A stretch of DNA of 64,000 bases from contig JAKALP010000017.1 of NCBI GenBank assembly GCA_021824175.1, positions 1 to 64,000 of the forward strand. The letters are read 5' to 3'. Position 1 is the stretch's first letter; the number at the start of each line of letters is the position of its first letter. The notes under the pieces were generated by a model. It saw only the letters and a program-made list of their open reading frames with translations, was not told the origin of the DNA and made no database searches. Origin of the DNA: Deltaproteobacteria bacterium. GTDB taxonomy: Bacteria > Desulfobacterota > Desulfobacteria > Desulfobacterales > Desulfosarcinaceae. The translations under genes were made by a program, and so were the position numbers. This document shows, piece after piece, positions 1 to 64,000 of this stretch.

Positions 1-207
1 GATCTACAATTGGTTACAATGATCGCACTTTTTTCCCATCATCGTTATCCTACCAAATCAGTTCTATGAAAACTCAAATGCGGTTACCCTGCCTTCAAAT
101 CGCTTGCAGATTCACAGGAGGGTTGCTAAAAAGATCACCATAAACATACAAACTTTTTAGAAGGGCTACCATTGGTTGGGGGCGGAAAGGGAGAATAAGC
201 TACAATC

Positions 208-924
208 ATGATCGACTTAGGCTTTCTTGGCGAGATTCATTTGAATTGGAAGTTTTTCAGCGCGTTGTTGAGCATTGTGCTCATCGACTTGATCCTGGCC
301 GGCGACAATGCCGTGGTGATCGCAATGGCGGTTAAAAATCTGCATGGCAAATCCCGCACCTGGGGCATTACCCTAGGCGCCGCCGGCGCGGTTGTGGTAC
401 GGGTGGTGTGCACTTTTTTCGTGGCAAAGTTGCTGACCATCTCTTTTATCAAGCTGGTGGGCGGCGCGGTGATTCTGTGGATCGCCGTCAAACTGCTAGT
501 GGAGGGTTCGGAGGAGCACGAACACAAGGAGGCCACCGGCATATTACAGGCTTTGTGGATCATCATCGTGGCCGATATGAGCATGGGTATCGACAATATG
601 CTGGCCGTGGGCGGCGCCTCCCACGGCAATTTTTTTCTGCTGATGTTCGGGCTGGCTTTGAGCATCCCCTTCGTCGTCTTCATGAGTTCCTTGCTGGCCA
701 AACTGATGGACCGCTTTCCCATCATCCTTTACATTGGCGCGGCAGTACTGGGCAAGGTGGGCGGTGAAATGATGATCACCGATCCAATTATGCACGAGCT
801 GTTACAGCCCACCAAATTCGTTGAATACGGCGTGATGATATTCTTTGCCGTCGCTGTGGTGAGCTTAGGCAGATATCTGCTGATCGTTAACCGTAGAAAA
901 GAGCCCGAGGCGGTCGCGCAGTAA
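208..924 (+). CDS. TerC-family integral membrane protein (YjbE type)
   Basis: The 238-residue product is a multi-pass inner-membrane protein. An early segment reads LSIVLIDLILAGDNAVVIAM (residues about 21-40), the TerC-family signature in which the Asp residues of the first conserved helix sit in the membrane. A second conserved stretch, ADMSMGIDNMLAVGGASHG near residues 121-139, repeats the motif. The family is linked to metal-ion (Mn2+) export or homeostasis, or to loading metals onto exported proteins, and the YjbE subgroup is the best fit by length and motif. A purine-rich AAAGGGAG lies at 186-193, a rather long 14 bases before the ATG. The gene stands alone and converges with the lipase gene; both share the hairpin at 1050-1093. 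I looked for a yybP-ykoY manganese riboswitch upstream and could not support one. The family is secure; the substrate is inferred. Confidence 0.85.
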   Translation: MIDLGFLGEIHLNWKFFSALLSIVLIDLILAGDNAVVIAMAVKNLHGKSRTWGITLGAAGAVVVRVVCTFFVAKLLTISFIKLVGGAVILWIAVKLLVEGSEEHEHKEATGILQALWIIIVADMSMGIDNMLAVGGASHGNFFLLMFGLALSIPFVVFMSSLLAKLMDRFPIILYIGAAVLGKVGGEMMITDPIMHELLQPTKFVEYGVMIFFAVAVVSLGRYLLIVNRRKEPEAVAQ

Positions 925-1049
925 AGACAATCCACCTCCCTCCAATGGCAAGCAAAAAGGTTTTGCCCCACACGGTGAATCTCACCATGGCCCGGGCTTC
1001 ATTGAAAGCCGCTTCTTCCGATAGGCGCACTTGGTTTTTTTTGAATGGT

Positions 1050-1093
1050 AAAAGAGCCGTTTGCCGGACCATGGGAGGTCCGGCAGCGGCTTT
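1050..1093 (-). terminator. Intrinsic terminator between convergent genes
   Basis: A strong stem pairs GCCGGACC with GGTCCGGC and continues outward through an imperfect GAGCCG/CGGCTTT stretch. On the minus strand it is followed by CTTTTACC, a short T-run, which suits the end of the lipase transcript. The A-rich flank on the other side may let it work for the TerC gene too. Confidence 0.6.
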
Positions 1094-1118
1094 AAAAAAT
1101 ACAACGAATCAGTGCAAA

Positions 1119-2492
1119 TCAGCGCGGGATGTCGTCCCACTGCACAAAATCGTTGAACTGCACCGAAATGCGATGGCTCGTGGAGGACCAGTTGGGCACG
1201 TTGATCACCTGCATCAGGCCATTGCCGCCCCGATCCATGAGCGTGAGCCGGATGCGGTTATCCGGCGGATCAGCGGCCGGAATGAACAGATCCACGCCGG
1301 TGATAAAAGCCAGGCTGTGGAAGTAGGCAATGGGCGGCTCCACGCTGCTGGCCCCGTCCGATCCCAGGTCATAGACAAAGAACGAGGTGGTGCGTTTGGC
1401 AATCGGACAGGTGGCGGCATTGACAATGTTGACGCCGTTGATGGCCAGAATGGTGTTCTGCACACCCTGGTCGCCCCAGGACTCTTTGTCCCGGCTCACC
1501 ACCAGATTGCTCTGCCCGTCGGCGAAATCCATGTTGGCCCCCACGCCGCCGCCCAGGGGCGATGCGTTCAAGCGCACGAATTGGTCGTCCCGGATAAAGG
1601 GTTCCTTGTAGAAATGGTGGTCCTGCCCTTCGCGTACCAGCACGAACTCATAATTGCGTCCGCCTTGGATCTTGAAGGGTCCCCAGTGTCCGTCGGCCGT
1701 GATGGCGGCCTGGGCCGCGGGTTTTTTGTTTATCCGCATACCGGTAGCGCCGCTGATTTCGTACATTTGCAGCAAAGCCCCCTCCACGCCGATGTTCTGG
1801 GGAAAAATCACGGCCCGGCCGGAAACAGCGAGATGACCGCGTAAATCAGGCACCACTGACGTGGTTTTGGGCGCGCTGCCGGTCAGGAATTGGTACATGT
1901 GAGCAAATGCTTCGGCTGATGTGGCGGCCTGCACATGGGTCTGATTCTCCAGAATCACATTTTCAGCGCCCACGATGGCGCGGCCGGCCGTGCCGCGACC
2001 GGCCCACAACGCCAGGGTAGGCACTCCGCCCGGCAGGGACGCGGCCACCTGACCATCGATGCTGACATAATGGGCCACCCGGGCGGCCCGTTCAGGAGTC
2101 AACAAATACCCGGCCCGCGGCGGCGTCACATTGCCCATCATCACCACCGTTCCCAGGGAGTGGGCCATGATGTCCACCTGCTCGGCGCCGGTGGCGGCCA
2201 ACACCTGGTCGATCAAGGCATCGAGGCGGGTGTGAACATCATCCCACGTGTTGATCGTGAAGGTGGAATCATACTCATGGGCATATAAATACTCCTTTGG
2301 ATACCCGTTGGAAGTAAACCGCATGGCCTGAGATTCAAACTGGCTGGCCGAACCGGAGCTGCCATGCACGAAAATGATCGGATTGTATGGAATAGGGACC
2401 TTGGGTGTGCACTCTTTGGCCATGGTCGGGGCTGCCCAAAAAAGCAGGATGGCCCCCAGGATCAACCAAGTAGAATATTGCTTGAATTTCAT
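1119..2492 (-). CDS. Secreted AFL-like lipase/esterase with C-terminal beta domain
   Basis: The 457-residue protein begins with a signal peptide (hydrophobic LILGAILLFWAAPTMA, likely cut after A25). Residues about 36-210 are an alpha/beta hydrolase domain: the oxyanion-hole motif FVHGSSGSASQFE is near 41-53 and the nucleophile elbow AHSLG puts the catalytic Ser at 112. A His in NQTHVQAATS after a beta-alpha turn is a candidate third triad member. The remaining 240 residues are beta-rich and resemble the C-terminal lid or lipid-binding domain of the Archaeoglobus fulgidus long-chain lipase, a family of similar length (about 475 residues). It probably hydrolyses long-chain esters outside the cytoplasm. 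Directly upstream lies a fragment of a different alpha/beta hydrolase. The fold and secretion are visible; the substrate class comes from family resemblance. Confidence 0.75.
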   Translation of the reverse strand: MKFKQYSTWLILGAILLFWAAPTMAKECTPKVPIPYNPIIFVHGSSGSASQFESQAMRFTSNGYPKEYLYAHEYDSTFTINTWDDVHTRLDALIDQVLAATGAEQVDIMAHSLGTVVMMGNVTPPRAGYLLTPERAARVAHYVSIDGQVAASLPGGVPTLALWAGRGTAGRAIVGAENVILENQTHVQAATSAEAFAHMYQFLTGSAPKTTSVVPDLRGHLAVSGRAVIFPQNIGVEGALLQMYEISGATGMRINKKPAAQAAITADGHWGPFKIQGGRNYEFVLVREGQDHHFYKEPFIRDDQFVRLNASPLGGGVGANMDFADGQSNLVVSRDKESWGDQGVQNTILAINGVNIVNAATCPIAKRTTSFFVYDLGSDGASSVEPPIAYFHSLAFITGVDLFIPAADPPDNRIRLTLMDRGGNGLMQVINVPNWSSTSHRISVQFNDFVQWDDIPR

Positions 2493-2571
2493 CGGACACC
2501 TCCATAGTCATGCTTGAATGTATGGCTGCCGCATCATCTGCCGGGGATGCGGCGGCACTGTTTTGGACCGA

Positions 2572-2829
2572 TCATTTGGGCGGCACATCAGAGGTGGCCG
2601 CCTCCACGATGATCTCGTTGGCCGCTTCCTTGAGGATATAGCCCGCCTTGACGTTCTTCATGGCCGATTGGGAAGCGCCCACGGCCAGAATCAGCTTGGT
2701 TTTCAACCCGCCCATGATGGGATCGACTCCCTGGGGCGTGCGGATGGCCTGGCCTTCAATAAAATACTCCTCTTCCACATAGCCATATTGAGCGAGATCA
2801 AACTCGGGCGTGAAGAAGACATAGTTAGG
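2572..2829 (-). pseudogene. Fragment of an alpha/beta hydrolase domain protein (Abhydrolase_10 type)
   Basis: An open minus-strand frame encodes about 85 residues. It opens with TPEFDLAQYGYVEEEYFIEG, close to the N-terminal part of large alpha/beta hydrolase domain proteins, and runs straight into GVDPIMGGLKTKLILAVGAS followed by QSA, which resembles the nucleophile-elbow region normally found about a hundred or more residues later. There is no start codon with a ribosome site, a stop lies just upstream, and the catalytic His region is missing. This looks like a gene that lost its middle and both ends. It may have been a neighbour of the AFL-like lipase before decay. The family assignment is from memory of motifs. 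Confidence 0.5.
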
Positions 2830-3085
2830 AACTTTTGGACAAATTATTTACAGCGGTGCCGGCAAGTCTTAGGCGAAAAGAGCTCCCGGGCCGCGGCGTG
2901 GATCTTGACCCAACGTATGGTATGGACCTTAAAATGAGGTTCGGACGCCTCAATTTTATCAAACAGCCTAACTGGACTACTGCGGTTGGAAAAGCAATTC
3001 TGTCGCACAGCCCTGTGCGATGTCAACAGAAATATTAATTATGAAAACGTTCTTTCTTTTGTGCAAAATGGAATTGTGTCCGACG

Positions 3086-4165
3086 CTATCCGGTCACTAA
3101 ACGCAACACCCATTCGGCGCCATACTTGAACTGGATTTTACGCCATCCCTTTGCCGCCACAGCAAATCCAATCAGCAGCAAGGCTACCAAAATCAAAGTG
3201 ATCGGGGCTGACATGGTTTTCCAGAAGCCGAAATATTGGGCCGACTCGCGGATTGCGGCCACATGAAAGATAAGGAGGGTAAGTGACACCCGGCCTAGGC
3301 AGACCAGCATGTTGGAGACGTCAAATGAAAGCCGCTCATCGATACGCACAAAGGTGTAGACGAACAGCAGGGCCGTCGCGATTAGAAAAAGCGTTATGGG
3401 CGTAAGCGCGGGGTAGAAATTGGTTTTAAACAGAAAAAAGCGAATCCACCTGGAATCATGGGTGAACGCCAGCCCTGAAGCAAACAGGCCGGACAATACT
3501 GCCAGGGCCGCCACCAGCACCGCGGCCATCTGCCATATCTTCTGGATCGTGCCCGCCAGCAGCCAGCGCCCGGCCGCGATGCCGGCCAAAAAAAAGGCCA
3601 GCCAGGGAAAGATGGGAAAAAAACCTTCGGCCAGGGCAAATCGCAGGGCGCCACCTGGTTTGGTGGGTGCAGACATGTCGTTATTGTAAAGCCTGAAGGG
3701 CGTATCCAACCAGGTCTGAATTCCGATGGTGATCACCAGCACCGCTGCCAGCAACGTCAGCACCCCTGAAGTGGATAACCGGCGCAGCATGGGGGCCATC
3801 ATCATGGCCGCCCCGATGAGATGGAGCACATACCACGATCCCATGGTGAACCAGTGCGGCGTCAAGAAATTCATCAAGTAGCCGAACCCCATGATCATGG
3901 CGCCCCGGATCACCAACAACCGGTCACAGTCATCGTGGCGCTGGGCGCTGAAGGTAACCCCCACGCCGGCAAGCAGCACGAAGATGGGCGCGGCCAATCC
4001 CCCCAGGGCGCCGGTGAAAAGCACAACCCATTCATTGTGCTGCTCAATGCCCACCAGCCAGTAGGAAACGTGCTGGGTGATCATTAATAATACCGCCAGC
4101 CCGCGCAGGGCATCGATGGCCAGCCAGCGGGAACCGGCAGTGCGCGATAGAGCTGAAGCGTTCAT
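3086..4165 (-). CDS. HGSNAT-like (DUF1624) membrane acyltransferase
   Basis: The 359-residue protein has about ten hydrophobic segments. Its N-terminus RWLAIDALRGLAVLLMITQH (residues about 12-31) carries the D-x-x-RG signature shared by heparan-alpha-glucosaminide acetyltransferase-like and related acyltransferase-3 proteins, with a conserved His at the end of the first helix. Family members move acyl groups across the membrane onto sugars or other acceptors. A longer open frame runs upstream to 4882, but its extra residues are a shadow of the neighbouring gene. The ATG at 4165 overlaps the TAA of that gene (TAATG), so the two are translationally coupled. This coupling suggests that the acyltransferase and the Lgt/CPBP fusion act on the same envelope substrate. 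The acceptor is unknown. Confidence 0.75.
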   Translation of the reverse strand: MNASALSRTAGSRWLAIDALRGLAVLLMITQHVSYWLVGIEQHNEWVVLFTGALGGLAAPIFVLLAGVGVTFSAQRHDDCDRLLVIRGAMIMGFGYLMNFLTPHWFTMGSWYVLHLIGAAMMMAPMLRRLSTSGVLTLLAAVLVITIGIQTWLDTPFRLYNNDMSAPTKPGGALRFALAEGFFPIFPWLAFFLAGIAAGRWLLAGTIQKIWQMAAVLVAALAVLSGLFASGLAFTHDSRWIRFFLFKTNFYPALTPITLFLIATALLFVYTFVRIDERLSFDVSNMLVCLGRVSLTLLIFHVAAIRESAQYFGFWKTMSAPITLILVALLLIGFAVAAKGWRKIQFKYGAEWVLRLVTG

Positions 4166-5652
4166 TACATTCTCAACATGGGCATGCCGATGCAGCCGAT
4201 ATCGATGATAAAGTGGCAAATGATGGCCGGCGTGATGCTGCGGTTGCGATCCGCCACCAACCCCAGGACAATGCCGTAAATCAAGGAGAAGATCCCCAGA
4301 ATGGCGCCGGCGATCATGAAATGGATGATCGAATAAATCGCCGCCTGCGCCGGAATAGCAATCCATTTTGAATAGTCCGCCCGCCGCAGCAGGCCATATA
4401 GTGCCTGGCGGTACATAATCTCTTCGGCGAAAGCATTCATGAGGCTCAGCATAATGGCCGGCGGCCAGAATATCAATCCGCGCAGCGCCATCGGGCGCTT
4501 GAAGACCAACAGCTCCAGCGAGTAGTAAATGCTCATGGCCAAGCCCACTAAAAAATAAGGAGAGAATTGGGTCCAGCGGTACTGAGACCAGATGGGCAAG
4601 CCGTTGCGTTTCATCCAGGTCAAGGCAAACCATGGCAGCAGCATCATGGGCAGATAAGCTCCCACGCGCAAATAGGCATCGGCCAATGATTCCACCCGTG
4701 AAAATGGCCATGGCCAGACCCGGATTTTTCGGGTCAGATAAAAGATCAAAAAGGTCAACAACACATAGGAAACAACGAGGATGGCCAATGAAAAGAGCTT
4801 GCGGATCTCTCCGGTGCTCTGGAGCGCGATAGGACCAGGCGAATCTGCACTGGCGCTTGGCGCGGCCTGATAGCGCCACCAAATGACCACGAAGAGGCTG
4901 AAGGCAAACAGCAAATAGGCAATCATGGCCAATTGAGCCTGGGTGAGCTCCAGAGAAATGAGGTGCTCCGTGCGGAATACTTCAAACACCATGCGGCCAG
5001 CGGCGTAAATCACAAAATAGAATGCAAATACTGAACCCTGATAGCGTTGCCGGGGCCAGGGATCAGCATAAATAGTGGCGTAAAGGCGTCGGAGGAATAA
5101 AAAGATACATAGATTGACCGCCATATCGTATATGGGAACTGGGTTTTGGAAGGCGATATCCAGACCGTAAAGATTGAAGGCAATGCGATTGCCCCAGCAG
5201 CATCCGATCAAAAAGCAGGCCGAGCGCCCAAAGAAATGGGCCATGGGCACATAGAGATAGATGGTGTCGAACACTTCTAGAAAGTGCAACCGCAGAAAAT
5301 AACAGAAGATAGCGCCGAACACGAGCGGCCCGATCAGGCTGGCGTGGTAGGTGTGAGAGGCGCCGTGGAACATGTTTTCAAAGAAAAATGCAATACTCCA
5401 CTGACTGAATGGTTTATAAAACATGGTGGCCGCGCGGGAACCGAGATACCCGGCCGGAAATGACATCAGGATGGAAAGGACCGTGAAGAGGATCACTCGT
5501 TTTTTAGGATAGCCCAAAGCCAGCAACCGCTTGCCCACCAGTATCAAAAAAACAACTATGACACCGATGATTGTTCCGTAATAGTAGACCTCGCCAAGGG
5601 TTCTCACCCAGGGGTATTTAGCCCCCCAACCGAGATAAGTGATCATAAACAA
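4165..5652 (-). CDS. Lgt-like diacylglyceryl transferase domain fused to CPBP intramembrane protease
   Basis: This 495-residue polytopic protein joins two membrane families. Residues about 15-265 resemble prolipoprotein diacylglyceryl transferase: TYHASLIGPL near 101-110 matches the Lgt HGG-type region, HFFGRSACFLIGCCWG (139-154) the GR-x-x-x-F-x-x-G signature, and AGRMVFEVFR (218-227) the late Arg region. Residues about 320-490 carry the three motifs of CPBP/Rce1-like proteases: EEIMYR at 410-415, YSIIH at 440-444 and HFIID at 480-484. Lgt modifies a Cys in a lipobox, while CPBP enzymes cleave membrane-embedded substrates. The fusion hints at a specialised lipoprotein or lipid-anchored peptide pathway. 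The GCC pair in the Lgt motif differs from housekeeping Lgt, so this is probably a paralogue. It overlaps the downstream acyltransferase by one base. Confidence 0.75.
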   Translation of the reverse strand: MFMITYLGWGAKYPWVRTLGEVYYYGTIIGVIVVFLILVGKRLLALGYPKKRVILFTVLSILMSFPAGYLGSRAATMFYKPFSQWSIAFFFENMFHGASHTYHASLIGPLVFGAIFCYFLRLHFLEVFDTIYLYVPMAHFFGRSACFLIGCCWGNRIAFNLYGLDIAFQNPVPIYDMAVNLCIFLFLRRLYATIYADPWPRQRYQGSVFAFYFVIYAAGRMVFEVFRTEHLISLELTQAQLAMIAYLLFAFSLFVVIWWRYQAAPSASADSPGPIALQSTGEIRKLFSLAILVVSYVLLTFLIFYLTRKIRVWPWPFSRVESLADAYLRVGAYLPMMLLPWFALTWMKRNGLPIWSQYRWTQFSPYFLVGLAMSIYYSLELLVFKRPMALRGLIFWPPAIMLSLMNAFAEEIMYRQALYGLLRRADYSKWIAIPAQAAIYSIIHFMIAGAILGIFSLIYGIVLGLVADRNRSITPAIICHFIIDIGCIGMPMLRM

Positions 5653-6448
5653 CCTTCACTGGCCAAATAGGTCACTTGCCGCTAGCGGCTCCAATCAAAT
5701 CAATAGGCGCTATAATATGTCCTACGATGTCACCACCGAGGGTCTATATTAAAAGCCAACTCCAAAGGAAAGGCCTTTTTGCCTTAGAAAGCGGGCATCG
5801 AGTGTTTCCAATGGTCGTTTTGAATTCCCACTATGGCAGGAGCGATAATTTCGGATTTGCTGAGAATAGATCTAAGGATGGATGGCATTTAAAAGGAGAC
5901 CGGCGGTTTCAAATATCGAAAAATTCAGAATCCGTTTCAACCCAGTTTCAGGCCCGATAACTTCCAGCTTCCGCGCCGCTTCTCCGATCCGCCCCAGTGG
6001 AGCCCCCCTGAAACCGCCGGCAAAGGTTAAATCCTTTTGCTCCTTTTATATACCAAGCACATTATTGAAATCCCTCTCATTTGCCCTTTTAGTATCAGCA
6101 TATCCACTCGTTATAAGACCGGCAATCGGGAAAACTCTATTTATGGACCCAAAAAATACTAAAATCGCACCCCAAAAGTTAGTGGATTTTGCCCTGAAAA
6201 CCCCCGTTGAAATTGATTTTTGCCCTGGCCATTTGTCTATCCAGATGAATTTTGTATCTTTTCCATGCTTCCGGGTCTACCGCGAATTTTGATGCGCATC
6301 CACCGTGCCCCAGCTCGGCGCCTTAGCCATTCCCGCCCATGGATAAACGAACAGATCCCGAACCGCCGGGCAGGCGATTCGGGATCTATTTAGAACAGTA
6401 TGGTTGGGGATTGTAAGGTCAGACCTTTAGCCGGTCTGTTTACATCCT
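5653..6448. other. Intergenic stretch, no supported gene
   Basis: About 800 bases separate the Lgt/CPBP gene from the first PETase-like gene. Short open frames exist on both strands, but none has a ribosome site plus a recognisable product. A minus-strand frame around 5845-6045 reads protein-like (for example EAARKLEVIGPETGLKRIL) and could be a coding remnant, but I cannot name it. The only clear element is the hairpin at 6353-6387. Confidence 0.4.
6353..6387 (-). terminator. Hairpin terminator after PETase-like paralogue A
   Basis: AGATCCCGAACCGCC pairs with GGCGATTCGGGATCT over 15 bases with one wobble and a 5-base loop. The T-run on the minus side is short. Terminators with a CCCG core and CGGG partner also follow paralogues B, C, D and F. 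Confidence 0.6.
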
Positions 6449-7336
6449 CTAATTGCAGCCGCTGCTGCTAGTGCTGCTGGTGCTGGAGCTGCTAGAGCTG
6501 CTGGAGCTGGAGCCGCCGCTCTTATCCACCCACTCGAAGCGGGAGGTGCCGGATTGATCGGCGATGGCGCTCTTCTGGGAAGTGTCGCCATCCAGGTAGT
6601 ACTTCATCCAGGCGATCACATCGCCAGCCATTTTGTCGGCGGCGGAGCCGCTAGCGTTGGCCCAGGCCATATGGGAATAACCAGTATATTCCACATACTT
6701 CCTGGAGATGCTGGTAGACAATCCGCTATACTCGCCGCGGGTCATGGAATTGGTGGCCAGGGTGTCGCCCGAGCCGGCCTCGATGAAAGTGGCGGCCGTG
6801 ATGGTGCGCAGGGCGCTGTCGGCGAAGCCTTCTTCATACGGGGCCAAGCCAACGGTGGTCTTCAACTGGTTGGTCAACTGGGAAGAGGCCCACAAAGAGC
6901 CGCCGCCGCCCTTGGAATGACCGCAGGTGGAGAGTTTGCTGGTGTTGATTTTGCCTTTTACATTGGCGTCGCTGGTGTTCAGGCTCTTGAGTTTGGAGAT
7001 GCAGTTTTTATGGGCATCGCGCCACAGGCTGACCATACCATAAGTATTGGAAGGCGTGAAAGCCAGAACCACGTAACCGGCAGCCGCCACTCTTTGGGAC
7101 ATCCATTCGATGGCGCTTAAAGTACCGGTATAGCCGCTGGACATGGAAGTTGCTCCAACGGTGCCCGAGATCGTACAGGGATAATAGAGTTTGGCTGCCG
7201 AAGTACTGCCGATGCCTGAAATGGATTTGGTACAAACACTGGCCCCCAGAGTAGGAGTACTACTGCCGGTATCGCAAGCATAGCTGATCAACCCGATTAC
7301 GCTTAGAACTACGAACAACATAACAGTCTTCTTCAT
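6449..7336 (-). CDS. PETase/cutinase-like lipoprotein hydrolase, paralogue A
   Basis: This 295-residue protein starts at the MKK following GGGAGGGAAGG; an upstream in-frame ATG at 7405 lacks such a site. A hydrophobic leader ends in ISYAC with Cys21 as probable lipid-attachment residue, then Asp at +2. The body is an alpha/beta hydrolase resembling bacterial cutinases and PET hydrolases: YPCTISGTVGATSMSSGYTG at 52-71 matches the segment holding the oxyanion residue, GHSKGGGGSLW gives Ser141, GSGDT gives Asp191 and YSHMAW gives His222. AWMKYYLDGDT near 242-252 matches the family C-terminal helix. After WVDKSGG come about 19 Ser/Thr and a terminal GCN. A secreted polyesterase or esterase is likely; the natural substrate is unknown. 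It diverges from paralogue B. Confidence 0.8.
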   Translation of the reverse strand: MKKTVMLFVVLSVIGLISYACDTGSSTPTLGASVCTKSISGIGSTSAAKLYYPCTISGTVGATSMSSGYTGTLSAIEWMSQRVAAAGYVVLAFTPSNTYGMVSLWRDAHKNCISKLKSLNTSDANVKGKINTSKLSTCGHSKGGGGSLWASSQLTNQLKTTVGLAPYEEGFADSALRTITAATFIEAGSGDTLATNSMTRGEYSGLSTSISRKYVEYTGYSHMAWANASGSAADKMAGDVIAWMKYYLDGDTSQKSAIADQSGTSRFEWVDKSGGSSSSSSSSSSTSSTSSSGCN

Positions 7337-7546
7337 GATAACCTTCCCTCCCATTTTTATTCGACGGTAAAAGCAAGCATAAGTATTAATTTGGATCATC
7401 TCCAATCACACCTTGGTTAAATACACCTCCTATGCATTGGGGATTCATTCCAAAATCTGAGATCATGACCACCACCTCAACAGCCATTATTCTCAGTTCC
7501 CAGAGCTCTTCGCAAAATGAACCGCACGGCCGTACATTGCGTTTAG

Positions 7547-7765
7547 CTGATCCACAATTGCCCCGACATCGGGGTTTCTTTCTTCTGGTGTCAAAGGGGG
7601 GGGGACTTTGACGGGACGCATAATGAATACGCTTCAGGGAATCTAACAGCTTGCAAACCGCATGACAATTGGGGAAACTATTATTATTTGATCTCTGAAA
7701 AGCCTAAATCTATTTTGCATTTTGTAAATTCGCCAACCGGCTTTAACATTATCAGAGTAAATTAA
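7547..7765 (+). pseudogene. Left-arm copy of an unrecognised gene 3' end
   Basis: An open frame without a start codon encodes VSFFWCQRGGDFDG, then NEYASGNLTACKPHDNWGNY and a further 26 or so residues to a TAA at 7763-7765. The right arm encodes nearly the same peptide on the other strand, with differences concentrated at tolerated positions, so both were coding once. Removing one G from the nine-G run at 7596-7604 would join this frame to the upstream reading frame (FLLVSKGG). The family is not recognised. Confidence 0.45.
7584..7706. repeat. Left arm of a 123-bp inverted repeat
   Basis: Read against the reverse complement of 7989-8114, this arm matches closely, including an uninterrupted GCAAACCGCATGACAATTGG core and the adjoining GGAAACTATTATTATTT. 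The arms are separated by 282 bases of AT-rich sequence and carry a homopolymer G/C run at the same place. Confidence 0.8.
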
Positions 7766-7942
7766 ATAATATAATTATAATAGATAATATAATATTTAAT
7801 TACAATTTAGATTTTGATACTTCACCGGCCGTCTTCGTATTTGAATACTTCTATCCTGAAACCTTTAAGTATCAAAATTTGTTTTGTAAGTATTTTTTAC
7901 TTCTTCGCACGCAATTAACTATGTAAAACAAATTTATCCATA

Positions 7943-8303
7943 TTATTTTGTTAACTTGCGGGACAGACAAATGATTTTGAGTAGAATATTAGGCTTTTTA
8001 GAACTTAAATAATAATAGTTTCCCCAATTGTCATGCGGTTTGCAAACTGTTAGATTCTCTGAAGCATATTCATTGGTTTTATTGTCAAAGCCTCCCCCCC
8101 CTCTTTGGCACCAGTAACAACTGACCATTCAAATGAAGCTCGTACGTGCAAGCATCGCAAGAAATGTGTGAGAAGGCGCTGAAGATATCACTATAAACGC
8201 CCATATACTTGGAACTAACGGGCATGAAGAACTCCGCCCGTAATTTCAGCGAGAGAAAATCTTCACGATCCAAGGAGGTGACATAGCCAAGCTTAAGAGG
8301 ACG
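7943..8303 (-). pseudogene. Right-arm copy of the same unrecognised gene, frameshifted
   Basis: A minus-strand frame open from 8303 (with the segment DREDFLSLKLRAEFFMPVSS, then YMGVYSDIFSAFSHISCDAC, ELHLNGQLLLVP) ends in a stop just after an eight-C run (8094-8101). The next frame continues with GGGFDNKTNEYASENLTVC and KPHDNWGNYYYLSSKKP to 7943. One base fewer in the homopolymer would restore a single reading frame of about 120 residues. There is no start codon with a ribosome site. The same homopolymer disrupts the left-arm copy. No family was recognised. Confidence 0.45.
7989..8114. repeat. Right arm of the inverted repeat
   Basis: This is the reverse-complement partner of 7584-7706. It contains CCAATTGTCATGCGGTTTGC and the eight-C run opposite the nine-G run of the left arm. 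Confidence 0.8.
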
Positions 8304-8363
8304 TCATTTAGAAGTAAAATTGTGTGGGTCAATCAACAAACCGAAAAGGGAGGGAAACTGGTC

Positions 8364-9266
8364 ATGAAAAAAACAGTCATTTTGTTGTTGGTTTTAAGCG
8401 TAATCGGGTTGATCAGCTATGCTTGCGATACGGGCACCAGTGAAACGCCTACTCTTGGGGCCAGCGTTTGCACCAAGTCCATTTCAGGCATCGGCAGCAC
8501 CTCAGCGGCCAAACTTTATTATCCCTGTACCATTAACGGTACTGTGGGCGCCACCACTTTGGCCGGCGGTTATACAGAGACCTTGAACAACGTCGACTGG
8601 TTGTCCCAGGCCGTAGCGTCCGCCGGCTATGTAGTGTTGGCTTATACGCCCACCAATACCCTCGGCATGGTCAGTCAGTGGCGCGATGCCCATAAAAACT
8701 GCATCTCCAAACTCAAGAGCCTCAATACGAGCGACGCCAACGTCAAAGGCAAAATCAACACCAGCAAACTCCAGGTAAGCGGTCACTCCAAGGGCGGTGG
8801 CGGTGCTTTGTGGGCCGCAGCCCAATTGACCACCCAGTTGAGAACCGCTGTCCCCTTGGCCCCCTATCAAGAACAATTCGCCAATAGCGCGCTGAGCACC
8901 ATCAAGGCCGCCACCTTTATCGAAGCCGGCGGCGGCGATACCCTGGCCACCAATGCCATGACTCGCGGCGAATATAACGCGTTGCCCACCAGCATTTCAC
9001 GTAAGTACTTAGAATATAACGGTTATGGACACATGGCCTGGTCATATGCCACGGGAGCTGATGCGGCCAGAATGTCCGGCGACATGATTGCCTGGATGAA
9101 ATATTATATGGATGGTGATACCTCTCAAAAGAGCATCATTGCCAACCAGTCCGGCACCACCAATTTCAACTGGGTGGATAAAGGCGCTCCCAGCTCCAGC
9201 AGCTCGAGCACCAGCAGCACCACCAGCAGCACAAGCAGCACAAGCTCGAGCAGCGGATGCAATTAA
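8364..9266 (+). CDS. PETase/cutinase-like lipoprotein hydrolase, paralogue B
   Basis: The 300-residue protein starts at the MKK after an AAGGGAGGG ribosome site; the longer frame from 8322 lacks one. Cys21 in LISYACDTG is the probable lipobox Cys. The catalytic set is Ser142 (GHSKGGGG), Asp192 (GGGDT) and His223 (YGHMAW). It is very close to paralogue A across the leader and the first 60 mature residues, but differs in the specificity loops (for example AGGYTETLNNVDWLSQ) and has Val-Ser instead of Thr-Cys before GHSKGG. Its tail is the longest of the set: about 23 Ser/Thr after WVDKGAP, ending in GCN. A CCCG-type terminator follows. The function is inferred as extracytoplasmic ester hydrolysis. 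Confidence 0.8.
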   Translation: MKKTVILLLVLSVIGLISYACDTGTSETPTLGASVCTKSISGIGSTSAAKLYYPCTINGTVGATTLAGGYTETLNNVDWLSQAVASAGYVVLAYTPTNTLGMVSQWRDAHKNCISKLKSLNTSDANVKGKINTSKLQVSGHSKGGGGALWAAAQLTTQLRTAVPLAPYQEQFANSALSTIKAATFIEAGGGDTLATNAMTRGEYNALPTSISRKYLEYNGYGHMAWSYATGADAARMSGDMIAWMKYYMDGDTSQKSIIANQSGTTNFNWVDKGAPSSSSSSTSSTTSSTSSTSSSSGCN

Positions 9267-9316
9267 TAACAGATAACCATTAGATTGCCTTTGTGGCTTT
9301 CGTTTGAAAAACGATA

Positions 9317-9361
9317 AGACCCGAACCGGCTGCAAGCGCGGTTCGGGTCTCCCTTTTTTTT
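9317..9361 (+). terminator. Intrinsic terminator after paralogue B
   Basis: AGACCCGAACCG pairs perfectly with CGGTTCGGGTCT across a 10-base loop and is followed by CCC and eight T. Confidence 0.9.
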
Positions 9362-9878
9362 GAATTCATGGACTGCCCGTTATTAAATAGCTCGGGGCAC
9401 CACACGCCGACCAATTTTATATTTTACTGTTATGCAACGAAATACATTTTGACAAAAGGTCCGTCAACCTACTCGCAACCTGCCTCCATAAATGCGGCAA
9501 GTCCCTTAATAAGGTTTTGAACACATCAATTTTGGGATTTTCCCCAATTGATACCTCGCGGCCCAAATTGTATATTGCGGACAAAAGCTATTATTTGTTC
9601 GCGCCGAAACAATATAGCATTTTAGATCGATAGCACCACCAATAGCACTTCAAGCACTCTTTGGCGCCTGATTTAATTGATGGTGATCTCGCACTCAAAA
9701 TGCAAGGACAGGGGGGAAATGCCGTTGGAAGGGTGGCATGTTCCTCGGATTGGAGTTAACCAATTAGGCAAAGGAGGATAAAACATCATTATCATTCATG
9801 TTTTTGGCCGCGATCCATTCGATCTTACTTCATTCATCTAATCATTCATCGTAATTACGGGAGGGAGGCAAACGTATC
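9362..9878. other. Intergenic stretch upstream of paralogue C
   Basis: About 500 AT-rich bases with no supported gene. The only clear element is the GGGAGGGAGG ribosome site at its end, shared by all paralogues of the cluster. No convincing promoter could be chosen. Confidence 0.5.
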
Positions 9879-10736
9879 ATGAAAAAAGCATTTACTTTGG
9901 CATTGGCTATTTGTGTGATCGGTTTAATTGCTTACGCGTGCGACGGCGGCAGCACCGGCACCCTGTGCACCAGGAACATTTCCGGCGTGAGCAGCACTTC
10001 GGAAGCCAAGCTCTATTATCCCTGCACCATCACAGGTTCGGTGGGCGCAACCTCTATGTCCAGCGGCTATACCGGCACCTTAAGCGCCATCGAGTGGATG
10101 TCCAACCAAGTTGCAAACGCCGGTTTCGTTGTTCTGGCCTTTACGCCATCCAACACCCTAGGCATGGTGAGTCTGTGGCGGGATGCGCACAAGGCATGTA
10201 TCTCCAAGCTGAAGGACCTCAACAGCAATGACGCCACTTTGCGAGGAAAAATCAATACCAGCAAACTCTCCACCTGCGGTCATTCCAAAGGTGGTGGCGG
10301 TTCATTATGGGCCTCTTCCCAGTTGACCACCCAATTAAAGACCACCATCGGCCTGGCGCCCTATGAAGAAGGATTCTCAGACAGCGCTCTGCGCACCATC
10401 ACGGCCGCCACTTTCATCGAGGCCGGTGCCGGCGACACCCTGGCCAACAACTCCATGACCCGTGGTGAGTACAGTGGGTTGTCTACCAGCATCTCCCGGA
10501 AATATGTGGAGTACACCGGTTATGACCACATGGCATGGGCCAGTGCCACGGGCGCACGCGCGGACAAAATGGCTGGCGACGCCATCGCCTGGATGAAATA
10601 TTACCTGAACGGAGATACTTCTCAAAAAAGCATCATCGCCGATCAATCCGGCACCTCCCGTTTTGAGTGGGTGGATATGAGCGGCGGCAGCTCCAGCAGC
10701 AGCTCCAGCAGCAGCTCCAGCAGTGGCTGCAACTAG
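9879..10736 (+). CDS. PETase/cutinase-like lipoprotein hydrolase, paralogue C
   Basis: The 285-residue product has a leader ending LIAYAC (Cys21), a hydrolase core with Ser136 (CGHSKGGGG), Asp186 (GAGDT) and His217 (YDHMAW), and the AWMKYYLNGDT helix. The core is nearest to paralogue A: SSGYTGTLSAIEWMS and APYEEGF are shared, although A is in the opposite orientation 2.5 kb away. The tail is pure Ser after WVDMSGG, encoded by a 12-base unit AGCTCCAGCAGC repeated almost exactly, then GCN. Such a repeat could vary in length by slippage. A GGGAGGGAGG ribosome site precedes the start and a terminator follows. The substrate is unknown. Confidence 0.8.
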   Translation: MKKAFTLALAICVIGLIAYACDGGSTGTLCTRNISGVSSTSEAKLYYPCTITGSVGATSMSSGYTGTLSAIEWMSNQVANAGFVVLAFTPSNTLGMVSLWRDAHKACISKLKDLNSNDATLRGKINTSKLSTCGHSKGGGGSLWASSQLTTQLKTTIGLAPYEEGFSDSALRTITAATFIEAGAGDTLANNSMTRGEYSGLSTSISRKYVEYTGYDHMAWASATGARADKMAGDAIAWMKYYLNGDTSQKSIIADQSGTSRFEWVDMSGGSSSSSSSSSSSSGCN

Positions 10737-10803
10737 CCAACTTTATTAAATAACCTGCTTAATAGAAGCAGAGCCAACCGTTACAACCTGTTAGTAAATT
10801 GAC

Positions 10804-10841
10804 AAACCCGGACCGCAAATCCAAGCGGTTCGGGTTTTTTT
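10804..10841 (+). terminator. Intrinsic terminator after paralogue C
   Basis: AAACCCGGACCGC pairs with GCGGTTCGGGTTT (one mismatch) and runs into seven T. Confidence 0.9.
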
Positions 10842-11258
10842 GGTGGGCAATCTTTCCGGCCTATCGACTTGAATTGGGGATATGACTGACTCATAATTAG
10901 GGGTTTTACTAATTGACCAATTTTAAATAATGTCTTATTCAACTTCATACATCACAATTTGTCCTGTTTTATACTTTTTTAGAATTTTACCAATAATCGA
11001 TCATGATAACGATTTTTTATTTGCTCTATTGAACACCAATAATGCGCGCTCATTGTTTCGTGTCATAAATTGAAACAGACCTCAGAGGAAAAAGACAAAA
11101 CATGGCTTGCGACCCGAGCCACCGCCGCTGCTATTGTGGGTGCGCCTTTAAAGACAATAGGGGGTGAAGCCGAGTCAATTCGAGGCTCCAAGCACTAGGA
11201 TTGATCCTCGGTTCGATATTTTATCAAGCACCTATTCAAACCAGGGAGGGAGAAAATC
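10842..11258. other. Intergenic stretch upstream of paralogue D
   Basis: About 420 AT-rich bases without a supported gene. A GGGAGGGAG ribosome site closes it. An open frame beginning at 11201 is a shadow of paralogue D. Confidence 0.5.
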
Positions 11259-12128
11259 ATGAAGAAAGCTATTACTTTATTGATGGCATTAACTGTGATC
11301 GCGTTAATCGGTTATGCTTGCGACAGTGGCTCCGGCAGCGGTGTTTGCACCGCCTCCGGCGGAAGCGTGAGTGGCACCTCCGATACACGGCTCTATTACC
11401 CCTGCAATATCTCGGCGCCCACTGGTGCCACCACCATGACCAGCGGCTATACGGGAACCTTAAGCCAAGTGAGTTGGCTGTCCGAACGACTTGCGGCCGA
11501 AGGTTTTGTAGTTCTGGCCTTTACACCCAGCAACACTCTTGGCATGGTGAGCGGCTGGCGCGATGCGCATAAAAACTCCATTGCCCGGCTCAAGACCATC
11601 AATAGCGGCAGCGGGACCTTGCAGGGCAAAATCAACACCTCCAAGCTCCAGACCTGCGGCCACTCCAAGGGCGGCGGTGGCTCGTTGTGGGCTTCATCCC
11701 AGTTGACCACCCAGCTCAGAACCACGGTGGGCATGGCCCCGTGGCAGGAAGAATTCTCCGACAGCACCCTGCGCTCCATCACCGCCGCCACGCTGATTCA
11801 GGCCGGCTCCGGCGACACCCTGGCCACCGGCAGCATGACGCGCGGGGAGTATAACGCCCTGGGCAACATCTCCAAGGCCTATTTTGTTTATAGTGGTTTG
11901 AGCCATATGGCTTGGGCTTCGGCCAGCGGCAGCACGGCCACCACCTTGGCCAACGGCATTATCGCTTGGATGCGCTACTATATGGACGGCAACACTTCCT
12001 ACAAGAGCACTATCTCGAGTTCTTCGGGCAAGACCACCAACATCTGGGTGGATCTGGGCCCTGGCGGCGGCTCAAGCAGCAGCTCCTCCACCTCCAGCAG
12101 CACCAGCAGCAGTGGCGGATGCAACTAA
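11259..12128 (+). CDS. PETase/cutinase-like lipoprotein hydrolase, paralogue D
   Basis: The 289-residue product keeps the family plan: leader with LIGYAC (Cys21), Ser136 (CGHSKGGGG), Asp186 (GSGDT), His216 (LSHMAW), AWMRYYMDGNT helix and a Ser/Thr tail ending SSGGCN. It differs from A-C in the loop after the oxyanion segment and has APWQEEF in place of APYEEGF. APW at that place is closer to known PET hydrolases (AAPW) and is also found in the distant paralogue F. The Ser-rich tail is preceded by GPGGG. A GGGAGGGAG ribosome site and a downstream terminator make it a separate transcription unit. Confidence 0.8.
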   Translation: MKKAITLLMALTVIALIGYACDSGSGSGVCTASGGSVSGTSDTRLYYPCNISAPTGATTMTSGYTGTLSQVSWLSERLAAEGFVVLAFTPSNTLGMVSGWRDAHKNSIARLKTINSGSGTLQGKINTSKLQTCGHSKGGGGSLWASSQLTTQLRTTVGMAPWQEEFSDSTLRSITAATLIQAGSGDTLATGSMTRGEYNALGNISKAYFVYSGLSHMAWASASGSTATTLANGIIAWMRYYMDGNTSYKSTISSSSGKTTNIWVDLGPGGGSSSSSSTSSSTSSSGGCN

Positions 12129-12189
12129 AGTGATTAAGACACGGTTGGAGATATGATCGCCAACGTCTTTTGATCTTGCACTGCCTTAT

Positions 12190-12230
12190 AAAAATCCCGA
12201 CCTGGTGATGATCCCGGTTCGGGATTTTTA
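12190..12230 (+). terminator. Intrinsic terminator after paralogue D
   Basis: AAAAATCCCGACC pairs with GGTTCGGGATTTTT over a 13-base loop, with T residues on the 3' side and A residues on the 5' side, so it could work in both directions. Confidence 0.85.
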
Positions 12231-12394
12231 TTTGAATGCGTAGATCAAACCATCTACATATGGCCATTCTTAATTTGGATTATAAAACCGAAGCATTCAA
12301 ATTATCTCAAAATATAGATTTTGGTTCAAAATCGTTCCGGTGTAACCGCCAGCTGAAATCGGAAGTCGGAGACAGATTTTGAACCGGAGATACA

Positions 12395-13708
12395 CTATGG
12401 ATTGATCCGAAAGACGCCGTCTTCCGCAATCCATGTTTTGGGATAATCTGGGCCATAAATTTCTTCCGGAGGAACTTCTGTAGAGCCTCCCGAGTCCTTT
12501 AAATCTTTGCTGACCGAGTAGACAATCCCCTTGGCTGGGTTATAGCGGAAAGGCTTGCCGTCGAAGGGATCTATTGGCACACTTGAGAGATAAGTGGGGC
12601 ATAGCTCGTCCAGCTGCGAAGGCAGTTTTCCATTTTCCTTCTCAAATAGCTTCAGAGCTACAATTAATTGCGTGGCTCTTATTGAGCCATCCATTTGGCA
12701 CTTGCCTTCGAGGTATGTGTCGATTTCCGGTGTGGTAAAAGCGTAAAAAATTCGTCCGACCACATTGGGCCGGCAATAGTAATACCACATGCTTTGTTTT
12801 TGCAGTCCGAAGTAATCGGTTAAATCATAGATCTTCATCTCAGCATAGTTCAAAGAGGCATTGTGGATGGTATCCCGGTATAGTCCGGCCAGCTTTTGCT
12901 TAGTCTCATTCTCTTTGAAGATGTAAGCAGGGAACCAGGTGGTTTTGCGGATGAAGTAAATCATCAGAGAAGTATCAGGGAAAGCCTGTTCGACATTCTT
13001 GCCGCTGGCTCTGAACCCGTCAATTTGATGGGCGACCTTCTGGAACTTAAATTGAAATGCCCGCTTAAGCCCTGGCGCCAAGGGCTTTAAGGCGGCCAGC
13101 GCTTTGGCCAACAGGAGTAAATCATCTTTTGAGATCGCTTCCGTACGTGCCAAGTCGCCAGCCTGGTTAAGCCCGAGCTGCAATATTTTTAGGCTGGGAC
13201 TGAAGTCCGCAATATTTTGCGTATTTGGATGCAATAGATCTCCAAAGCGCAGTAGTGAAACGGTTGCGTGAACACTTTGGCTAAGCTGGCCGACATGCCG
13301 GCTATGCACTGCCTGCACCCCTAGTAATACCGCTATCTGATACCACTGCTGAATGTACGCTGGTTCTTCCAATAATGGGGGTTGACATTGGTCGAGGGCC
13401 AGTGCTTGATCGATCAATGGAAAGGCCTGTTCGTTTTTCTGCAATAGTTCGGCAATTAATGTATCATAGATCATCTTGCCTTCGATGTAGTCAACGATGA
13501 TGTTAAAATCCGACGGCAAGGTGATCGCGCCAGCGGCGGCGGATAAACGACCGAAAGCGTTTTGATCTTCGGGAATCAGCTGCTTTTCAGGCATGAGATC
13601 CGAAATGTCGGGTGCGGCGATATCGCGCCCACCGATCGTCAACGTCAGCAAAAGGGCGGCCAAGCCAAGAACCAGAAGGATGCATAGAATCTTTACTGTC
13701 TTTTTCAT
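12395..13708 (-). CDS. Membrane-anchored protein of unknown function with GspG-like C-terminal motif
   Basis: The 437-residue product starts at MKKTVK, with GGAGA 13 bases upstream; the longer frame to 13753 lacks a good site. One N-terminal hydrophobic segment (ILCILLVLGLAALLLTLTIG) anchors an otherwise helical, extracytoplasmic body. Near the C-terminus, FEKENGKLPSQLDELCPTYL followed by SSVPIDPFDGKPFRYNP resembles the tail region of pseudopilin-like proteins (the 'YLSSVPxDPFDGKPxxY' pattern), which is also seen in long uncharacterised proteins of Planctomycetes and Verrucomicrobia. No catalytic motif was seen. It lies convergent to paralogue D and has its own promoter region. Function is unknown. 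Confidence 0.6.
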   Translation of the reverse strand: MKKTVKILCILLVLGLAALLLTLTIGGRDIAAPDISDLMPEKQLIPEDQNAFGRLSAAAGAITLPSDFNIIVDYIEGKMIYDTLIAELLQKNEQAFPLIDQALALDQCQPPLLEEPAYIQQWYQIAVLLGVQAVHSRHVGQLSQSVHATVSLLRFGDLLHPNTQNIADFSPSLKILQLGLNQAGDLARTEAISKDDLLLLAKALAALKPLAPGLKRAFQFKFQKVAHQIDGFRASGKNVEQAFPDTSLMIYFIRKTTWFPAYIFKENETKQKLAGLYRDTIHNASLNYAEMKIYDLTDYFGLQKQSMWYYYCRPNVVGRIFYAFTTPEIDTYLEGKCQMDGSIRATQLIVALKLFEKENGKLPSQLDELCPTYLSSVPIDPFDGKPFRYNPAKGIVYSVSKDLKDSGGSTEVPPEEIYGPDYPKTWIAEDGVFRINP

Positions 13709-14087
13709 GGTGCGCCAAAGTCTCCAAATAATAGTAAATAGCAATCGGAACAAGCCATACAGATGATTTGTGGCACGGTCATGCGCAATATCTCCAATGA
13801 ATCATTGCGATTGTCAAATACTTTAAACCAGCAGGACATTTTCATACTACGGGTTCCACGACAGGCAGGGATTTCACTCCATGGGACACAGGAATTCCCC
13901 CAAAAATCTCTTGGAGTTTTCATGCTTTAATACACGATGTTTGATTCTTAGGCCCAAAGATTGTATAGCATCGCATTAACTCGCGCCACTTGAGGGGCCG
14001 GCACAGAGGACCCAACGAGCGCTTGAGTGGATGCTTCAAGAACCAACCGCGAAGGATTAAGCTGAGCCTAATGGGGACGCGGCGGCT
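13709..14087. other. Divergent promoter region, no gene seen
   Basis: This gap between the membrane-anchored protein gene and the first radical SAM gene holds only short overlapping open frames without ribosome sites. It must contain the promoters of both transcription units. No palindrome strong enough to call was found. Confidence 0.4.
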
Positions 14088-15479
14088 ATGAAAACGATTT
14101 TGTTTATCTACAAATATGAATACTTGGAACCGCTGGGGATCATGTCTCTGGCGGCATTTCTCCAGGCCCACGGGCATCGCTGTGAATTTTTAGATCTTGC
14201 GTTTGAAAAGGATCTACTGCGCGCGGTGCAACCGATTAACCCCGATATTATCGCATATTCAATAACCACCGGCCGTCACCCATTTTATCAAAAACTAAAC
14301 CTCCAGCTTAAAAAAAATTTCAATTTTCTTTCGGTCTTTGGCGGTCCGCATGCCACCTTTTTCCCCGATTTTATCCAAGAGCAGGGCGTGGATGTGATCT
14401 GCCGAGGGGAAGGTGAAGGTGCTTTGCTCGACCTGGCCAATGCCCTGGATTCGGGAAACAATTTTCACGCTATCCCCAACCTGTGGATCAAGTCCGGTTC
14501 AATGATTCATAAGAATCCCCTGAGGCCATTAATCGCAGACCTGGACGCCCTCCCGTTTGCGGCGCGTGACCTGGTCAACAAGTACGAACCATATGCCAAA
14601 CTGCACCGGCGCATGATTTTGACGGGCCGGGGGTGCCCCTTCAAATGCAGCTATTGCTTCAATCATTCGTTTCACGATCTCTATAAAGGCAAGGGACGCC
14701 TGGTGCGCAAACGGAGCGTGGACCATGTAATCCGGGAACTCCAGCAAGTACGAGATCAGGATAGGCCCAGACGCTTTCAATTCGTGGATGACACATTTAT
14801 TCTCGATCACGATTGGTGCTTTGAATTCCTTGAGCGCTATAAAACTGAAATCGGATTGCCTTTCATTGTCTATTCGCGGGTTAATTTGGTTAACGATGAA
14901 ATAGTGCGTCGCCTCAAAGATGCGGGCTGTGTCACCATTTTATATGCCATTGAAAGCGGCAATGACCACATCCGCAACGACATACTCAAACGCAATATCA
15001 GCCGTGAGCAGATCCTCGGAGCCGCGAAAATCTTCAGAAAGTATGGGTTAAGAACATATGCCCAAAACATGGTGGGGCTGCCCGGCGAAAGTATGCCCGC
15101 GGCCATGGATACGCTGGAGCTGAACATCGCCTGCCGTCCGGACTATGCCTGGAATTCAATTTTTCAGCCCTATCCGATGACCGATCTATATCAATACTGC
15201 AAAGACAATGGCTACTTGACCAACGAAACAATTGACGAAACCTTTTATAAAAAAAGCGTTCTCAATATCCCCCATCGCAAGTACGTGCCCAGGTTTCACC
15301 ATTTGTTTCCATTGGCTGTCTCCATGCCCATCATCAAGTTCCTTCTGCCTGTTCTGCTAAGACTGCCCCTGACTACGCTATATTACTACCTTTGGCATGC
15401 ACACCGGGCTTATGCTTACTTCTTCAAGGTGAACTGGATCGACTGGTCGGAATTGCTCATCCGTAAAAGAAAACGGTAA
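14088..15479 (+). CDS. Cobalamin-type (B12-binding) radical SAM protein
   Basis: The 463-residue protein has an N-terminal Rossmann-like cobalamin-binding domain (residues 1-140; MKTILFIYKYEYLEPLGIMS, then FGGPHATFFPDFIQ near 87-100) and a radical SAM core. The cluster motif GRGCPFKCSYCFNHSF places Cys183, Cys187 and Cys190 for the 4Fe-4S cluster. A hydrophobic C-terminal stretch (IIKFLLPVLLRLPLTTLYYYL) suggests membrane association. Enzymes of this class methylate unreactive carbons or make C-C bonds in lipids and antibiotics, for instance hopanoid methylation and bacteriochlorophyll tailoring. The gene is followed 10 bases later by a methyltransferase gene. A lipid or isoprenoid substrate is an inference from context and the hydrophobic tail. 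Confidence 0.8.
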   Translation: MKTILFIYKYEYLEPLGIMSLAAFLQAHGHRCEFLDLAFEKDLLRAVQPINPDIIAYSITTGRHPFYQKLNLQLKKNFNFLSVFGGPHATFFPDFIQEQGVDVICRGEGEGALLDLANALDSGNNFHAIPNLWIKSGSMIHKNPLRPLIADLDALPFAARDLVNKYEPYAKLHRRMILTGRGCPFKCSYCFNHSFHDLYKGKGRLVRKRSVDHVIRELQQVRDQDRPRRFQFVDDTFILDHDWCFEFLERYKTEIGLPFIVYSRVNLVNDEIVRRLKDAGCVTILYAIESGNDHIRNDILKRNISREQILGAAKIFRKYGLRTYAQNMVGLPGESMPAAMDTLELNIACRPDYAWNSIFQPYPMTDLYQYCKDNGYLTNETIDETFYKKSVLNIPHRKYVPRFHHLFPLAVSMPIIKFLLPVLLRLPLTTLYYYLWHAHRAYAYFFKVNWIDWSELLIRKRKR

Positions 15480-15489
15480 GGAAAGACGA

Positions 15490-16170
15490 ATGGGCGATCG
15501 AATCCAAATGCTTCGCGATGAATACCGGATTCGCTTTGCGAAAATGACAACGTATCGCAATGCGGTGTGGAAAATACTTTGCGATTACTATTTCAGCAGA
15601 TTTATCCCCACCGACGCCCAGGTGTTGGACCTGGGTTCGGGCTGGGGCGAATTTATCAACCACATCCAGGCCGCCCAAAAATATGCCATGGATCTGAACC
15701 CTGATTCGGCTAAATATCTGAACGCTGGAATTCAGTTTCTGCAGCAGGATTGCTCACAACCCTGGGAACTGCCGGCACAGACCGTAGATATAGTCTTTAC
15801 TAGCAATTTCATTGAACACCTCTCGGACAAAGGACAGGTGGAGCGCGCCATTGCGGAAGCATATCGATGTTTGAAACCAAACGGCCGTTTGATTGCCATG
15901 GGTCCAAATATCAAATACGCCCCTGGGGCCTATTGGGACTTTTGGGATCATTTTATTCCGATTACCGAATTGTCTCTATGTGAATTGCTCAAAATGCAAA
16001 GGTTTGATATTCAAATGAGCATTGGGCGCTTTGTGCCCTACTCCATGTCCACCGGAATAGCCCCGCCGCTGTTTATGCTGAAATGGTATTTAAATTTGCC
16101 GCTGCTCTGGCCATTGTTCGGAAAACAGTTTCTGGTTGTTGGCCGAAAAAGTAGGCCCTCGGCATCTTAG
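15490..16170 (+). CDS. Class I SAM-dependent methyltransferase
   Basis: The 226-residue protein has the SAM-binding motif I VLDLGSGWGEF (residues about 43-53), an acidic loop at AMDLNPDS, motif TVDIVFTSNFIEHL, and a post-motif CLKPNGRLIAMGPNIKY typical of Methyltransf_11/23 proteins. There is no signal peptide; a hydrophobic C-terminal patch could dock to the membrane. It is the second gene of the radical SAM unit, 10 bases after the previous stop. A sugar or lipid acceptor is likely from context only. Confidence 0.75.
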   Translation: MGDRIQMLRDEYRIRFAKMTTYRNAVWKILCDYYFSRFIPTDAQVLDLGSGWGEFINHIQAAQKYAMDLNPDSAKYLNAGIQFLQQDCSQPWELPAQTVDIVFTSNFIEHLSDKGQVERAIAEAYRCLKPNGRLIAMGPNIKYAPGAYWDFWDHFIPITELSLCELLKMQRFDIQMSIGRFVPYSMSTGIAPPLFMLKWYLNLPLLWPLFGKQFLVVGRKSRPSAS

Positions 16171-16764
16171 AAAATTGTAGCGGGCTTCATTGACTTACTT
16201 TTCAAAACCGGTCAGATCAAATTTTCACTTTTGATGGTAAAAACCCTAATATCAATATTCCGATTTTACCAAGGCGCCATCCGGCGTTTTCTGTTACGAT
16301 AGAAGAACTCCTAATAGCAAAAGCGCTTCTCTCCCTACCATTGTAAATCCCCATTGCGGCCAAGGAAAAACTTGAGATTCTGTGGGCTTTTGATATAATG
16401 AATTCACATCCTGAGGCGCCGAAAAAGTAGACGCCCACTGCATCTATGCTTTGTTGAACGGCATCAGGATAGCGGGAGAAATGATCCAAAATCCCGCGCA
16501 CTGGAGAGAGAGTAAAACGCATCCCCCCCGCGGTTTTGGTATCCGATGGCCCATGATCCAACCATTAGGGTGCCGGATTTTAAAAGAGCCGTTCTCCCTG
16601 AAGCAGCCATACGGGAGGCTCTGCAAAAGTACTTTTGCGTTTTACCGCGACCACACCAGCGACCGTTAAACAATTGGAAGGGGCAGGCAGATTTTACTGA
16701 ATACGATCTGCCCTGGCCTGACACATTTTGAATTTGTTGTCTTCGTTTCGAAGGATTGAACGGG
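16171..16764. other. Intergenic stretch with a candidate promoter
   Basis: Nearly 600 bases separate the methyltransferase from the second radical SAM gene. Short open frames on both strands overlap each other and lack ribosome sites. The promoter at 16372-16399 is the only element I would call; it would give a leader of roughly 360 bases. Confidence 0.4.
16372..16399 (+). promoter_or_regulatory. Candidate sigma-70 promoter for the second radical SAM unit
   Basis: TTGAGA at 16372-16377 and TATAAT at 16394-16399 are separated by 16 bases. The -10 box is a perfect consensus. The first downstream gene starts at 16765. Confidence 0.5.
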
Positions 16765-18297
16765 ATGCGTCACCGCAAAATACTTTTAATCTACCCTAAA
16801 ACAGGTAAATACGATGCTCTTGTCAAAGATTTGCCTTTAGGGGTGCTTTGCGCCGGACGGTCATCCCTGGCCGCCGGCTATGATGTAGAAATAATTGACC
16901 AGCGTGTCGACTCGTCATGGCAAAAACGGTTGCTCGAAGTATTACATAAAGAAGATCCACTTCTGGTGGGTGTTTCGGTAATGACCGGTAAGCCCATATT
17001 TTATGCGCTCGAAGTTTCACGCCTGGTTAAAAAGCACTCCCGCACACCGGTGGTCTGGGGGGGCATTCATCCCACTATTTTGCCCGATGCCACCTTAAGA
17101 CATGAGGCCATTGATTTTCTGATCCGCGGCCAAGGAGAACTCCCATTGCTGGAGCTGGCCAAAGCCCTGGAGCGCCATCCATCGCCCTTACAAGAAGTCG
17201 CTTCCCTGAGCTACAAAATCAATGGTCAAGTGATTCATAACCCCATGGCAAGAGCGCCGGAATTCGAAGAACTTACCGATATCCCCTATCATCTCGTGGA
17301 TATCGACAAGTATCTACGCTTTGACGCTGGCGAAAGAGTATTTTCCATCATCACCAGCTTGGGATGCCCCCATCAGTGCGCCTTTTGCTACAGCCCTTTA
17401 TACAGCGGGCGGTTGTGGAAACCTGAAAAGGTGGAACAGACCATAGCTCGGATGGAAGCCATTCTGAAGCAATATCGGCCTGACCATTTCTCTGTCATTG
17501 ACAATGACTTCTTCGTGGATTTACGCCGGGCCAGATCTTTTTTCGAAGCATTGGAAAAGAAACGCTGGCCCATCAAGATCGGTTTCCGGGGAGCCAGAAT
17601 CGACGAGCTTCATCGCATGGACGAAGATTTCCTGGCGCTCATGCAACGAGTGGGGGTTCGATATCTGCACATCGGCGCTGAGTCCGGATCACAGAAAATA
17701 TTGGATCTGATGTTAAAAAAAGTCAAAACGGAGCAGATCTTTGAGGTCAATCGCAAACTCGCCAAATTTCCACGCCTGCTGCCGACCTATAATTTCTTCT
17801 CTGGGGTGCCCACGGAAACGGCGGAAGACATTCAAGCCACCATCGAAATGATTTTTAGATTGCTTAATGAAAACCCACATTGTCAAATTTCGGGGTTCAA
17901 TCAGTTTACTCCGTATCCTGGCACCGAGCTGTTCAATCTTTCAGTCAAACATGGATTCAAACCGCCCCAGGACCTTGAAGGCTGGATCGAATTTGATGAG
18001 TCGGATTGCGCTAAAAACAATCCTTGGATTGATTCGAAACGCAAGCGCCTGCTCGATACATTGTACTTCACCGGCTTTTTTATCGATCATAAATTCAGCG
18101 AGCATTTTGCCGGCCCCTCCTGGAGAAGTAGGCTGATTCGATCCTTAGTCACCTTGTACCGCCCCATTGCGACATTCCGTTTTAAAAACCGTCTAACGGC
18201 CTTGCCCATTGAGCTGGCGGTCAAACGGGTGGTGGAAAATATGTTCGAAAAAAATCAAATTCCAATGATTGCACATCAATCTGCGACGGAGAGGTAG
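16765..18297 (+). CDS. Second cobalamin-type radical SAM protein
   Basis: The start chosen is the ATG ten bases after GAAGG; an in-frame TTG at 16756 sits too close to that site. The 510-residue protein has an N-terminal B12-binding-like domain (VGVSVMTGKPIFYALEVSRL, VVWGGIHPTILPDATL) and the radical SAM motif GCPHQCAFCY with Cys201, Cys205 and Cys208. GAESGSQKILDLML near 310-324 is the conserved SAM/substrate region. It is only distantly similar to the first radical SAM protein, so the two probably act on different carbons. The glycosyltransferase gene follows after 5 bases. Substrate unknown. Confidence 0.8.
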   Translation: MRHRKILLIYPKTGKYDALVKDLPLGVLCAGRSSLAAGYDVEIIDQRVDSSWQKRLLEVLHKEDPLLVGVSVMTGKPIFYALEVSRLVKKHSRTPVVWGGIHPTILPDATLRHEAIDFLIRGQGELPLLELAKALERHPSPLQEVASLSYKINGQVIHNPMARAPEFEELTDIPYHLVDIDKYLRFDAGERVFSIITSLGCPHQCAFCYSPLYSGRLWKPEKVEQTIARMEAILKQYRPDHFSVIDNDFFVDLRRARSFFEALEKKRWPIKIGFRGARIDELHRMDEDFLALMQRVGVRYLHIGAESGSQKILDLMLKKVKTEQIFEVNRKLAKFPRLLPTYNFFSGVPTETAEDIQATIEMIFRLLNENPHCQISGFNQFTPYPGTELFNLSVKHGFKPPQDLEGWIEFDESDCAKNNPWIDSKRKRLLDTLYFTGFFIDHKFSEHFAGPSWRSRLIRSLVTLYRPIATFRFKNRLTALPIELAVKRVVENMFEKNQIPMIAHQSATER

Positions 18298-18302
18298 TCG
18301 AA

Positions 18303-19085
18303 ATGTGGAAAGGCAAAAGTGTATCGGTGATTTTCCCGACCTACAATGAAAAAGACTCTATCAAAGATGTGATCTGGGATTTTCATAACACAGGCTACAT
18401 TGATGAAATCGTGGTGGTCAATAACAATGCGGCTGAGGGCACCGATGAGCGGGTCCGCCAGACAACGGCCATCAATGTCCATGAACCCAAACAAGGCTAT
18501 GGCCACGCTATTCGAAAAGGGCTAAACGTGGCATCAGGGGAGCTGATCATCATTGCCGAGCCGGACGGGACATTTGTTGGGAAAGATGTCATCAAGCTGC
18601 TGGTTTTCTCGGAAGAATATGATGCCGTATGGGGAACTCGCACCGATGTCCGGCTGATCGGGGCCGGCGCCAACATGAAATTCTACATGCGGGTGGGTAA
18701 CTACACGGTAGCCAAATACCTACAATTTCTGTTCAACACCACGCGATTGTCTGACGTGGGCTGCACCTTGCGCTTATTTCATCGGCGCGTCATCGATCGC
18801 ATTAAAGAGAATTTCGAGGTAGGCGGTTCACACTTTGGCCCCGAACTCATGGTGCTCACAGAAGTCCACGGTTTTCAGGCCGTCGAGCTGCCCGTGAACT
18901 ATTTAGAACGGGTGGGGGTGTCATCAGTGACCGGCAGCTTCAAAAAGACCGCTGTTCTGGCCACCATCATGGTTCTGTATATTACCAAGCAATTCTTCAG
19001 ATTCAAGATTATTAAACCTCTTTGGATGATGACCTCACGCACTTTACGATGGATAGCCAAGACTATTTCTTTACAAGCGGAATAG
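18303..19085 (+). CDS. GT2 family glycosyltransferase, polyprenyl-phosphate type
   Basis: The 260-residue protein is a GT-A fold glycosyltransferase. It opens with VSVIFPTYNEKDSIKDVI (residues 6-23), then IVVVNNNAAEGT (normally VDD-type), GYGHAIRKGLNVASGELIII and EPDGTF, the DXD-like metal site. CTLRLFHRRVIDRI and a C-terminal hydrophobic segment resemble dolichol-phosphate mannose/glucose synthases. It probably charges a polyprenyl phosphate with a sugar at the inner face of the membrane. Translation is likely coupled to the preceding radical SAM gene, whose end carries a GGAGAGG ribosome site. The downstream TMTC-like protein could use the lipid-linked sugar outside the cytoplasm. Confidence 0.8.
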   Translation: MWKGKSVSVIFPTYNEKDSIKDVIWDFHNTGYIDEIVVVNNNAAEGTDERVRQTTAINVHEPKQGYGHAIRKGLNVASGELIIIAEPDGTFVGKDVIKLLVFSEEYDAVWGTRTDVRLIGAGANMKFYMRVGNYTVAKYLQFLFNTTRLSDVGCTLRLFHRRVIDRIKENFEVGGSHFGPELMVLTEVHGFQAVELPVNYLERVGVSSVTGSFKKTAVLATIMVLYITKQFFRFKIIKPLWMMTSRTLRWIAKTISLQAE

Positions 19086-19202
19086 TCCGATTCTGTATTT
19101 TAAAGCCGATGACTTTCCTTTCGGGTTTCAGTCACGGCAAAGTTGGTTCCCCATGATTTCACGGTTTCGCCCCATCGCTTTTCTACCGACAGGAGACCCC
19201 CT

Positions 19203-21974
19203 ATGAATTTCGTCGCGCGCCACAAGATTCACTTGCTCTTGTTTTTGTTTGGCATCCTCTTATACGCCGGCACCATGAACGCGGAGCGGCTATTTAGTTG
19301 GGACGACAATCGCTACCTGGAAGAAAATGAGCTGGTGCGCAATTTCCAGGTGGTGCGGATTTTCACCGAGCCCTACTTTGGTTCCTATATCCCTGTCACG
19401 CTCGTTTCCTTTGCATTCGAACACCGGCTATGGGGACTGAACCCTGTGGGCTATCATGCCGTGAATGCCTTGCTCCACGCCCTCAATGGGGTTTTGGTTT
19501 TCACCTTTCTCTTGTTGCTGAGCGGGAGGAGATCCGCGGCCTGCATTGGGGCCATACTCTTTATCGTACATCCATATCAGGTCGAAGCCGTCGCGTGGAT
19601 CTCAGAACGCAAAAGCGTATTGAGCATGTTCTTTTTTCTTTTGGCGTTCATCAACCACATCCGCAGCCGCCAAGAGAATTCCATGGACGGCCAATATGTG
19701 GCCTGGATTTTTTATCTGCTGGCGGTCTTATCCAAACCCATTGTCGTGGGAGCGCCCATCCTTTTCATGGCCTATGATTATTTTTGGGCCCGGCGCCCGT
19801 TGGGCCGCACCATTTTAAGCGCTATTCCAACCGGCGCCATCGCTCTTTTCGGTGCCATCGCCATCGTGGTTACTAGCTCGAAAGTCGGCGGCATCAAGCA
19901 ATATTGGGGGGGAAGTCATTGGAGCGCCCTCCAACTTACTTTTTTGACGGTGTGGGACTATCTCATCGGCCTGATCAATCCCTCCACGCTGAGCCCGCAC
20001 TATCTCTACGCCGCGGATGTAATTAGAGGCAACTGGCGGGTGTGGGCGGGATTGCTTTTGCTGATTGGCTTTTTTACCATGGGATTGCGCTCCCTGAGTC
20101 GTTTTGTTCGCGATCATAGCCACCCCCCGATTACTTTTTTCTTCGTTTTATGGGTGACCCTTTTCATGCTGCCGGTATCCAATATCATACCGCTTTCCAT
20201 CCAACGGGCCGACCGGTTTATCTACTTTCCATCGGTAATGCTCTTTTTCATGGTGGGATGGATATGGGAACGATTATGGCAGCGCTATCCAGAGGGCAAC
20301 AAGCGTTATGTTATGGTTGGAGCGATAGTGGCGGCGATATTCTTTTTATCTTCCGCGACCTATCGTTATAGCAAAATTTGGCAAAACTCAGGCGCGCTCT
20401 GGAACTATCAACTGACCAAGTTCACCAGGGATGATATCGCCGTGAACAATCTGGCCATGTATTACTACCGGACAAAACAATATCCTCTGGCCACCCAGGT
20501 ATATGGAGAGTTGGCACGTATGACTCCAGAAAATTTTCGCCCTTATTTATTCCTAGGCCTCATCGCCTATGAGCAAGAAGACTATAGTGACGCGATCCGG
20601 CAGCTGCGCCAGGCCTTGCCCTTGGCGGATGCCAAGTTAGGCGAAAGCATTCGCAGTCAGCTTCTGGCCGCCTACTCCAAGGCCATCGCCCAGGCCCAAC
20701 GCGATGGGCGGCTGGACGAAGCGGTGGATTACTACTACGATGTCATTGAAATCCTGCCGAACAATCGCAGTGTCTATTTCGATTTAGGCAAGGTTTACCG
20801 AGAGATGGGAAAACTCGATGCGGCAGCGGCAGCCTTCAAACAAGCCATGGCACTTTCGCCAGTCTACTTCGCCGCGGCCCATTCAAATTTAGGGCTTGTA
20901 TTGGTGGAACAAGGGGCCCTGGATGCAGCCCAATCGATTTTCGTTGAAAGCATGACCAAGGAGCCCTCCGCCTTGGCGGCCATGGGCCAATACAAGGTGC
21001 TGGCGGCCAAAGGCCAGCCTGAAAAAGCATTGGAAGCCTGTTTCATGGCGGTGGCGCTGGCACCGGATTCGGCTGAATATTCCGAACAACTGGTGGCGGC
21101 CCTATTGCGTTATCATCAACCGGAAGAAGCATCGGCCCTGGCCGCCAAGCAGCTGTCTGCCTATCCCGATATCAAATATGTCGTGTTGGGCCAGATAGAA
21201 GAGAAACGTGGGCATTACGAGCAGGCGATTGAAATTTATCAAAAATCCACCTCCAGTCTTTCCCAGATTCGCCTGGGACGCGCCTATTTGCACCTGAAGG
21301 AGTATAAAAAAGCCGACGAGGCTTTTCAAAAAGCACTGGACGAAAGTTCTGAACTCATTGATGCCATTGGCGGACGCTGTCTGGCCTTAAGCGGTTCTGG
21401 GGAAACGAACGCGGCCATGCCTCTTTGCCGCACCGCCATGACCGGCACCTCTCCAAACACAAGTTATCTCCTGGCGTATGCGGATTTGCTCACTTCGGCC
21501 AACCGATCCCATGAAGCACTCGAGTATTACCAAAAAGCCCTGAAAAAAGGTGAGGCCGCGGCCGCGCCTAAATTGGCTGCCGCGTATTTTAACCTCGGTA
21601 AGTCGGCCGAGTCGAGCGGATTGACTGGGGATGCCATTAAATTTTACCAGAGTGCCATCGCGCTGGATGCCAAGGAGAAGAACTATCTTCTCCATCTGAG
21701 CAATTTACTGCTCAAGCAACGACGCTACTCCGAGGCCTTGACGGCATCGAATGCGGCCATCGCACTGGATTCACACTCAGCATTGGGATTTGCCAACAAG
21801 GGCATTGCGGCCCATGGGCTCGGCGACCAAACCGCGGCCCAAGCCTCTTTCGAGCGAGCCCTCGAACTGGATGCCGTCTTACCCCAGGCGCTCAATGGCT
21901 ATTGTCAATTCTTGCGCGACATTGGCGGGGATGCCGAGGTGATCTGTCACAGGGCGCAAAATCCTTCATCTTAG
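19203..21974 (+). CDS. TMTC-like polytopic protein with C-terminal TPR array
   Basis: The ATG at 19203 follows AGGAGA and begins a 923-residue protein. Residues 1-400 hold about ten membrane segments with a GT-C-like layout: FSWDDNRYLEEN near 33-44 provides acidic residues in the first external loop, and HPYQVEAVAWISERKSVLSM around 122-141 is the signature shared with TMTC O-mannosyltransferases and related bacterial proteins. Residues about 430-920 form some twelve to fourteen tetratricopeptide repeats (for example AYLHLKEYKKADEAFQKALD). GT-C enzymes use polyprenyl-linked sugars, so it may glycosylate exported proteins using the lipid-sugar from the upstream GT2. The Ser/Thr-rich lipoprotein tails encoded nearby are conceivable acceptors, which is speculative. 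Confidence 0.75.
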   Translation: MNFVARHKIHLLLFLFGILLYAGTMNAERLFSWDDNRYLEENELVRNFQVVRIFTEPYFGSYIPVTLVSFAFEHRLWGLNPVGYHAVNALLHALNGVLVFTFLLLLSGRRSAACIGAILFIVHPYQVEAVAWISERKSVLSMFFFLLAFINHIRSRQENSMDGQYVAWIFYLLAVLSKPIVVGAPILFMAYDYFWARRPLGRTILSAIPTGAIALFGAIAIVVTSSKVGGIKQYWGGSHWSALQLTFLTVWDYLIGLINPSTLSPHYLYAADVIRGNWRVWAGLLLLIGFFTMGLRSLSRFVRDHSHPPITFFFVLWVTLFMLPVSNIIPLSIQRADRFIYFPSVMLFFMVGWIWERLWQRYPEGNKRYVMVGAIVAAIFFLSSATYRYSKIWQNSGALWNYQLTKFTRDDIAVNNLAMYYYRTKQYPLATQVYGELARMTPENFRPYLFLGLIAYEQEDYSDAIRQLRQALPLADAKLGESIRSQLLAAYSKAIAQAQRDGRLDEAVDYYYDVIEILPNNRSVYFDLGKVYREMGKLDAAAAAFKQAMALSPVYFAAAHSNLGLVLVEQGALDAAQSIFVESMTKEPSALAAMGQYKVLAAKGQPEKALEACFMAVALAPDSAEYSEQLVAALLRYHQPEEASALAAKQLSAYPDIKYVVLGQIEEKRGHYEQAIEIYQKSTSSLSQIRLGRAYLHLKEYKKADEAFQKALDESSELIDAIGGRCLALSGSGETNAAMPLCRTAMTGTSPNTSYLLAYADLLTSANRSHEALEYYQKALKKGEAAAAPKLAAAYFNLGKSAESSGLTGDAIKFYQSAIALDAKEKNYLLHLSNLLLKQRRYSEALTASNAAIALDSHSALGFANKGIAAHGLGDQTAAQASFERALELDAVLPQALNGYCQFLRDIGGDAEVICHRAQNPSS

Positions 21975-22008
21975 ATGCGAGCGCAATTTTGATAAAAGCA
22001 AATGCCAA

Positions 22009-22389
22009 CTAGTCGCGGCCCTTATCTCCAGTTTCAATATTAGTCAGCTTGCCGTTTTGAAAGTAGAGATAATGGATTAAGCGGTTGGAGCCGAAATTAT
22101 AGGTCCAGCGTTCTATGTGAAGAGGACCGTAAATGAGATGGGGCGCGATGTAGCGCCCGGTCTCCTCATCATAGAATTGTGAGATGGCGCTGTTATAGCC
22201 TTCTTCCCATTGCTCGACGTGATCCGGTGTGCCGCATTTCTGCTCCACCTCTTCTCTAAAGGCGCCGATGGACACGATGCGTCCTTCACAGCGCACACTG
22301 CGGTCCGCCCAAACTTCGCCCGCCGCGACGACGGTCCATAGCGCCGCCATATAAAATAGCGGCCGAATCAAGCGCAGACTTCTCTTCAT
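22009..22389 (-). CDS. DUF2845-like exported small protein
   Basis: Starting at MKRSLRL (GGAAG seven bases upstream), the 126-residue protein has a signal peptide ending near EVWADRS. The mature part has VRCEGRIVSIGAFREEVEQK with CGTPDHVEQWEE, two Cys probably paired, and WTYNFGSNRLIHYLYFQNGK, the pattern of DUF2845 periplasmic proteins. These proteins have no known function; some sit near envelope genes. A longer open frame to 22497 lacks a signal peptide and ribosome site. Confidence 0.7.
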   Translation of the reverse strand: MKRSLRLIRPLFYMAALWTVVAAGEVWADRSVRCEGRIVSIGAFREEVEQKCGTPDHVEQWEEGYNSAISQFYDEETGRYIAPHLIYGPLHIERWTYNFGSNRLIHYLYFQNGKLTNIETGDKGRD

Positions 22390-22802
22390 AGTTTGCTTCC
22401 TTGAACTGGTCCGCGTGCTGCTTTTTCCCTTTGAATACACTTCAGCCGTACTGAATATAGCTGCCTGCCACAGGCAACACACTAAGCTTCCCTTCACCAG
22501 CGACTTTCAAATCATACCATCTCTTATACCAGATAGGAAGGCAACCGCCGCACTAAGGCGTCCCATGAGTGATATCTGAGGAATCAGCGTAAAGACCAAT
22601 AAATCTTCAAGTGAGCATAGGGCGAATTATAGGGGTGACTCACGTTGCGCCGCTTTTGGCTGCGAACGACAACCAAAAAAGAAAGGCCTGCCATAAGGCC
22701 GGCCCTTTCAAAAAAGTCGCTCCATCCCTGGGTGGCCTGTATTAGTGTCTGAATTGAATCAGAGCCTTGGATGTCCACGCATCAGCGATGAAACATAATA
22801 TA
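22390..22802. other. Intergenic stretch before the tRNA genes
   Basis: Apart from the terminator at 22675-22709, I see nothing supportable here. A minus-strand 64-codon frame (22584-22778) has no ribosome site or recognisable product and overlaps the terminator. Confidence 0.4.
22675..22709 (-). terminator. Terminator of the tRNA-Ser transcript
   Basis: On the minus strand a hairpin of GAAAGGGCCGGCC with GGCAGGCCTTTC (imperfect centre) is followed by six T (22675-22680). It lies about 95 bases after tRNA-Ser(GCU). Confidence 0.75.
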
Positions 22803-22894
22803 TGGCGGAGAGACCGGGATTCGAACCCGGGATGCAGGTTTCCCCACATACTCGCTTAGCAGGCGAGCGCCTTCGGCCTCTCGGCCATCTCTCC
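22803..22894 (-). tRNA. tRNA-Ser (anticodon GCU)
   Basis: On the minus strand the 7-bp acceptor GGAGAGA pairs with TCTCTCC, then discriminator G and encoded CCA. The anticodon arm CTCGC-CTGCTAA-GCGAG presents GCT. The long variable arm and the T-arm CCCGGGTTCGAATCCCGG fit a class II serine tRNA. It reads AGC and AGU, the codons that dominate the serine tails of the nearby lipoproteins. Confidence 0.95.
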
Positions 22895-22923
22895 GTGACT
22901 TTCATTTAACCATTTCACGAAAA

Positions 22924-23009
22924 TGGCGGAGGGAGTAGGATTCGAACCCACGGAGCTTTCGCTCAACGGTTTTCAAGACCGCCGCCTTAAACCACTCGGC
23001 CATCCCTCC
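22924..23009 (-). tRNA. tRNA-Ser (anticodon UGA)
   Basis: The acceptor GGAGGGA pairs with TCCCTCC, followed by G and CCA. The anticodon loop CTTGAAA (stem GCGGT/ACCGT, one mismatch) gives TGA. The long variable arm and the T-arm GTGGGTTCGAATCCTAC complete a class II serine tRNA. It lies 29 bases upstream of tRNA-Ser(GCU) and is probably co-transcribed with it. Confidence 0.95.
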
Positions 23010-23090
23010 TGAAAAAGTACTGTGGCTTTTAACACCGTGCAAACACTGGGTCAATAGGTTTTACCGCGATGGCGTTGGAAAGGAAAGCGC

Positions 23091-24119
23091 TTATGAGTGT
23101 TGGGCTCGCAGCTGCCCACAGGCGGCCATGATATCCAGGCCCTTGCTGTAGCGAACCACGCTGGTGAAGTGCTTTGCGATCAACACCGCTTGAAACGCTT
23201 GGATGCGCTCCTCTGATGGTCTTTGAAATTCGCTCCCCGGATAGGGATTAAAGGGAATCAAATTGATTTTGGCTTTCAGTGGCGCCAGCAACTTCGCCAG
23301 TTTGCGGGCCTGATCCGGATGGTCATTGAGCCCCTGGAAGAGAATATATTCAAAGGTGAGTTTGCGCCCCTTGACCAGGGGATAGCGCCGGCAGGTGTCC
23401 AGCAATTGCTCAATGGGATATTTGCGGTTAATGGGCATCAATTCGGAGCGCATATCATCGGTCACGGCATTGAAGGAGATGGCTGGATTGACGCGCGTAT
23501 CGCGACCCAGATCCAGCAGACGCGGCGCTAAACCTGCCGTGGAGATCGTGACCCGGCGGGTGGCGAATTTCATACCCCAGTCGCTGTTGGTGAGCACTTG
23601 GATGGCCTGCACCAGGGCGTTGTAATTGGCCAGGGGCTCGCCCATACCCATGAACACCAGATTGGTAAGATAGGTCGGGTGAACCAGATGCTTGCGCACT
23701 TCCCACACCTGGCCCACGATTTCACTGCTGGTGAGGTTGCGGATCAACCCGCCCTGGCCGGTGAGGCAAAAACGGCATCCTTGGGCACACCCCACTTGGC
23801 TAGAGACACACAAGGTGTAATGGTCCCTTTCGGGGATAAGCACGCTTTCTACCGTGTGGCCATCCTCCAAACGAAATAGAAATTTGCGGGTCGCATCAGC
23901 AGAGACCATCTCCTGAGCCACCGCGAGACGGCCAATGTAAAAATGCTCGGCCAGAACCTGGCGAAAAGGTTTGCTCAGATCGCTCATTTGGTCAAAATCA
24001 TCAGCCATGCGCACATAGATCCAATTCAGAATCTGATGGGCACGAAAAGGTTTCTCGCCGTGCAGGTCCAGCCACTGCAGCAGTTCCTCTCTGGTCAACG
24101 ATTGAAGTTTCTGGCGCAT
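23091..24119 (-). CDS. rlmN: 23S rRNA (adenine-C2)-methyltransferase RlmN
   Basis: The 342-residue protein is a full-length RlmN, a radical SAM enzyme that methylates A2503 of 23S rRNA and A37 of some tRNAs using a methyl-Cys intermediate. The cluster motif is CAQGCRFC, a distinctive C-x3-C-x2-C, within SSQVGCAQGCRFCLTGQGG at about residues 104-122. FMGMGEPLANYNAL, ISTAGLAPRL and the C-terminal YSKGLDIMAACGQL, which holds the second catalytic Cys, are all present. It starts at ATG 24119 and transcribes towards the tRNA genes 80 bases away. Function is well established for the family. Confidence 0.97.
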   Translation of the reverse strand: MRQKLQSLTREELLQWLDLHGEKPFRAHQILNWIYVRMADDFDQMSDLSKPFRQVLAEHFYIGRLAVAQEMVSADATRKFLFRLEDGHTVESVLIPERDHYTLCVSSQVGCAQGCRFCLTGQGGLIRNLTSSEIVGQVWEVRKHLVHPTYLTNLVFMGMGEPLANYNALVQAIQVLTNSDWGMKFATRRVTISTAGLAPRLLDLGRDTRVNPAISFNAVTDDMRSELMPINRKYPIEQLLDTCRRYPLVKGRKLTFEYILFQGLNDHPDQARKLAKLLAPLKAKINLIPFNPYPGSEFQRPSEERIQAFQAVLIAKHFTSVVRYSKGLDIMAACGQLRAQHS

Positions 24120-24181
24120 TGATTACTTGCCACTACTAAAATTTGATGTTATAGGACGCCCGCCTGATCATCGTTTTATCG

Positions 24182-24215
24182 AACGGCAACCCCCTGGTGT
24201 TGCCGTTTTTGTTTT
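24182..24215 (+). terminator. Terminator-like hairpin upstream of ffh
   Basis: AACGGCAAC pairs with GTTGCCGTT over an 8-base loop and is followed by TTTGTTTT. It points along the plus strand but no plus-strand gene precedes it, so it may end read-through from elsewhere or an unannotated short RNA. Confidence 0.55.
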
Positions 24216-24217
24216 GC

Positions 24218-24246
24218 TTGACTTATCACTTTTATCAGTTTAGTTT
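24218..24246 (+). promoter_or_regulatory. Candidate promoter of the ffh operon
   Basis: TTGACT (24218-24223) and TAGTTT (24241-24246) are spaced by 17 bases, 37 bases before the ffh ATG. The -10 box is weak. Confidence 0.35.
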
Positions 24247-24282
24247 CAAGGTTTTACTGGAGCAGTAGGCAGGCGTTGGACC

Positions 24283-25614
<1,332 letters not shown>

Positions 25615-25628
25615 AGGAGAAAGAGGCA

Positions 25629-25886
25629 ATGGCAGTACGAATGAGATTGGCCAGACATGGCGCAAAGAAGAAACCGTTTTACCGCATCGTCGTAGCGGAT
25701 ACCGATAGTCCGCGCGATGGCAAGTTCCTTGAAAACGTAGGGACCTACAATCCATTGCGGGAACCAGCCGAAGTGACCTTGAAGACGGAGCGCGTGCAGT
25801 ATTGGCTCAAGCAAGGGGCGACGCCCACGGATACGGTGCGCAGCCTTCTGAAGAAACAAGGGGTTTCTGATCAAGCCGCACAATAA
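25629..25886 (+). CDS. rpsP: 30S ribosomal protein S16
   Basis: The 85-residue protein matches S16 throughout: [20 protein letters not shown], then [20 protein letters not shown] and NPL. S16 binds 16S rRNA in the body of the small subunit and is needed for assembly. The ribosome site AAAGGAG lies just after the ffh stop, and khpA follows. Confidence 0.98.
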
Positions 25887-25931
25887 GGGCGGCACGGCGG
25901 TTCGGCGCAACCGACGATTCGAGGGGGTGCT

Positions 25932-26162
25932 ATGAAAGATCTGGTAAAGTACATAGCGCAGGCTCTGGTGGATTATCCGGAGAAGGTCACAGTGACGGAG
26001 ATCGAAGGCAATCAGACGTCGGTTCTGGAACTGAAAGTCGCTAAAGAGGATTTAGGCAAAGTCATCGGCAAACAAGGCCGCACCGCCCAGGCGATGCGCA
26101 CCCTCTTGAGCGCGGCATCGTCCAAACTAAAAAAACGCACGGTCCTTGAAATCATCGAATAG
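25932..26162 (+). CDS. khpA: KH-domain RNA-binding protein KhpA
   Basis: This 76-residue protein is a single KH domain: [20 protein letters not shown], then [20 protein letters not shown] with the GKQGR loop that grips RNA. KhpA (YlqC) is typically encoded between rpsP and rimM and acts with KhpB/Jag in RNA regulation of cell envelope functions. The start follows GAGGGGG. Its end overlaps the start of rimM. Confidence 0.95.
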
Positions 26163-26691
26163 CCCCATCGTCCCAGGCGAGTTGCTCGAAATCGGCAAGG
26201 TGGTCGGCGCCCATGGTATTGCTGGCGTCATCAGAATTCTCTTCTATTCTGAATCAGTCGAATGCCTTGCTCCTGGACGCACCCTGACCCTGATGGATTC
26301 CCAAGGTCAACTATTGCGCAAAGAAATCACCTGGTCCCAGGCCCATAAAAAAGTGATGCGCGTGGCCTTGCAAGGCGTAAGCACCCGTGATGAAGCCGAA
26401 GCGTTGGCCGGCTGGCCGGTATTCACAGCCAAAGCCGATCTGCCGCCACTGGAACCGGAAACCTATTACTGGAGCGATGTCATCGGTATGGCCGTATACA
26501 CCGTTTCCGGTGAATATTTGGGAGAGATCGAACAGATCATTCCCACCGGCGCCAATGATGTGTATGTAATCAAAACACCGCCGGATCACCCAGCCGGGGA
26601 GATTCTGATTCCAGCCATCGCCTCCGTGATCATCGAGTTCGACGTGGATCAGCGCCAGATGCAAGTCGCGCTGCCCGAAGGACTAATATAG
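26146..26691 (+). CDS. rimM: Ribosome maturation factor RimM
   Basis: The product (181 residues from a TTG overlapping khpA by 17 bases) contains [20 protein letters not shown] at the start of the N domain and [20 protein letters not shown] in the PRC-barrel C domain. RimM binds S19 and assists maturation of the 30S head. The start is uncertain: TTG 26146 gives a plausible short leader, and no ATG lies before the first conserved residues. The last codon run CTA ATA TAG is exactly duplicated 139 bases further on by the inserted palindromic element. Confidence 0.93.
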
Positions 26692-26830
26692 TGCCTGGCC
26701 GAAAAGTCCATATTTTTCCAAGTTCAAGGCGGAGGCAAAATTTTAACCGCAGACATACACATAGTATTTCGAGGATTAAAATTTTGCCCCAACGCCGAAA
26801 TTGGGAAAATAGGGGCTTTTCGGTCGGGCA
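26692..26830. mobile_element. MITE-like palindromic element with 9-bp target duplication
   Basis: The 139-bp element starts TGCCTGGCCGAAAAG and ends CTTTTCGGTCGGGCA. Its two halves are imperfect reverse complements almost to the centre (left ...GGCAAAATTTTAA, right TTAAAATTTTGCC...). It is flanked by identical CTAATATAG at 26683-26691 and 26831-26839, as expected for target-site duplication. There is no coding capacity, so it would need a transposase in trans. Insertion fell on the last codons of rimM and left its reading frame intact, while moving trmD from about 9 to 157 bases downstream. The transcript would fold into a long hairpin. Confidence 0.85.
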
Positions 26831-26848
26831 CTAATATAGGTCGCGGCC

Positions 26849-27637
26849 ATGAAATTCGTGGTCCTCACCATATTCCCAGAGCTGATCGAAGCCTTCTGGA
26901 GCAGCGGGATCATGCGGCGGGCCAGAGAGAGCGGCGCGGCCATCGCGAAAGTAATCAACATTCGCGATCATGCCCAAGGACGCCACCAGGTAACCGATGA
27001 TCGACCCTATGGCGGCGGTTGCGGCATGGTGATGAAGCCCGAGCCCTTAAGTGCCGCCATTAGGGCCGCAAAACAAGGGGCACCCCAAGCGCCGGTCATC
27101 CTGCTGTCGCCCCAGGGCCGACGGTTCGATCAAGCCCTGGCCCAGGAGCTTTCCACGCGACCTGAACTGATTTTGCTCTGCGGCCGATACGAAGGCGTGG
27201 ACGAACGGGTGAGTGAGACCCTGGTGGATTTTGAAATTTCGCTGGGCGACTTTGTCTTAACCGGCGGCGAAGTAGCGGCCATGGCCGTAATGGATGCCAC
27301 GGTGCGATTATTGCCCGGAGTACTCGGCAATGAAGATTCGGCCGACCAAGACTCTTTTTGCAATCAACGGCTGGATCACGCTCACTTTACACGGCCACCG
27401 GAGTTTGAGGGTCGCCAGGTACCCGAAGTACTGCTCTCGGGCCACCACGACCTGATCGCCCAGTGGCGGCGGACCGACGCGCTGCTGCGAACATTTGCCA
27501 AACGGCCCGATCTGTTACGCCAGGGTCGGTTGAGTGATGAGGAGAGTGCGCTGTTACGCGCCTGGCACCGTGAAATTGAATGCATCTTACGCGGCCAAGC
27601 TGGCGGTGGCTCTGATCCATCACCCGGTGGTCGATAA
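26849..27637 (+). CDS. trmD: tRNA (guanine-N1)-methyltransferase TrmD
   Basis: The 262-residue SPOUT-fold enzyme makes m1G37 in tRNAs and prevents frameshifting. Conserved parts are MKFVVLTIFPELIEAFWSSG, the loop DDRPYGGGCGMVMKPEP, LLCGRYEGVDERV, and the knot region EISLGDFVLTGGEVAAMAVM. The length (about 250) is normal. The ATG has no clear ribosome site, and the original coupling to rimM has been disturbed by the inserted palindrome. The next gene overlaps its 3' end. Confidence 0.97.
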   Translation: MKFVVLTIFPELIEAFWSSGIMRRARESGAAIAKVINIRDHAQGRHQVTDDRPYGGGCGMVMKPEPLSAAIRAAKQGAPQAPVILLSPQGRRFDQALAQELSTRPELILLCGRYEGVDERVSETLVDFEISLGDFVLTGGEVAAMAVMDATVRLLPGVLGNEDSADQDSFCNQRLDHAHFTRPPEFEGRQVPEVLLSGHHDLIAQWRRTDALLRTFAKRPDLLRQGRLSDEESALLRAWHREIECILRGQAGGGSDPSPGGR

Positions 27638-28148
27638 AAATGGTCAACCCATCACCGCCGCGGTGACTTCTCTGGATCTTCACGATATTGCCAGGGCCGC
27701 TAGAACCTACGGACTGGATGCGTTCTATGTGGTCACGCCCCTGCAGGATCAGCAGGAGTTGGTCACAGCCCTCACGGCTCACTGGGTCAAAGGCGCGGGA
27801 GCCAAGTATAACCCCGATCGTCAAGCAGCCCTGGCCCTGATCCAACTGCAACCGGATCTTCAGGGCGCCTTGGACGACATGAAACGTCGGCACGGACAAA
27901 AGCCCCAAACCGTGGTCACCAGCGCCCGGATGGCCGACAGCGACCTCACTTTCGAGGGATTGCGGGCAATGCAGCAAAATGGGCGCCCGGTGATGCTGCT
28001 CTTCGGTACGGCCTGGGGCATGGCCCCGGAGCTTTTGGCCCAGGCCGATTTCAGACTGACGCCCATCGAAGGCGCGGATGGCTATAACCATCTGTCGGTA
28101 CGTTCGGCGGTTTCAATTATTTTGGACCGAACCCTTGCTTTTCGTTAA
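27570..28148 (+). CDS. SPOUT-type RNA methyltransferase family protein (PF09936-like)
   Basis: The product has LAVALIHHPVVDKNGQPITA at its N-terminus, DLHDIARAARTYGLDAFYVV, and the late SPOUT segment MLLFGTAWGMAPELLAQADF, matching the predicted RNA methyltransferases that follow trmD in many deltaproteobacteria. The start is unclear: the open frame reaches 27534, and GTG 27570, TTG 27576 or GTG 27606 are all possible; none has a good ribosome site. It overlaps trmD by some 30-100 bases, so translation is presumably coupled. The RNA target is unknown. Confidence 0.8.
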   Translation: MKLNASYAAKLAVALIHHPVVDKNGQPITAAVTSLDLHDIARAARTYGLDAFYVVTPLQDQQELVTALTAHWVKGAGAKYNPDRQAALALIQLQPDLQGALDDMKRRHGQKPQTVVTSARMADSDLTFEGLRAMQQNGRPVMLLFGTAWGMAPELLAQADFRLTPIEGADGYNHLSVRSAVSIILDRTLAFR

Positions 28149-28275
28149 GAAGACGGGTATTAACGCCGATTGCATTTTGTTGAAAAGCCATATGGGGCAC
28201 GCCAAGATCGCTGATTTGACGAGTTAACCCATCGACAAATCAACGTTTTACGAAACATGAAGGGGGAACAGAACC

Positions 28276-28623
28276 ATGCAAGCCATCAAACTACTAGAAA
28301 TGGAACAGATGCGGATGGATGTGCCCGATTTTCTGCCGGGCGACACCGTGCGCGTACATGTGAAAATCAAAGAAGGTGACAAAGAGCGCCTGCAGGTGTT
28401 CCAGGGCGTGGTGATCTCCAAGCGCAAAGGCGGCATCTGCTCCACCTTTACCGTGCGCAAAGTCTCCTACGGCGTGGGCGTGGAACGCGTCTTCCCCTTC
28501 CATTCGCCGATTATCGACCGGGTCGAGATCGTCACCCGCGGCCGGGTGCGGCGCGCTAAGATTTACTACCTGCGCCGGTTGCGCGGCAAAGCGGCCCGTA
28601 TTCGTGAGAAGCGCGTAAACTAA
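28276..28623 (+). CDS. rplS: 50S ribosomal protein L19
   Basis: The 115-residue protein matches L19: [40 protein letters not shown] and the basic [17 protein letters not shown] tail. L19 lies at the interface of the two subunits. AAGGGGGAACAGAACC precedes the ATG. A stuttered hairpin follows that could terminate or stabilise the transcript. Confidence 0.98.
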
Positions 28624-28643
28624 GCTCCTCCAATAGGTGATTG

Positions 28644-28729
28644 ACCACCACGGAGAACACGGAGTACACAGAGAAAGAGACTGGTCTATTTTCTCTGGCT
28701 TCTCCGCGTTCTCCGTGTTTTTTTGGTGG
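28644..28729. repeat. Stuttered hairpin of the ACGGAG/ACAGAG class, copy 1
   Basis: The left arm is built of ACGGAGAACACGGAGTACACAG-like words and the right arm of the complements (TTCTCCGCGTTCTCCGTG). Seven or more T follow the right arm, so it could also terminate rplS transcripts. Confidence 0.75.
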
Positions 28730-28782
28730 CATATCCGACATTAACCTACAGCTCGTTCTTCTTTCATGGAGAGGGTTTGGCA

Positions 28783-29406
28783 ATGGGCATCGATCTGTGG
28801 ACCATTGAACGAGCGGTCATGGCTAAGGGGTATACCCGCATTGCCGGCGTAGATGAAGCTGGCCGGGGACCACTGGCCGGCCCGGTCGTATCCGCAGCCG
28901 TTATTTTACCCCCCACCTTTAACTCACCGGAAGTCAACGACTCCAAACAACTCAGCGAGCGCCAGCGTGAACGGCTCTTTGACCTGATTCAGGCCGAAGC
29001 TGAAACCGTCGGCGTCGGTCTGATCGAAGCCGCTGAAATCGACGGGATCAACATCTTCCAGGCCGCCCGGCGGTCCATGGCCATGGCCGTGGCCAACCTC
29101 ACGGTGCCGCCCGATTACCTGCTCATCGACGGCAAATTCGGCATCCCCAGCGACCTGCCCCAAGAAGCCATCATCAAAGGAGACAGCCGCAGCATTTCCA
29201 TCGCGGCCGCCTCCATCATCGCCAAAGTCACTCGAGATCGGTTGATGCTGGACTACCATGATGCCTTTCCCCAGTATGGTTTTGACCGCCACAAAGGCTA
29301 TCCCACCAAAGCTCATAAGGAAGCCGTGGCCCGTCACGGCCCCAGCGCCATTCACCGACTGACCTTTCGCGGCGTTAAAGAGCATCTGGCGGGCGGTACT
29401 CCATAA
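28783..29406 (+). CDS. rnhB: Ribonuclease HII
   Basis: The 207-residue protein removes RNA from RNA-DNA hybrids and single ribonucleotides from DNA. The signature IAGVDEAGRGPLAGPV holds the catalytic Asp-Glu pair; LIDGKFGIP and STIAKVTRD-like SIIAKVTRDRLM supply the other acidic residues, and the C-terminal HKGYPTKAHKEAVARHGPS is typical. The ATG at 28783 follows GGAGAGGG; the longer frame from 28723 comes from the neighbouring repeat region. Confidence 0.96.
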   Translation: MGIDLWTIERAVMAKGYTRIAGVDEAGRGPLAGPVVSAAVILPPTFNSPEVNDSKQLSERQRERLFDLIQAEAETVGVGLIEAAEIDGINIFQAARRSMAMAVANLTVPPDYLLIDGKFGIPSDLPQEAIIKGDSRSISIAAASIIAKVTRDRLMLDYHDAFPQYGFDRHKGYPTKAHKEAVARHGPSAIHRLTFRGVKEHLAGGTP

Positions 29407-29438
29407 GCCATCTGTGATATCTGCGGTCAATTTCTTTT

Positions 29439-29560
29439 ACCACGGATATCACGGATGACACTGATGACGCTGATCAAGCTTGCCTAAAAAGCGCCGGCAC
29501 AATCGTTATTTATCTCTGTGCTCCCAGTGCCCTCTGTGGTAATCATAATCTCCGTGATAA
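29439..29560. repeat. Stuttered hairpin of the ACGGAG/ACAGAG class, copy 2
   Basis: The words ACCACGGATATCACGGATGA on the left and CTCTGTGGTAATCATAATCT on the right are degenerate relatives of the copy at 28644-28729, here with a longer centre. Confidence 0.55.
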
Positions 29561-29604
29561 TCATCATCTTGCAAAGAGAGTAAAAGCAAACCTAAAGGTG
29601 ACCC

Positions 29605-29976
29605 GTGTCCGATGATCGCAAGAACTTTGGCCGGCAGAGCGAAGAGGCGGCCGCGCGCTTTCTCAAGCGCCAGGGCTATGAGATCATCGAGCGCAATGCC
29701 CGCAACACTTTGGGCGAGATCGACATCGTCGCCAAACATAAAAACGTGATTGTATTTGTGGAAGTCAAGGCCCGCCGTTCCCAATCCTTTGGCCATCCCA
29801 AATATGCGGTGACGCCGGCCAAGCAGCGCAAGCTCTCCATGGTGGCCCTGGCCTATTTGAAAAAACTCGGCACCACCCGTATGCCGGCCCGATTCGATGT
29901 GGTTACGGTGCAGCCGACTCAAGAAGGGCCGCACATCGAGGTTATCACCAATGCCTTTGAACTTGCCTACCCCTGA
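29605..29976 (+). CDS. YraN family (UPF0102) nuclease-fold protein
   Basis: The 123-residue product starts at a GTG five bases after AAAGGTG. It carries the restriction-endonuclease-like core AARFLKRQGYEIIERNARNT, then GEIDIVAKHKNVIVFVEVKA with the Asp and Glu-x-Lys residues of this fold. YraN proteins are usually found near rnhB and rsmI, as here; the biological role is unknown, with suspected DNA processing. Its end overlaps the start of rsmI. Confidence 0.9.
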   Translation: MSDDRKNFGRQSEEAAARFLKRQGYEIIERNARNTLGEIDIVAKHKNVIVFVEVKARRSQSFGHPKYAVTPAKQRKLSMVALAYLKKLGTTRMPARFDVVTVQPTQEGPHIEVITNAFELAYP

Positions 29977-30841
29977 GCCCCTGGCGCCGGGACTCTACGT
30001 GGTTACCACCCCCATCGGCAACCGCTCCGATATCACGATGCGCGCCTTGTCAGTGCTGGCCCAGGTGGAACTCATCGCCGCCGAAGATACGCGCCACACC
30101 CGGCGCCTGCTGGCAGCCCACGGTATCGAAAATCAATTGATCTCCTATCATGAGCACAATGAAGTCCAGCGCGCTGAGATGCTGGCCGAACGTCTGAGCC
30201 AGGGCGCGGCCATCGCCGTGGTATCCAATGCCGGCACACCCACGGTTTCCGATCCCGGCTATCGCCTGGTCTGCGCGGCCGTGGCGCGGGGCGTCCCGGT
30301 CTACCCCATTCCGGGCGTCTCGGCCGCGGTTACAGCGCTTTCGGTTTCCGGCCTGCCCAGTGATCAATTTACTTTCGTCGGCTTTCCGGCCCGTAAAAAG
30401 AACAGGCGGGCTGAACAGCTCAAGGCTCTGGCCCAGGTGCCGCACACCTTAATCTTCTACCAATCGCCCCAACGACTGTTGGAATTTGTGGAAGAAGTAA
30501 AAGAGATTTTCGGCGATCGCGCCGCGGTGCTGGCCAGGGAGATGACCAAGGTGCACGAAGAGTTTATCCGCGGCGCACTGTCGGAACTTCTTCGCGCCTT
30601 GAAGCAAAAGAATGCCATCAAGGGGGAGTGCACCCTGCTGGTGGCCGGGGCCTCCCCGGCCGATCCCGATGCGATGGAAGAAGAGGATTTGGACCAGGCC
30701 ATCCTGACTGGCCTGGGGGACGAAGAACTCTCCTTGAAAGACCTGTCTAAAAATTTGGCCCAGCGCTTTAACCTCGGGCGCAAACAAATCTACGACCGCG
30801 CCTTGATGCTGCAAAAATCAGCGTCGAAATCGGAATCATGA
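29951..30841 (+). CDS. rsmI: 16S rRNA 2'-O-ribose C1402 methyltransferase RsmI
   Basis: The ATG at 29951 (GAGG nine bases upstream) gives 296 residues. GLYVVTTPIGNRSDITMRAL is the family N-terminus, AEDTRHTRRLL and SNAGTPTVSDPGYRLV the SAM/tetrapyrrole-methylase-fold motifs, and YQSPQRLLEFVEE a later one. RsmI methylates C1402 in the decoding centre. It overlaps yraN by 26 bases and ends the housekeeping run. A strong terminator follows. Confidence 0.95.
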   Translation: MPLNLPTPEPLAPGLYVVTTPIGNRSDITMRALSVLAQVELIAAEDTRHTRRLLAAHGIENQLISYHEHNEVQRAEMLAERLSQGAAIAVVSNAGTPTVSDPGYRLVCAAVARGVPVYPIPGVSAAVTALSVSGLPSDQFTFVGFPARKKNRRAEQLKALAQVPHTLIFYQSPQRLLEFVEEVKEIFGDRAAVLAREMTKVHEEFIRGALSELLRALKQKNAIKGECTLLVAGASPADPDAMEEEDLDQAILTGLGDEELSLKDLSKNLAQRFNLGRKQIYDRALMLQKSASKSES

Positions 30842-30892
30842 CCGGGGAGAAATGCGGCCGAAAAAACCCAATCCAGTATTGGCGAAATAGAA

Positions 30893-30930
30893 ACCGGTCG
30901 GGGGCGACCTTCCCCGGCCGGTCTGTTTTT
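30893..30930 (+). terminator. Intrinsic terminator of the ffh-rsmI run
   Basis: ACCGGTCGGGG pairs with CCCCGGCCGGT (one wobble) over an 8-base loop, then TCTGTTTTT begins. It lies between the convergent rsmI and paralogue E. Confidence 0.9.
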
Positions 30931-30953
30931 ACTGCTGGATTAAGCAGCGCCTA

Positions 30954-31817
30954 TTAGAAATTCTTCTTTTCTACGGTCCAGTTGGGGTTGTTGCAGATTT
31001 CACAGCTGCCCGTAAAGGCTTGGGCCGCGCGGGCATCGGCCCGCAGCTGATACATAAACCAGGCGGTGAGATACCCTCTGGCCATACCGGCATTGCCCAA
31101 AAAGTCCATGTGCCCCATGCCCGAGGCAATGCCGAAGATGGTGGGCGCCTTGGCCAGGGCATAACTCATGGAGCGCACCAGGCTGGCCGAGACAATCGTG
31201 TCGGCCGAACCCGCGATCAGGAAAATGGGGCACTTGACCTGCCCAATCTGGCCCGGCGATGGCGCAATGGGAGCCGTGCATTTCACCCGGGCATCGATGG
31301 CCGCATTGATGGCGCCGCCACCGCCCTGGGAGTGGCCGGTGGTGCCAATCAGCTGGGTGTTGAGCTTGCCGTAGAAAATGCTGCCGGCGGTGGCATTCTG
31401 CTGAATTAAGTAGTCGATGCCCGCGATCATCTCTTCACCGCTTTGGGTCATGGTGCTGCTGGAAGCCATTACCACAAAGCCCCACGAGGCCAGATGGGTG
31501 AGCAGTCCGGTATAAGAAAGGGTGGGTGCGCCGGTGCCATTGCCCCAGGTGATGATGGGATGTCCACTGGTCATCGTCCGGGGGTAGTAGATCGTATAAC
31601 CGCTGACGCTGGTGCTGGTGGTGGCGTAAGGACCGGTGGCGGCATACGCCGATTCAATGGCATTGGCGCCGCCGCCGCTGCTACTGGTGCTGGTGCTACT
31701 ACTGCTACTGCTGCTGGTACCGCACCCGCCGCCATCCGACGGCACGCAGCCCGAAAAGGCCATTGTCAAGGCGGCCAAAACAAATACCGCCGATACCCAT
31801 GGTCTGACTCTCTTCAT
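30954..31817 (-). CDS. PETase-like lipoprotein hydrolase with N-terminal Ser linker, paralogue E
   Basis: From the third of three consecutive ATG codons (GGGAG eight bases away), the product is 287 residues. The lipobox MAFSGC gives Cys24, and the mature N-terminus is GGGCG followed by a Ser/Thr run (34-47), so the low-complexity linker sits before the catalytic domain instead of after it. The hydrolase core has WGNGTGAP (oxyanion region), Ser163 in TGHSQGGGG, Asp206 in AGSADT and His236 in GMGHMDF. GHSQGGGG and the Met next to it are frequent in polyester hydrolases and related chlorophyllase-like esterases. The sequence is clearly diverged from paralogues A-D. It probably acts at the cell surface or in the periplasm; the substrate is unknown. 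Confidence 0.78.
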   Translation of the reverse strand: MKRVRPWVSAVFVLAALTMAFSGCVPSDGGGCGTSSSSSSSTSTSSSGGGANAIESAYAATGPYATTSTSVSGYTIYYPRTMTSGHPIITWGNGTGAPTLSYTGLLTHLASWGFVVMASSSTMTQSGEEMIAGIDYLIQQNATAGSIFYGKLNTQLIGTTGHSQGGGGAINAAIDARVKCTAPIAPSPGQIGQVKCPIFLIAGSADTIVSASLVRSMSYALAKAPTIFGIASGMGHMDFLGNAGMARGYLTAWFMYQLRADARAAQAFTGSCEICNNPNWTVEKKNF

Positions 31818-32161
31818 CATCATTCTCCCTTCTCTTTCTTTGGTTCCTAGATTTACTACCTGAACGCGATGCGTTCTGGGTACAATGGATTCTTCCCGCC
31901 CAAAACCCTGAAATGCTCTCTCCCCAGCATGGTCTCACAGAATCAGAAGCAGGAAGGATCGAAACGAATTTGTGGGAATAGTATGATTGCGGCTGGAGGG
32001 GGGCGCCGCAAATTCACTGGGAAATCTCGCCTAAAGCCATTAAGCGAGGCCGTTATTACCTTGCCTGTAGGGTGTTGTAAAGGCTTTGTTACATCGCCTT
32101 TCTAAGAGCAATCGCTGGATTTGGGCCGACCATCGCCATGGTGGTGGACGCCATGCCTTAG
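31818..32161. other. Intergenic stretch upstream of paralogue E
   Basis: No gene seen. A perfect inverted repeat GAACGC-GAT-GCGTTC at about 31863-31877 lies 45-60 bases upstream of the start codon of paralogue E and could be an operator. Confidence 0.35.
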
Positions 32162-32364
32162 CATTATGGACCGGGGGCCAAGGCGCTCTTCCCTATTCTG
32201 GATGCCTTGATTGAAGCCAAAGAGAAGTACAAGGTCCTGTTGATGACCGGCGGCGGCACCAGGGCCAGGCATGTGTATAACATCGGCGTGGACCTGGGCA
32301 TGCCCACCGGCGTATTGTCCAAGCTGCGGCCGGGCCCGTCGGCGCTGACCAGCAGCACCGGCTG
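32162..32364 (+). pseudogene. Remnant of a molybdenum-storage-type (amino acid kinase fold) protein
   Basis: An open frame bounded by stops encodes GAKALFPILDALIEAKEKYK and VLLMTGGGTRARHVYNIGVD, then LGMPTGVLSKL, before running into unrelated sequence. This matches the N-terminal third of molybdenum storage protein subunits (the GTGAGTRARHLYSIAAGLGLP-like region). No start codon or downstream part survives, and the 3' junction joins to a sequence that reads better on the opposite strand. It lies some 320 bases upstream of a molybdenum/tungsten formate dehydrogenase gene. Confidence 0.55.
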
Positions 32365-32688
32365 ATGCCCCAGCAATCGCGGCCGCAGCCAGCCGTTGGT
32401 GCCGACCCGATCAGCCGGCAATAAGCCCTGAATCCAGCGCCCTATCGAGCGCCCCCATGGTTAAGTCAAATTTGACATAATGCCCTGCCCATGGTAATGG
32501 CACCACTTGTTCTTTATCGTAATTATCGAGCCGAAATTAAATCGAAGCCAACCCGTGATGACCCTGAATACCTCAAATGCCGTGTCGTTACCCGTGGCGC
32601 CCGCGGAGCGCCTTTGGCCGTATCTGCGGAGCGCCTCTGCGCATGCGGCGTGGCGCGGAGCTGATTTCAACAGAGGAGAAAAGTGGCC
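32365..32688. other. Leader region of the formate dehydrogenase gene
   Basis: No intact gene. A perfect palindrome GTCAAATTTGAC lies at 32465-32476 and overlaps a TTGACA box (32472-32477), which makes it a candidate operator/-35 element, though the -10 partner is weak. A minus-strand open frame over 32164-32421 (ADRVGTNGWLRPRLLGHQPV) may be another gene remnant, not identified. Confidence 0.4.
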
Positions 32689-35454
32689 ATGGCAGACAAC
32701 CAATTATTGATCAACGGCCGCCAAGTGGCGTTTAAGCCCGGGCAGACCATCCTGGAGGCGGCCCAGGCGGCCAAGATCTGGATTCCGACCTTGTGCTATC
32801 TGAAGGGTGCCACCCCCACCGGCACCTGCCGCATCTGCGTGGTGGAAGTGGCCGGCATGCGCACCTTGCTGACGGCCTGTAACACACCGGCCGCCGCCGG
32901 CATGCAGGTGCAGACTGAATCGCTGAAGGTGGTTGAAGCACGGCGCACCGTACTAGAACTGCTGTTGGCTTCTGGACACCACAACTGCGCCGTGCAAAGT
33001 GAAGGCAGTGGGGATTGGACCGATTACCAGCTTAAAGTGCAACAGCACGACGGCTCGAACGAGCTCTGCCCGGCCTGGGGCGACTGCCAACTGCAGGATC
33101 TGGCCTTCCGCTATCAGGTGAAGAGCGGCCGCTTTGCCACCCTGCCCGGCGCCTATCCCACCGAAATGGCCAATCCGCTGATCATCCGGGACTTCTCCCG
33201 CTGCATTCTCTGCGGCCGCTGTGTGCAGGCCTGCAATGAAGTACAAGTCAACCGGGCCATCCAGTTCGGCAACCATGGGGCCCAGGCCAAAATCGTGACG
33301 CCCGGCGACAAGCCGCTCAAAGAGTCCGACTGCGTCTTTTGTGGCGAGTGCATTCAAGCCTGCCCGGTAGGCGCCCTGGTGGAAAAAAAGGCGCGCTATC
33401 AGTGGCGTCCCTGGAAGGAAACCACGGTGCGCACCACCTGTCCCTATTGCGGGGTGGGGTGCCAGCAACTGCTGCATGTGCAGGACGGCCGCATCGTCAA
33501 GGTGACCGGCGTGGAAGGGGCCGAGCCCAACCAGGGCCGGCTGTGCGTGAAAGGCCGCTTCGGCTACGACTTCATCTACTCCGAGGAGCGCCTGAAGACC
33601 CCCTTGATCAGGGAAAAGGACGGCTTCCGCGAAGCGTCATGGGATGAGGCCCTGGATCTGGTGGCCAGCAAATTCAAGCAGATCATCGCCGAAAGCGGTC
33701 CCGATGCCGTGGCCGGCGTGAGTTGCGCCCGCAGTATCAACGAAGACTCGTACAACATGCAGAAGCTATTCCGGGCGGCCTTCAAGACCAACAATATTGA
33801 CCATTGTGCCCGTACTTGACATGCGCCGACGGTCGCCGGGCTGGCGACCACGTTCGGTTCCGGGGCCATGACCAACTCCTTCAACGAATTTTCCCGGGCC
33901 AAGATGTTCTTGATTATCGGGTCCAACATGACCGAGGCCCATCCAGTGGCCTCCACCTTTGTTAAGAACGCCGTCATCAAGGGGGCCAAGATGATCGTGG
34001 TAGATCCCCGACGCCACAAGCTGGCCGAAATGGCCGATCTGCACGTGCCTGTCCGGGTGGGCAGCGACATCGCCTTCTTGAACGCCCTGATGCACGTGCT
34101 CATTGCCGAGAAGCGCTACGATCAACCATTTGTCAGCTCTTTTACCAAGGACTTCGACAAACTGGCCGCCGGGGTCACGCGCTATACGCCCGAATACGCG
34201 GCCGAGATCTGCGGCATTTCGGCCGAAATGATCCGGAATGTGGCCCGGCGACTCTCTTCGGTCAAGCCGGTGATGGTGTGCTACACTCTGGGCATCACCG
34301 AGCACACCTGCGGCACCCGCAACGTGATGAGCATCGCCAACCTGCAAATGCTGCTGGGCAATATGGGCTTGGAATGCGGCGGCGTGAACCCCCTGCGCGG
34401 CCAGAACAATGTCCAGGGTGCCTGCGACATGGGCGCGTTGCCCAATGTCTTCCCCGGTTACCAGCGGGTGGGCGACATGGCGTTACGCGCCAAATTTGAA
34501 AATGCCTGGGGCGTGGACAACCTGCCCTTTGCCAATGGCCTAATGATCCCCCAAATGATGGAGGGGCTGGTCAGTAAAAAAATTCGCGGCTTCTATATTT
34601 TTGGTGAGAATCTGGCCAACACCGAGCCCGACATTCACAAAGTCGAACATGAGCTGGCTTCGGCTGAATTCCTGGTGGTCCAAGACATCTTCCCCAACGA
34701 GACCACCCGCTTTGCCCATGTGGTGTTTCCAGCCGCGGCCTGGAGCGAAAACGACGGCACCTTCACCAACAGCGAACGCCGCGTCAGCCGGGTGCGCGCC
34801 GCCAGCCCGGCGCCAGGTATTGCCAAGCCCAACTGGTGGATCTTCCAGCAGGTCGCCAAACGCTTTGGCCAGCAGTGGCCCTCCAACAGCGCTCAGGAGA
34901 TCTGGGACAACGAGATCTCCGTGCTGGCGCCCAACCTGGGCGGCGTCAAATACTACCGCATCGAAGGCAACGGCCTGCAATGGCCCTGCCCCACCGAAGA
35001 GCACCCCGGCACTGCTTATCTCCACAAGGAGGGCCGCTTCACCAGCGGGTTGGGAACATTCATGCCGGCCGAATGGACGCCGCCGGCCGAAGTAGCGGAT
35101 AAGGAGTATCCGTGGGTGCTCAGCACCGGCCGACGCCTGGCGCACTACCATACGCGCACCCAGACCGGCCGCTGTGAAGGACTCAACGATATCCTGGGAG
35201 AAGAGACGGCCGACATCTCTCCCCTGGATGCCCAAAACCTGGGCATCGACCACGGTGAGATGATCCGGGTCAGCTCCCGGCGGGGAGAAGTAAAAGTAAA
35301 AGCCAAGGTGACTCCGGAAGTACCCAAAGGCATGGTCTGGATGGCCTTCCACTTCCGTGAGAACAACGCCAACTGGCTGACCAACGCGGTCTTCGACGAG
35401 ATCACCATGACCGCCGAATACAAGGCGTGCGCGGTGCGCATCGAAAAGATCTGA
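32689..35454 (+). CDS. fdhA: Formate dehydrogenase alpha subunit, selenocysteine-containing
   Basis: The frame runs through an in-frame UGA at 33817-33819 in the context CART-U-HAPTVAGLAT, exactly the active-site motif of selenocysteine formate dehydrogenases, giving 921 residues with Sec at 377. Domains in order: NuoG-like 2Fe-2S ferredoxin (CYLKGATPTGTCRIC), His-Cys cluster domain (HHNC...CPAWGDC), two 4Fe-4S clusters (CILCGRCVQAC, CVFCGECIQAC), the catalytic 4Fe-4S motif CPYCGVGCQQ, and the bis-MGD domains through MVWMAFHFRENNANW. It oxidises formate or reduces CO2. A GTG six bases upstream is an alternative start; AGAGGAG precedes both. No partner subunit (NADH- or ferredoxin-linked, or hydrogenase) is adjacent, so the electron partner must be elsewhere. 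Confidence 0.95.
33817..33849 (+). promoter_or_regulatory. Selenocysteine UGA codon and SECIS-like stem-loop
   Basis: The UGA at 33817-33819 is followed after 11 bases by a perfect 7-bp stem, GGTCGCC (33831-33837) with GGCGACC (33843-33849), closed by the 5-base loop GGGCT. The stem position and a G-rich small loop match bacterial SECIS elements of fdhF-type genes, which recruit SelB. Confidence 0.85.
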
Positions 35455-35477
35455 TAATGCTGTGCTGAAGTAATCGA

Positions 35478-35512
35478 GGCGGCCCGCTCCACGCAGCGGG
35501 TCGCCTTTTTTT
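35478..35512 (+). terminator. Intrinsic terminator after fdhA
   Basis: GGCGGCCCGCT pairs with AGCGGGTCGCC (one wobble) over a 6-base loop, followed by seven T. Confidence 0.92.
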
Positions 35513-35583
35513 GCCATGAAGAACTTGAAGAACATGAAAGTTGAACCGGACGTCCTCTTGTGCTCTTCATGTGCTTCATGGTG
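35513..35583. repeat. Stuttered hairpin of the CATGAAGAA class, copy 1
   Basis: GCCATGAAGAACTTGAAGAA plus CATGAAAG on the left faces CTTGTGCTCTTCATGTGCTT plus CATGGTGG on the right. The second copy is at 55087-55165. Confidence 0.75.
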
Positions 35584-35631
35584 GTTAAAAAGAATTCAAT
35601 CTTCGCAACCCGCCGCCAGACAACGATCAAT

Positions 35632-35677
35632 CGAAAAAATGAATCCCGGTCCGACGCGCCGCATCGGACCGGGATTC
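35632..35677 (-). terminator. Intrinsic terminator after paralogue F
   Basis: GAATCCCGGTCCGA pairs perfectly with TCGGACCGGGATTC over a 9-base loop. In the minus direction a T-run (35632-35637) follows within a few bases. It sits 120 bases past the stop of paralogue F and has the same CCCGG core as the other paralogue terminators. Confidence 0.85.
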
Positions 35678-35796
35678 ATTCTGAAGAAGTAAATCGGTCG
35701 GCCGCATTCACATCCATGTTCTGGGCGCCTTTATCGCGGTGCCCGGATATCCACGGATTTGCCGATCTGTGGGAAGCTTTTTGGGCGCGTGGCCCT

Positions 35797-36528
35797 TTAC
35801 TTCAAGTAGCGATTCATCCAGGACACCACGTCCGCGCTGATGGCGGCGTGATTGGTGCCTATAGAGGCCCAAGACATGTGATCGGCCGTCGGGAAAACGC
35901 GATAGGCTTTCACGATGCCGATGGGCAGCAGATTGAATTCGTTCATGGTCATGAGAGCGGTGGCCAGGGTATCCAACCCGCCGGCCTGGATCAAGGTGGC
36001 GGCCCGGATGCCGGACAGCGTCAGAAACTCTTCCTGCCAGGGGGCCATGCCGATGGTGGTTTTCAGTTGGGCGCCCAGTGTAGAAGAGGCCCACAGCGCG
36101 CCGCCGCCGCCCTTGGAGTGACCGCAGGTTTGAAGAGCGCTGGTGTTGATTTTGCCCTTCAGGGTACCGCTGGTATTCAGGCTTTTAAGCTTGGAAATGC
36201 CGTTGACGTGAGCGGTCCGCCAGCCGCTGACCATCCCGTAGGGGTTTAACGGCGTCATGGCCAGGACCACATAACCGTTGCCGGCCACATCCCGGGCCAG
36301 CCACTCCACCTCCCTGTAGGTACCCATGAAACCACTGGTCATGGTCGTTGCGGGTACCGCCGAGGAAATGTTGCAGGGATAGTACAGCACCGCGGCCGAT
36401 GCGCCGCTGACCGAGGTGGAGGAGGTGCATACGGAGCCGCCGATGCCACCGCTATCACACCCATAGCTGATCAACGTTGCCAGGAAGAGAACCAATACCA
36501 AAGCCGCCAGTCTGTTTCTTTTTTTCAT
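35797..36528 (-). CDS. PETase/cutinase-like lipoprotein hydrolase without tail, paralogue F
   Basis: This 243-residue relative of paralogues A-D ends right after the AWMNRYLK-type helix (here SWMNRYLK) and has no serine tail or GCN. Its leader ends LISYGC (Cys24). The catalytic set is Ser138 (CGHSKGGGG), Asp186 (GGLDT) and His217 (ADHMSW). APWQEEF and ALQTCGHSKGGGG align it best with paralogue D. The start follows GGGAGG. Loss or absence of the tail shows that the tail is not needed for the fold. It is transcribed towards fdhA and has its own terminator. Confidence 0.78.
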   Translation of the reverse strand: MKKRNRLAALVLVLFLATLISYGCDSGGIGGSVCTSSTSVSGASAAVLYYPCNISSAVPATTMTSGFMGTYREVEWLARDVAGNGYVVLAMTPLNPYGMVSGWRTAHVNGISKLKSLNTSGTLKGKINTSALQTCGHSKGGGGALWASSTLGAQLKTTIGMAPWQEEFLTLSGIRAATLIQAGGLDTLATALMTMNEFNLLPIGIVKAYRVFPTADHMSWASIGTNHAAISADVVSWMNRYLK

Positions 36529-36844
36529 GATAACCTCCCTTATGTTTGATTACTGTCCAGGATCAAATTACTTCCCCTGTTAGCCGTGCTTGCCAAAAAA
36601 CACTTTAAAAAATGAGCGCGGAGCGGCACTCCTTTTGCTCTCAGAATAATTTTTTAACAGCCCGACTTGTTAAAATGGGGGGAAAACAACTTTAGTTCAC
36701 ATTATCTTTTGCGGGACATTTCGGCAATTAGGTAAACTACCACAAGCCCAGGAGGGATATCCTAATTTCGCGCGACCGGATAGCGGAACCCATTCAATTA
36801 ATCGTTGTCATGGACTATTTCAGCCGCAAGGATGAATCACTCAG
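36529..36844. other. Intergenic region upstream of paralogue F
   Basis: No gene seen. An inverted repeat TTTTAACA-N8-TGTTAAAA (36652-36659 and 36668-36675) about 125 bases upstream of paralogue F is operator-like. Confidence 0.4.
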
Positions 36845-37969
36845 TCAGGGCTTGATTTCGGCGATCAACTGGCCCGTGACCGAGCCGTCATAGCCTGGCA
36901 GGGTGGATAGTTCTCTGCGCAGGGCCGCGGATTGGAGCACATCCAGTAAGATCCTGATCGTGGGGTGGCCGTCCAGGTCGCTGGGGATGACCAAGTCGCA
37001 ACGGGCGCTCATGATCGGAATGAAATCCAACCCGTAGGCTTCGGCAATGGCCCGCAGCCCCAAGGCCGCGTCGGCCACGTTACAGGCGATGCGATAGGCA
37101 CCGGCGCGATGGGAGGCTACTTCATTGCGATAACCGTTGATGGCTTGAGCGCCCACCCCCGCGCGTTGCAGGCAATCATCCAGCAGCACGCGCAGGGCCG
37201 CGCCCGAATCGCGATTGACGAAACGCACCATGGGCTGGGCCAGATCGGCCACCATGCGGATGCCCAAGGGGTTGTTTTTAGCCACCATCAAACCTTCTTC
37301 CAGCAGCGAAAAACCAAAAACCCGGCCGGGCTGGCCCTTTGATCGCTTTTCGGCCATGACCACGTTGGCTTCGCCCTTGTCCGTATTGTGCAAGTGGGTG
37401 CCGGCCACGTGGGTCAAGCCGTGGGCCAGAGCGTCAATGGCCCGCCGGCTGGAGGCGAAACGGCAATGGACGCGGGCCTCGGGCGACATGCGGGCGACAT
37501 GCTGGCCCAGAATTTCAAAGGCCGGATCACATCCCATCAGCATAATGGTGCTTTCCAAGCGGTTACGGCCGATAAAAATTTGGGCCCGCTTACCGTCCTG
37601 GGTCAGACAGCCATCCGCCGAACGCAGGCCAAAGGGCATGGATTCGGCACCTTGCAACGGGAAAGCCACCAGCCGATCCCGCACCTTGCCCAGAGCCAAT
37701 CGGCCGGATGGGCTCGTTTCGCCGTCCACAACCTGGACCGCTTGAAGGTCCGGCTTTTCCTGTTCGACAAACAGCTCCTCCACCCGGCAACCAAACAGCC
37801 GGGCCAGGCGCAACGCGATGGCCGTGTTTGGGAGGTAGCGTCCGGACTCGATGTCATACACCGCCTGGCGCCGGATGCGGACCTTCTCGGCTAGCTCCTC
37901 CTGGGACCACCCCCGGGCCACCCGGTATTGTTTGACATTGCATAGGATAACGTTCTCGTCACCCGCCAT
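36845..37969 (-). CDS. XRE-type regulator with periplasmic-binding-protein-like domain
   Basis: The 374-residue protein has an N-terminal Cro/CI helix-turn-helix (YRVARGWSQEELAEKVRIRR then QAVYDIESG, residues about 15-45) and a C-terminal PBP-like domain (about 130-370) related to ModA-like proteins; ILGQHVARM, GIRMVADLA, FVNRDSGAALRVLLDD and the GYRNEVASHRA region fit the substrate-binding-domain regulators seen beside molybdate genes. It is divergently transcribed from modA across a 116-bp gap, so it probably controls modABC in response to molybdate or tungstate. GGAG lies 13-16 bases before the ATG. Ligand identity is inferred from the neighbours. Confidence 0.82.
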   Translation of the reverse strand: MAGDENVILCNVKQYRVARGWSQEELAEKVRIRRQAVYDIESGRYLPNTAIALRLARLFGCRVEELFVEQEKPDLQAVQVVDGETSPSGRLALGKVRDRLVAFPLQGAESMPFGLRSADGCLTQDGKRAQIFIGRNRLESTIMLMGCDPAFEILGQHVARMSPEARVHCRFASSRRAIDALAHGLTHVAGTHLHNTDKGEANVVMAEKRSKGQPGRVFGFSLLEEGLMVAKNNPLGIRMVADLAQPMVRFVNRDSGAALRVLLDDCLQRAGVGAQAINGYRNEVASHRAGAYRIACNVADAALGLRAIAEAYGLDFIPIMSARCDLVIPSDLDGHPTIRILLDVLQSAALRRELSTLPGYDGSVTGQLIAEIKP

Positions 37970-38085
37970 TCCGGTCCGTCGCTCCTTTCAAAACTTGTTG
38001 ACCTTCTTCATAACAAATGTAATCAAAGCCAGTCAAATACCATTTTTACACGTCACCAACACCTCGCTTCATAGGAGATGCTCAA

Positions 38086-38880
38086 ATGATTTGTATGAAA
38101 CGCATATGGCAATTGTGGGCCATGGTCCTGCTGGTTTGCTTTGGTCCGGGGCTGGGCAGTTCTGCCGCCGGTGCCGCCGAAAACAATCTGGTGGTTTTCG
38201 CCGCCGCCTCCACCACCAACGCCCTCAACGACATCGGGACGCTCTACGAGGCGCGCGGCATGGGCCAGGTCACCTTTTCTTTCGCTTCTTCTTCCACCCT
38301 GGCCAAGCAGATCGCGAGCGGGGCCCCGGCCGATGTGTTTGTTTCGGCCGATCTGGATTGGATGAATTATCTCGAAGAAAAGAAGCGCGTGGCTCCGGAA
38401 AACCGTCTGGATCTGCTGGGCAACCAGCTCGTGCTGATCGTGCCGGCCGACAGCGCCATAAAAAGCATTGACCTCAAACCCGGGGCTTCACTGGCTGACG
38501 CCCTTGGCAAGGAAGGACGCCTGGCTTTGGGCGACCCCGAGCATACGCCGGCCGGCAAGTATGGCCGCCAGGCCCTGACCCATCTGGGCCTTTGGGATCA
38601 GGTCAAGGATCGGCTGGCCCCCATGAAGGATGTGCGCGCCGCCCTGGTGATGGTTGAGCGCGCCGAGGCGCCTGTGGGAGTGGTTTACGCCACCGATGCC
38701 GCAATCAGCCAAAAGGTGCGGGTGGTAGGCTCTTTCCCGGCCGACAGCCATCCGCCCATTGTCTATCCGGTGGCGACGCTTTCCGGCGCCAAGGTCGAGG
38801 CCGCCAAACGCTTTGTGACCCTACTGAAATCACCGGAAGCCCGCGCCATTTTTACCAAGTTCGGGTTCACGGTGCGCTGA
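38086..38880 (+). CDS. modA: Molybdate ABC transporter substrate-binding protein ModA
   Basis: The 264-residue protein has a signal peptide (MVLLVCFGPGLGSSAAGAAE) and the ModA pattern NLVVFAAASTTNALNDI, SSSTLAKQIASGAPADVFVS and ADLDWMNYLEEK; the Ser residues of ASTT and SSST bind the oxyanion in this family. It delivers molybdate, possibly also tungstate, to ModBC. The ATG at 38086 lies nine bases after AGGAG; a second ATG is at 38095. The stop overlaps the modB start (TGATG). Confidence 0.93.
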   Translation: MICMKRIWQLWAMVLLVCFGPGLGSSAAGAAENNLVVFAAASTTNALNDIGTLYEARGMGQVTFSFASSSTLAKQIASGAPADVFVSADLDWMNYLEEKKRVAPENRLDLLGNQLVLIVPADSAIKSIDLKPGASLADALGKEGRLALGDPEHTPAGKYGRQALTHLGLWDQVKDRLAPMKDVRAALVMVERAEAPVGVVYATDAAISQKVRVVGSFPADSHPPIVYPVATLSGAKVEAAKRFVTLLKSPEARAIFTKFGFTVR

Positions 38881-39584
38881 TGGGTTGGTTGCGTATGACG
38901 CCGGCGGAGCTGGCCGCGTTGAAGCTGAGCCTGTGGGTTTCGGCCTGGGCCGTGGCCGCCAGTTTGCCGGTGGGTATCTTTACGGCCTGGGTCTTGGCCC
39001 GAACGCGCTTTCCAGGCAAACCGCTGCTGGATGGTCTGGTGCATCTGCCCCTGGTGCTGCCGCCGGTGGTGATCGGTTATCTGCTGCTGGTGTTGATGGG
39101 CCGCCATGGGTTGATCGGCGCGTTGCTGGATCGCTATTTGGGCGTGGTCGTGGCCTTTAATTGGAAAGGGGCCGTACTGGCGGCCGCGGTCATGGCCTTT
39201 CCCCTCATGGTGCGGGCCGTACGCCTATCGCTTGAAGCGGTGGACCCCGGCCTGGAGGCGGCCGCGCGCACTCTGGGCGCCGGTCCGGTGCGTGTCTTTA
39301 TCACCATCACCTTGCCGCTGATGACCCCGGGGATCATCACCGGCGCCATCCTGGCCTTTGCCCGCAGCCTGGGCGAATTCGGGGCCACGATCACCTTTGT
39401 CTCCAACATTCCAGGCCAAACCCAGACCCTGCCCCTGGCGCTCTACGCCTTGACCCAGGTGCCGGAGGGCGAAGCCGGGGCCGCGCGACTGTGTCTTCTC
39501 TCCATTGTCATTGCCATGGCGGCCCTGCTGGTCTCCGAAGGGTTGTCGCGCCGCTTCACCCGGCGCTTGAGAGGGCAGCGATGA
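38880..39584 (+). CDS. modB: Molybdate ABC transporter permease ModB
   Basis: The 234-residue protein has five to six membrane segments and the permease EAA loop [21 protein letters not shown] (in the stretch from residue 122), which contacts Mod[21 protein letters not shown] is the characteristic ModB segment. The start overlaps the modA stop and its own stop overlaps modC, so modABC are translated as a coupled unit. Confidence 0.95.
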
Positions 39585-40237
39585 TCACGGTGCAGGTGGA
39601 GAAGAAGCTGGACGCTTTCATGATCCAGGCTGGTTTCCAGGCCCCGGCCAAAGGGGTGACGGCCCTGTTCGGACCCTCGGGGGCCGGCAAAACCTCCATC
39701 ATCAACATGGTGGCGGGTCTGCTGCGGCCCGATGGTGGCCTGATCCAAGTCAACGGCCGCCCGCTATTCGACAGCCAAAACGGCATCGATCTGCCCCCCG
39801 AGCAGCGGCGCGTCGGCTATGTGTTTCAAGACGGCCGCCTCTTTCCCCATCTGTCGGTGCGCGCCAATCTGGCCTACGGCATGCGGCTGGTTCCCAAAGA
39901 GCGGCGCTATGTGGAACTGGAACGGGTGGTGGCCCTGCTGGGCATTGCTCATCTGCTGGAGCGTCGGCCGGCCACCCTCTCCGGCGGTGAAAAGCAGCGC
40001 GTGGCCATCGGCCGGGCCCTGTTGACCAGCCCATCCCTGCTGCTCATGGACGAGCCCCTGGCGTCGCTGGATGCACTACGCAAAGCTGAAGTACTACCAT
40101 TTATCCGCCGGTTGGCCGATGCGTTCTCCCTGCCCATCCTCTATGTCAGTCATGACTGGGAGGAGATTGAAGCCCTGGCCGCAAACTGGGTGGTGGTGGA
40201 GGCGGGACGGGTGGTTACACCCATGGGATCGGTTTGA
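39581..40237 (+). CDS. modC: Short molybdate ABC transporter ATPase ModC
   Basis: The ATG overlaps the modB stop (ATGA), giving 218 residues. Walker A is [10 protein letters not shown], the Q-loop region [15 protein letters not shown], the signature [15 protein letters not shown], Walker [14 protein letters not shown], and the switch His is in VSHDWEE. E. coli ModC (about 350) carries a C-terminal molybdate-binding MOP/TOBE domain; this protein stops right after the ABC domain, so feedback by molybdate on the transporter is absent or supplied otherwise. Confidence 0.93.
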
Positions 40238-40309
40238 GCGCGGATGATTGAGAGCCGTGGAACGCCTGCCGCATCGCCGGGCCTTTTGCCGACCGCGCCT
40301 CCTGCGTTC

Positions 40310-40678
40310 TCACGCGGACGGACCGGCATCATGGATGGCGCCGGCAAACAGGTTTTCAAAAAAAGTGTCCGACTGGCGGTTCACCTCGGCCTTGAGCTGT
40401 TCAAAACGCGCCATCAGCTGCTCGGCAAAAGGAGTCAGGCGCGAACCGTTACCGTCTGGTTCAACCAGCCGCTTTCCCAATCGCTCTTCGGAGGTGCGAA
40501 TGCGCATCCACACTGCCCGGTAGCTCATTTTCAAGGCCTTGGCCGTGGCATTGAGCGAACCGGTTTCACGGATGACCACCAACATGCGGTAACGCCCCAT
40601 TCCAAAAACGACGTTGCCCTGGGCATCTTCGATCCAGACCTTTGAACGCACGGCAAATTTCTTTTGTGCCTTTGACAT
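40310..40678 (-). CDS. ModE-type HTH regulator, DNA-binding domain only
   Basis: The 122-residue product starts at MSKAQKK after AGGAGGAG. GMGRYRMLVVIRETGSLNAT then AKALKMSYRAVWMRI is the winged HTH of ModE/LysR type with recognition helix around residues 40-60. Full-length ModE (about 260) adds two MOP domains for molybdate; these are missing here. The gene is convergent with modABC. It may need a separate molybdate-binding partner or respond to something else. Confidence 0.85.
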   Translation of the reverse strand: MSKAQKKFAVRSKVWIEDAQGNVVFGMGRYRMLVVIRETGSLNATAKALKMSYRAVWMRIRTSEERLGKRLVEPDGNGSRLTPFAEQLMARFEQLKAEVNRQSDTFFENLFAGAIHDAGPSA

Positions 40679-40852
40679 GGCCACTCCTCCTAGCTGCATG
40701 GTTGGCGTAAACAGATAGCAGTAAATTTTGGATTTTGCACCTCACCCGCTGGGTTATCCCGCAAGATGGTCTTTTCCGGTTATTTATAGTTATTTGAACA
40801 TTAATATCGTCATTAAAGCACCCGATTATTTCCAATCCAAACTATATCAATA

Positions 40853-40880
40853 TTGACATAAGACACCTTTTGTTTATAGA
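40853..40880 (+). promoter_or_regulatory. Candidate sigma-70 promoter for the molybdopterin-related unit
   Basis: TTGACA (40853-40858) and TATAGA (40875-40880) are 16 bases apart, preceded by AT-rich sequence. It lies about 90 bases upstream of the gene at 40973. Confidence 0.6.
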
Positions 40881-40972
40881 GGAACGGGCTGCGGGCTTTT
40901 TTCCCGAGCCGGCCGGCGCCGCCCGTGGGACCTTGCGGCGCTTCCGCTGATTTCAAACCAGGTAAAGACGAA

Positions 40973-41770
40973 ATGGTCATGACGCTGCGCGCTCAAATAG
41001 AACCCCTGGAATCGGTCCTGGAAAAAAACAGCGAACCTTTTATAACCATACACCGCTGCTTGGACCAAATCATAATCCCCCAGGGGATCAACGAACCCTT
41101 CCTCGAAGCACTTCTGGTCTGTTTGCAAAAGACTGACCCGCCCCATGACGCCATCTATTGGCTGACCCTGGCGCGGCTCGCCGAGGCAGCCATCCTCTGC
41201 GCCGGGCACTATGCCGACAATTGTGAATTCCAGGCCGTCGGCGACCTGCTGGTCAACCCCCGCAAAATCCGGGTCCAGGTTCAAGGTCAGGGGCGCTCCT
41301 TTATTAAAAAGCGCCACGGCCGACTCACCGACCAGCTGGCCCAACGCTTTTCAGGCGCCCATGCGCCCGCCAATGCTCCAATTGATCCGCGCGACGCCCA
41401 TTGCGATGTTCTGGCGCCAGCCCTGCTGCCCGATCTCTATCGCCGGCTGGCCACTTCGGGTTTTTTTACCGAAGAGTATCTTGACCATCTGCAAGAGCGC
41501 CTCACGGCCATTGCCGACACCATCGCCTTTCTATCCGCCTGGCAGGTGGATGCCAATGAAGAGCTGCACCGGCGACTGCAATTGGTGGGGCCGGCACAGA
41601 AAGCATTCATTCAGGAACATCTGTGCCGCTTTGACGCGCAATGGTTCTGGTTGTTGGGGCAGCGCGTTCGAATGATTAAAACACCAAGACCGGCCATGGA
41701 TCGGCGTTGGGGCGGGGGCACACCTCAGCAAGACCGGGAGGCCCTCCTGTCCCTGGCGGTGCGTAATTGA
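40973..41770 (+). CDS. Unrecognised protein in the molybdenum gene cluster
   Basis: The ATG at 40973 gives 265 residues (a GTG at 40925 would add 16). The protein is soluble and mostly helical, with no signal peptide or metal motif; IHRCLDQIIIPQGINEPFLE and VQGQGRSFIKKRHGRLTDQL are its most distinctive stretches. The end of the gene is 29 bases from a MoeA-like gene, and both probably share the promoter at 40853. I do not recognise a family. Context suggests a role with molybdenum cofactor or aldehyde oxidoreductase. Confidence 0.65.
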   Translation: MVMTLRAQIEPLESVLEKNSEPFITIHRCLDQIIIPQGINEPFLEALLVCLQKTDPPHDAIYWLTLARLAEAAILCAGHYADNCEFQAVGDLLVNPRKIRVQVQGQGRSFIKKRHGRLTDQLAQRFSGAHAPANAPIDPRDAHCDVLAPALLPDLYRRLATSGFFTEEYLDHLQERLTAIADTIAFLSAWQVDANEELHRRLQLVGPAQKAFIQEHLCRFDAQWFWLLGQRVRMIKTPRPAMDRRWGGGTPQQDREALLSLAVRN

Positions 41771-41799
41771 GCCTGCTGGATTATTGAGGAAAGGATTGG

Positions 41800-42822
41800 A
41801 TGAAAGCAGTTCCCATTGAAAAGGCCGTGGGCATGGTGCTCGGCCATGATGTCACCCGGATCGTGCCTGGCCAGGAGAAAGGGCCGGCCTTTCGCAAGGG
41901 CCATATCATCCAGTCCCAGGATGTGCCGGCCTTTCTCGACATGGGCAAGCAGCATGTCTATGTGATCGAGCTGCAACCCGGCGTCCTGCACGAGGACGAG
42001 GCTGCCCTGCGCCTGGCCCGGGCTGCCGCCGGACAGGGCCTGTCCCTCACCGAGCCGGTGGAGGGGCGCATCAATCTGATCGCCGCCCATGACGGCCTGC
42101 TCAAAATCAATGTCCCGGCCCTGCATCGGCTCAACGCCCTGGAAGATATCGCCTTCGCCACCCTGCACACCCATCATCAGGTGAAGGCCGGGCGCGCGGT
42201 GGCCGGCACGCGGGTGGTGCCCCTCTCAATTCCCGAAGCGCAGATCATAACCGCCGAAGAAGTTTGCCGTGAAGCGGCGCCGCTGATCGAGGTCCGGCCG
42301 TTCCAGGCCTTGCGCGTGGGCATGGTCACCACGGGCAGCGAAGTATTCCACGGCCGCATCCAGGATAAATTCGGCCCGGTGGTGCGCCAGAAGTTCGAGC
42401 AGTTGGGCAGCAGCATCAGCCGCCAGATTCTGGTCTCCGACGATACGGCCATGACCGCCAAAGCGATCTGCGCGCTGATCGCCGAAGGCGCCCAGATGGT
42501 GGTGGTCACCGGCGGCATGTCGGTGGACCCCGACGACCGCACGCCGGCCGCCATCCGCGCGGCCGGCGCCGAAGTGGTCACCTATGGCGCGCCGACCTTT
42601 CCCGGCGCCATGTTCATGATAGGCTACATTGACAGCCTCCCCGTGCTCGGACTGCCCGGTTGCGTCATGTACCACCGCACCAGCATCTTCGACCTGGTGG
42701 TGCCGCGCCTGGCGGCCGGCGAACGCCTGGAGCGGGAAGATATTACTTCCCTGGGGCATGGTGGATTCTGCTCGGGGTGTGACAGTTGCCGGTATCCCAT
42801 ATGCGGTTTCGGCAGCGGATAA
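41800..42822 (+). CDS. MoeA/MogA-like molybdopterin-binding protein with C-terminal Cys cluster
   Basis: The 340-residue protein opens with MKAVPIEKAVGMVLGHDVTR like MoeA-N domains. The MoCF-binding fold is at about 170-315: RVGMVTTGSEVFHGRI, ILVSDDTAMTAKAICALIAE, VVVTGGMSVDPDDRTP and LGLPGCVMYHRTSIFDLVVP. The end carries an unusual FCSGCDSCRYPICGFG, five Cys able to bind iron-sulfur or zinc. It may insert or hand over molybdenum cofactor to the aldehyde oxidoreductase encoded 260 bases downstream. Housekeeping MoeA is about 400 residues and lacks the Cys tail, so this is a specialised relative. Confidence 0.82.
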   Translation: MKAVPIEKAVGMVLGHDVTRIVPGQEKGPAFRKGHIIQSQDVPAFLDMGKQHVYVIELQPGVLHEDEAALRLARAAAGQGLSLTEPVEGRINLIAAHDGLLKINVPALHRLNALEDIAFATLHTHHQVKAGRAVAGTRVVPLSIPEAQIITAEEVCREAAPLIEVRPFQALRVGMVTTGSEVFHGRIQDKFGPVVRQKFEQLGSSISRQILVSDDTAMTAKAICALIAEGAQMVVVTGGMSVDPDDRTPAAIRAAGAEVVTYGAPTFPGAMFMIGYIDSLPVLGLPGCVMYHRTSIFDLVVPRLAAGERLEREDITSLGHGGFCSGCDSCRYPICGFGSG

Positions 42823-43030
42823 AGTGTCCATCCATAAATGGCATCTTGCGGTCCATATCTGCGTTCTCACATTTTTCCAATCCTCGGCGTAGAAGAACTA
42901 CACCTCCGGTTGAAAAAATGCTGCGACCTTGATCTGAACCGCGATCTACCATTTCTGAATGAACACTTCGAAGCCCAAAGTGGTTTCGCGCAGCCCAACG
43001 CCCCATAGGCTTAAAAAATTGGCGGAACAC

Positions 43031-43067
43031 CTTCACTTTAAACTTAAAACTTCACCCTTTAAACTTC
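43031..43067. repeat. TTTAAACTT-type stuttered repeat, site 1
   Basis: CACTTTAAACTTAAAACTTC and CCCTTTAAACTTCC form a short tandem of the word found again at 45840-45880, 48623-48738 and 53788-53811. It lies just ahead of the aldehyde oxidoreductase ribosome site (GGAGAG). Confidence 0.6.
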
Positions 43068-43080
43068 CAAGGAGAGAACC

Positions 43081-45804
43081 ATGATTAAACGAATGCTGCA
43101 AGTCAACGGCGTCACCCGGCAGATCATCACCGATCCCGAGCAGAGCCTGGCCAATGTGCTGCGCGAGCAATTGGGACTTACCGGCACCAAGATCGGTTGC
43201 GGCCAGGCCCAGTGCGGCTGCTGCAACGTGATCCTGGATAACAAGCTGGTGCGCTCGTGCGTCACCAAAATGGCCAAGGTGGCGGACGGCGCCGCGGTGA
43301 TCACGGTGGAGGGCATCGGCGATCCCAACAACCTGCACCCCATCCAGTTGGCCTGGATCATCCACGGCGGCGCCCAGTGCGGCTTCTGCACCCCCGGCTT
43401 CATCGTATCGGTCAAGGCCCTGCTGGACGAAAATCCCAAACCCAGCCGCGAGGATGTGCGCGAGTGGTTCCAGAGTCACCGCAACGCCTGCCGCTGCACG
43501 GGCTATAAACCCCTGGTGGACGCGGTCATGGATGCCGCCAAGGTGATGCGCGGCGAGATGAAGGCCGAAGCATTGCTTTTCAAAATGCCCAAGGACGGCC
43601 AGATCTGGGGCAGCAAGTATCCCCGGCCCACGGCCGTGGCCAAAGTCACCGGCACCCTGGATTACGGCGCCGACCTGGGTCTGAAGATGCCGGCCGACAC
43701 TCTCTTTTTAGCCCTGGTGCAGGCCAAGGTCTCCCACGCCAATATCAAGAGCATCGATACCGCCGAAGCCGAGAAGATGCCCGGCGTGGTGAAAGTCGTC
43801 ACCGCCAAGGATGTGCAGGGCAAAAACCGCATCACCGGCCTGATTACTTTTCCCACCAACAAGGGCGACGGCTGGGACCGGCCCATTCTGTGCGATAAGA
43901 AAGTATTCCAATACGGCGACGCCATCGCCATCGTGTGCGCCGAAAACGAATACCAGGCCCGCCATGCGGCTGAAAAAGTAAAAATAGAGTTGGAAGAACT
44001 GCCGGCCTATATGAGCGCGCCGGCCGCCATGGCCGAGGATGCCATGCAGATCCATCCGGGCACGCCCAATGTCTACTTCGAAATTCCGGTGATCAAAGGC
44101 GCCGAAACCGCGCCGCTGATGAAGTCCGCGGCCTACACGGCCGAAGGCGAATACTACCTGCAGCGCCAGCCCCACCTCACCATGGAGACCGATGTCGGCT
44201 TCGCTTATTTTGACCAAGAAGAACGGCTGACCATCCACTCCAAGAGTATCGCCATCCATCTGCATCTGGCCATGATCGCGCCGGGCATCGGCATTTCGCC
44301 AAAGAAGCTGCGCCTGGTGCAGAACCCCACCGGCGGCACCTTCGGCTACAAATTCAGCCCCACCATGGAAGCCCTGGTGGGCGTGGCCTGCATGGCCACT
44401 AAACGCCCGGTCTACCTGCGCTATGACTACCACCAACACATCACTTACACCGGCAAGCGCTCGCCCTTCTGGCTGAAAGTCAAAATGGGCGCCGACAAGA
44501 ACGGCAAAGTAGTCGCCATGGATACGGACTGGAGCGTGGATCACGGCCCCTACTCGGAGTTCGGCGACCTGCTGACCCTGCGCGGGGCCCAGTTCATCGG
44601 CGCCGGCTACGGCATTGCCAACATCCGCGGCCTGGGCCGCACCGTGGCCACCAACCACGCCTGGGGTTCGGCCTTCCGGGCTTATGGATCGCCCCAGAGC
44701 TTCTTTGCCAGCGAAAGCCTGATGGACGAACTGGCCGAGAAGATGAATATGGACCCGCTGGAGCTGCGCGCCCGCAACATCTACCAGCCCGGCGACACCA
44801 CGCCCACCGGCCAGACCCCGGAAGTATTCCCCTTCCCCGAGATGGTGGAAAAATTGCGCCCCATGTACAAAGCGGCCCTGGCCAATGCCAAGAAGAACTC
44901 CACGGCCGAACTCAAGCGCGGCGTGGGCATTGCCCTGGGCATCTATGGTTGCGGCCTGGACGGCCCGGACGGCTCCGCGATCCGCGTGGAACTCAACCCC
45001 GATGACACCATCACGGTCTTCAGCAGTTGGGAGGATCACGGCCAGGGCGCGGACATGGGTTGCGTCGGCACGGCCCACAAAGCTCTTGCGCCGCTGGGCA
45101 TCGCACCGGAGAAGATCCGCCTGGTGATGAACGATACGGCCTTTACCCCGGCCTCGGGCCCATCGGGCGGCAGCCGCCAGCAGGTGATGACCGGCAATGC
45201 CATCAAAGTCGGCTGCGAACTGCTGCTGGCCGCCATGCGCAAAAAAGACGGCTCCTTCCGCACCTACAAGGAGATGGACGCCGAAAAGATCGCCACCAGC
45301 TACACCGGCAAATGGACCGCGGCCAACGCCACCAACTGCGATCTGAAAACTGGCCAAGGCAAACCTTTTACTACTTACATGTACGGCATGTTCATGGCCG
45401 AAGTGGCGGTCGAGACCAAGAGCGGCAAGACCGCGGTGGAGAAGTTCACCGCCATCGCCGATGTCGGCACCATCAACAACAAACTGCTGGTCGACGGCCA
45501 GATGTACGGCGGCATTGCCCAGGGGATCGGTCTGGCGCTGACCGAAGACTTCGAAGATCTGCAGAAGCACAACTCGCTGCGCGCCTGCGGCCTGCCCTAT
45601 GCCAAGATGATCCCCGATGGCATCGAGCTGATCTACATTGAAACGCCGCGTCCGGAAGGCCCCTTTGGCGCGGCCGGCGTGGGCGAACTGCCCCTGACCA
45701 GCTCCCACGTGGCCGTGATCAACGCCATTCACAACGCCTGCGGCGCCCGCGTGCGCCATCTGCCGGCCTTGCCGGAGAAGGTGTTGGCGGCGATGGGGAA
45801 GTAA
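43081..45804 (+). CDS. mop: Molybdenum aldehyde oxidoreductase, Mop type
   Basis: The 907-residue protein has the same length as the D. gigas aldehyde oxidoreductase and the same Cys positions: 40, 45, 48 and 60 for the first 2Fe-2S cluster, and 100, 103, 137 and 139 for the second (CGFC...CRC). The molybdopterin domains follow, with GTFGYKFSPTMEA, RAYGSPQSFF and the terminal GVGELPLTSSH in which the catalytic base falls at Glu869, again as in D. gigas (recalled from memory). It is a xanthine-oxidase-family enzyme without an FAD domain that converts aldehydes to acids using MCD cofactor. Electrons probably pass to the FAD/iron-sulfur protein at 46111. The large antisense open frame over 43708-45759 is a shadow. 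Confidence 0.96.
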   Translation: MIKRMLQVNGVTRQIITDPEQSLANVLREQLGLTGTKIGCGQAQCGCCNVILDNKLVRSCVTKMAKVADGAAVITVEGIGDPNNLHPIQLAWIIHGGAQCGFCTPGFIVSVKALLDENPKPSREDVREWFQSHRNACRCTGYKPLVDAVMDAAKVMRGEMKAEALLFKMPKDGQIWGSKYPRPTAVAKVTGTLDYGADLGLKMPADTLFLALVQAKVSHANIKSIDTAEAEKMPGVVKVVTAKDVQGKNRITGLITFPTNKGDGWDRPILCDKKVFQYGDAIAIVCAENEYQARHAAEKVKIELEELPAYMSAPAAMAEDAMQIHPGTPNVYFEIPVIKGAETAPLMKSAAYTAEGEYYLQRQPHLTMETDVGFAYFDQEERLTIHSKSIAIHLHLAMIAPGIGISPKKLRLVQNPTGGTFGYKFSPTMEALVGVACMATKRPVYLRYDYHQHITYTGKRSPFWLKVKMGADKNGKVVAMDTDWSVDHGPYSEFGDLLTLRGAQFIGAGYGIANIRGLGRTVATNHAWGSAFRAYGSPQSFFASESLMDELAEKMNMDPLELRARNIYQPGDTTPTGQTPEVFPFPEMVEKLRPMYKAALANAKKNSTAELKRGVGIALGIYGCGLDGPDGSAIRVELNPDDTITVFSSWEDHGQGADMGCVGTAHKALAPLGIAPEKIRLVMNDTAFTPASGPSGGSRQQVMTGNAIKVGCELLLAAMRKKDGSFRTYKEMDAEKIATSYTGKWTAANATNCDLKTGQGKPFTTYMYGMFMAEVAVETKSGKTAVEKFTAIADVGTINNKLLVDGQMYGGIAQGIGLALTEDFEDLQKHNSLRACGLPYAKMIPDGIELIYIETPRPEGPFGAAGVGELPLTSSHVAVINAIHNACGARVRHLPALPEKVLAAMGK

Positions 45805-45839
45805 CTGACGGCTGAAGGCTGGAGGCTGAAGAAGTAAAT

Positions 45840-45880
45840 ATGAAGAGTTTTAAGTCATAAGCTTTAAGTTTAAAGTTAAG
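45840..45880. repeat. TTTAAACTT-type stuttered repeat, site 2
   Basis: GTTTTAAGTCATAAGCTTTAAGTTTAAAGTTAAGG is spelled with the same word in reverse orientation. Preceded by CTGAAGGCTGGAGGCTGAAG, a second stutter. Confidence 0.6.
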
Positions 45881-45900
45881 GAATTTTTGCGATTGGATTT

Positions 45901-45926
45901 CGTTCCCACGCTCCGGCGTGGGAACG
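45901..45926. repeat. CGTTCCCACGC hairpin
   Basis: CGTTCCCACGC and GCGTGGGAACG are perfect complements around a TCCG loop. There is no T-run, so terminator function is doubtful. Confidence 0.75.
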
Positions 45927-45943
45927 GTTTGTTTCGCGGCCGT

Positions 45944-45978
45944 CAAGCCGTCTCAAAAGACTTTTTTGAGATGGCTTG
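45944..45978. repeat. CAAGCC-TCTCAAAA hairpin
   Basis: CAAGCCGTCTCAAAA faces TTTTGAGATGGCTTG with one mismatch and a 5-base loop containing T residues. It could act as a bidirectional terminator of the aldehyde oxidoreductase unit. Confidence 0.6.
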
Positions 45979-46110
45979 ATATCGATTTTCGACATTAACC
46001 CGCCCCGGCAGGGGCAACTATTTTTTTGCCTTAATAAAACAAACACTCTGCCAACCCATTAGTTTCGTAACGGCAAGGGCAAAACAGAGAATAGCTAATC
46101 GCAAAAAAAT

Positions 46111-48408
46111 ATGGAACAATCCGACCTAAAACAATGGGAGCAGCGCTGCATCCAGGAAGAGCCGCCGGAGTGCACGGCGGCCTGCCCCCTGCATGTGGAT
46201 GCCCGCGCTTTCGTGCGCCACGTCCGCGACGGCCGCTGGCGCGAGGCCTGGCAGACCCTCGCCCGCACCATGCCGCTGGCCGGAGTGCTGGGACGGATCT
46301 GCGACGCTCCCTGCCAGGCGCGCTGCAAACGCGGCGAGGTCGGTGATGCCATTCGCATCGGCGCCCTGGAGCGGGTCTGCGTGGCGCAGGCCCAGGAGAA
46401 CTACCGTTTCACCCCCCTGCCCTCCAAAGGCCAGCGCATTGCCATACTGGGCAGCGGTCTGAGCAGCCTGACCGCGGCCTGGGACCTGATCCGCAAATCC
46501 TACGGCGTCACCCTATACGACGCCGGCGACCGGCCGGGCGCCGCGCTGCAGGCCCAACACGCCCCCATCCTCTCCGGTGACAGCATGACCGCCGAACTGG
46601 CCTGGCTGGAGAAGTGGGGTGTTCGCTTTGAAGCTGGCGCGCCGCTGCCAACCCCATCTTTTTTTCAGCAGACGGTTGAAGAGTTCGATGCCCTCTATCT
46701 TGGTCTGGACAGTATCGATTCCGACCAATGGCCGCTGACGCGCAATGCCGAAGGATCGTTGCAGGTCGACCCCCAAATCTTTACCACCAGCAACCCCAAA
46801 GTCTTTGCCGGCGGCCTTACATCTTCCACCATCCTGCGGGCCGCCCAGGGCCGCTGGGTCGCCACCAGCATGGATCGCTTTCTGCAAAAGGTTTCCCTCA
46901 CCGCCGGCCGGGAAAAAGAGGGCGCCTTTGCCACCCGTTTGTTCACCAGCCTCGCAGGTGTCCAGCCCTTGCGCGCCGTTGCCATGGCCGACGCCCAAAG
47001 CGGTTATTCGGCCGCCGAAGCAACTGCGGAAGCCGCGCGCTGTCTGAACTGCCAATGCCTGGAATGCGTCAAGGTCTGCCCCTACTTGGAAGCCTTCGGG
47101 GCCTACCCGCGCAAGTACGCCCGGGAAATCTACAACAACGAATCCATTGTCATGGGCACGCGCACGGCCAACACCCTGATCAACTCCTGCAGCCTGTGCG
47201 GCTTGTGCCAAGCTGTTTGCCCCGAAGATTTCGCCATGCAGGATCTGTGTCTGCAAACCCGCCGCAGCATGGTGGAAAAAGGCAAGATGCCGGCCTCGGC
47301 CCACGAATTCGCCCTGGAAGACATGGCCTTCAGCCAGAGCGACGACTTCTTCCTGGTGCGCCACGCGCCGGGCCAGAAGCAGAGCAGTCACCTTTTCTTC
47401 CCCGGCTGCCAGTTGTGCGCCTCGTCACCCGGCCAGGCCGCCGCGCTGTACGATTATCTGCGCACCCGGCTCGGCAGCGTGGGCCTGGCCTTGGGCTGCT
47501 GCGGCGCGCCCGCCCACTGGGCCGGCCGAAGGGAAGAGAGCGAAAAGATCTTAAATTTGTGGCAAAAACAATGGGAAGAGATGGGCCGCCCCCAATTCCT
47601 GCTGGCCTGCTCCGCTTGCCATCAGATGTTTCGCGAACTGCGGCCCCAGGTGCCGATTCAATCGGTGTGGGAGACCCTGGCGGCCGTCGGCTTGCCGGAA
47701 AGCCCGAATACTTCCCCGAGCGCTTGCCTGGCCATTCACGATCCGTGCACCACGCGCGAAGCCCTCCACCTTCAAACGGCCGCGCGCCAGGTGCTCGCCG
47801 CCGCGGGTATCGCGGCCGAAGAGTTGCCGCTGGGCCAGGAACTGACCGAATGCTGCGGCTTCGGCGGCCTGATGGCCAATGCCAATCCAAGCCTGGCCCA
47901 GGAGGTGACCCGCCGCCGGGCAGCCCTCAGCGCGCATGACTATCTTACCTACTGCGCCATGTGCCGCGACCGGCTGGCGGCCGTGGGCAAACGCGCGCTG
48001 CACCTGCTGGATCTGATCTTCCCCCCGGCGGGCGAGTCCGATCCGGCGGCCCGGCCCCGGCCCGGCTGGTCCCAACGCCGGGAAAACCGCGCCCGCTTGA
48101 AGCAAATGCTTTTGGAAAAAGTGTGGAGCGAGGCTCCGGTGGCCGGAGCGAATTATGCCAAAATTAACTTGATGATCTCCGCTGAAGTGCGCAAGCGCCT
48201 GGATGAGCGCCGAATTCTCGAAGAAGATCTTCAGCAGACCATCGCCCGGGCCGAAGCCGGCGGGCCCAGGCTGCGCCATCCGGTCACCGGCCGCCTGCGG
48301 GCCGCTTTCCGGCCCCGGCATGTGACCTTCTGGGTGGAGTATGCGCCGATCAAAGAAGGCTTTGAAGTATTCAATGCCTATTGCCACCGGATGGAAGTCA
48401 AATCATGA
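46111..48408 (+). CDS. FAD- and iron-sulfur oxidoreductase (GltD-like N-terminus, HdrD-like C-terminus)
   Basis: The 765-residue protein fuses modules. Residues 1-100 form a GltD-like double-cluster helical domain (CTAACPLH, ICDAPCQARC). A pyridine nucleotide-disulfide oxidoreductase-like FAD fold starts at IAILGSGLSSLTAAWDL. A two-cluster ferredoxin follows (CLNCQCLECVKVC, CSLCGLCQAVCP), then two CCG domains like those of heterodisulfide reductase subunit D (FFPGCQLCASS...LGCCG; CCGFGGL...CAMC). It can be read as an electron hub accepting electrons from the aldehyde oxidoreductase and passing them on through FAD. The same architecture is associated with the aldehyde oxidoreductase in Desulfovibrio (recalled). 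The ATG has no strong ribosome site. The stop overlaps the next start (ATGA). Confidence 0.85.
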   Translation: MEQSDLKQWEQRCIQEEPPECTAACPLHVDARAFVRHVRDGRWREAWQTLARTMPLAGVLGRICDAPCQARCKRGEVGDAIRIGALERVCVAQAQENYRFTPLPSKGQRIAILGSGLSSLTAAWDLIRKSYGVTLYDAGDRPGAALQAQHAPILSGDSMTAELAWLEKWGVRFEAGAPLPTPSFFQQTVEEFDALYLGLDSIDSDQWPLTRNAEGSLQVDPQIFTTSNPKVFAGGLTSSTILRAAQGRWVATSMDRFLQKVSLTAGREKEGAFATRLFTSLAGVQPLRAVAMADAQSGYSAAEATAEAARCLNCQCLECVKVCPYLEAFGAYPRKYAREIYNNESIVMGTRTANTLINSCSLCGLCQAVCPEDFAMQDLCLQTRRSMVEKGKMPASAHEFALEDMAFSQSDDFFLVRHAPGQKQSSHLFFPGCQLCASSPGQAAALYDYLRTRLGSVGLALGCCGAPAHWAGRREESEKILNLWQKQWEEMGRPQFLLACSACHQMFRELRPQVPIQSVWETLAAVGLPESPNTSPSACLAIHDPCTTREALHLQTAARQVLAAAGIAAEELPLGQELTECCGFGGLMANANPSLAQEVTRRRAALSAHDYLTYCAMCRDRLAAVGKRALHLLDLIFPPAGESDPAARPRPGWSQRRENRARLKQMLLEKVWSEAPVAGANYAKINLMISAEVRKRLDERRILEEDLQQTIARAEAGGPRLRHPVTGRLRAAFRPRHVTFWVEYAPIKEGFEVFNAYCHRMEVKS

Positions 48409-48617
48409 AAACCACCGAAGATTGGAGCGAAGAACTATCCTGGCGGTGCGCGGCCTGTGACCGTCCCCTGGAAATGGGTCAAGTGACCGTCACCTACATG
48501 GAGAACAGCTTCACCACCGATATGCCCCGTTGTAGGCAATGCGGCCAGGTGCTGGTGCCGGAGGGTTTGGCATTGGGAAAGATGGCGGAGGTAGAAAAGA
48601 TTTTGGAAGATAAATAG
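48405..48617 (+). CDS. Small four-cysteine redox/zinc-ribbon protein (DVU_1557 type)
   Basis: Starting at the ATG overlapping the previous stop, the 70-residue product contains WRCAACDRPLEMGQVTVTY and MPRCRQCGQVLVPEGLALGK, two CxxC knuckles that would bind zinc or iron. Proteins of this kind accompany aldehyde oxidoreductase clusters in sulfate reducers (family name recalled as DVU_1557). Its role is unknown, perhaps a small electron carrier or assembly factor. It is translationally coupled to the oxidoreductase upstream. Confidence 0.75.
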   Translation: MKTTEDWSEELSWRCAACDRPLEMGQVTVTYMENSFTTDMPRCRQCGQVLVPEGLALGKMAEVEKILEDK

Positions 48618-48622
48618 GATAA

Positions 48623-48738
48623 TAGAGAAGTTTAAAGTTTAAAGTGTTAAGATTTAAGTTAAGGATTGTAGCGATTTGAAAAGTAAAAAGAAAGTATTCC
48701 TTTGCTTTAAATTTTGCACTTAGAGCTTCAAACTCTTT
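48623..48738. repeat. TTTAAACTT-type stuttered hairpin, site 3
   Basis: The left part has GAAGTTTAAAGTTTAAAGTG and TTAAGATTTAAGTTAAGG; the right part has CTTTAAATTTTGCACTTAGA and GCTTCAAACTCTT. The arms could pair loosely, placing a weak hairpin directly before the methyltransferase start. Confidence 0.6.
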
Positions 48739-48739
48739 T

Positions 48740-49456
48740 ATGCATCTGTCTTTGCCGATGAAACAATCAACCAACTTATACGAATCCCAGGCCCTACGCG
48801 CCGTTACCGGACCAGCCATCCGGCCAGGCGGGTTGGCCTTGACCGAACGCGCCCTGGCGCTTTGCGGATTGACAGCCGGGGCGCGGGTTCTGGATGTGGG
48901 CTGCGGCGGCGGCGCCACGGTCGCTCATCTGCGCCAAAGCCACGGACTGCGGGCCATGGGATTGGATCTCTCCTGGATGTTGCTGGCCGAAGGACGGGCG
49001 CAACCGGGTTGCCCGCCGCTGGTCCAGGGCCCGGCCGAGATGCTGCCCGTGGCTGACGGGAAGCTGCAAGCGATCTTTTGCGAGTGTGTGCTCTCCCTGC
49101 TTTCTTCGCCCAAATCCGCGCTGGCCGAATGGCATCGCGCCCTGGCCCCGGGTGGACTTCTGGTGGTGTCGGATCTCTATGCCCGCGCTGGGCAGCTGGA
49201 AGACGAGTTATTCAGCGCCCCCGGCCGTTGCTGCCTGGCCGGCGCCGTGGATCGTGATACGCTGTTGGAGGGCGTTACTGGGGCGGGTTTTGAGGTCGTG
49301 GTGTTCGAAGACCACTCCCCGCTGCTCAAACAACTGGCCGCCCAACTGGTCTGGGCTTACGGCTCCCTGGAGACCTTCCGGGCCAGGGCGGGGCTGGGAT
49401 GTACTTCCCATGGAAACGGACGACCGGGATACTATCTGATGGTGGCGAAAAAATGA
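48740..49456 (+). CDS. SAM-dependent methyltransferase of the aldehyde oxidoreductase cluster
   Basis: The 238-residue protein has the N-terminal LYESQALRAVTGPAIRPGGL, motif I VLDVGCGGGATV (residues about 51-62), MGLDLSWMLLAEG and a later RALAPGGLLVVSDLYAR. It resembles UbiE-like methyltransferases, and a relative occurs at the same place in D. vulgaris (DVU_1556, recalled). The start may be the ATG at 48740 or at 48758; neither has a ribosome site. The C-GCAxxG-C-C gene overlaps its stop. The substrate is unknown. Confidence 0.8.
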   Translation: MHLSLPMKQSTNLYESQALRAVTGPAIRPGGLALTERALALCGLTAGARVLDVGCGGGATVAHLRQSHGLRAMGLDLSWMLLAEGRAQPGCPPLVQGPAEMLPVADGKLQAIFCECVLSLLSSPKSALAEWHRALAPGGLLVVSDLYARAGQLEDELFSAPGRCCLAGAVDRDTLLEGVTGAGFEVVVFEDHSPLLKQLAAQLVWAYGSLETFRARAGLGCTSHGNGRPGYYLMVAKK

Positions 49457-49887
49457 ACGATCTGATGCTGCGCATGTTGCGCTGGGGCCAACAAGGATAT
49501 AGCTGCGCCCAAATTCTCCTGCTCCTAGGCTTGGAAGACAGACATGAAACCAACCCCGGTCTGGTGCGCGCCATGGCCGGCCTGGCGTACGGGTGCGGCA
49601 CCGGCCAGGCCGCCTGCGGCGCCTGGACCGGCGGCAGTTGCCTGCTGGCCTATCTGGCCAAAAGCGAAGGCGCCGAAGAACGACCGGTGGAAATTCTATC
49701 CAGCATGCTCCAGGAACTCTCCGACTGGTTCATGAACCGCGTGGGCCAGGCCCATGGCGGCATTGCCTGTGAAGTCATTGTCGGAGAGAACGGCCCGGCC
49801 GCGGCCCGCCAGACCTGTAGCGCCATCGTGGCCGAGACCTATGCCAAAGTCATGGGGATATTGGCGGCCAATGGTCTGGAGATCTGA
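49453..49887 (+). CDS. C-GCAxxG-C-C family protein
   Basis: The 144-residue protein starts at an ATG overlapping the methyltransferase stop. It follows the family plan: YSCAQILLLLGL, YGCGTGQAACGAWTGGSCLL with clustered Cys, IACEVIVG and ARQTCSAIVAETYAKV. Such proteins are likely redox or metal-binding; the Cys spacing may hold an iron-sulfur cluster. A member is encoded at the equivalent position in D. vulgaris (DVU_1555, recalled). Function unknown, presumably in maturation or electron transfer for the aldehyde oxidoreductase. Confidence 0.8.
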   Translation: MNDLMLRMLRWGQQGYSCAQILLLLGLEDRHETNPGLVRAMAGLAYGCGTGQAACGAWTGGSCLLAYLAKSEGAEERPVEILSSMLQELSDWFMNRVGQAHGGIACEVIVGENGPAAARQTCSAIVAETYAKVMGILAANGLEI

Positions 49888-49935
49888 ATTGCGGTACACA
49901 AGGTCGGAAATATTTGGCATGTATTTTATAAAAGG

Positions 49936-50004
49936 TCACCATAGAGAAGAGGGCTCAGAGAAAAGAATTATCTCTCCTCTGAGGCCTCTGTGTTCTCTGT
50001 AGTG
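49936..50004. repeat. Stuttered hairpin of the ACGGAG/ACAGAG class, copy 3
   Basis: TCACCATAGAGAAGAGGGCT then CAGAGAAAAG on the left faces TCTCTCCTCTGAGGCCTCTG then TGTTCTCTGTAGTGA on the right. Confidence 0.7.
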
Positions 50005-50034
50005 AGAATATCTTGGAAATAGCGTAGTATTCGC

Positions 50035-51420
50035 ATGAGCCAATATCCCACCCAAAGTCTTTGCCCCATCTGCCTGGCGCGCATTCCAGCCCAAAGGGTT
50101 TGGCGCGGTCAGGAAGTATTTCTGGAGAAGCATTGCGCGGCCCATGGCTTCTTTCAGACCGTGATCTGGAAGGGCGCACCGGCTATGGCCGGCTGGCATA
50201 GGCCCAAGCTCTCCTCCCGACCGGCTGAGGCGGAACACGGAGCGAAGCAAGATTGCCCCTTTGACTGCGGCTTGTGCCCGAAGCATGCGCAGCGCTCGTG
50301 CACCGTGATTCTGGAAGTGACCCAACGCTGCGACCTCGGCTGCCCGGTATGCTACGCCGCCTCCGGACCTAAGGGGGACGATCCGTCCCCGGCGGTCGTG
50401 GCCGGCTGGTTCGAGCGGCTGGGCCAAACCAGCCCAGGCGCCAATATCCAGCTTTCTGGCGGCGAACCCACCCTGCGCGACGATCTGCCCGCGCTGGTGG
50501 AGCTGGGCCGCCGGGCCGGTTTCGAGTTCATTCAGATCAACACCAACGGCCTTCGCCTGGCCCGCGAACCCGGCTATGCCCAAGCCCTCAAGAATGCGGG
50601 CGCCGCTTCAGTATTTTTGCAGTTCGATGGGGTCAACGACGATGTCTACCGTTGGCTGCGCGGCCGGGCCTTGTGGGAAATCAAACAGGCGGCCGTGGCG
50701 GCCTGCGCCCTGGCCGGCCTGGGCGTGGTGCTGGTGCCCACCCTGGTGCCGGGCGTCAACACCCATGCGGTGGGTGCTATCCTTGAGGCGGCCCTGGCCT
50801 GGTATCCCGCGGTGCGCGGCGTGCACTTCCAGCCCATGAGCTATTTCGGCCGCCATCCGGGCCGGCCCACTGACAGCCGGCGCCTGACCCTGCCTGAGCT
50901 GATGCACGCCATCGAGACCCAGAGCGACGGCTGGTTCAAGGTCGAACATTTCCGGCCGCCGGGATGCGAGCATGCCCTGTGCTCCTTTCATGCCCAGTAT
51001 CTGCTTTCCGAACATGGCCGGCCCAGGCCCCTGCACCCCCTGCCCATGGCCGGCCAAAGCGTTGCACCCATCAAGGCCGAAGAAGGCGCCCGGCGGGCCA
51101 TTGACTTTGTCGCCCGGCAGTGGGCCGCGCCGTTATCCGGCAGTACCGCCGCCTCCGGGCCTTCATGCGCGTGTAAAGAGAAGATTCCAGAAAGCAGTAA
51201 TACTTCCCCAAAGAATTCTATCTCCTTGGACGATTTTCTGGCCGCGGCCCAATCGCGCACCTTCTGCGTTTCAGCCATGGCCTTCCAGGATGTCTGGAAC
51301 CTGGATCTGGAACGGGTGCAAGGCTGCTGCATCCATGTGCTGGCCGGCGATGGCCGCCTGATCCCATTTTGTCTCTACAATCTGACGGCCGCGGACGGCC
51401 GCGCCCTGTACCGGCCATGA
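50035..51420 (+). CDS. Radical SAM protein of the aldehyde oxidoreductase cluster
   Basis: The 461-residue protein begins with a Cys-bearing knuckle (LCPICLARIPAQRV) and FDCGLCPKHAQRSC before the radical SAM motif CDLGCPVCYA (CxxxCxxC, residues about 99-108). QLSGGEPTLRDDLPALVELG is the SAM-binding GGEP stretch. The arrangement matches radical SAM proteins similar to those that modify tetraether lipid or cofactor precursors (GDGT-ring type), but in this setting relatives have been noted beside Mo-hydroxylases, some as selenoproteins (recalled). Cys, not Sec, is used here. A C-terminal Cys-rich region (CACKEK, GCCIHVL) may bind further clusters. Substrate unknown. Confidence 0.82.
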   Translation: MSQYPTQSLCPICLARIPAQRVWRGQEVFLEKHCAAHGFFQTVIWKGAPAMAGWHRPKLSSRPAEAEHGAKQDCPFDCGLCPKHAQRSCTVILEVTQRCDLGCPVCYAASGPKGDDPSPAVVAGWFERLGQTSPGANIQLSGGEPTLRDDLPALVELGRRAGFEFIQINTNGLRLAREPGYAQALKNAGAASVFLQFDGVNDDVYRWLRGRALWEIKQAAVAACALAGLGVVLVPTLVPGVNTHAVGAILEAALAWYPAVRGVHFQPMSYFGRHPGRPTDSRRLTLPELMHAIETQSDGWFKVEHFRPPGCEHALCSFHAQYLLSEHGRPRPLHPLPMAGQSVAPIKAEEGARRAIDFVARQWAAPLSGSTAASGPSCACKEKIPESSNTSPKNSISLDDFLAAAQSRTFCVSAMAFQDVWNLDLERVQGCCIHVLAGDGRLIPFCLYNLTAADGRALYRP

Positions 51421-52751
51421 CCGCCCCGGCGCGCACACCTTTGGATGCCTGGATCAGCGCCCGTATCGGCCTGCCAAAGGGTCGCGCGTTGAACAGCGAA
51501 TGCCTGGCCGCCTGGCAATTGGCGCGGCTCAACGAGACGCTGGCCTTTGCCGCGGCCCACAGCCCGTTCTACCAGCGGCAGGGGGCGGGACGATTCGCCC
51601 CGCGACTAACGCGCCTGGAAGAAATCGCCACCCTGCCGTTTACTACTTCCCAGACCCTGCGCGACGAACCGCTGCAACTGCTCTGTGTCTCCCAGAGCGC
51701 CGTGGCCCGCGCCGTGACCTTGCGCACCTCGGGCACCACGGGCGAGCCCAAGCGCATCTTCTTCAGCCAGGAAGATCTGGAGGCCACCATTGATTTCTTC
51801 CATCACGGCATGTCTACCCTGGTTCTTCCCGGTCAGCGTGTATTGATTCTGCTGCCCGGAGAACTACCCGACAGCGTGGGCGATCTGCTGCGCCGGGGGC
51901 TGGCCCGCATGGAAGTCATCGGAATTGTCCATGGCCCGGTGGCGGACCCCGGCCTCGTGCTTCAGATCATCAAAGAACAGCACATTGACAGCCTGGTGGG
52001 CATTCCCGCGCAAGTATTGGCCCTGGCGCGCCATGCCCAGGGCGCTGACCTGGGCCGGGAGCGGATCCGCAGCGTTTTGCTCAGCACCGATTATGTGCCG
52101 CGGTCCATTGTGGCCGCCATCCAGCACGCTTGGGACTGCGACGCATTTCAGCATTACGGCATGACCGAGATGGGCTATGGCGGCGGCGTGGAATGTGCGG
52201 CCCATGAGGGGTATCATCTGCGCGAAGCGGATTTGTATTTCGAGATTATTGACCCAGCCACGCAGCGCCCAGTGCTTTCCGGCCAGGAGGGCGAAGTGGT
52301 CTTCACAACCCTGGGCCGCCGGGCCATGCCCCTTATTCGCTATCGCACCGGGGATCTGGCGGCCTGGATCAAAGCCCCCTGCCCCTGCGGCTCGGCGTTG
52401 CGGCGCATGGCCTGGGTGCGCGGCAGAAGACAGGAACAGCTCGCCATGGCCGATGGCCTGGCGCTGAGCATCACCCATTTGGATGAAGTCCTTTTTGCTT
52501 TGCCGGAAGTTCTCGACTATCGAGTAGTAGTCCAGCACCAAAACAGCGATGATCATTTGCGAATTACCTTAATGGCGAACAAGGAGGACCGCCGGCTGCC
52601 CTTACGGGCCGCGGGCGAGGTCGCCCAGATCCCAGCCATCAGAACCGCCGCGGCCAAAGGGCTATTGACCGTGGACCCCATTGAAGTAGAATTGGCGCCG
52701 GGATCGGCCGCGCCGCCGGTCAAGCGCATGATGAAGGAGAAATGCATATGA
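51417..52751 (+). CDS. AMP-dependent CoA ligase (phenylacetate-CoA ligase-like)
   Basis: The ATG overlaps the radical SAM stop (ATGA), giving 444 residues. The adenylation motif TLRTSGTTGEPKRIFFSQED (from residue about 101), HYGMTEMGYGGGVECAAHEG and YRTGDLAAWIKAPCPCG, with a Cys pair seen in some PaaK-like ligases, define an acyl-CoA synthetase fold. It may activate the acid produced by the aldehyde oxidoreductase as a CoA thioester. Alternatively it could serve in cofactor modification, as its family (DVU_1553, recalled) travels with the cluster. The specificity residues cannot be read with confidence. Confidence 0.85.
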   Translation: MTAPARTPLDAWISARIGLPKGRALNSECLAAWQLARLNETLAFAAAHSPFYQRQGAGRFAPRLTRLEEIATLPFTTSQTLRDEPLQLLCVSQSAVARAVTLRTSGTTGEPKRIFFSQEDLEATIDFFHHGMSTLVLPGQRVLILLPGELPDSVGDLLRRGLARMEVIGIVHGPVADPGLVLQIIKEQHIDSLVGIPAQVLALARHAQGADLGRERIRSVLLSTDYVPRSIVAAIQHAWDCDAFQHYGMTEMGYGGGVECAAHEGYHLREADLYFEIIDPATQRPVLSGQEGEVVFTTLGRRAMPLIRYRTGDLAAWIKAPCPCGSALRRMAWVRGRRQEQLAMADGLALSITHLDEVLFALPEVLDYRVVVQHQNSDDHLRITLMANKEDRRLPLRAAGEVAQIPAIRTAAAKGLLTVDPIEVELAPGSAAPPVKRMMKEKCI

Positions 52752-53815
52752 AGACCCTTGCGTCAACCGCATTGCAATGGCTCCATCAAGGAATGCCCCT
52801 GGTGCTGGCCAAAATCACCAGCCAACAGGGGTCGACGCCGCGAACCGCCGGCACCCAGATGATCATCGGAGCTGACGGCCGCTATGCCGGCACCATCGGC
52901 GGCGGTTTGCTGGAAGCCAAGGTGATCGCCCAAAGCCGCGCCCTGCTGCCGTCGGGCCAGGCGCGCTTTGAACGCTTTGACTTGGGCCATGCCGATGTGG
53001 CCAGCATGGACATGATCTGCGGCGGCGGCCTGGAAATTTTGCTCGATCCCATCGCGCCCCTGCCGGAGAATATCGCGTTGCTGGCGCAGTGGGACCGTAT
53101 GCTGACGCAATCCACGGAAGGGGCCTTGGTGATCGCCATCCGCCGCGTCGGCCAGGAGATTGCGCAAATTCATCATGCCCTGATCCGCGACGATGGTTCG
53201 GTGGAGGGCTATCTACCACTGACCCCCACGGCGGTGGCGGACCTGGTCAGGGCCGGCCGGAAGGCCAGGGCCATGACATCGATTGAGTCGGAGAATTACT
53301 TCTTAATCCTGGAACCGATTCACCGGCCGGAAAGCGCCTACATTCTGGGAGCCGGCCATGTGGCCCAACCCACGGCCCATATGGCCGCCCTGCTGGGGTT
53401 CCAGGTGATTGTGCTGGACGACCGGGCCGAGTTTGCCAATCGCGATCGATTTCCCGACGCTCATCAGGTGCGCGTGCTGGCCAATTTCGAAAATCCCTTT
53501 GCCGGATTTGAGGTGGATCAAAGCAGCTATATTGTCATCGTCACCCGCGGGCATCTGTACGACAAGGTGGTGCTGGCCCAGGCCCTGCGCACCAAGGCCG
53601 GTTATATCGGCATGATCGGCTCGCGCCGCAAGCGCGACGCCATCTTCCACCGGCTGAGGAACGAAGGCTTCGGCGAAGAAGATCTGCGGCGGGTGCATGC
53701 GCCCATCGGCCTGAACATCGGCGCTGAAACACCGGAAGAGATCGCGGTGAGCATTGTGGGGGAGATGGTTGCGGTGAGAAGAAGTGGGAAGTCTAAAGTG
53801 AAAAGTCTAAAGTAG
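52748..53815 (+). CDS. xdhC: XdhC/CoxF-family molybdenum cofactor sulfuration factor
   Basis: The ATG at 52748 is best spaced from AAGGAGA; the ATG at 52742 is closer. The 355-residue protein has GSTPRTAGTQMIIGADGRYA and GTIGGGLLEAKVI (XdhC N-terminal domain) and YILGAGHVAQPTAHMAALLG (Rossmann-like C-terminal domain), then GMIGSRRKRDAIFHRL and HAPIGLNIGAETPEEIAVSI. XdhC binds molybdenum cofactor, has it sulfurated and passes it to xanthine-oxidase-family apoenzymes, here presumably the Mop-type enzyme. The final residues KSKVKSLK are encoded by a TCTAAAGT-type repeat, which seems to have replaced the original 3' end. Confidence 0.92.
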   Translation: MKTLASTALQWLHQGMPLVLAKITSQQGSTPRTAGTQMIIGADGRYAGTIGGGLLEAKVIAQSRALLPSGQARFERFDLGHADVASMDMICGGGLEILLDPIAPLPENIALLAQWDRMLTQSTEGALVIAIRRVGQEIAQIHHALIRDDGSVEGYLPLTPTAVADLVRAGRKARAMTSIESENYFLILEPIHRPESAYILGAGHVAQPTAHMAALLGFQVIVLDDRAEFANRDRFPDAHQVRVLANFENPFAGFEVDQSSYIVIVTRGHLYDKVVLAQALRTKAGYIGMIGSRRKRDAIFHRLRNEGFGEEDLRRVHAPIGLNIGAETPEEIAVSIVGEMVAVRRSGKSKVKSLK

Positions 53816-53862
53816 GGTGCGCTTCGCGCACCGCATTTTGTGGTGTGCGAAGCGCACCCTAC
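53788..53862. repeat. Stuttered TCTAAAGT run plus GTAGGGTGCGC hairpin
   Basis: GTCTAAAGTGAAAAGTCTAAAG (53791-53812) overlaps the end of the XdhC gene. It is followed by GTAGGGTGCGCTTCGCGCAC (from 53812) facing GTGTGCGAAGCGCACCCTAC (to 53862), a near-perfect long hairpin; each arm also contains the internal palindrome GCGCTTCGCGC. Confidence 0.8.
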
Positions 53863-53912
53863 GGTTTACTGAATATGCTTTTAATCAATAACCGCAAGCG
53901 CGGTGGCAAACC

Positions 53913-55028
53913 ATGACCGAACACTTATCCGCCATTATCCTGGCCGCCGGATTTTCCGGCCGTATGGGGCGTTTCAAGCCGCTGCTGCCGCTGGGGCCGA
54001 CGACCATTGTGGAGCGCGTCGTCATGCTCTACCGCTCGGCCGGCATCGAAGATATTTGCGTGGTGACCGGACATAAGGCTGAAGCATTAGACACCGTGCT
54101 TCAATCGCTGGGCGTGCGCTGCATTGTGAACCCGGCCTATGCCAAGGGCATGTTCTCTTCGCTGCGGACCGGACTGAGCGCGCTGCCCAATGACTGTCGC
54201 GGCTTTTTCGTGCATCCGGTGGATATCGCTTTCGTGAGGCGAAGTACGATCATTGCGCTTATGACTTCTTTCCATGATCATGGCCAGTCCGTGATCCATC
54301 CGGCCTTTGACGGCCTGCGCGGCCATCCGCCTCTGGTGCCGGCCGCCCTGGCGCCGGCCATTTTCCAGTGGCCCGGCCCGGACGGACTGCGGGGGTTTTG
54401 GGCCGGCCACAAGGTTTCATCCATTGAGATACTGGTGGCTGATCAATCCATTTTGGTGGATCTGGATACTGAAGAAGAGTATCAGAAAACGGTTTCAAAT
54501 CTTGCGCAAAAAGATCTTCCCAGTCCCGAAGAGTGCCGGGCGCTGATGACCCAGGTGGTCGGGGTCCCTGAACCTGTATGGTTTCACTGCCAGGCCACGG
54601 CCAATGTAGCTGACGCGCTGGCCGCCGCGGTCAACAAAGCGGGCGGATCGCTGGAACTGAATCTGATCCGCTGCGCTGCTCTGGTGCACGATATCGGCAA
54701 GATGGAAAAGCACCATGCCCAGGCCGGCGCCAACCTGTTGGAGCAGCTTGATTACCCCAGGATTGCGGCAGTGGTGCGGGTTCACATGGATATCGAAACA
54801 ACGCCGGAAGCGCCGTTGGATGAAGCCCAGATCGTCTATTTGGCCGACAAGCTGCTGGAAGGCTCCCATCCGGCCGGCCTCGATGAGCGCCTGGCGCGCA
54901 AACTGGCCAAGTACGGCACCGATGAGGCGGCCCGCCAGGCCATCCAGCGGCGCTTCCAGATGGCCCGCTGGATTTATGAAAAGGTGGAGCGTATGACTGG
55001 AAGAAAAGTGCAGACCATTCTTTCATAA
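53913..55028 (+). CDS. MocA-like nucleotidyltransferase fused to an HD domain
   Basis: Residues 1-190 are a MobA/MocA-like NTP transferase: AIILAAGFSGRMGRFKPLLP (from residue 7), VVTGHKAEAL, NPAYAKGMFSSLRTGLSALP and a HPVDIAFV acidic segment. MocA makes the cytosine dinucleotide form of molybdenum cofactor needed by Mop-type enzymes, which fits. Residues about 210-350 are an HD-type phosphohydrolase domain with ALVHDIGKMEKHHAQAG and VVRVHMDIE. The pair may both make and remove nucleotide or act on different substrates. Total length is 371. Relatives of this fusion occur beside D. vulgaris aldehyde oxidoreductase genes (DVU_1551, recalled). Confidence 0.85.
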   Translation: MTEHLSAIILAAGFSGRMGRFKPLLPLGPTTIVERVVMLYRSAGIEDICVVTGHKAEALDTVLQSLGVRCIVNPAYAKGMFSSLRTGLSALPNDCRGFFVHPVDIAFVRRSTIIALMTSFHDHGQSVIHPAFDGLRGHPPLVPAALAPAIFQWPGPDGLRGFWAGHKVSSIEILVADQSILVDLDTEEEYQKTVSNLAQKDLPSPEECRALMTQVVGVPEPVWFHCQATANVADALAAAVNKAGGSLELNLIRCAALVHDIGKMEKHHAQAGANLLEQLDYPRIAAVVRVHMDIETTPEAPLDEAQIVYLADKLLEGSHPAGLDERLARKLAKYGTDEAARQAIQRRFQMARWIYEKVERMTGRKVQTILS

Positions 55029-55086
55029 GCAAATTGAATGCGCGCTAACGAAAATTTGTGGCTCAAGGAGATTTATAATTGGGATA

Positions 55087-55165
55087 ACCATGAAGAGCAA
55101 GAAGGACATGAAGAAGATGTACATGCTAAAGTTTTGACTTCATGATCTTCACGCTCTTCATGGTG
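55087..55165. repeat. Stuttered hairpin of the CATGAAGAA class, copy 2
   Basis: ACCATGAAGAGCAAGAAGGA with CATGAAGAAGA faces GACTTCATGATCTTCACGCT with CTTCATGGTG. Same word as at 35513-35583. Confidence 0.75.
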
Positions 55166-55242
55166 TTTTAACGGGCGGAAAAACCAACAATTTCTGAAAT
55201 GCTTCCCCGTGCACGATAATCAATAAGGCCAGATTGGATTCT

Positions 55243-55878
55243 ATGGCAAAACAGCAATCTGCAGACTTCAGCTCACGCGCCATTTATCTTCTTCGCCACG
55301 CCGAACCGGCCGCGGCCCCGGGCGGCAAGCGCTACATCGGCTGGAGTGATCCGCCCCTGAGCCCGGCGGGGATTGACCAGGCCGAAAAGTGGCAACCATT
55401 TTTCAGCGCGGCGGAATTATCGGCCGTATTTTGCAGCGACCTGCGGCGCTCCCGGCAAACCGCCGAACTGGTCGCAGTCAACTGCCCCCTGCAAATCCAC
55501 GCCCTGCCCGAACTGCGGGAAATCCACCTGGGCGCCTGGGAGGGCCGCACCTTTGAAGAGGTGCGCCGCGAAGATCCCCAGGGCTTTGAACAGCGCGGCC
55601 AGGACCCGGTTGGTTTCCGCCCACCCGGCGGCGAATCCTTTGGCGATCTGGGCCAACGGGTCGTGCCGATCTTTCAACAAATCCTATCGGACACCTCCGG
55701 CAATATCCTCATCGTGGGCCATGCCGGCGTCAATCGAGTGCTTCTCTGCCATGTGCTGGGCCTGCCCCTGGCCCATCTCTTCCGCCTGGAACAGAACTAT
55801 GCTGCCCTGAATGTCATTACCGTAGAGCCGATCGGATTTCGGCTCCAGGCCCTCAATCGATGCCTCCATCGAGTGTGA
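55243..55878 (+). CDS. Histidine phosphatase family protein
   Basis: From the ATG at 55243 the product is 211 residues. IYLLRHAEPAAAPGGKRYIG contains the RHA/RHG-type catalytic motif with the phosphorylated His; FCSDLRRSRQTAELVA, LREIHLGAWEGRTFEEVR and VGHAGVNRVLLCHVLGLP (second catalytic His) complete a phosphoglycerate-mutase-like phosphatase close to CobC/GpmB. In corrin or cofactor settings such enzymes remove a phosphate from a late intermediate, but the substrate is unknown here. It ends the cluster before the aldehyde/alcohol dehydrogenase unit. A TTG at 55234 is an alternative start. Confidence 0.85.
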   Translation: MAKQQSADFSSRAIYLLRHAEPAAAPGGKRYIGWSDPPLSPAGIDQAEKWQPFFSAAELSAVFCSDLRRSRQTAELVAVNCPLQIHALPELREIHLGAWEGRTFEEVRREDPQGFEQRGQDPVGFRPPGGESFGDLGQRVVPIFQQILSDTSGNILIVGHAGVNRVLLCHVLGLPLAHLFRLEQNYAALNVITVEPIGFRLQALNRCLHRV

Positions 55879-55993
55879 GTCACGGCAGTTGCTTCACACA
55901 GGTCGTACGCTTGCGAGTACGAGTACGATTTGAATAAACACCGAAGAGAAGGCCGTGCAACAGCTTTACTTACGCCCGCCTCCATCCAATGAA

Positions 55994-56023
55994 TTGACAT
56001 CCATTATTCCCTACCCTTAAGAT
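55994..56023 (+). promoter_or_regulatory. Candidate sigma-70 promoter of the aldehyde/alcohol dehydrogenase gene
   Basis: A consensus TTGACA (55994-55999) and TAAGAT (56018-56023) are 18 bases apart. Transcription would start near 56030, giving a leader of about 130 bases. Confidence 0.6.
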
Positions 56024-56024
56024 A

Positions 56025-56128
56025 GGTGACTTGATAGCCGCGGCCCAACCCCCAACCAGGGGGAGTCGCCAATCAGCCCTGGGGCACCGAAACCGGCTCA
56101 GGGCCTCACTGTTACCACGGGTGGTAAC
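56025..56128 (+). promoter_or_regulatory. Structured leader with three or four hairpins
   Basis: Predicted helices by eye: CCCCC-AACCA-GGGGG inside a possible GGTGACT/AGTCGCC stem; GCCCTG with CAGGGC enclosing ACCGAAACCGG; and GTTACCA-CGGG-TGGTAAC (56111-56128), which as DNA is a near-perfect 18-bp palindrome. The ribosome site AGGAGG follows 14 bases later. It could be a riboswitch-like element or contain a protein operator. No known riboswitch class was matched with confidence. Confidence 0.45.
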
Positions 56129-56157
56129 GCCTCAACGCGAAAAGGAGGGGAGCGCCG

Positions 56158-58818
56158 ATGGAAGAGTATAAACTGTTCATCAATGGGGAGTTCGTGGATG
56201 CGGCCGATGGGCGCACTTTTGAATCCATTGATCCGGGCACCGGTCTGCCGGCCGCCAAAATAGCCGAGGCCGGTACCGCCGACGTGGAGCGGGCCATTGA
56301 GGCGGCCCGGCGCGCTTTTAACAGTGGCGTCTGGAGCGGACTTTCGCCGGCGGCCAGGGCCGAACGGCTCAATGCCTTTGCCGACCAGGTGACCCAGCAG
56401 GCCCTGCGGCTGATCATCGCCGAAGCCATGGATTCGGGCCAGGTGCTGGGACTGACCAAATACTGGCCCCTGATGGGGGCCCAAATGGTGCGCAACTACG
56501 CCCATTTCGCGGCCACGCGTTTTCCCTGGGAAGAAGAGATCCCCTATTCGGGCAATGTCTTCGCGCCCGGCCGGGACTATATCCGCCGCGAGCCCATGGG
56601 CGTGTGCGTGGCCATCATCCCCTGGAACTTTCCCCTCTACATGGCATTCTGGAAAGTCAGCCAGGCACTGGCCACGGGCAATACCATCATTCTGAAGCCG
56701 GCCACCAATACGCCCATCAGCGCCCTGATTCTGGCCGAGGCGGCCAATGCCGCCGGTATTCCCAAGGGCGTCATCAACATCGTGGCCGGGCCGGGCGGCA
56801 GCCTGGGCCAGCATTTGTGCACCCACCGCCATGTGGACAAAATCTCCTTCACCGGCAGCACCGAAGTGGGACGCCAGATCATGAAGATGGCGGCCGACTC
56901 CATCAAGAAAGTCACCCTGGAGCTGGGCGGCAAATCGGCCAACATCATTTGCGACGACGCCGATCTTGATCTGGCCGTGGAGGGCGCGATCTTCGGCACC
57001 TTCTTCCACCAGGGCCAGGTGTGCGAGTCCGGCACCCGGGTGCTGGTGCACGGCAAAATTTATGACCAATTTTTGGAGCGCATGAAAAACCGCGCCGAGA
57101 GCCTGCGCATCGGCTATCAACTGGATGCCAAAACCCAGATCGGCCCCCTGATCAGCGCGGCCCAGCGCGCCACGGTGGAACGCTATGTGCGGCTGGGCCA
57201 GGAAGAAGGCGCCCAGCTCGTCACCGGCGGCCAGCGCGCCCAAGTGCCTGGCCTGGACGGCGGCTTTTACTTCCAGCCCACCATCTTCGCGGAAGTAAAA
57301 AACAGCATGCGCATAGCCCAGGAAGAGATCTTCGGGCCGGTGGTGTGCGTGATTAAAGTCCACAGCGACGAAGAGGCCGCGGCCATTGCCAACGACTCCA
57401 TCTATGGACTGGCCGGCGGCGTCTTCTCCTCAAGCAATGCCCGGGCCGAGCGCATCGCCCGCCAGATCAAGACCGGCACCATGTGGATCAACACCTTCCA
57501 CGCCTTCGGCGATTTCTGCCCCTTTGGCGGCTACAAGCAATCGGGCATTGGCCGGGAGTTCGGCCTGAGCGGGCTTTCGGAATATGTCCAGATCAAGCGC
57601 TTACATGTCAGCGCCTGCGCCGATCATCAAAGCAACATGAGCATGAAGATGTTCTCCGATGATCCCAGGGTCAAGTTTACCGAATATAAAGCCGCCACCC
57701 ATGTAATTGCCGGCCATGGCGCCCTGCCGGCCATCAGCCGCGAGGTGACGCGTTTCCAGGCTCGCCGGGCCCTGATCATCACCGATCCCGGCGTGCGCCA
57801 GGCCGGATTGGTGAAGATGGTCCAGGAAGCGTTGGGAGAATTTTGCGTGGGCGTTTTTGACGAAGTGGCCCAGGATACTGACCTGAGCATCGTGGACAAA
57901 GCCACCGAGATAGCCCGCAATCTTCAAGTGCAGTGCATTGTCAGCGTGGGCGGCGGCAGCGTGATCGACACGGCCAAGGTGGTGTGCGTGGCCCTTAAAA
58001 ACGGCGGCAGGGCCGACGATCATCTGGCCCTGATGCGTCTGACCGAGCGCCAGACGCCGCACATCTGCATCCCTACCACGGCGGGCACGGGCAGCGAGGT
58101 GACCGATATCGCCGTGATCAAAAGCCAGAGCGCGGGCCGCAAAGCCTATCTGGTCGATCCCTTTATCGCGCCCGACGTGGCCATCCTGGACCCGCGCTTT
58201 ACCATGGGCTTGCCGCCGGGATTGACCGCCACCACGGCCATGGATGCCATGACCCATGCGGTTGAAGCCTTGACCAGCACCATGTCCAACCTGATTTGCG
58301 ACGGCCATGCCCTGCAGGCCATTCGGTTAATCGCCGCCAACTTGCCCCGCGTCATTGCCAATGGCCGCGACGAGGAGGCGCGCCTCAATCTGCAGGTGGC
58401 CGCCACCCTGGCCGGCTGGGCCTTCTGTACCGCCCAAGTGGGGCTGGCCCATGCCATGGCCCACACCCTGGGCATGATTAAAAACGTACCCCATGGCGCG
58501 GCCTGCGGGCTGGTGCTGCCGGCCGTGATGCGCTTTAATGTGGATCATGCCACCGATAAGCTCGTGCTGGCGGCCCAGGGCCTGGGCGTAAATACTGCCG
58601 CCTTGGCCCCGCGCGATGCGGCCCTGGCCGCCGCCGACGCGGTAGAAAAACTGATGAAGATCTCCGGCCATCCCACGCGCCTGCGCGATGTGGGCGTCAC
58701 GGCCGACGACCTGGCCCTAGCCGCCATCCACGCCGTAGCGGATACGGCCATTCTCTTCAACGCCCGTGAGGTGACCGACCCCATGGAGGTGGATGGGCTT
58801 TATCGGCAACTGCTTTAG
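56158..58818 (+). CDS. Aldehyde dehydrogenase-iron alcohol dehydrogenase fusion
   Basis: The 886-residue protein joins a classical non-acylating aldehyde dehydrogenase (residues 1-490) to an iron-type alcohol dehydrogenase (about 500-886). The first half opens YKLFINGEFVDAADGRTFES, with Glu255 in TLELGGKSA and the catalytic Cys289 in GQVCESGTR, spaced 34 residues as usual, and EEIFGPV. The second half has IVSVGGGSVIDTAKVV, PTTAGTGSEVTDIAVI, DAMTHAVEAL and HTLGMIKNVPHGAACGLVLP, the metal-binding part. AdhE has a similar layout, but its first half is CoA-acylating; this protein should therefore convert an aldehyde to the free acid and to the alcohol. Strong AGGAGG ribosome site, own promoter and a structured leader. 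Confidence 0.9.
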   Translation: MEEYKLFINGEFVDAADGRTFESIDPGTGLPAAKIAEAGTADVERAIEAARRAFNSGVWSGLSPAARAERLNAFADQVTQQALRLIIAEAMDSGQVLGLTKYWPLMGAQMVRNYAHFAATRFPWEEEIPYSGNVFAPGRDYIRREPMGVCVAIIPWNFPLYMAFWKVSQALATGNTIILKPATNTPISALILAEAANAAGIPKGVINIVAGPGGSLGQHLCTHRHVDKISFTGSTEVGRQIMKMAADSIKKVTLELGGKSANIICDDADLDLAVEGAIFGTFFHQGQVCESGTRVLVHGKIYDQFLERMKNRAESLRIGYQLDAKTQIGPLISAAQRATVERYVRLGQEEGAQLVTGGQRAQVPGLDGGFYFQPTIFAEVKNSMRIAQEEIFGPVVCVIKVHSDEEAAAIANDSIYGLAGGVFSSSNARAERIARQIKTGTMWINTFHAFGDFCPFGGYKQSGIGREFGLSGLSEYVQIKRLHVSACADHQSNMSMKMFSDDPRVKFTEYKAATHVIAGHGALPAISREVTRFQARRALIITDPGVRQAGLVKMVQEALGEFCVGVFDEVAQDTDLSIVDKATEIARNLQVQCIVSVGGGSVIDTAKVVCVALKNGGRADDHLALMRLTERQTPHICIPTTAGTGSEVTDIAVIKSQSAGRKAYLVDPFIAPDVAILDPRFTMGLPPGLTATTAMDAMTHAVEALTSTMSNLICDGHALQAIRLIAANLPRVIANGRDEEARLNLQVAATLAGWAFCTAQVGLAHAMAHTLGMIKNVPHGAACGLVLPAVMRFNVDHATDKLVLAAQGLGVNTAALAPRDAALAAADAVEKLMKISGHPTRLRDVGVTADDLALAAIHAVADTAILFNAREVTDPMEVDGLYRQLL

Positions 58819-58822
58819 GGGG

Positions 58823-59003
58823 ACGTTTGCCCGTCGCCCGTTAGCCCGTCGCCCGTTTGCCCGTTTGCCCGTTGGCTACGGAAGGATATCACCATTATTA
58901 GGGATTTTTTCAAATTATACTTCTGATCGATTACTTTTTTGGGTAGATGTACAATCGTGAACGGCTTTTACGGGCAAACGGGCCAACGGGCAAACGGACC
59001 AAC
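58823..59003. repeat. CCCGTT-type stuttered inverted repeat, copy 1
   Basis: The left arm (58823-58879) is made of GTTTGCCCGTCGCCCGTTAG-like words, the right arm (58970-59003) of CGGGCAAACGGGCCAACGGG. The middle is AT-rich. The right arm runs to the base before the next start codon. Confidence 0.8.
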
Positions 59004-59471
59004 ATGCGCAGAAAAGACAAAGAAATCACTGACCGATCCGCCATGGAAGAAATTATCCACCAGGCCCAAATATGCCATATCGGCCTGGTGGATGACGATC
59101 AACCCTATGTCATACCGGTACACTTCGGCTACCAGAACGGCGCCCTTTACTTCCACGGCGCATTGCAGGGCCGCAAAATGGATATCCTGAAGAAAAATCC
59201 CAAGGCATGCGTCCAATTTGATATCGGCATGACCCTGGTGACCGGCGAAAAGGCCTGCGACTGGGGCGCATACTTTCAAAGCGTCATCGCCTTTGGCCGC
59301 GCCGCTATTCTGGAAGATGCCGACGAGAAGAAAAAGGGGCTGGATGTCATCATGGCCCACTACTCGGACCAAACCTATGACTACCCCGATCACCGCATCG
59401 CCAACACCGCGGTCATCAAAATTGTCTTCGACACCATGACCGGCAAGCAGAAGATGCCCAGCGCCGACTGA
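59004..59471 (+). CDS. Pyridoxamine 5'-phosphate oxidase-fold protein (NimA-like)
   Basis: The ATG at 59004 gives 155 residues. The frame from 58947 is open only because the CCCGTT repeat is translated. AQICHIGLVDDDQPYVIPVH and FGYQNGALYFHGALQGRKMD, followed by LVTGEKACDWGAYFQSVIAF, match the PNPOx-like split-barrel flavin or heme-binding proteins annotated as nitroimidazole-resistance NimA-like. The role is probably FMN-dependent reduction; the substrate is not known. Confidence 0.85.
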   Translation: MRRKDKEITDRSAMEEIIHQAQICHIGLVDDDQPYVIPVHFGYQNGALYFHGALQGRKMDILKKNPKACVQFDIGMTLVTGEKACDWGAYFQSVIAFGRAAILEDADEKKKGLDVIMAHYSDQTYDYPDHRIANTAVIKIVFDTMTGKQKMPSAD

Positions 59472-59523
59472 ATTGCCTGTTGAGGGGAAGACTTCAACCT
59501 CTGAATAGTTTTTTTGGCAGATT

Positions 59524-60120
59524 GTGGGATATAACCAGATTTACAAAGATCTCCTCGCTCGCCTCAAAACCGCGGACCTTCCTGCTTCCGCAAGAAATCT
59601 CGGTCTGGCGCTCAATGATGCGGGGGAAGTAATTGTCCAAACATTGGGTGCGGTATTTCTTGCATCTAATGACGGCGTAAGAAGATCGGATGGCAGACGG
59701 TTCAGCGACAACCTAGGAAGCGTGATTATCCACTATCTTCTGAATGCCAGCGGCTCCCGGCCGGCCGGCAAATTTGTCACTTTCGCGGAACTTGCGGGCC
59801 CTCTTTTCAAGGCCAGCAGCTATTCCGGCAGCGCCTTGGAGCTTCCCATTATCAAATGCTTCGCGGGCCGCGTTTCGGAACTATTGCAAACGGCGGCTGA
59901 TCTTGGGGGACGCCGTGGTGGCGAAGCCGGCTTAGGCGCGTTGAGTCTGATTTTTGAACCGCTGCCGCATATTTTTCTACAGCTTATCTTTTATGATCGC
60001 GACGAAGAGTTTCCGGCCAGGGCCACGTTGTTATTCGATGTGAATGCGACGCAGTTTGTGGAGTTCGAGGTCTTGGCGGTATTGGTGACGGAATTTGTCC
60101 GGTCCCTGACGAGACGCTAA
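59524..60120 (+). CDS. DUF3786 domain protein
   Basis: Starting from a GTG with no clear ribosome site, the 198-residue product has FSDNLGSVIIHYLLNASGSR, then GKFVTFAELAGPLFKASSYS and ARATLLFDVNATQF, the pattern of DUF3786. Such proteins occur in anaerobes next to corrinoid or Fe-S enzyme genes. No catalytic motif was recognised. Confidence 0.72.
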   Translation: MGYNQIYKDLLARLKTADLPASARNLGLALNDAGEVIVQTLGAVFLASNDGVRRSDGRRFSDNLGSVIIHYLLNASGSRPAGKFVTFAELAGPLFKASSYSGSALELPIIKCFAGRVSELLQTAADLGGRRGGEAGLGALSLIFEPLPHIFLQLIFYDRDEEFPARATLLFDVNATQFVEFEVLAVLVTEFVRSLTRR

Positions 60121-60178
60121 AGGGCCAAATATTCTTTTCCCCTGTCATGTAGTCTAAAGAAGGCTTGTAATCTTTCCA

Positions 60179-62506
60179 CTATCCCCCGCTCGCCGCCAGC
60201 CGCGGGCCCTGCTGATTCTTCATCAGCTCTTTTCGGATGGCCAGGCCCAGGCGTTCGATGGAGTAGGGTTTGCGGATATAGGTGCCGGCGCCCAGGGCTT
60301 GTGCTTCCTTGACCCGTTCGGTTTCGGAAAATCCGCTGGCGATGATGGCTTTCTGGCCGGGATGCAGGGCCAGGATTCTTTTATAGGTTTCAAGACCATC
60401 GATGCCCGGCCGCATGATCATATCCAGCAGCACAAGCTCCACGGTTCGGGTCTTGAGATATTCTACTGCTTCTTCACCACTTTTCACCGCGGCCGGCGTA
60501 TACCCCAATGTTATGAGCATGGCCGTGGCGATCTCCCGTTGGGTCTCCACGTCATCGACGATTAACACGTTCTCCCCGCTGCCCTTGAAATTATCGATGG
60601 ACAAGGTCGGCTCTTCGGCGGGCAAAGCTTCCCGGGTGGCTGGAAAATAAATAGTAAACGTCGTGCCCTGGCCGGCCGTGCTTTTCACGTCGATGTGACC
60701 GCCATGATCTTGCACTGTGCCCCACACCACCGCCATGCCCAGGCCCGTGCCGCTGCGGCCCATGACTTTCTTGGTGAAGAAGGGCTCAAAGATTTTGTCG
60801 ATGTCGCCGGGCGCAATTCCACCGCCAGTGTCAATAATGGAAAATACGACGCAATCGCCGGACGGCATGTTCTCTTCCTGCACCGTCTTGGTTTCTACCC
60901 ACTTGTTCTCGGTGGTGATGGTGATCAGGCCGTTTTCCTTAATGGCTTCGGCCGCGTTGGACACCAGATTCATCACGGTTTTGGTCAGGTGTACCGGCGA
61001 GCCGGAGAGATTGAGCAAAAAGGGATCCAGATGGGTTTTGACTTCAACTCCGGGATGAAAGTTTTGCAAGGTTTGAAATTCGGTGCTTTGCAGATATTCG
61101 GTGATGATCGTGTTCAGGTTGGTGACCTCTTTGACGGCCACGCCGCGGCGGGCCAGGGTCAAGAGATCCTGCACAATGGCTACGGCGCGCTCCCCTGACT
61201 TTTTTATGGCCGCGATGGGCTTGCGCATGGGGTCGGCATCCTTCATTTTCATCAGCAGCAATTCAGGGTAGCTCACCACGCCCGACAAGGTGTTATTCAG
61301 GTCATGGGCCACGCCGCCGGCCAGAGTGCCCACGGCCTCCATTTTCTGAGCCCGCCGCAGACGGCTCTCCATCATTTTGTGTTCGGTGATGTCCCGCGCC
61401 AGCCCCTGAAAGCCGATGGCCTCTCCTTCATTGTTGCAGATCAACGAGGTCAGAATACTCACGGTGCGGATACCCTTGCTCTTGGAGATGACTTCCAGAT
61501 CCACTGGCAGGCTCGATTTTCCGGTGGTGAAGACTTTGTTGAATACCTGATAGAGCTTTTCAGCGTTTTGCTTGTCGGTGTAGGCCCGGTAACTCATCCC
61601 GGTCAACTCGGCTTCACTAAATCCCAGGCGCTGGCACAAGGCCCGGTTGAAAAAGGTCAAGTTGCCTTGCATGTCGACCTCGAAATAGGCGTCTTCGATG
61701 GTTTCCAGGATGGTGCGATACTTTTCTTCACTCTCCCGCAACGCCCTGGTGATCCCTTTGCGCTCTTCAATTTCCTGGGCCAGTTTCTGGTTGGATTCGG
61801 AAAGCTTGTTGCGCTCGCTGAGCAGCAATTGGGAAAAGGTCTTTGCTGAACGGTCGGATTGATCCAGGCGAATAAAAAACAGGGTAATCAGGATGGTGGT
61901 GCTGATATTGATGAAAAGCAAATCGATGGCGATCATGTGCCAGTAGAGCAGGGCATCATCGAGCTTAAAGATATTGTCCCAGTAACCGTGTTGGATCAAC
62001 ACGCCCACGATCACCCAGGTCATGAGATTGATGATGATGGAGGCGATGGCCCCTGGCCAACCCAGCAGGATGGAAGCGATGATACTGAAGGAAAAGAGCC
62101 ACTCCCGCGACGCCAGAAACGGCCCCACGGTCAAAATGACCGACATGCCGATGCCATAAATAAACCCGCAGGCAATACTGGCACGGTATTCAAACCGCGA
62201 TTTGGGGAAGAGAAATATCAGCAGGCAAGAAAGATAGCCGGCCGCGCAAATCCCTTGAATTAGCCAATATTCGTTGGCGATATTGCCAGGGATGCCCAGG
62301 ATCAAAATAACCAGTCCCACCGAAATCGCCACCAGAATAAACAGATAGAGCACTTTCTCCTTCCAGTGGTTGGCGGCACTGGCATCAAGTACGGCGTCGG
62401 GAGCGTATTTTTCGTAAAAGCGTTTAAACAGATCGATCACTGATAGCAAGGTGCGAGAGGATTTCTTATTGGTTCCGGTCATGGTCAACCCAAAGTAGGA
62501 GTACAT
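60179..62506 (-). CDS. Hybrid sensor histidine kinase with membrane domain, PAS and receiver
   Basis: The 775-residue protein has five to six membrane segments (residues about 48-220, for example VLYLFILVAISVGLVILILG), a short coiled coil, a PAS domain (SEEKYRTILETIEDAYFEVD to ARDITEHK), a HisKA domain with the phospho-acceptor in GGVAHDLNNTL, an ATPase domain (DTGGGIAP, FEPFFTKK, GRSGTGLGMAVVWG) and a C-terminal receiver with Asp in LLDMIMRPG and the conserved Lys in IRKPYS. HDLNN instead of HELRN is typical of this subclass. Phosphate can pass internally to the receiver; the output partner is not visible. The start may be ATG 62506 or 62482. Signal unknown. Confidence 0.9.
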   Translation of the reverse strand: MYSYFGLTMTGTNKKSSRTLLSVIDLFKRFYEKYAPDAVLDASAANHWKEKVLYLFILVAISVGLVILILGIPGNIANEYWLIQGICAAGYLSCLLIFLFPKSRFEYRASIACGFIYGIGMSVILTVGPFLASREWLFSFSIIASILLGWPGAIASIIINLMTWVIVGVLIQHGYWDNIFKLDDALLYWHMIAIDLLFINISTTILITLFFIRLDQSDRSAKTFSQLLLSERNKLSESNQKLAQEIEERKGITRALRESEEKYRTILETIEDAYFEVDMQGNLTFFNRALCQRLGFSEAELTGMSYRAYTDKQNAEKLYQVFNKVFTTGKSSLPVDLEVISKSKGIRTVSILTSLICNNEGEAIGFQGLARDITEHKMMESRLRRAQKMEAVGTLAGGVAHDLNNTLSGVVSYPELLLMKMKDADPMRKPIAAIKKSGERAVAIVQDLLTLARRGVAVKEVTNLNTIITEYLQSTEFQTLQNFHPGVEVKTHLDPFLLNLSGSPVHLTKTVMNLVSNAAEAIKENGLITITTENKWVETKTVQEENMPSGDCVVFSIIDTGGGIAPGDIDKIFEPFFTKKVMGRSGTGLGMAVVWGTVQDHGGHIDVKSTAGQGTTFTIYFPATREALPAEEPTLSIDNFKGSGENVLIVDDVETQREIATAMLITLGYTPAAVKSGEEAVEYLKTRTVELVLLDMIMRPGIDGLETYKRILALHPGQKAIIASGFSETERVKEAQALGAGTYIRKPYSIERLGLAIRKELMKNQQGPRLAASGG

Positions 62507-62705
62507 GGGCGTTATGGTGCTTGGCTTCGCCCACTACACTTGAATATGGCCACGCCACCGCGCGCAGGGTTTGGGCACACCATGGCAAATACGGTGACCT
62601 GACCTGCTGGGGGGGTGGCGATGCGTCGTGACCTATCCAGATCCCAAATTCCAGCATAAAGATTGCACAAGAATATCAGAAAAGTCGTCGGAAACAAATA
62701 AGATT

Positions 62706-63023
62706 TTAGGGTTCCGGCTCCATGGTGGTGCGCAGGGGAAAGCCATGCTCGCGGGCCAGGGAGGTGACCGTGCTGACCTTGGTTTCAGCCACATCCCGGG
62801 GATAGATACCGGCCAAACCAGTACCCTGACGGTGGACCTGCCACATCAGGGTTACGGCCGCTTCGGGGGATTTATGAAAGACGTAGACCAGCACCTCCAC
62901 CACAAAATCGCGGGTGGTGTAATCATCATTGTGCAGGATCACCCGGTACATGGGTGGCTCCTGGGTGCGCACTTCGCTGCGCTCCTTGACGACTTCAATG
63001 ATTTCGGGTTGCTGGGTGCTCAT
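62706..63023 (-). CDS. clpS: ClpS adaptor protein
   Basis: The 105-residue product has PMYRVILHNDDYTTRDFVVE (from residue 24), VYVFHKSPEAAVTLMWQVHR and GIYPRDVAETKVSTV, all diagnostic of ClpS, which delivers N-degron substrates to ClpAP. The acidic HNDDYT segment and Met/His pocket residues are intact. A clpA gene does not follow within the window. The C-terminal tail TTMEPEP is acidic. Confidence 0.95.
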   Translation of the reverse strand: MSTQQPEIIEVVKERSEVRTQEPPMYRVILHNDDYTTRDFVVEVLVYVFHKSPEAAVTLMWQVHRQGTGLAGIYPRDVAETKVSTVTSLAREHGFPLRTTMEPEP

Positions 63024-63100
63024 GGCTGTTCGCGTGTCCTAGGGGTTGTTTAAAAAATCAAAAAATAACATCGCTGGGGTGGAAATCAAGGTGGATTCCG

Positions 63101-63311
63101 TGTGCCCGTTTGCCCGTTGGCCCGTTGGCCCGTGTGCCCGTTTGCCTGTTTGGCGGTGTATTCGAGTGCGGTGTACGTCTTACACGCAGCGCATCGGGAT
63201 TGAGCCAAGCTTGAAGCCGAAAAGTTGAGTCCCAGACATAAGACGATTACAAATGCGCAGACCACCAAACGGGCACACGGGCCACGGGCCAACGGGCTAA
63301 CGGGCCAACGG
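63101..63311. repeat. CCCGTT-type stuttered inverted repeat, copy 2
   Basis: Left arm GTGTGCCCGTTTGCCCGTTGG... (63101-63152); right arm AAACGGGCACACGGGCCACG... (63263-63311). The arms are separated by about 110 bases. It fills the gap between clpS and the prephenate dehydrogenase gene. Confidence 0.85.
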
Positions 63312-63315
63312 CTCC

Positions 63316-64000
63316 CTACTTCTTCTTCTCAATCTCATCCAAATGTTCATGGATGTTGGCCATGGCGGCCATGAAGGCCTGGCGTTTTTCCCGGGCATAG
63401 GGATTGTAGCGGTGCATGTCTTCGAAGAGTTGCCAGGTGTCGTTGTTGACTACGCCCAGAATGTGCAGCAGGCGGCGGTACCCCTCGGTGTCGATGTCCA
63501 GAGCCGGGGCCCCGAATTTGGCCAGAGCCCGGCCAATGAAGTGGGTTAAAGACAAGCTCACGGCGATCTTCTGATCATGATCCGATGGCGTGGTTTCGAT
63601 GAGGATCAAGCCCTTTTGCTTGAGCCATGCTTTGATGCGCTGGTAGCGGTGAGTGGCGATACGTTCGGGGCAGAGCACGATCTTGTGGCCCACCAGGGAT
63701 TTGGCCGCACTGTCCGGGCCGAACATGGGATGGGTGGGCAGAATATCCACCGACTCCGGCAGGTATTGGCGCATCCACTGGGCCGGCCGCTCCTTGACCG
63801 AGCAGACATCGGCCACGATGGTGCCCGCTTCAAGCAGCGGGGCGATCTGTTGCAAAGTGGCCGGCATGGCCGAAATGGGCACGCATAAAATCACGATCTT
63901 CTGGCTGCAGGCTTCGTCCAGACTCACCAGCCGCCCGCCGGCCTCGTGGATATCGCTCTCCTTGTCCACATTGCGGGTATGCACCACCACCTTGAATTCG
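63316..64000 (-). CDS. tyrA: Prephenate dehydrogenase, 5' end beyond the window
   Basis: At least 228 residues are visible, reading in from the window edge (EFKVVVHTRN). The Rossmann part includes IVILCVPISAMPATLQQIAP, followed by LPTHPMFGPDSAAKSLVGHK, which holds the HPMFGP motif of TyrA, and the C-terminal dimerisation helices (LTHFIGRALAKFG). The enzyme converts prephenate to 4-hydroxyphenylpyruvate with NAD(P). The start codon and nucleotide-binding GxGxxG lie outside the window; the gene is not broken, only cut by the edge. The last residues EIEKKK lie next to a CCCGTT repeat. Confidence 0.9.
   Translation of the reverse strand, partial: EFKVVVHTRNVDKESDIHEAGGRLVSLDEACSQKIVILCVPISAMPATLQQIAPLLEAGTIVADVCSVKERPAQWMRQYLPESVDILPTHPMFGPDSAAKSLVGHKIVLCPERIATHRYQRIKAWLKQKGLILIETTPSDHDQKIAVSLSLTHFIGRALAKFGAPALDIDTEGYRRLLHILGVVNNDTWQLFEDMHRYNPYAREKRQAFMAAMANIHEHLDEIEKKK

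Follow-up and report, generated by a model that had tools for sequence, protein, structure and literature searches.

A genus-private clade of probable PETase-family serine esterases in a Desulfatitalea-group sulfate reducer, with possible action on plant cell-wall esters

Six PETase-family genes in one window

The window (the whole stretch of 64,000 nucleotides that was analysed) carries six open reading frames of the PETase (PET hydrolase-like) family PF12740, four of them in a cluster and two near 31 and 36 kb (Table 1). All six exist as claimed in an earlier, sequence-only reading of this DNA. Paralogue A runs opposite to the other three cluster genes; its reading frame spans 6449-7405 and can open at 7405, with the likely start at an ATG at 7336. 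The nucleophile elbow GHS(K/Q)GGGG described in that reading occurs in both forms, as GHSKGGGG in five window proteins and as GHSQGGGG in the 31 kb copy, and a GGGAGG-type ribosome site lies upstream of all five GHSK genes.

Table 1. Positions of the window features discussed in the text
Feature	Position	Strand	Remarks
Class-2 lipase gene	1119-2492		
HGSNAT/acyltransferase-3 family membrane protein	3086..4165	-	Directly downstream of the fusion gene
Lgt-CPBP fusion	4165..5652	-	Lgt domain PF01790 and CPBP/Rce1-like intramembrane protease domain PF02517
Paralogue A	6449..7336	-	PETase-family, lipoprotein-like, GHSKGGGG; poly-Ser tail ending GCN
Paralogue B	8364..9266	+	Ser142/Asp192/His223; poly-Ser tail ending GCN; 78% identity to A
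Paralogue C	9879..10736	+	82% identity to A over 282 columns; tail ending GCN
Paralogue D	11259..12128	+	63% identity to A over 281 columns; tail ending GGCN
Protein with GRDI..P.ISDL	12395..13753	-	Uncharacterised; no Pfam or NCBIfam match
31 kb copy	30954..31823	-	Distant PF12740 relative, GHSQGGGG, on the branch of PDB 2fx5 and 9w68
Paralogue F	35797..36528	-	Same clade as A to D; groups with the source genome's own C48 copy and a JACRDD copy; without Ser tail

Chance matching is excluded, since all six proteins score above the curated PF12740 cut-off of 28 bits (122.6, 121.6, 118.1, 113.8, 92.8 and 58.9 bits; E-values 2.5e-35 to 6.9e-16), and for the five GHSK proteins no other Pfam family passes its cut-off. 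A profile of the paralogues matched GlacPETase best among PDB entries (E 4.6e-55), followed by PET hydrolases and cutinases at 1e-30 to 1e-34. The proposed membership of the PETase/cutinase superfamily is thus borne out by profile search. The nucleophile Ser, the Asp and the His are identical at the aligned triad positions in all 57 rows of a residue table (six PDB fragments included). The triad proposed earlier, Ser141/Asp191/His222, aligns to known triads, but its numbering is one too low for the 8364 gene (Table 1). In the alignment, the AWMKYY helix falls on the C-terminal helix of PET hydrolases, GlacPETase among them, in agreement with its description as the C-terminal helix region of polyester hydrolases. 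Against the BHET hydrolase model NF051441 of NCBIfam, the six proteins score 45.0-109.9 bits, far under the equivalog cut-off of 520 bits.

The genes at 31 and 36 kb had both been taken as further paralogues; this holds for the 36 kb copy, whereas the 31 kb copy is a distant relative on another branch, with 25-27% identity to the 8364 gene. Its best PDB match is the lipase 2fx5 (E 1.7e-49), presumably from P. mendocina, followed by 9w68/9hl5 (“PETase”, alpha/beta hydrolase) at 5e-48. These entries share its GHSQGGGG elbow and are relevant to that copy only, not to the cluster.

Phylogeny, active-site lysine and host

Nineteen GHSKGGGG sequences form a genus-private clade with support of 100/100 and 100/99 in two trees, apart from both the IsPETase/cutinase group and the GlacPETase group. 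GlacPETase (PDB 8x6v) shares with the genus proteins the VC...YPC pair, the W-L-x6-GY-V and TP-N-G segments, the triad and the C-terminal helix, but its elbow is GFSM rather than GHSK, and it groups with Thalassolituus proteins (93/85, 93/91), not inside the genus clade. IsPETase and the LCC/Thermobifida-type cutinases share the superfamily, the triad and the aromatic positions, Y87 and W185 in IsPETase numbering, which correspond here to residues 70 (Y/F) and 168 (Y/W), aromatic in every one of the 19 clade rows. Like cutinases, the genus proteins carry His before the nucleophile Ser. Unlike IsPETase and the cutinases, they form a separate clade (100/99), with Lys where IsPETase has Met161 and Met/Leu where it has Ser238. 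Lys stands beside the nucleophile in 19 of 19 clade sequences, compared with Met or Gln in six PDB relatives; the three PDB rows of the IsPETase/cutinase clade (type I/II PETases) have Met there. PDB 8d1d is an “IsPETase variant”. The earlier suggestion of divergent specificity loops finds no support in the tabulated active-site positions, which are conserved. Among the five GHSK genes, the ten pairwise comparisons give dN/dS values of 0.13-0.39, which shows purifying selection on these paralogues.

The host belongs to the Desulfatitalea group, reduces sulfate and is hence anaerobic, as had been supposed: dsrA scores over its cut-off at C22:258077, on a contig that also holds at least two PF12740 genes. 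No 16S gene was found in the source genome. This genome encodes nine intact members of the esterase group, so the expanded paralogue set stands, with additional members outside the window on contigs C22, C6, C48 and C47, plus an apparently decayed one on C60. PF12740 relatives at 1e-15 occur in 4 of 395 genomes drawn evenly across the phylum, source genome included, a draw that contained none of the genus mates with matches mentioned elsewhere in this text. Relatives from the clade are retained in three other genomes of the genus. No relative was found in the viral contigs searched, and a viral origin is therefore not supported. Literature searches for Desulfatitalea together with PET hydrolase, and together with glycoside hydrolase, returned nothing. 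That such enzymes are nearly all described from aerobes is a weaker statement than it had been made, because Danso et al. 2018 (PMC5881046) already list Deltaproteobacteria as one of the chief proteobacterial groups in which PET hydrolases are predicted.

Leaders, serine-rich linkers and the Lgt-CPBP fusion

The leader Cys (Cys21) is present in all nine group members; the next residue is Asp in eight of them and Glu in the ninth, so the leaders are lipoprotein-like as had been read. Lipidation of this Cys is probable rather than proven, because lipobox position -3 is occupied by S, A, G or N instead of L.

A Ser-rich tail ending in GCN is common to 18 proteins of the source genome, among them GH12, GH43, PL11, one mannanase-like protein, GDSL esterases and five PETase-family paralogues. 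In the scan for the tail pattern, 18 of 19 matches were true C-termini, against one control match. A further scan, this time for SSGGCN, yielded 24 sites and three control matches. Ten of these sites are terminal tails found in the first scan; the other 14 were read, and 12 lie in long frames (eight in N-terminal linkers, four near C-terminal ends) and two in short frames. No membrane helix follows GCN or GGCN at the sites read. From the N-terminal linker sites and the absence of this helix, it follows that the Ser-rich GCN element is a linker module and not a classical CTERM. On the same grounds a MYXO/Synerg-CTERM sorting signal was rejected, in spite of the element's resemblance to such a signature.

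Beside the cluster lies the Lgt-CPBP fusion, the CPBP half of which matches the MrtS/MrtJ models below their cut-off. Of the 60 genomes searched, six carry the fusion, every one of them a member of the genus that has PF12740 genes; the pairing of the fusion with the HGSNAT/acyltransferase-3 gene recurs in Desulfatitalea sp. BRH_c12. One genome (G004) has a PF12740 match and no fusion. On an rpoB tree (the rpoB of G005 being partial, and G007 and G008, which have no rpoB row, left out), presence of the fusion and of PF12740 is concordant in two to three of three independent pairs and never opposite (p 0.25-0.5), which is not significant because the independent pairs are too few. A tie between the Ser tail and the fusion was rejected, as the two mismatch across genomes: clear enrichment of the strict tail pattern is limited to G000, G008 and G010; G003, G005 and G009 carry the fusion without such enrichment; and with a wider GC(N/D) pattern such ends occur on hydrolases of G003 and G009 and also on a short leftover in G006, a genome without the fusion.

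According to PMC11980579, a CPBP protease and a proposed Lgt-like acyltransferase of the myxosortase/MYXO-CTERM system act on an invariant Cys. Both kinds of domain are present here, fused in one protein beside probable surface hydrolases; unlike MYXO-CTERM, the GCN motif has the linker placement described above. By analogy, the fusion might be a dedicated anchoring enzyme for the Ser-linker hydrolases, the Lgt half lipidating Cys and the myxosortase-like CPBP half cleaving beside it, which would display a plant-polymer-attacking esterase/glycosidase kit on the surface. We consider this unlikely; if true, the fusion would be a natural match to the Lgt-like step proposed for MYXO-CTERM processing. 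With this gene next to the cluster, a current question on Cys lipidation and CPBP proteolysis becomes testable.

Gene neighbours and candidate substrates

Neighbours were scanned with Pfam at thresholds of 1e-10 to 1e-2, covering 41 window proteins and part of the neighbours in the other stretches of the source genome. On contig C48 of this genome, a paralogue is followed on the same strand by the xylan genes GH30, GH43 with GH43_C2, GH10 and GH62. In a second species (JACRDD, stretch L029) a gene from the sister subclade has a feruloyl-esterase-like gene as its neighbour, with GH62 and GH10 on the other strand. Only one of the seven source-genome stretches with paralogues showed glycoside hydrolases among the neighbours scanned (L011; the others are the window, L009, L010, L012, L013 and L014). 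Of the JACRDD stretches L025, L029 and L030, only L029 has them among the part of the neighbours scanned, and none were found in the scanned part at L027 (BRH_c12) and L028 (WY2.bin100). GH43 occurs in 3 of 11 genus genomes, and the esterases are present in G008 (64% complete) and G009, where no GH43 match was found.

We lean towards reading these proteins as an expanded clade of serine esterases, private to the genus and belonging to the PETase/cutinase superfamily. As exported proteins, probably surface lipoproteins, they would act on plant cell-wall esters in a sulfate reducer. The Ser-rich GCN tail shared with carbohydrate-active proteins speaks for the reading as a whole. The substrate part is suggested because xylanase, arabinofuranosidase and feruloyl-esterase-like genes adjoin two members; that no such genes showed up in the scanned part of the other stretches, and that GH43 is missing from some genomes with these esterases, counts against it. 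Ser142 would attack ester carbonyls with His223 and Asp192 by the usual alpha/beta-hydrolase mechanism; the physiological substrates, as far as neighbours indicate, may be acyl groups on xylan, or cutin/suberin, and the freed sugars or acids might then be oxidised with sulfate. PET-type plastics could be attacked as a side activity.

It is unlikely that these are true surface polyesterases of cutinase/PETase type, with cutin, suberin, PHA or synthetic polyesters as main substrates, the identity first proposed for them. The nearest PDB relative, GlacPETase, is called PET-active in PMC13234336, and the aromatic positions are conserved; moreover, according to PMC6566015, sulfate reducers dominated PHA bioplastic biofilms and their reconstructed genomes held bioplastic-degradation genes, although that paper leaves open whether they degrade PHA directly. 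However, the separation from the IsPETase/cutinase clade, the low BHET-hydrolase scores, the Lys in place of Met and a strongest gene context of xylan genes at two loci leave polyesterase identity not established. General surface lipases or carboxylesterases, freeing fatty acids from environmental lipids for beta-oxidation, would suit Desulfobacterales, which often oxidise fatty acids, as well as the class-2 lipase gene and the 2fx5 match of the 31 kb relative; the exclusive PF12740 assignment of the GHSK proteins and the carbohydrate-active neighbours in two species make this quite improbable. A view of the tandem copies as largely functionless duplicates under drift is highly improbable: the C60 frame lacks its N-terminal part and has GHP for GHS, and a 37-aa frame in G006 resembles a leftover C-terminus of the group, but nine own copies retain triad and reading frame, dN/dS is low and relatives persist elsewhere in the genus.

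If the plant cell-wall reading is right, a sulfate reducer opens ester-decorated plant polymers with its own surface machinery, without waiting for fermenters; its expanded set of PETase-like folds bears an unusual lysine in the active site, and would offer anaerobe-derived polyester/acyl-esterases that lie beyond the clades of known enzymes compared here.

A look-alike of the GRDI..P.ISDL protein, also without a Pfam match, flanks the PETase-like gene of BRH_c12.

PETase-like paralogues and their phylogenetic placement

The sequence-only reading had placed four PETase-like genes at 6449..12128, with further copies at 31 and 36 kb. The four ORFs (paralogues A to D) are genuine and look like ordinary genes, each scoring about fourfold above the PF12740 (PETase) cut-off in HMM searches, and both outlying copies also exceed that cut-off, less strongly. 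The host genome (6.07 Mb, 61 contigs) carries 17 PF12740 matches at E ≤1e-3, 12 of them with at least 55 bits. One close group comprises nine intact genes: the window has five, and contigs C22, C6, C48 and C47 contribute a single copy apiece. A tenth member on contig C60 is an ORF without the N-terminal part, with the elbow GHPKGGGG, and looks decayed. A profile of the nine matches GlacPETase best (4.6e-55), followed by other PET hydrolases and cutinases (1e-30 to 1e-34), and the family assignment is strongly supported as real.

In a maximum likelihood tree of 57 rows, six of which are PDB fragments, the 19 GHSKGGGG rows, contributed by four members of a single genus (the host, G008 or JACRDD, G009 or Desulfatitalea sp. 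BRH_c12, and G010 or WY2.bin100), form a clade with support of 100/100 that is retained (100/99) after removal of four long rows. Paralogues A, B and C form a trio (100/99) with protein identity of up to 82%. A second genus-private clade contains 13 rows with the elbows GYSK, GFSM, GYSI and GYSL (100/100). One G008 protein with a GFSK elbow groups with GlacPETase and Thalassolituus proteins (92/92), and the 31 kb copy groups with 2fx5 and 9w68.

The PF12740 family is rare in the phylum outside the genus (4 of 395 genomes at 1e-15, the host among the four). Among 60 genomes, the host included, matches of at least 55 bits occur within the genus in the host, G003, G004, G005, G008, G009 and G010, and outside it in G011 and G046; neither PF12740 nor the Lgt-CPBP fusion discussed below was found in genus members G001, G002, G006 and G007. 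G006 does encode a 37-aa ORF with a GCN end (L129), by look a leftover GHSK-clade C-terminus. The host, a Desulfatitalea-group bacterium (Desulfatitalea belongs to Desulfosarcinaceae), is a sulfate reducer, as dsrA exceeds its curated cut-off on C22; since two strong PF12740 genes share that contig, these are not on a stray contig. The expansion is genus-private and in a sulfate reducer.

Coordinates of the features discussed (L numbers denote stretches read on other contigs)
Feature	Location	Strand	Remarks
Lgt-CPBP fusion	window 4165-5652	-	Lgt PF01790 1.3e-22; CPBP/Rce1-like PF02517 6.3e-15
Paralogue A	window 6449-7336	-	Ser-rich tail end 6449-6469
Paralogue B	window 8364-9266	+	Ser-rich tail end 9246-9266
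Paralogue C	window 9879-10736	+	Ser-rich tail end 10716-10736
Paralogue D	window 11259-12128	+	Ser-rich tail end 12108-12128
Protein without Pfam or NCBIfam match	window 12395-13753	-	look-alike adjoins BRH_c12 PETase-like gene
31 kb copy	window 30954-31823	-	GHSQGGGG
Formate-dehydrogenase-like molybdoprotein	window 32683-35454	+	in-frame TGA
36 kb copy	window 35797-36528	-	
C48 xylan-degrading run	L011:612-5968		GH62, GH10, GH43, GH30
C48 paralogue	L011:6510-7232		
JACRDD sister-subclade member	L029:2754-3584		
BRH_c12 TetR_C_36 regulator	L027:6707-7447		beside PF12740 gene
C22 TetR_C_36 regulators (two)	L009:12524-14000		beside second PF12740 gene

Active site, tail and probable substrate

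Ser, Asp and His occupy their columns without exception (57 of 57 rows). Members of the 19-row clade have Tyr or Phe at position 70, Tyr or Trp at 168, Met or Leu at 224, and His at 141, cutinases likewise having His before the nucleophile. Position 143 is Lys throughout the clade, whereas the PDB rows have Met (four) or Gln (two); Lys after the nucleophile is found also in part of the second genus-private clade. A positive charge at this position, if close to the oxyanion hole, might bias the enzymes towards acidic substrates.

In all nine intact copies a short leader runs up to a Cys that never varies; the next residue is Asp or, in one copy, Glu. In the C22 copy and the four cluster genes, poly-Ser leads into a terminal GCN or GGCN, a tail common to 18 host proteins: by scan, these five paralogues, GH12, GH43, PL11, one PAF-AH, two GDSL, one C1 peptidase, one DUF3237, one PHB-depolymerase-like (below cut-off) and one mannanase-like protein, and, judged by eye, L036, L051 and L053. 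The same module is an N-terminal linker in eight other host proteins.

The C48 paralogue precedes, in the same orientation, genes for GH30, GH43 with GH43_C2, GH10 and GH62. Such a four-gene xylan-degrading run, here in a genome with dsrA, is unusual for a sulfate reducer. In JACRDD (G008), a sister-subclade member is followed by a gene with a feruloyl esterase as best PDB match (2e-11), and beyond it by GH62 and GH10 on the opposite strand. Among the neighbours scanned, a part of the total, no glycoside hydrolase adjoins the other host paralogues (window, C22, C6, C47, C60, C38) or occurs in L025 and L030 (JACRDD), L027 (BRH_c12) or L028 (WY2.bin100); neighbours there include respiratory-complex subunits, a chemotaxis receptor, transport genes and regulators. 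GH43 is present in 3 of 11 genus genomes, so the plant-cell-wall reading rests on two loci and the shared tail. According to PMC13234336, the substrates of PETases in nature are xylan, suberin and cutin. Plant cell-wall esters are the more likely substrate, rather than plastic, on thin context evidence.

TetR_C_36 regulators stand beside PF12740 genes in BRH_c12 and on C22, and common control in the two species is possible.

The Lgt-CPBP fusion and its locus

The CPBP half of the fusion matches the MrtS (7.7e-10) and MrtJ (1.6e-6) models, both below the model cut-offs, and on reading of its sequence retains EExxxR and HxxxD. Genomes G003, G005 (partial), G008, G009 and G010 (partial) encode close homologues at 55-62% identity, which with the host makes six genus members; all other genomes of the 60 searched gave weak Lgt-region matches or none, including G004, which has a PF12740 match. 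The order in the window is HGSNAT, fusion, four PETase-like genes and an unknown gene; in BRH_c12 (G009) it is a 2-oxoacid:ferredoxin oxidoreductase pair, TetR, PETase-like, unknown, fusion and HGSNAT. No PETase-like gene lies beside the G003 fusion within the 16 kb read. In the myxosortase paper (PMC11980579), an Lgt-like acyltransferase is proposed to act before CPBP cleavage. The likeness is suggestive, with myxosortase-type processing as a candidate function of the fusion, but a test of the host GGCN/GCN sites for a MYXO-CTERM-like motif was negative.

Elsewhere in the window, ORF lists split the formate-dehydrogenase-like molybdoprotein at an in-frame TGA (CART-U-HAPTVAGL), probably a selenocysteine codon.
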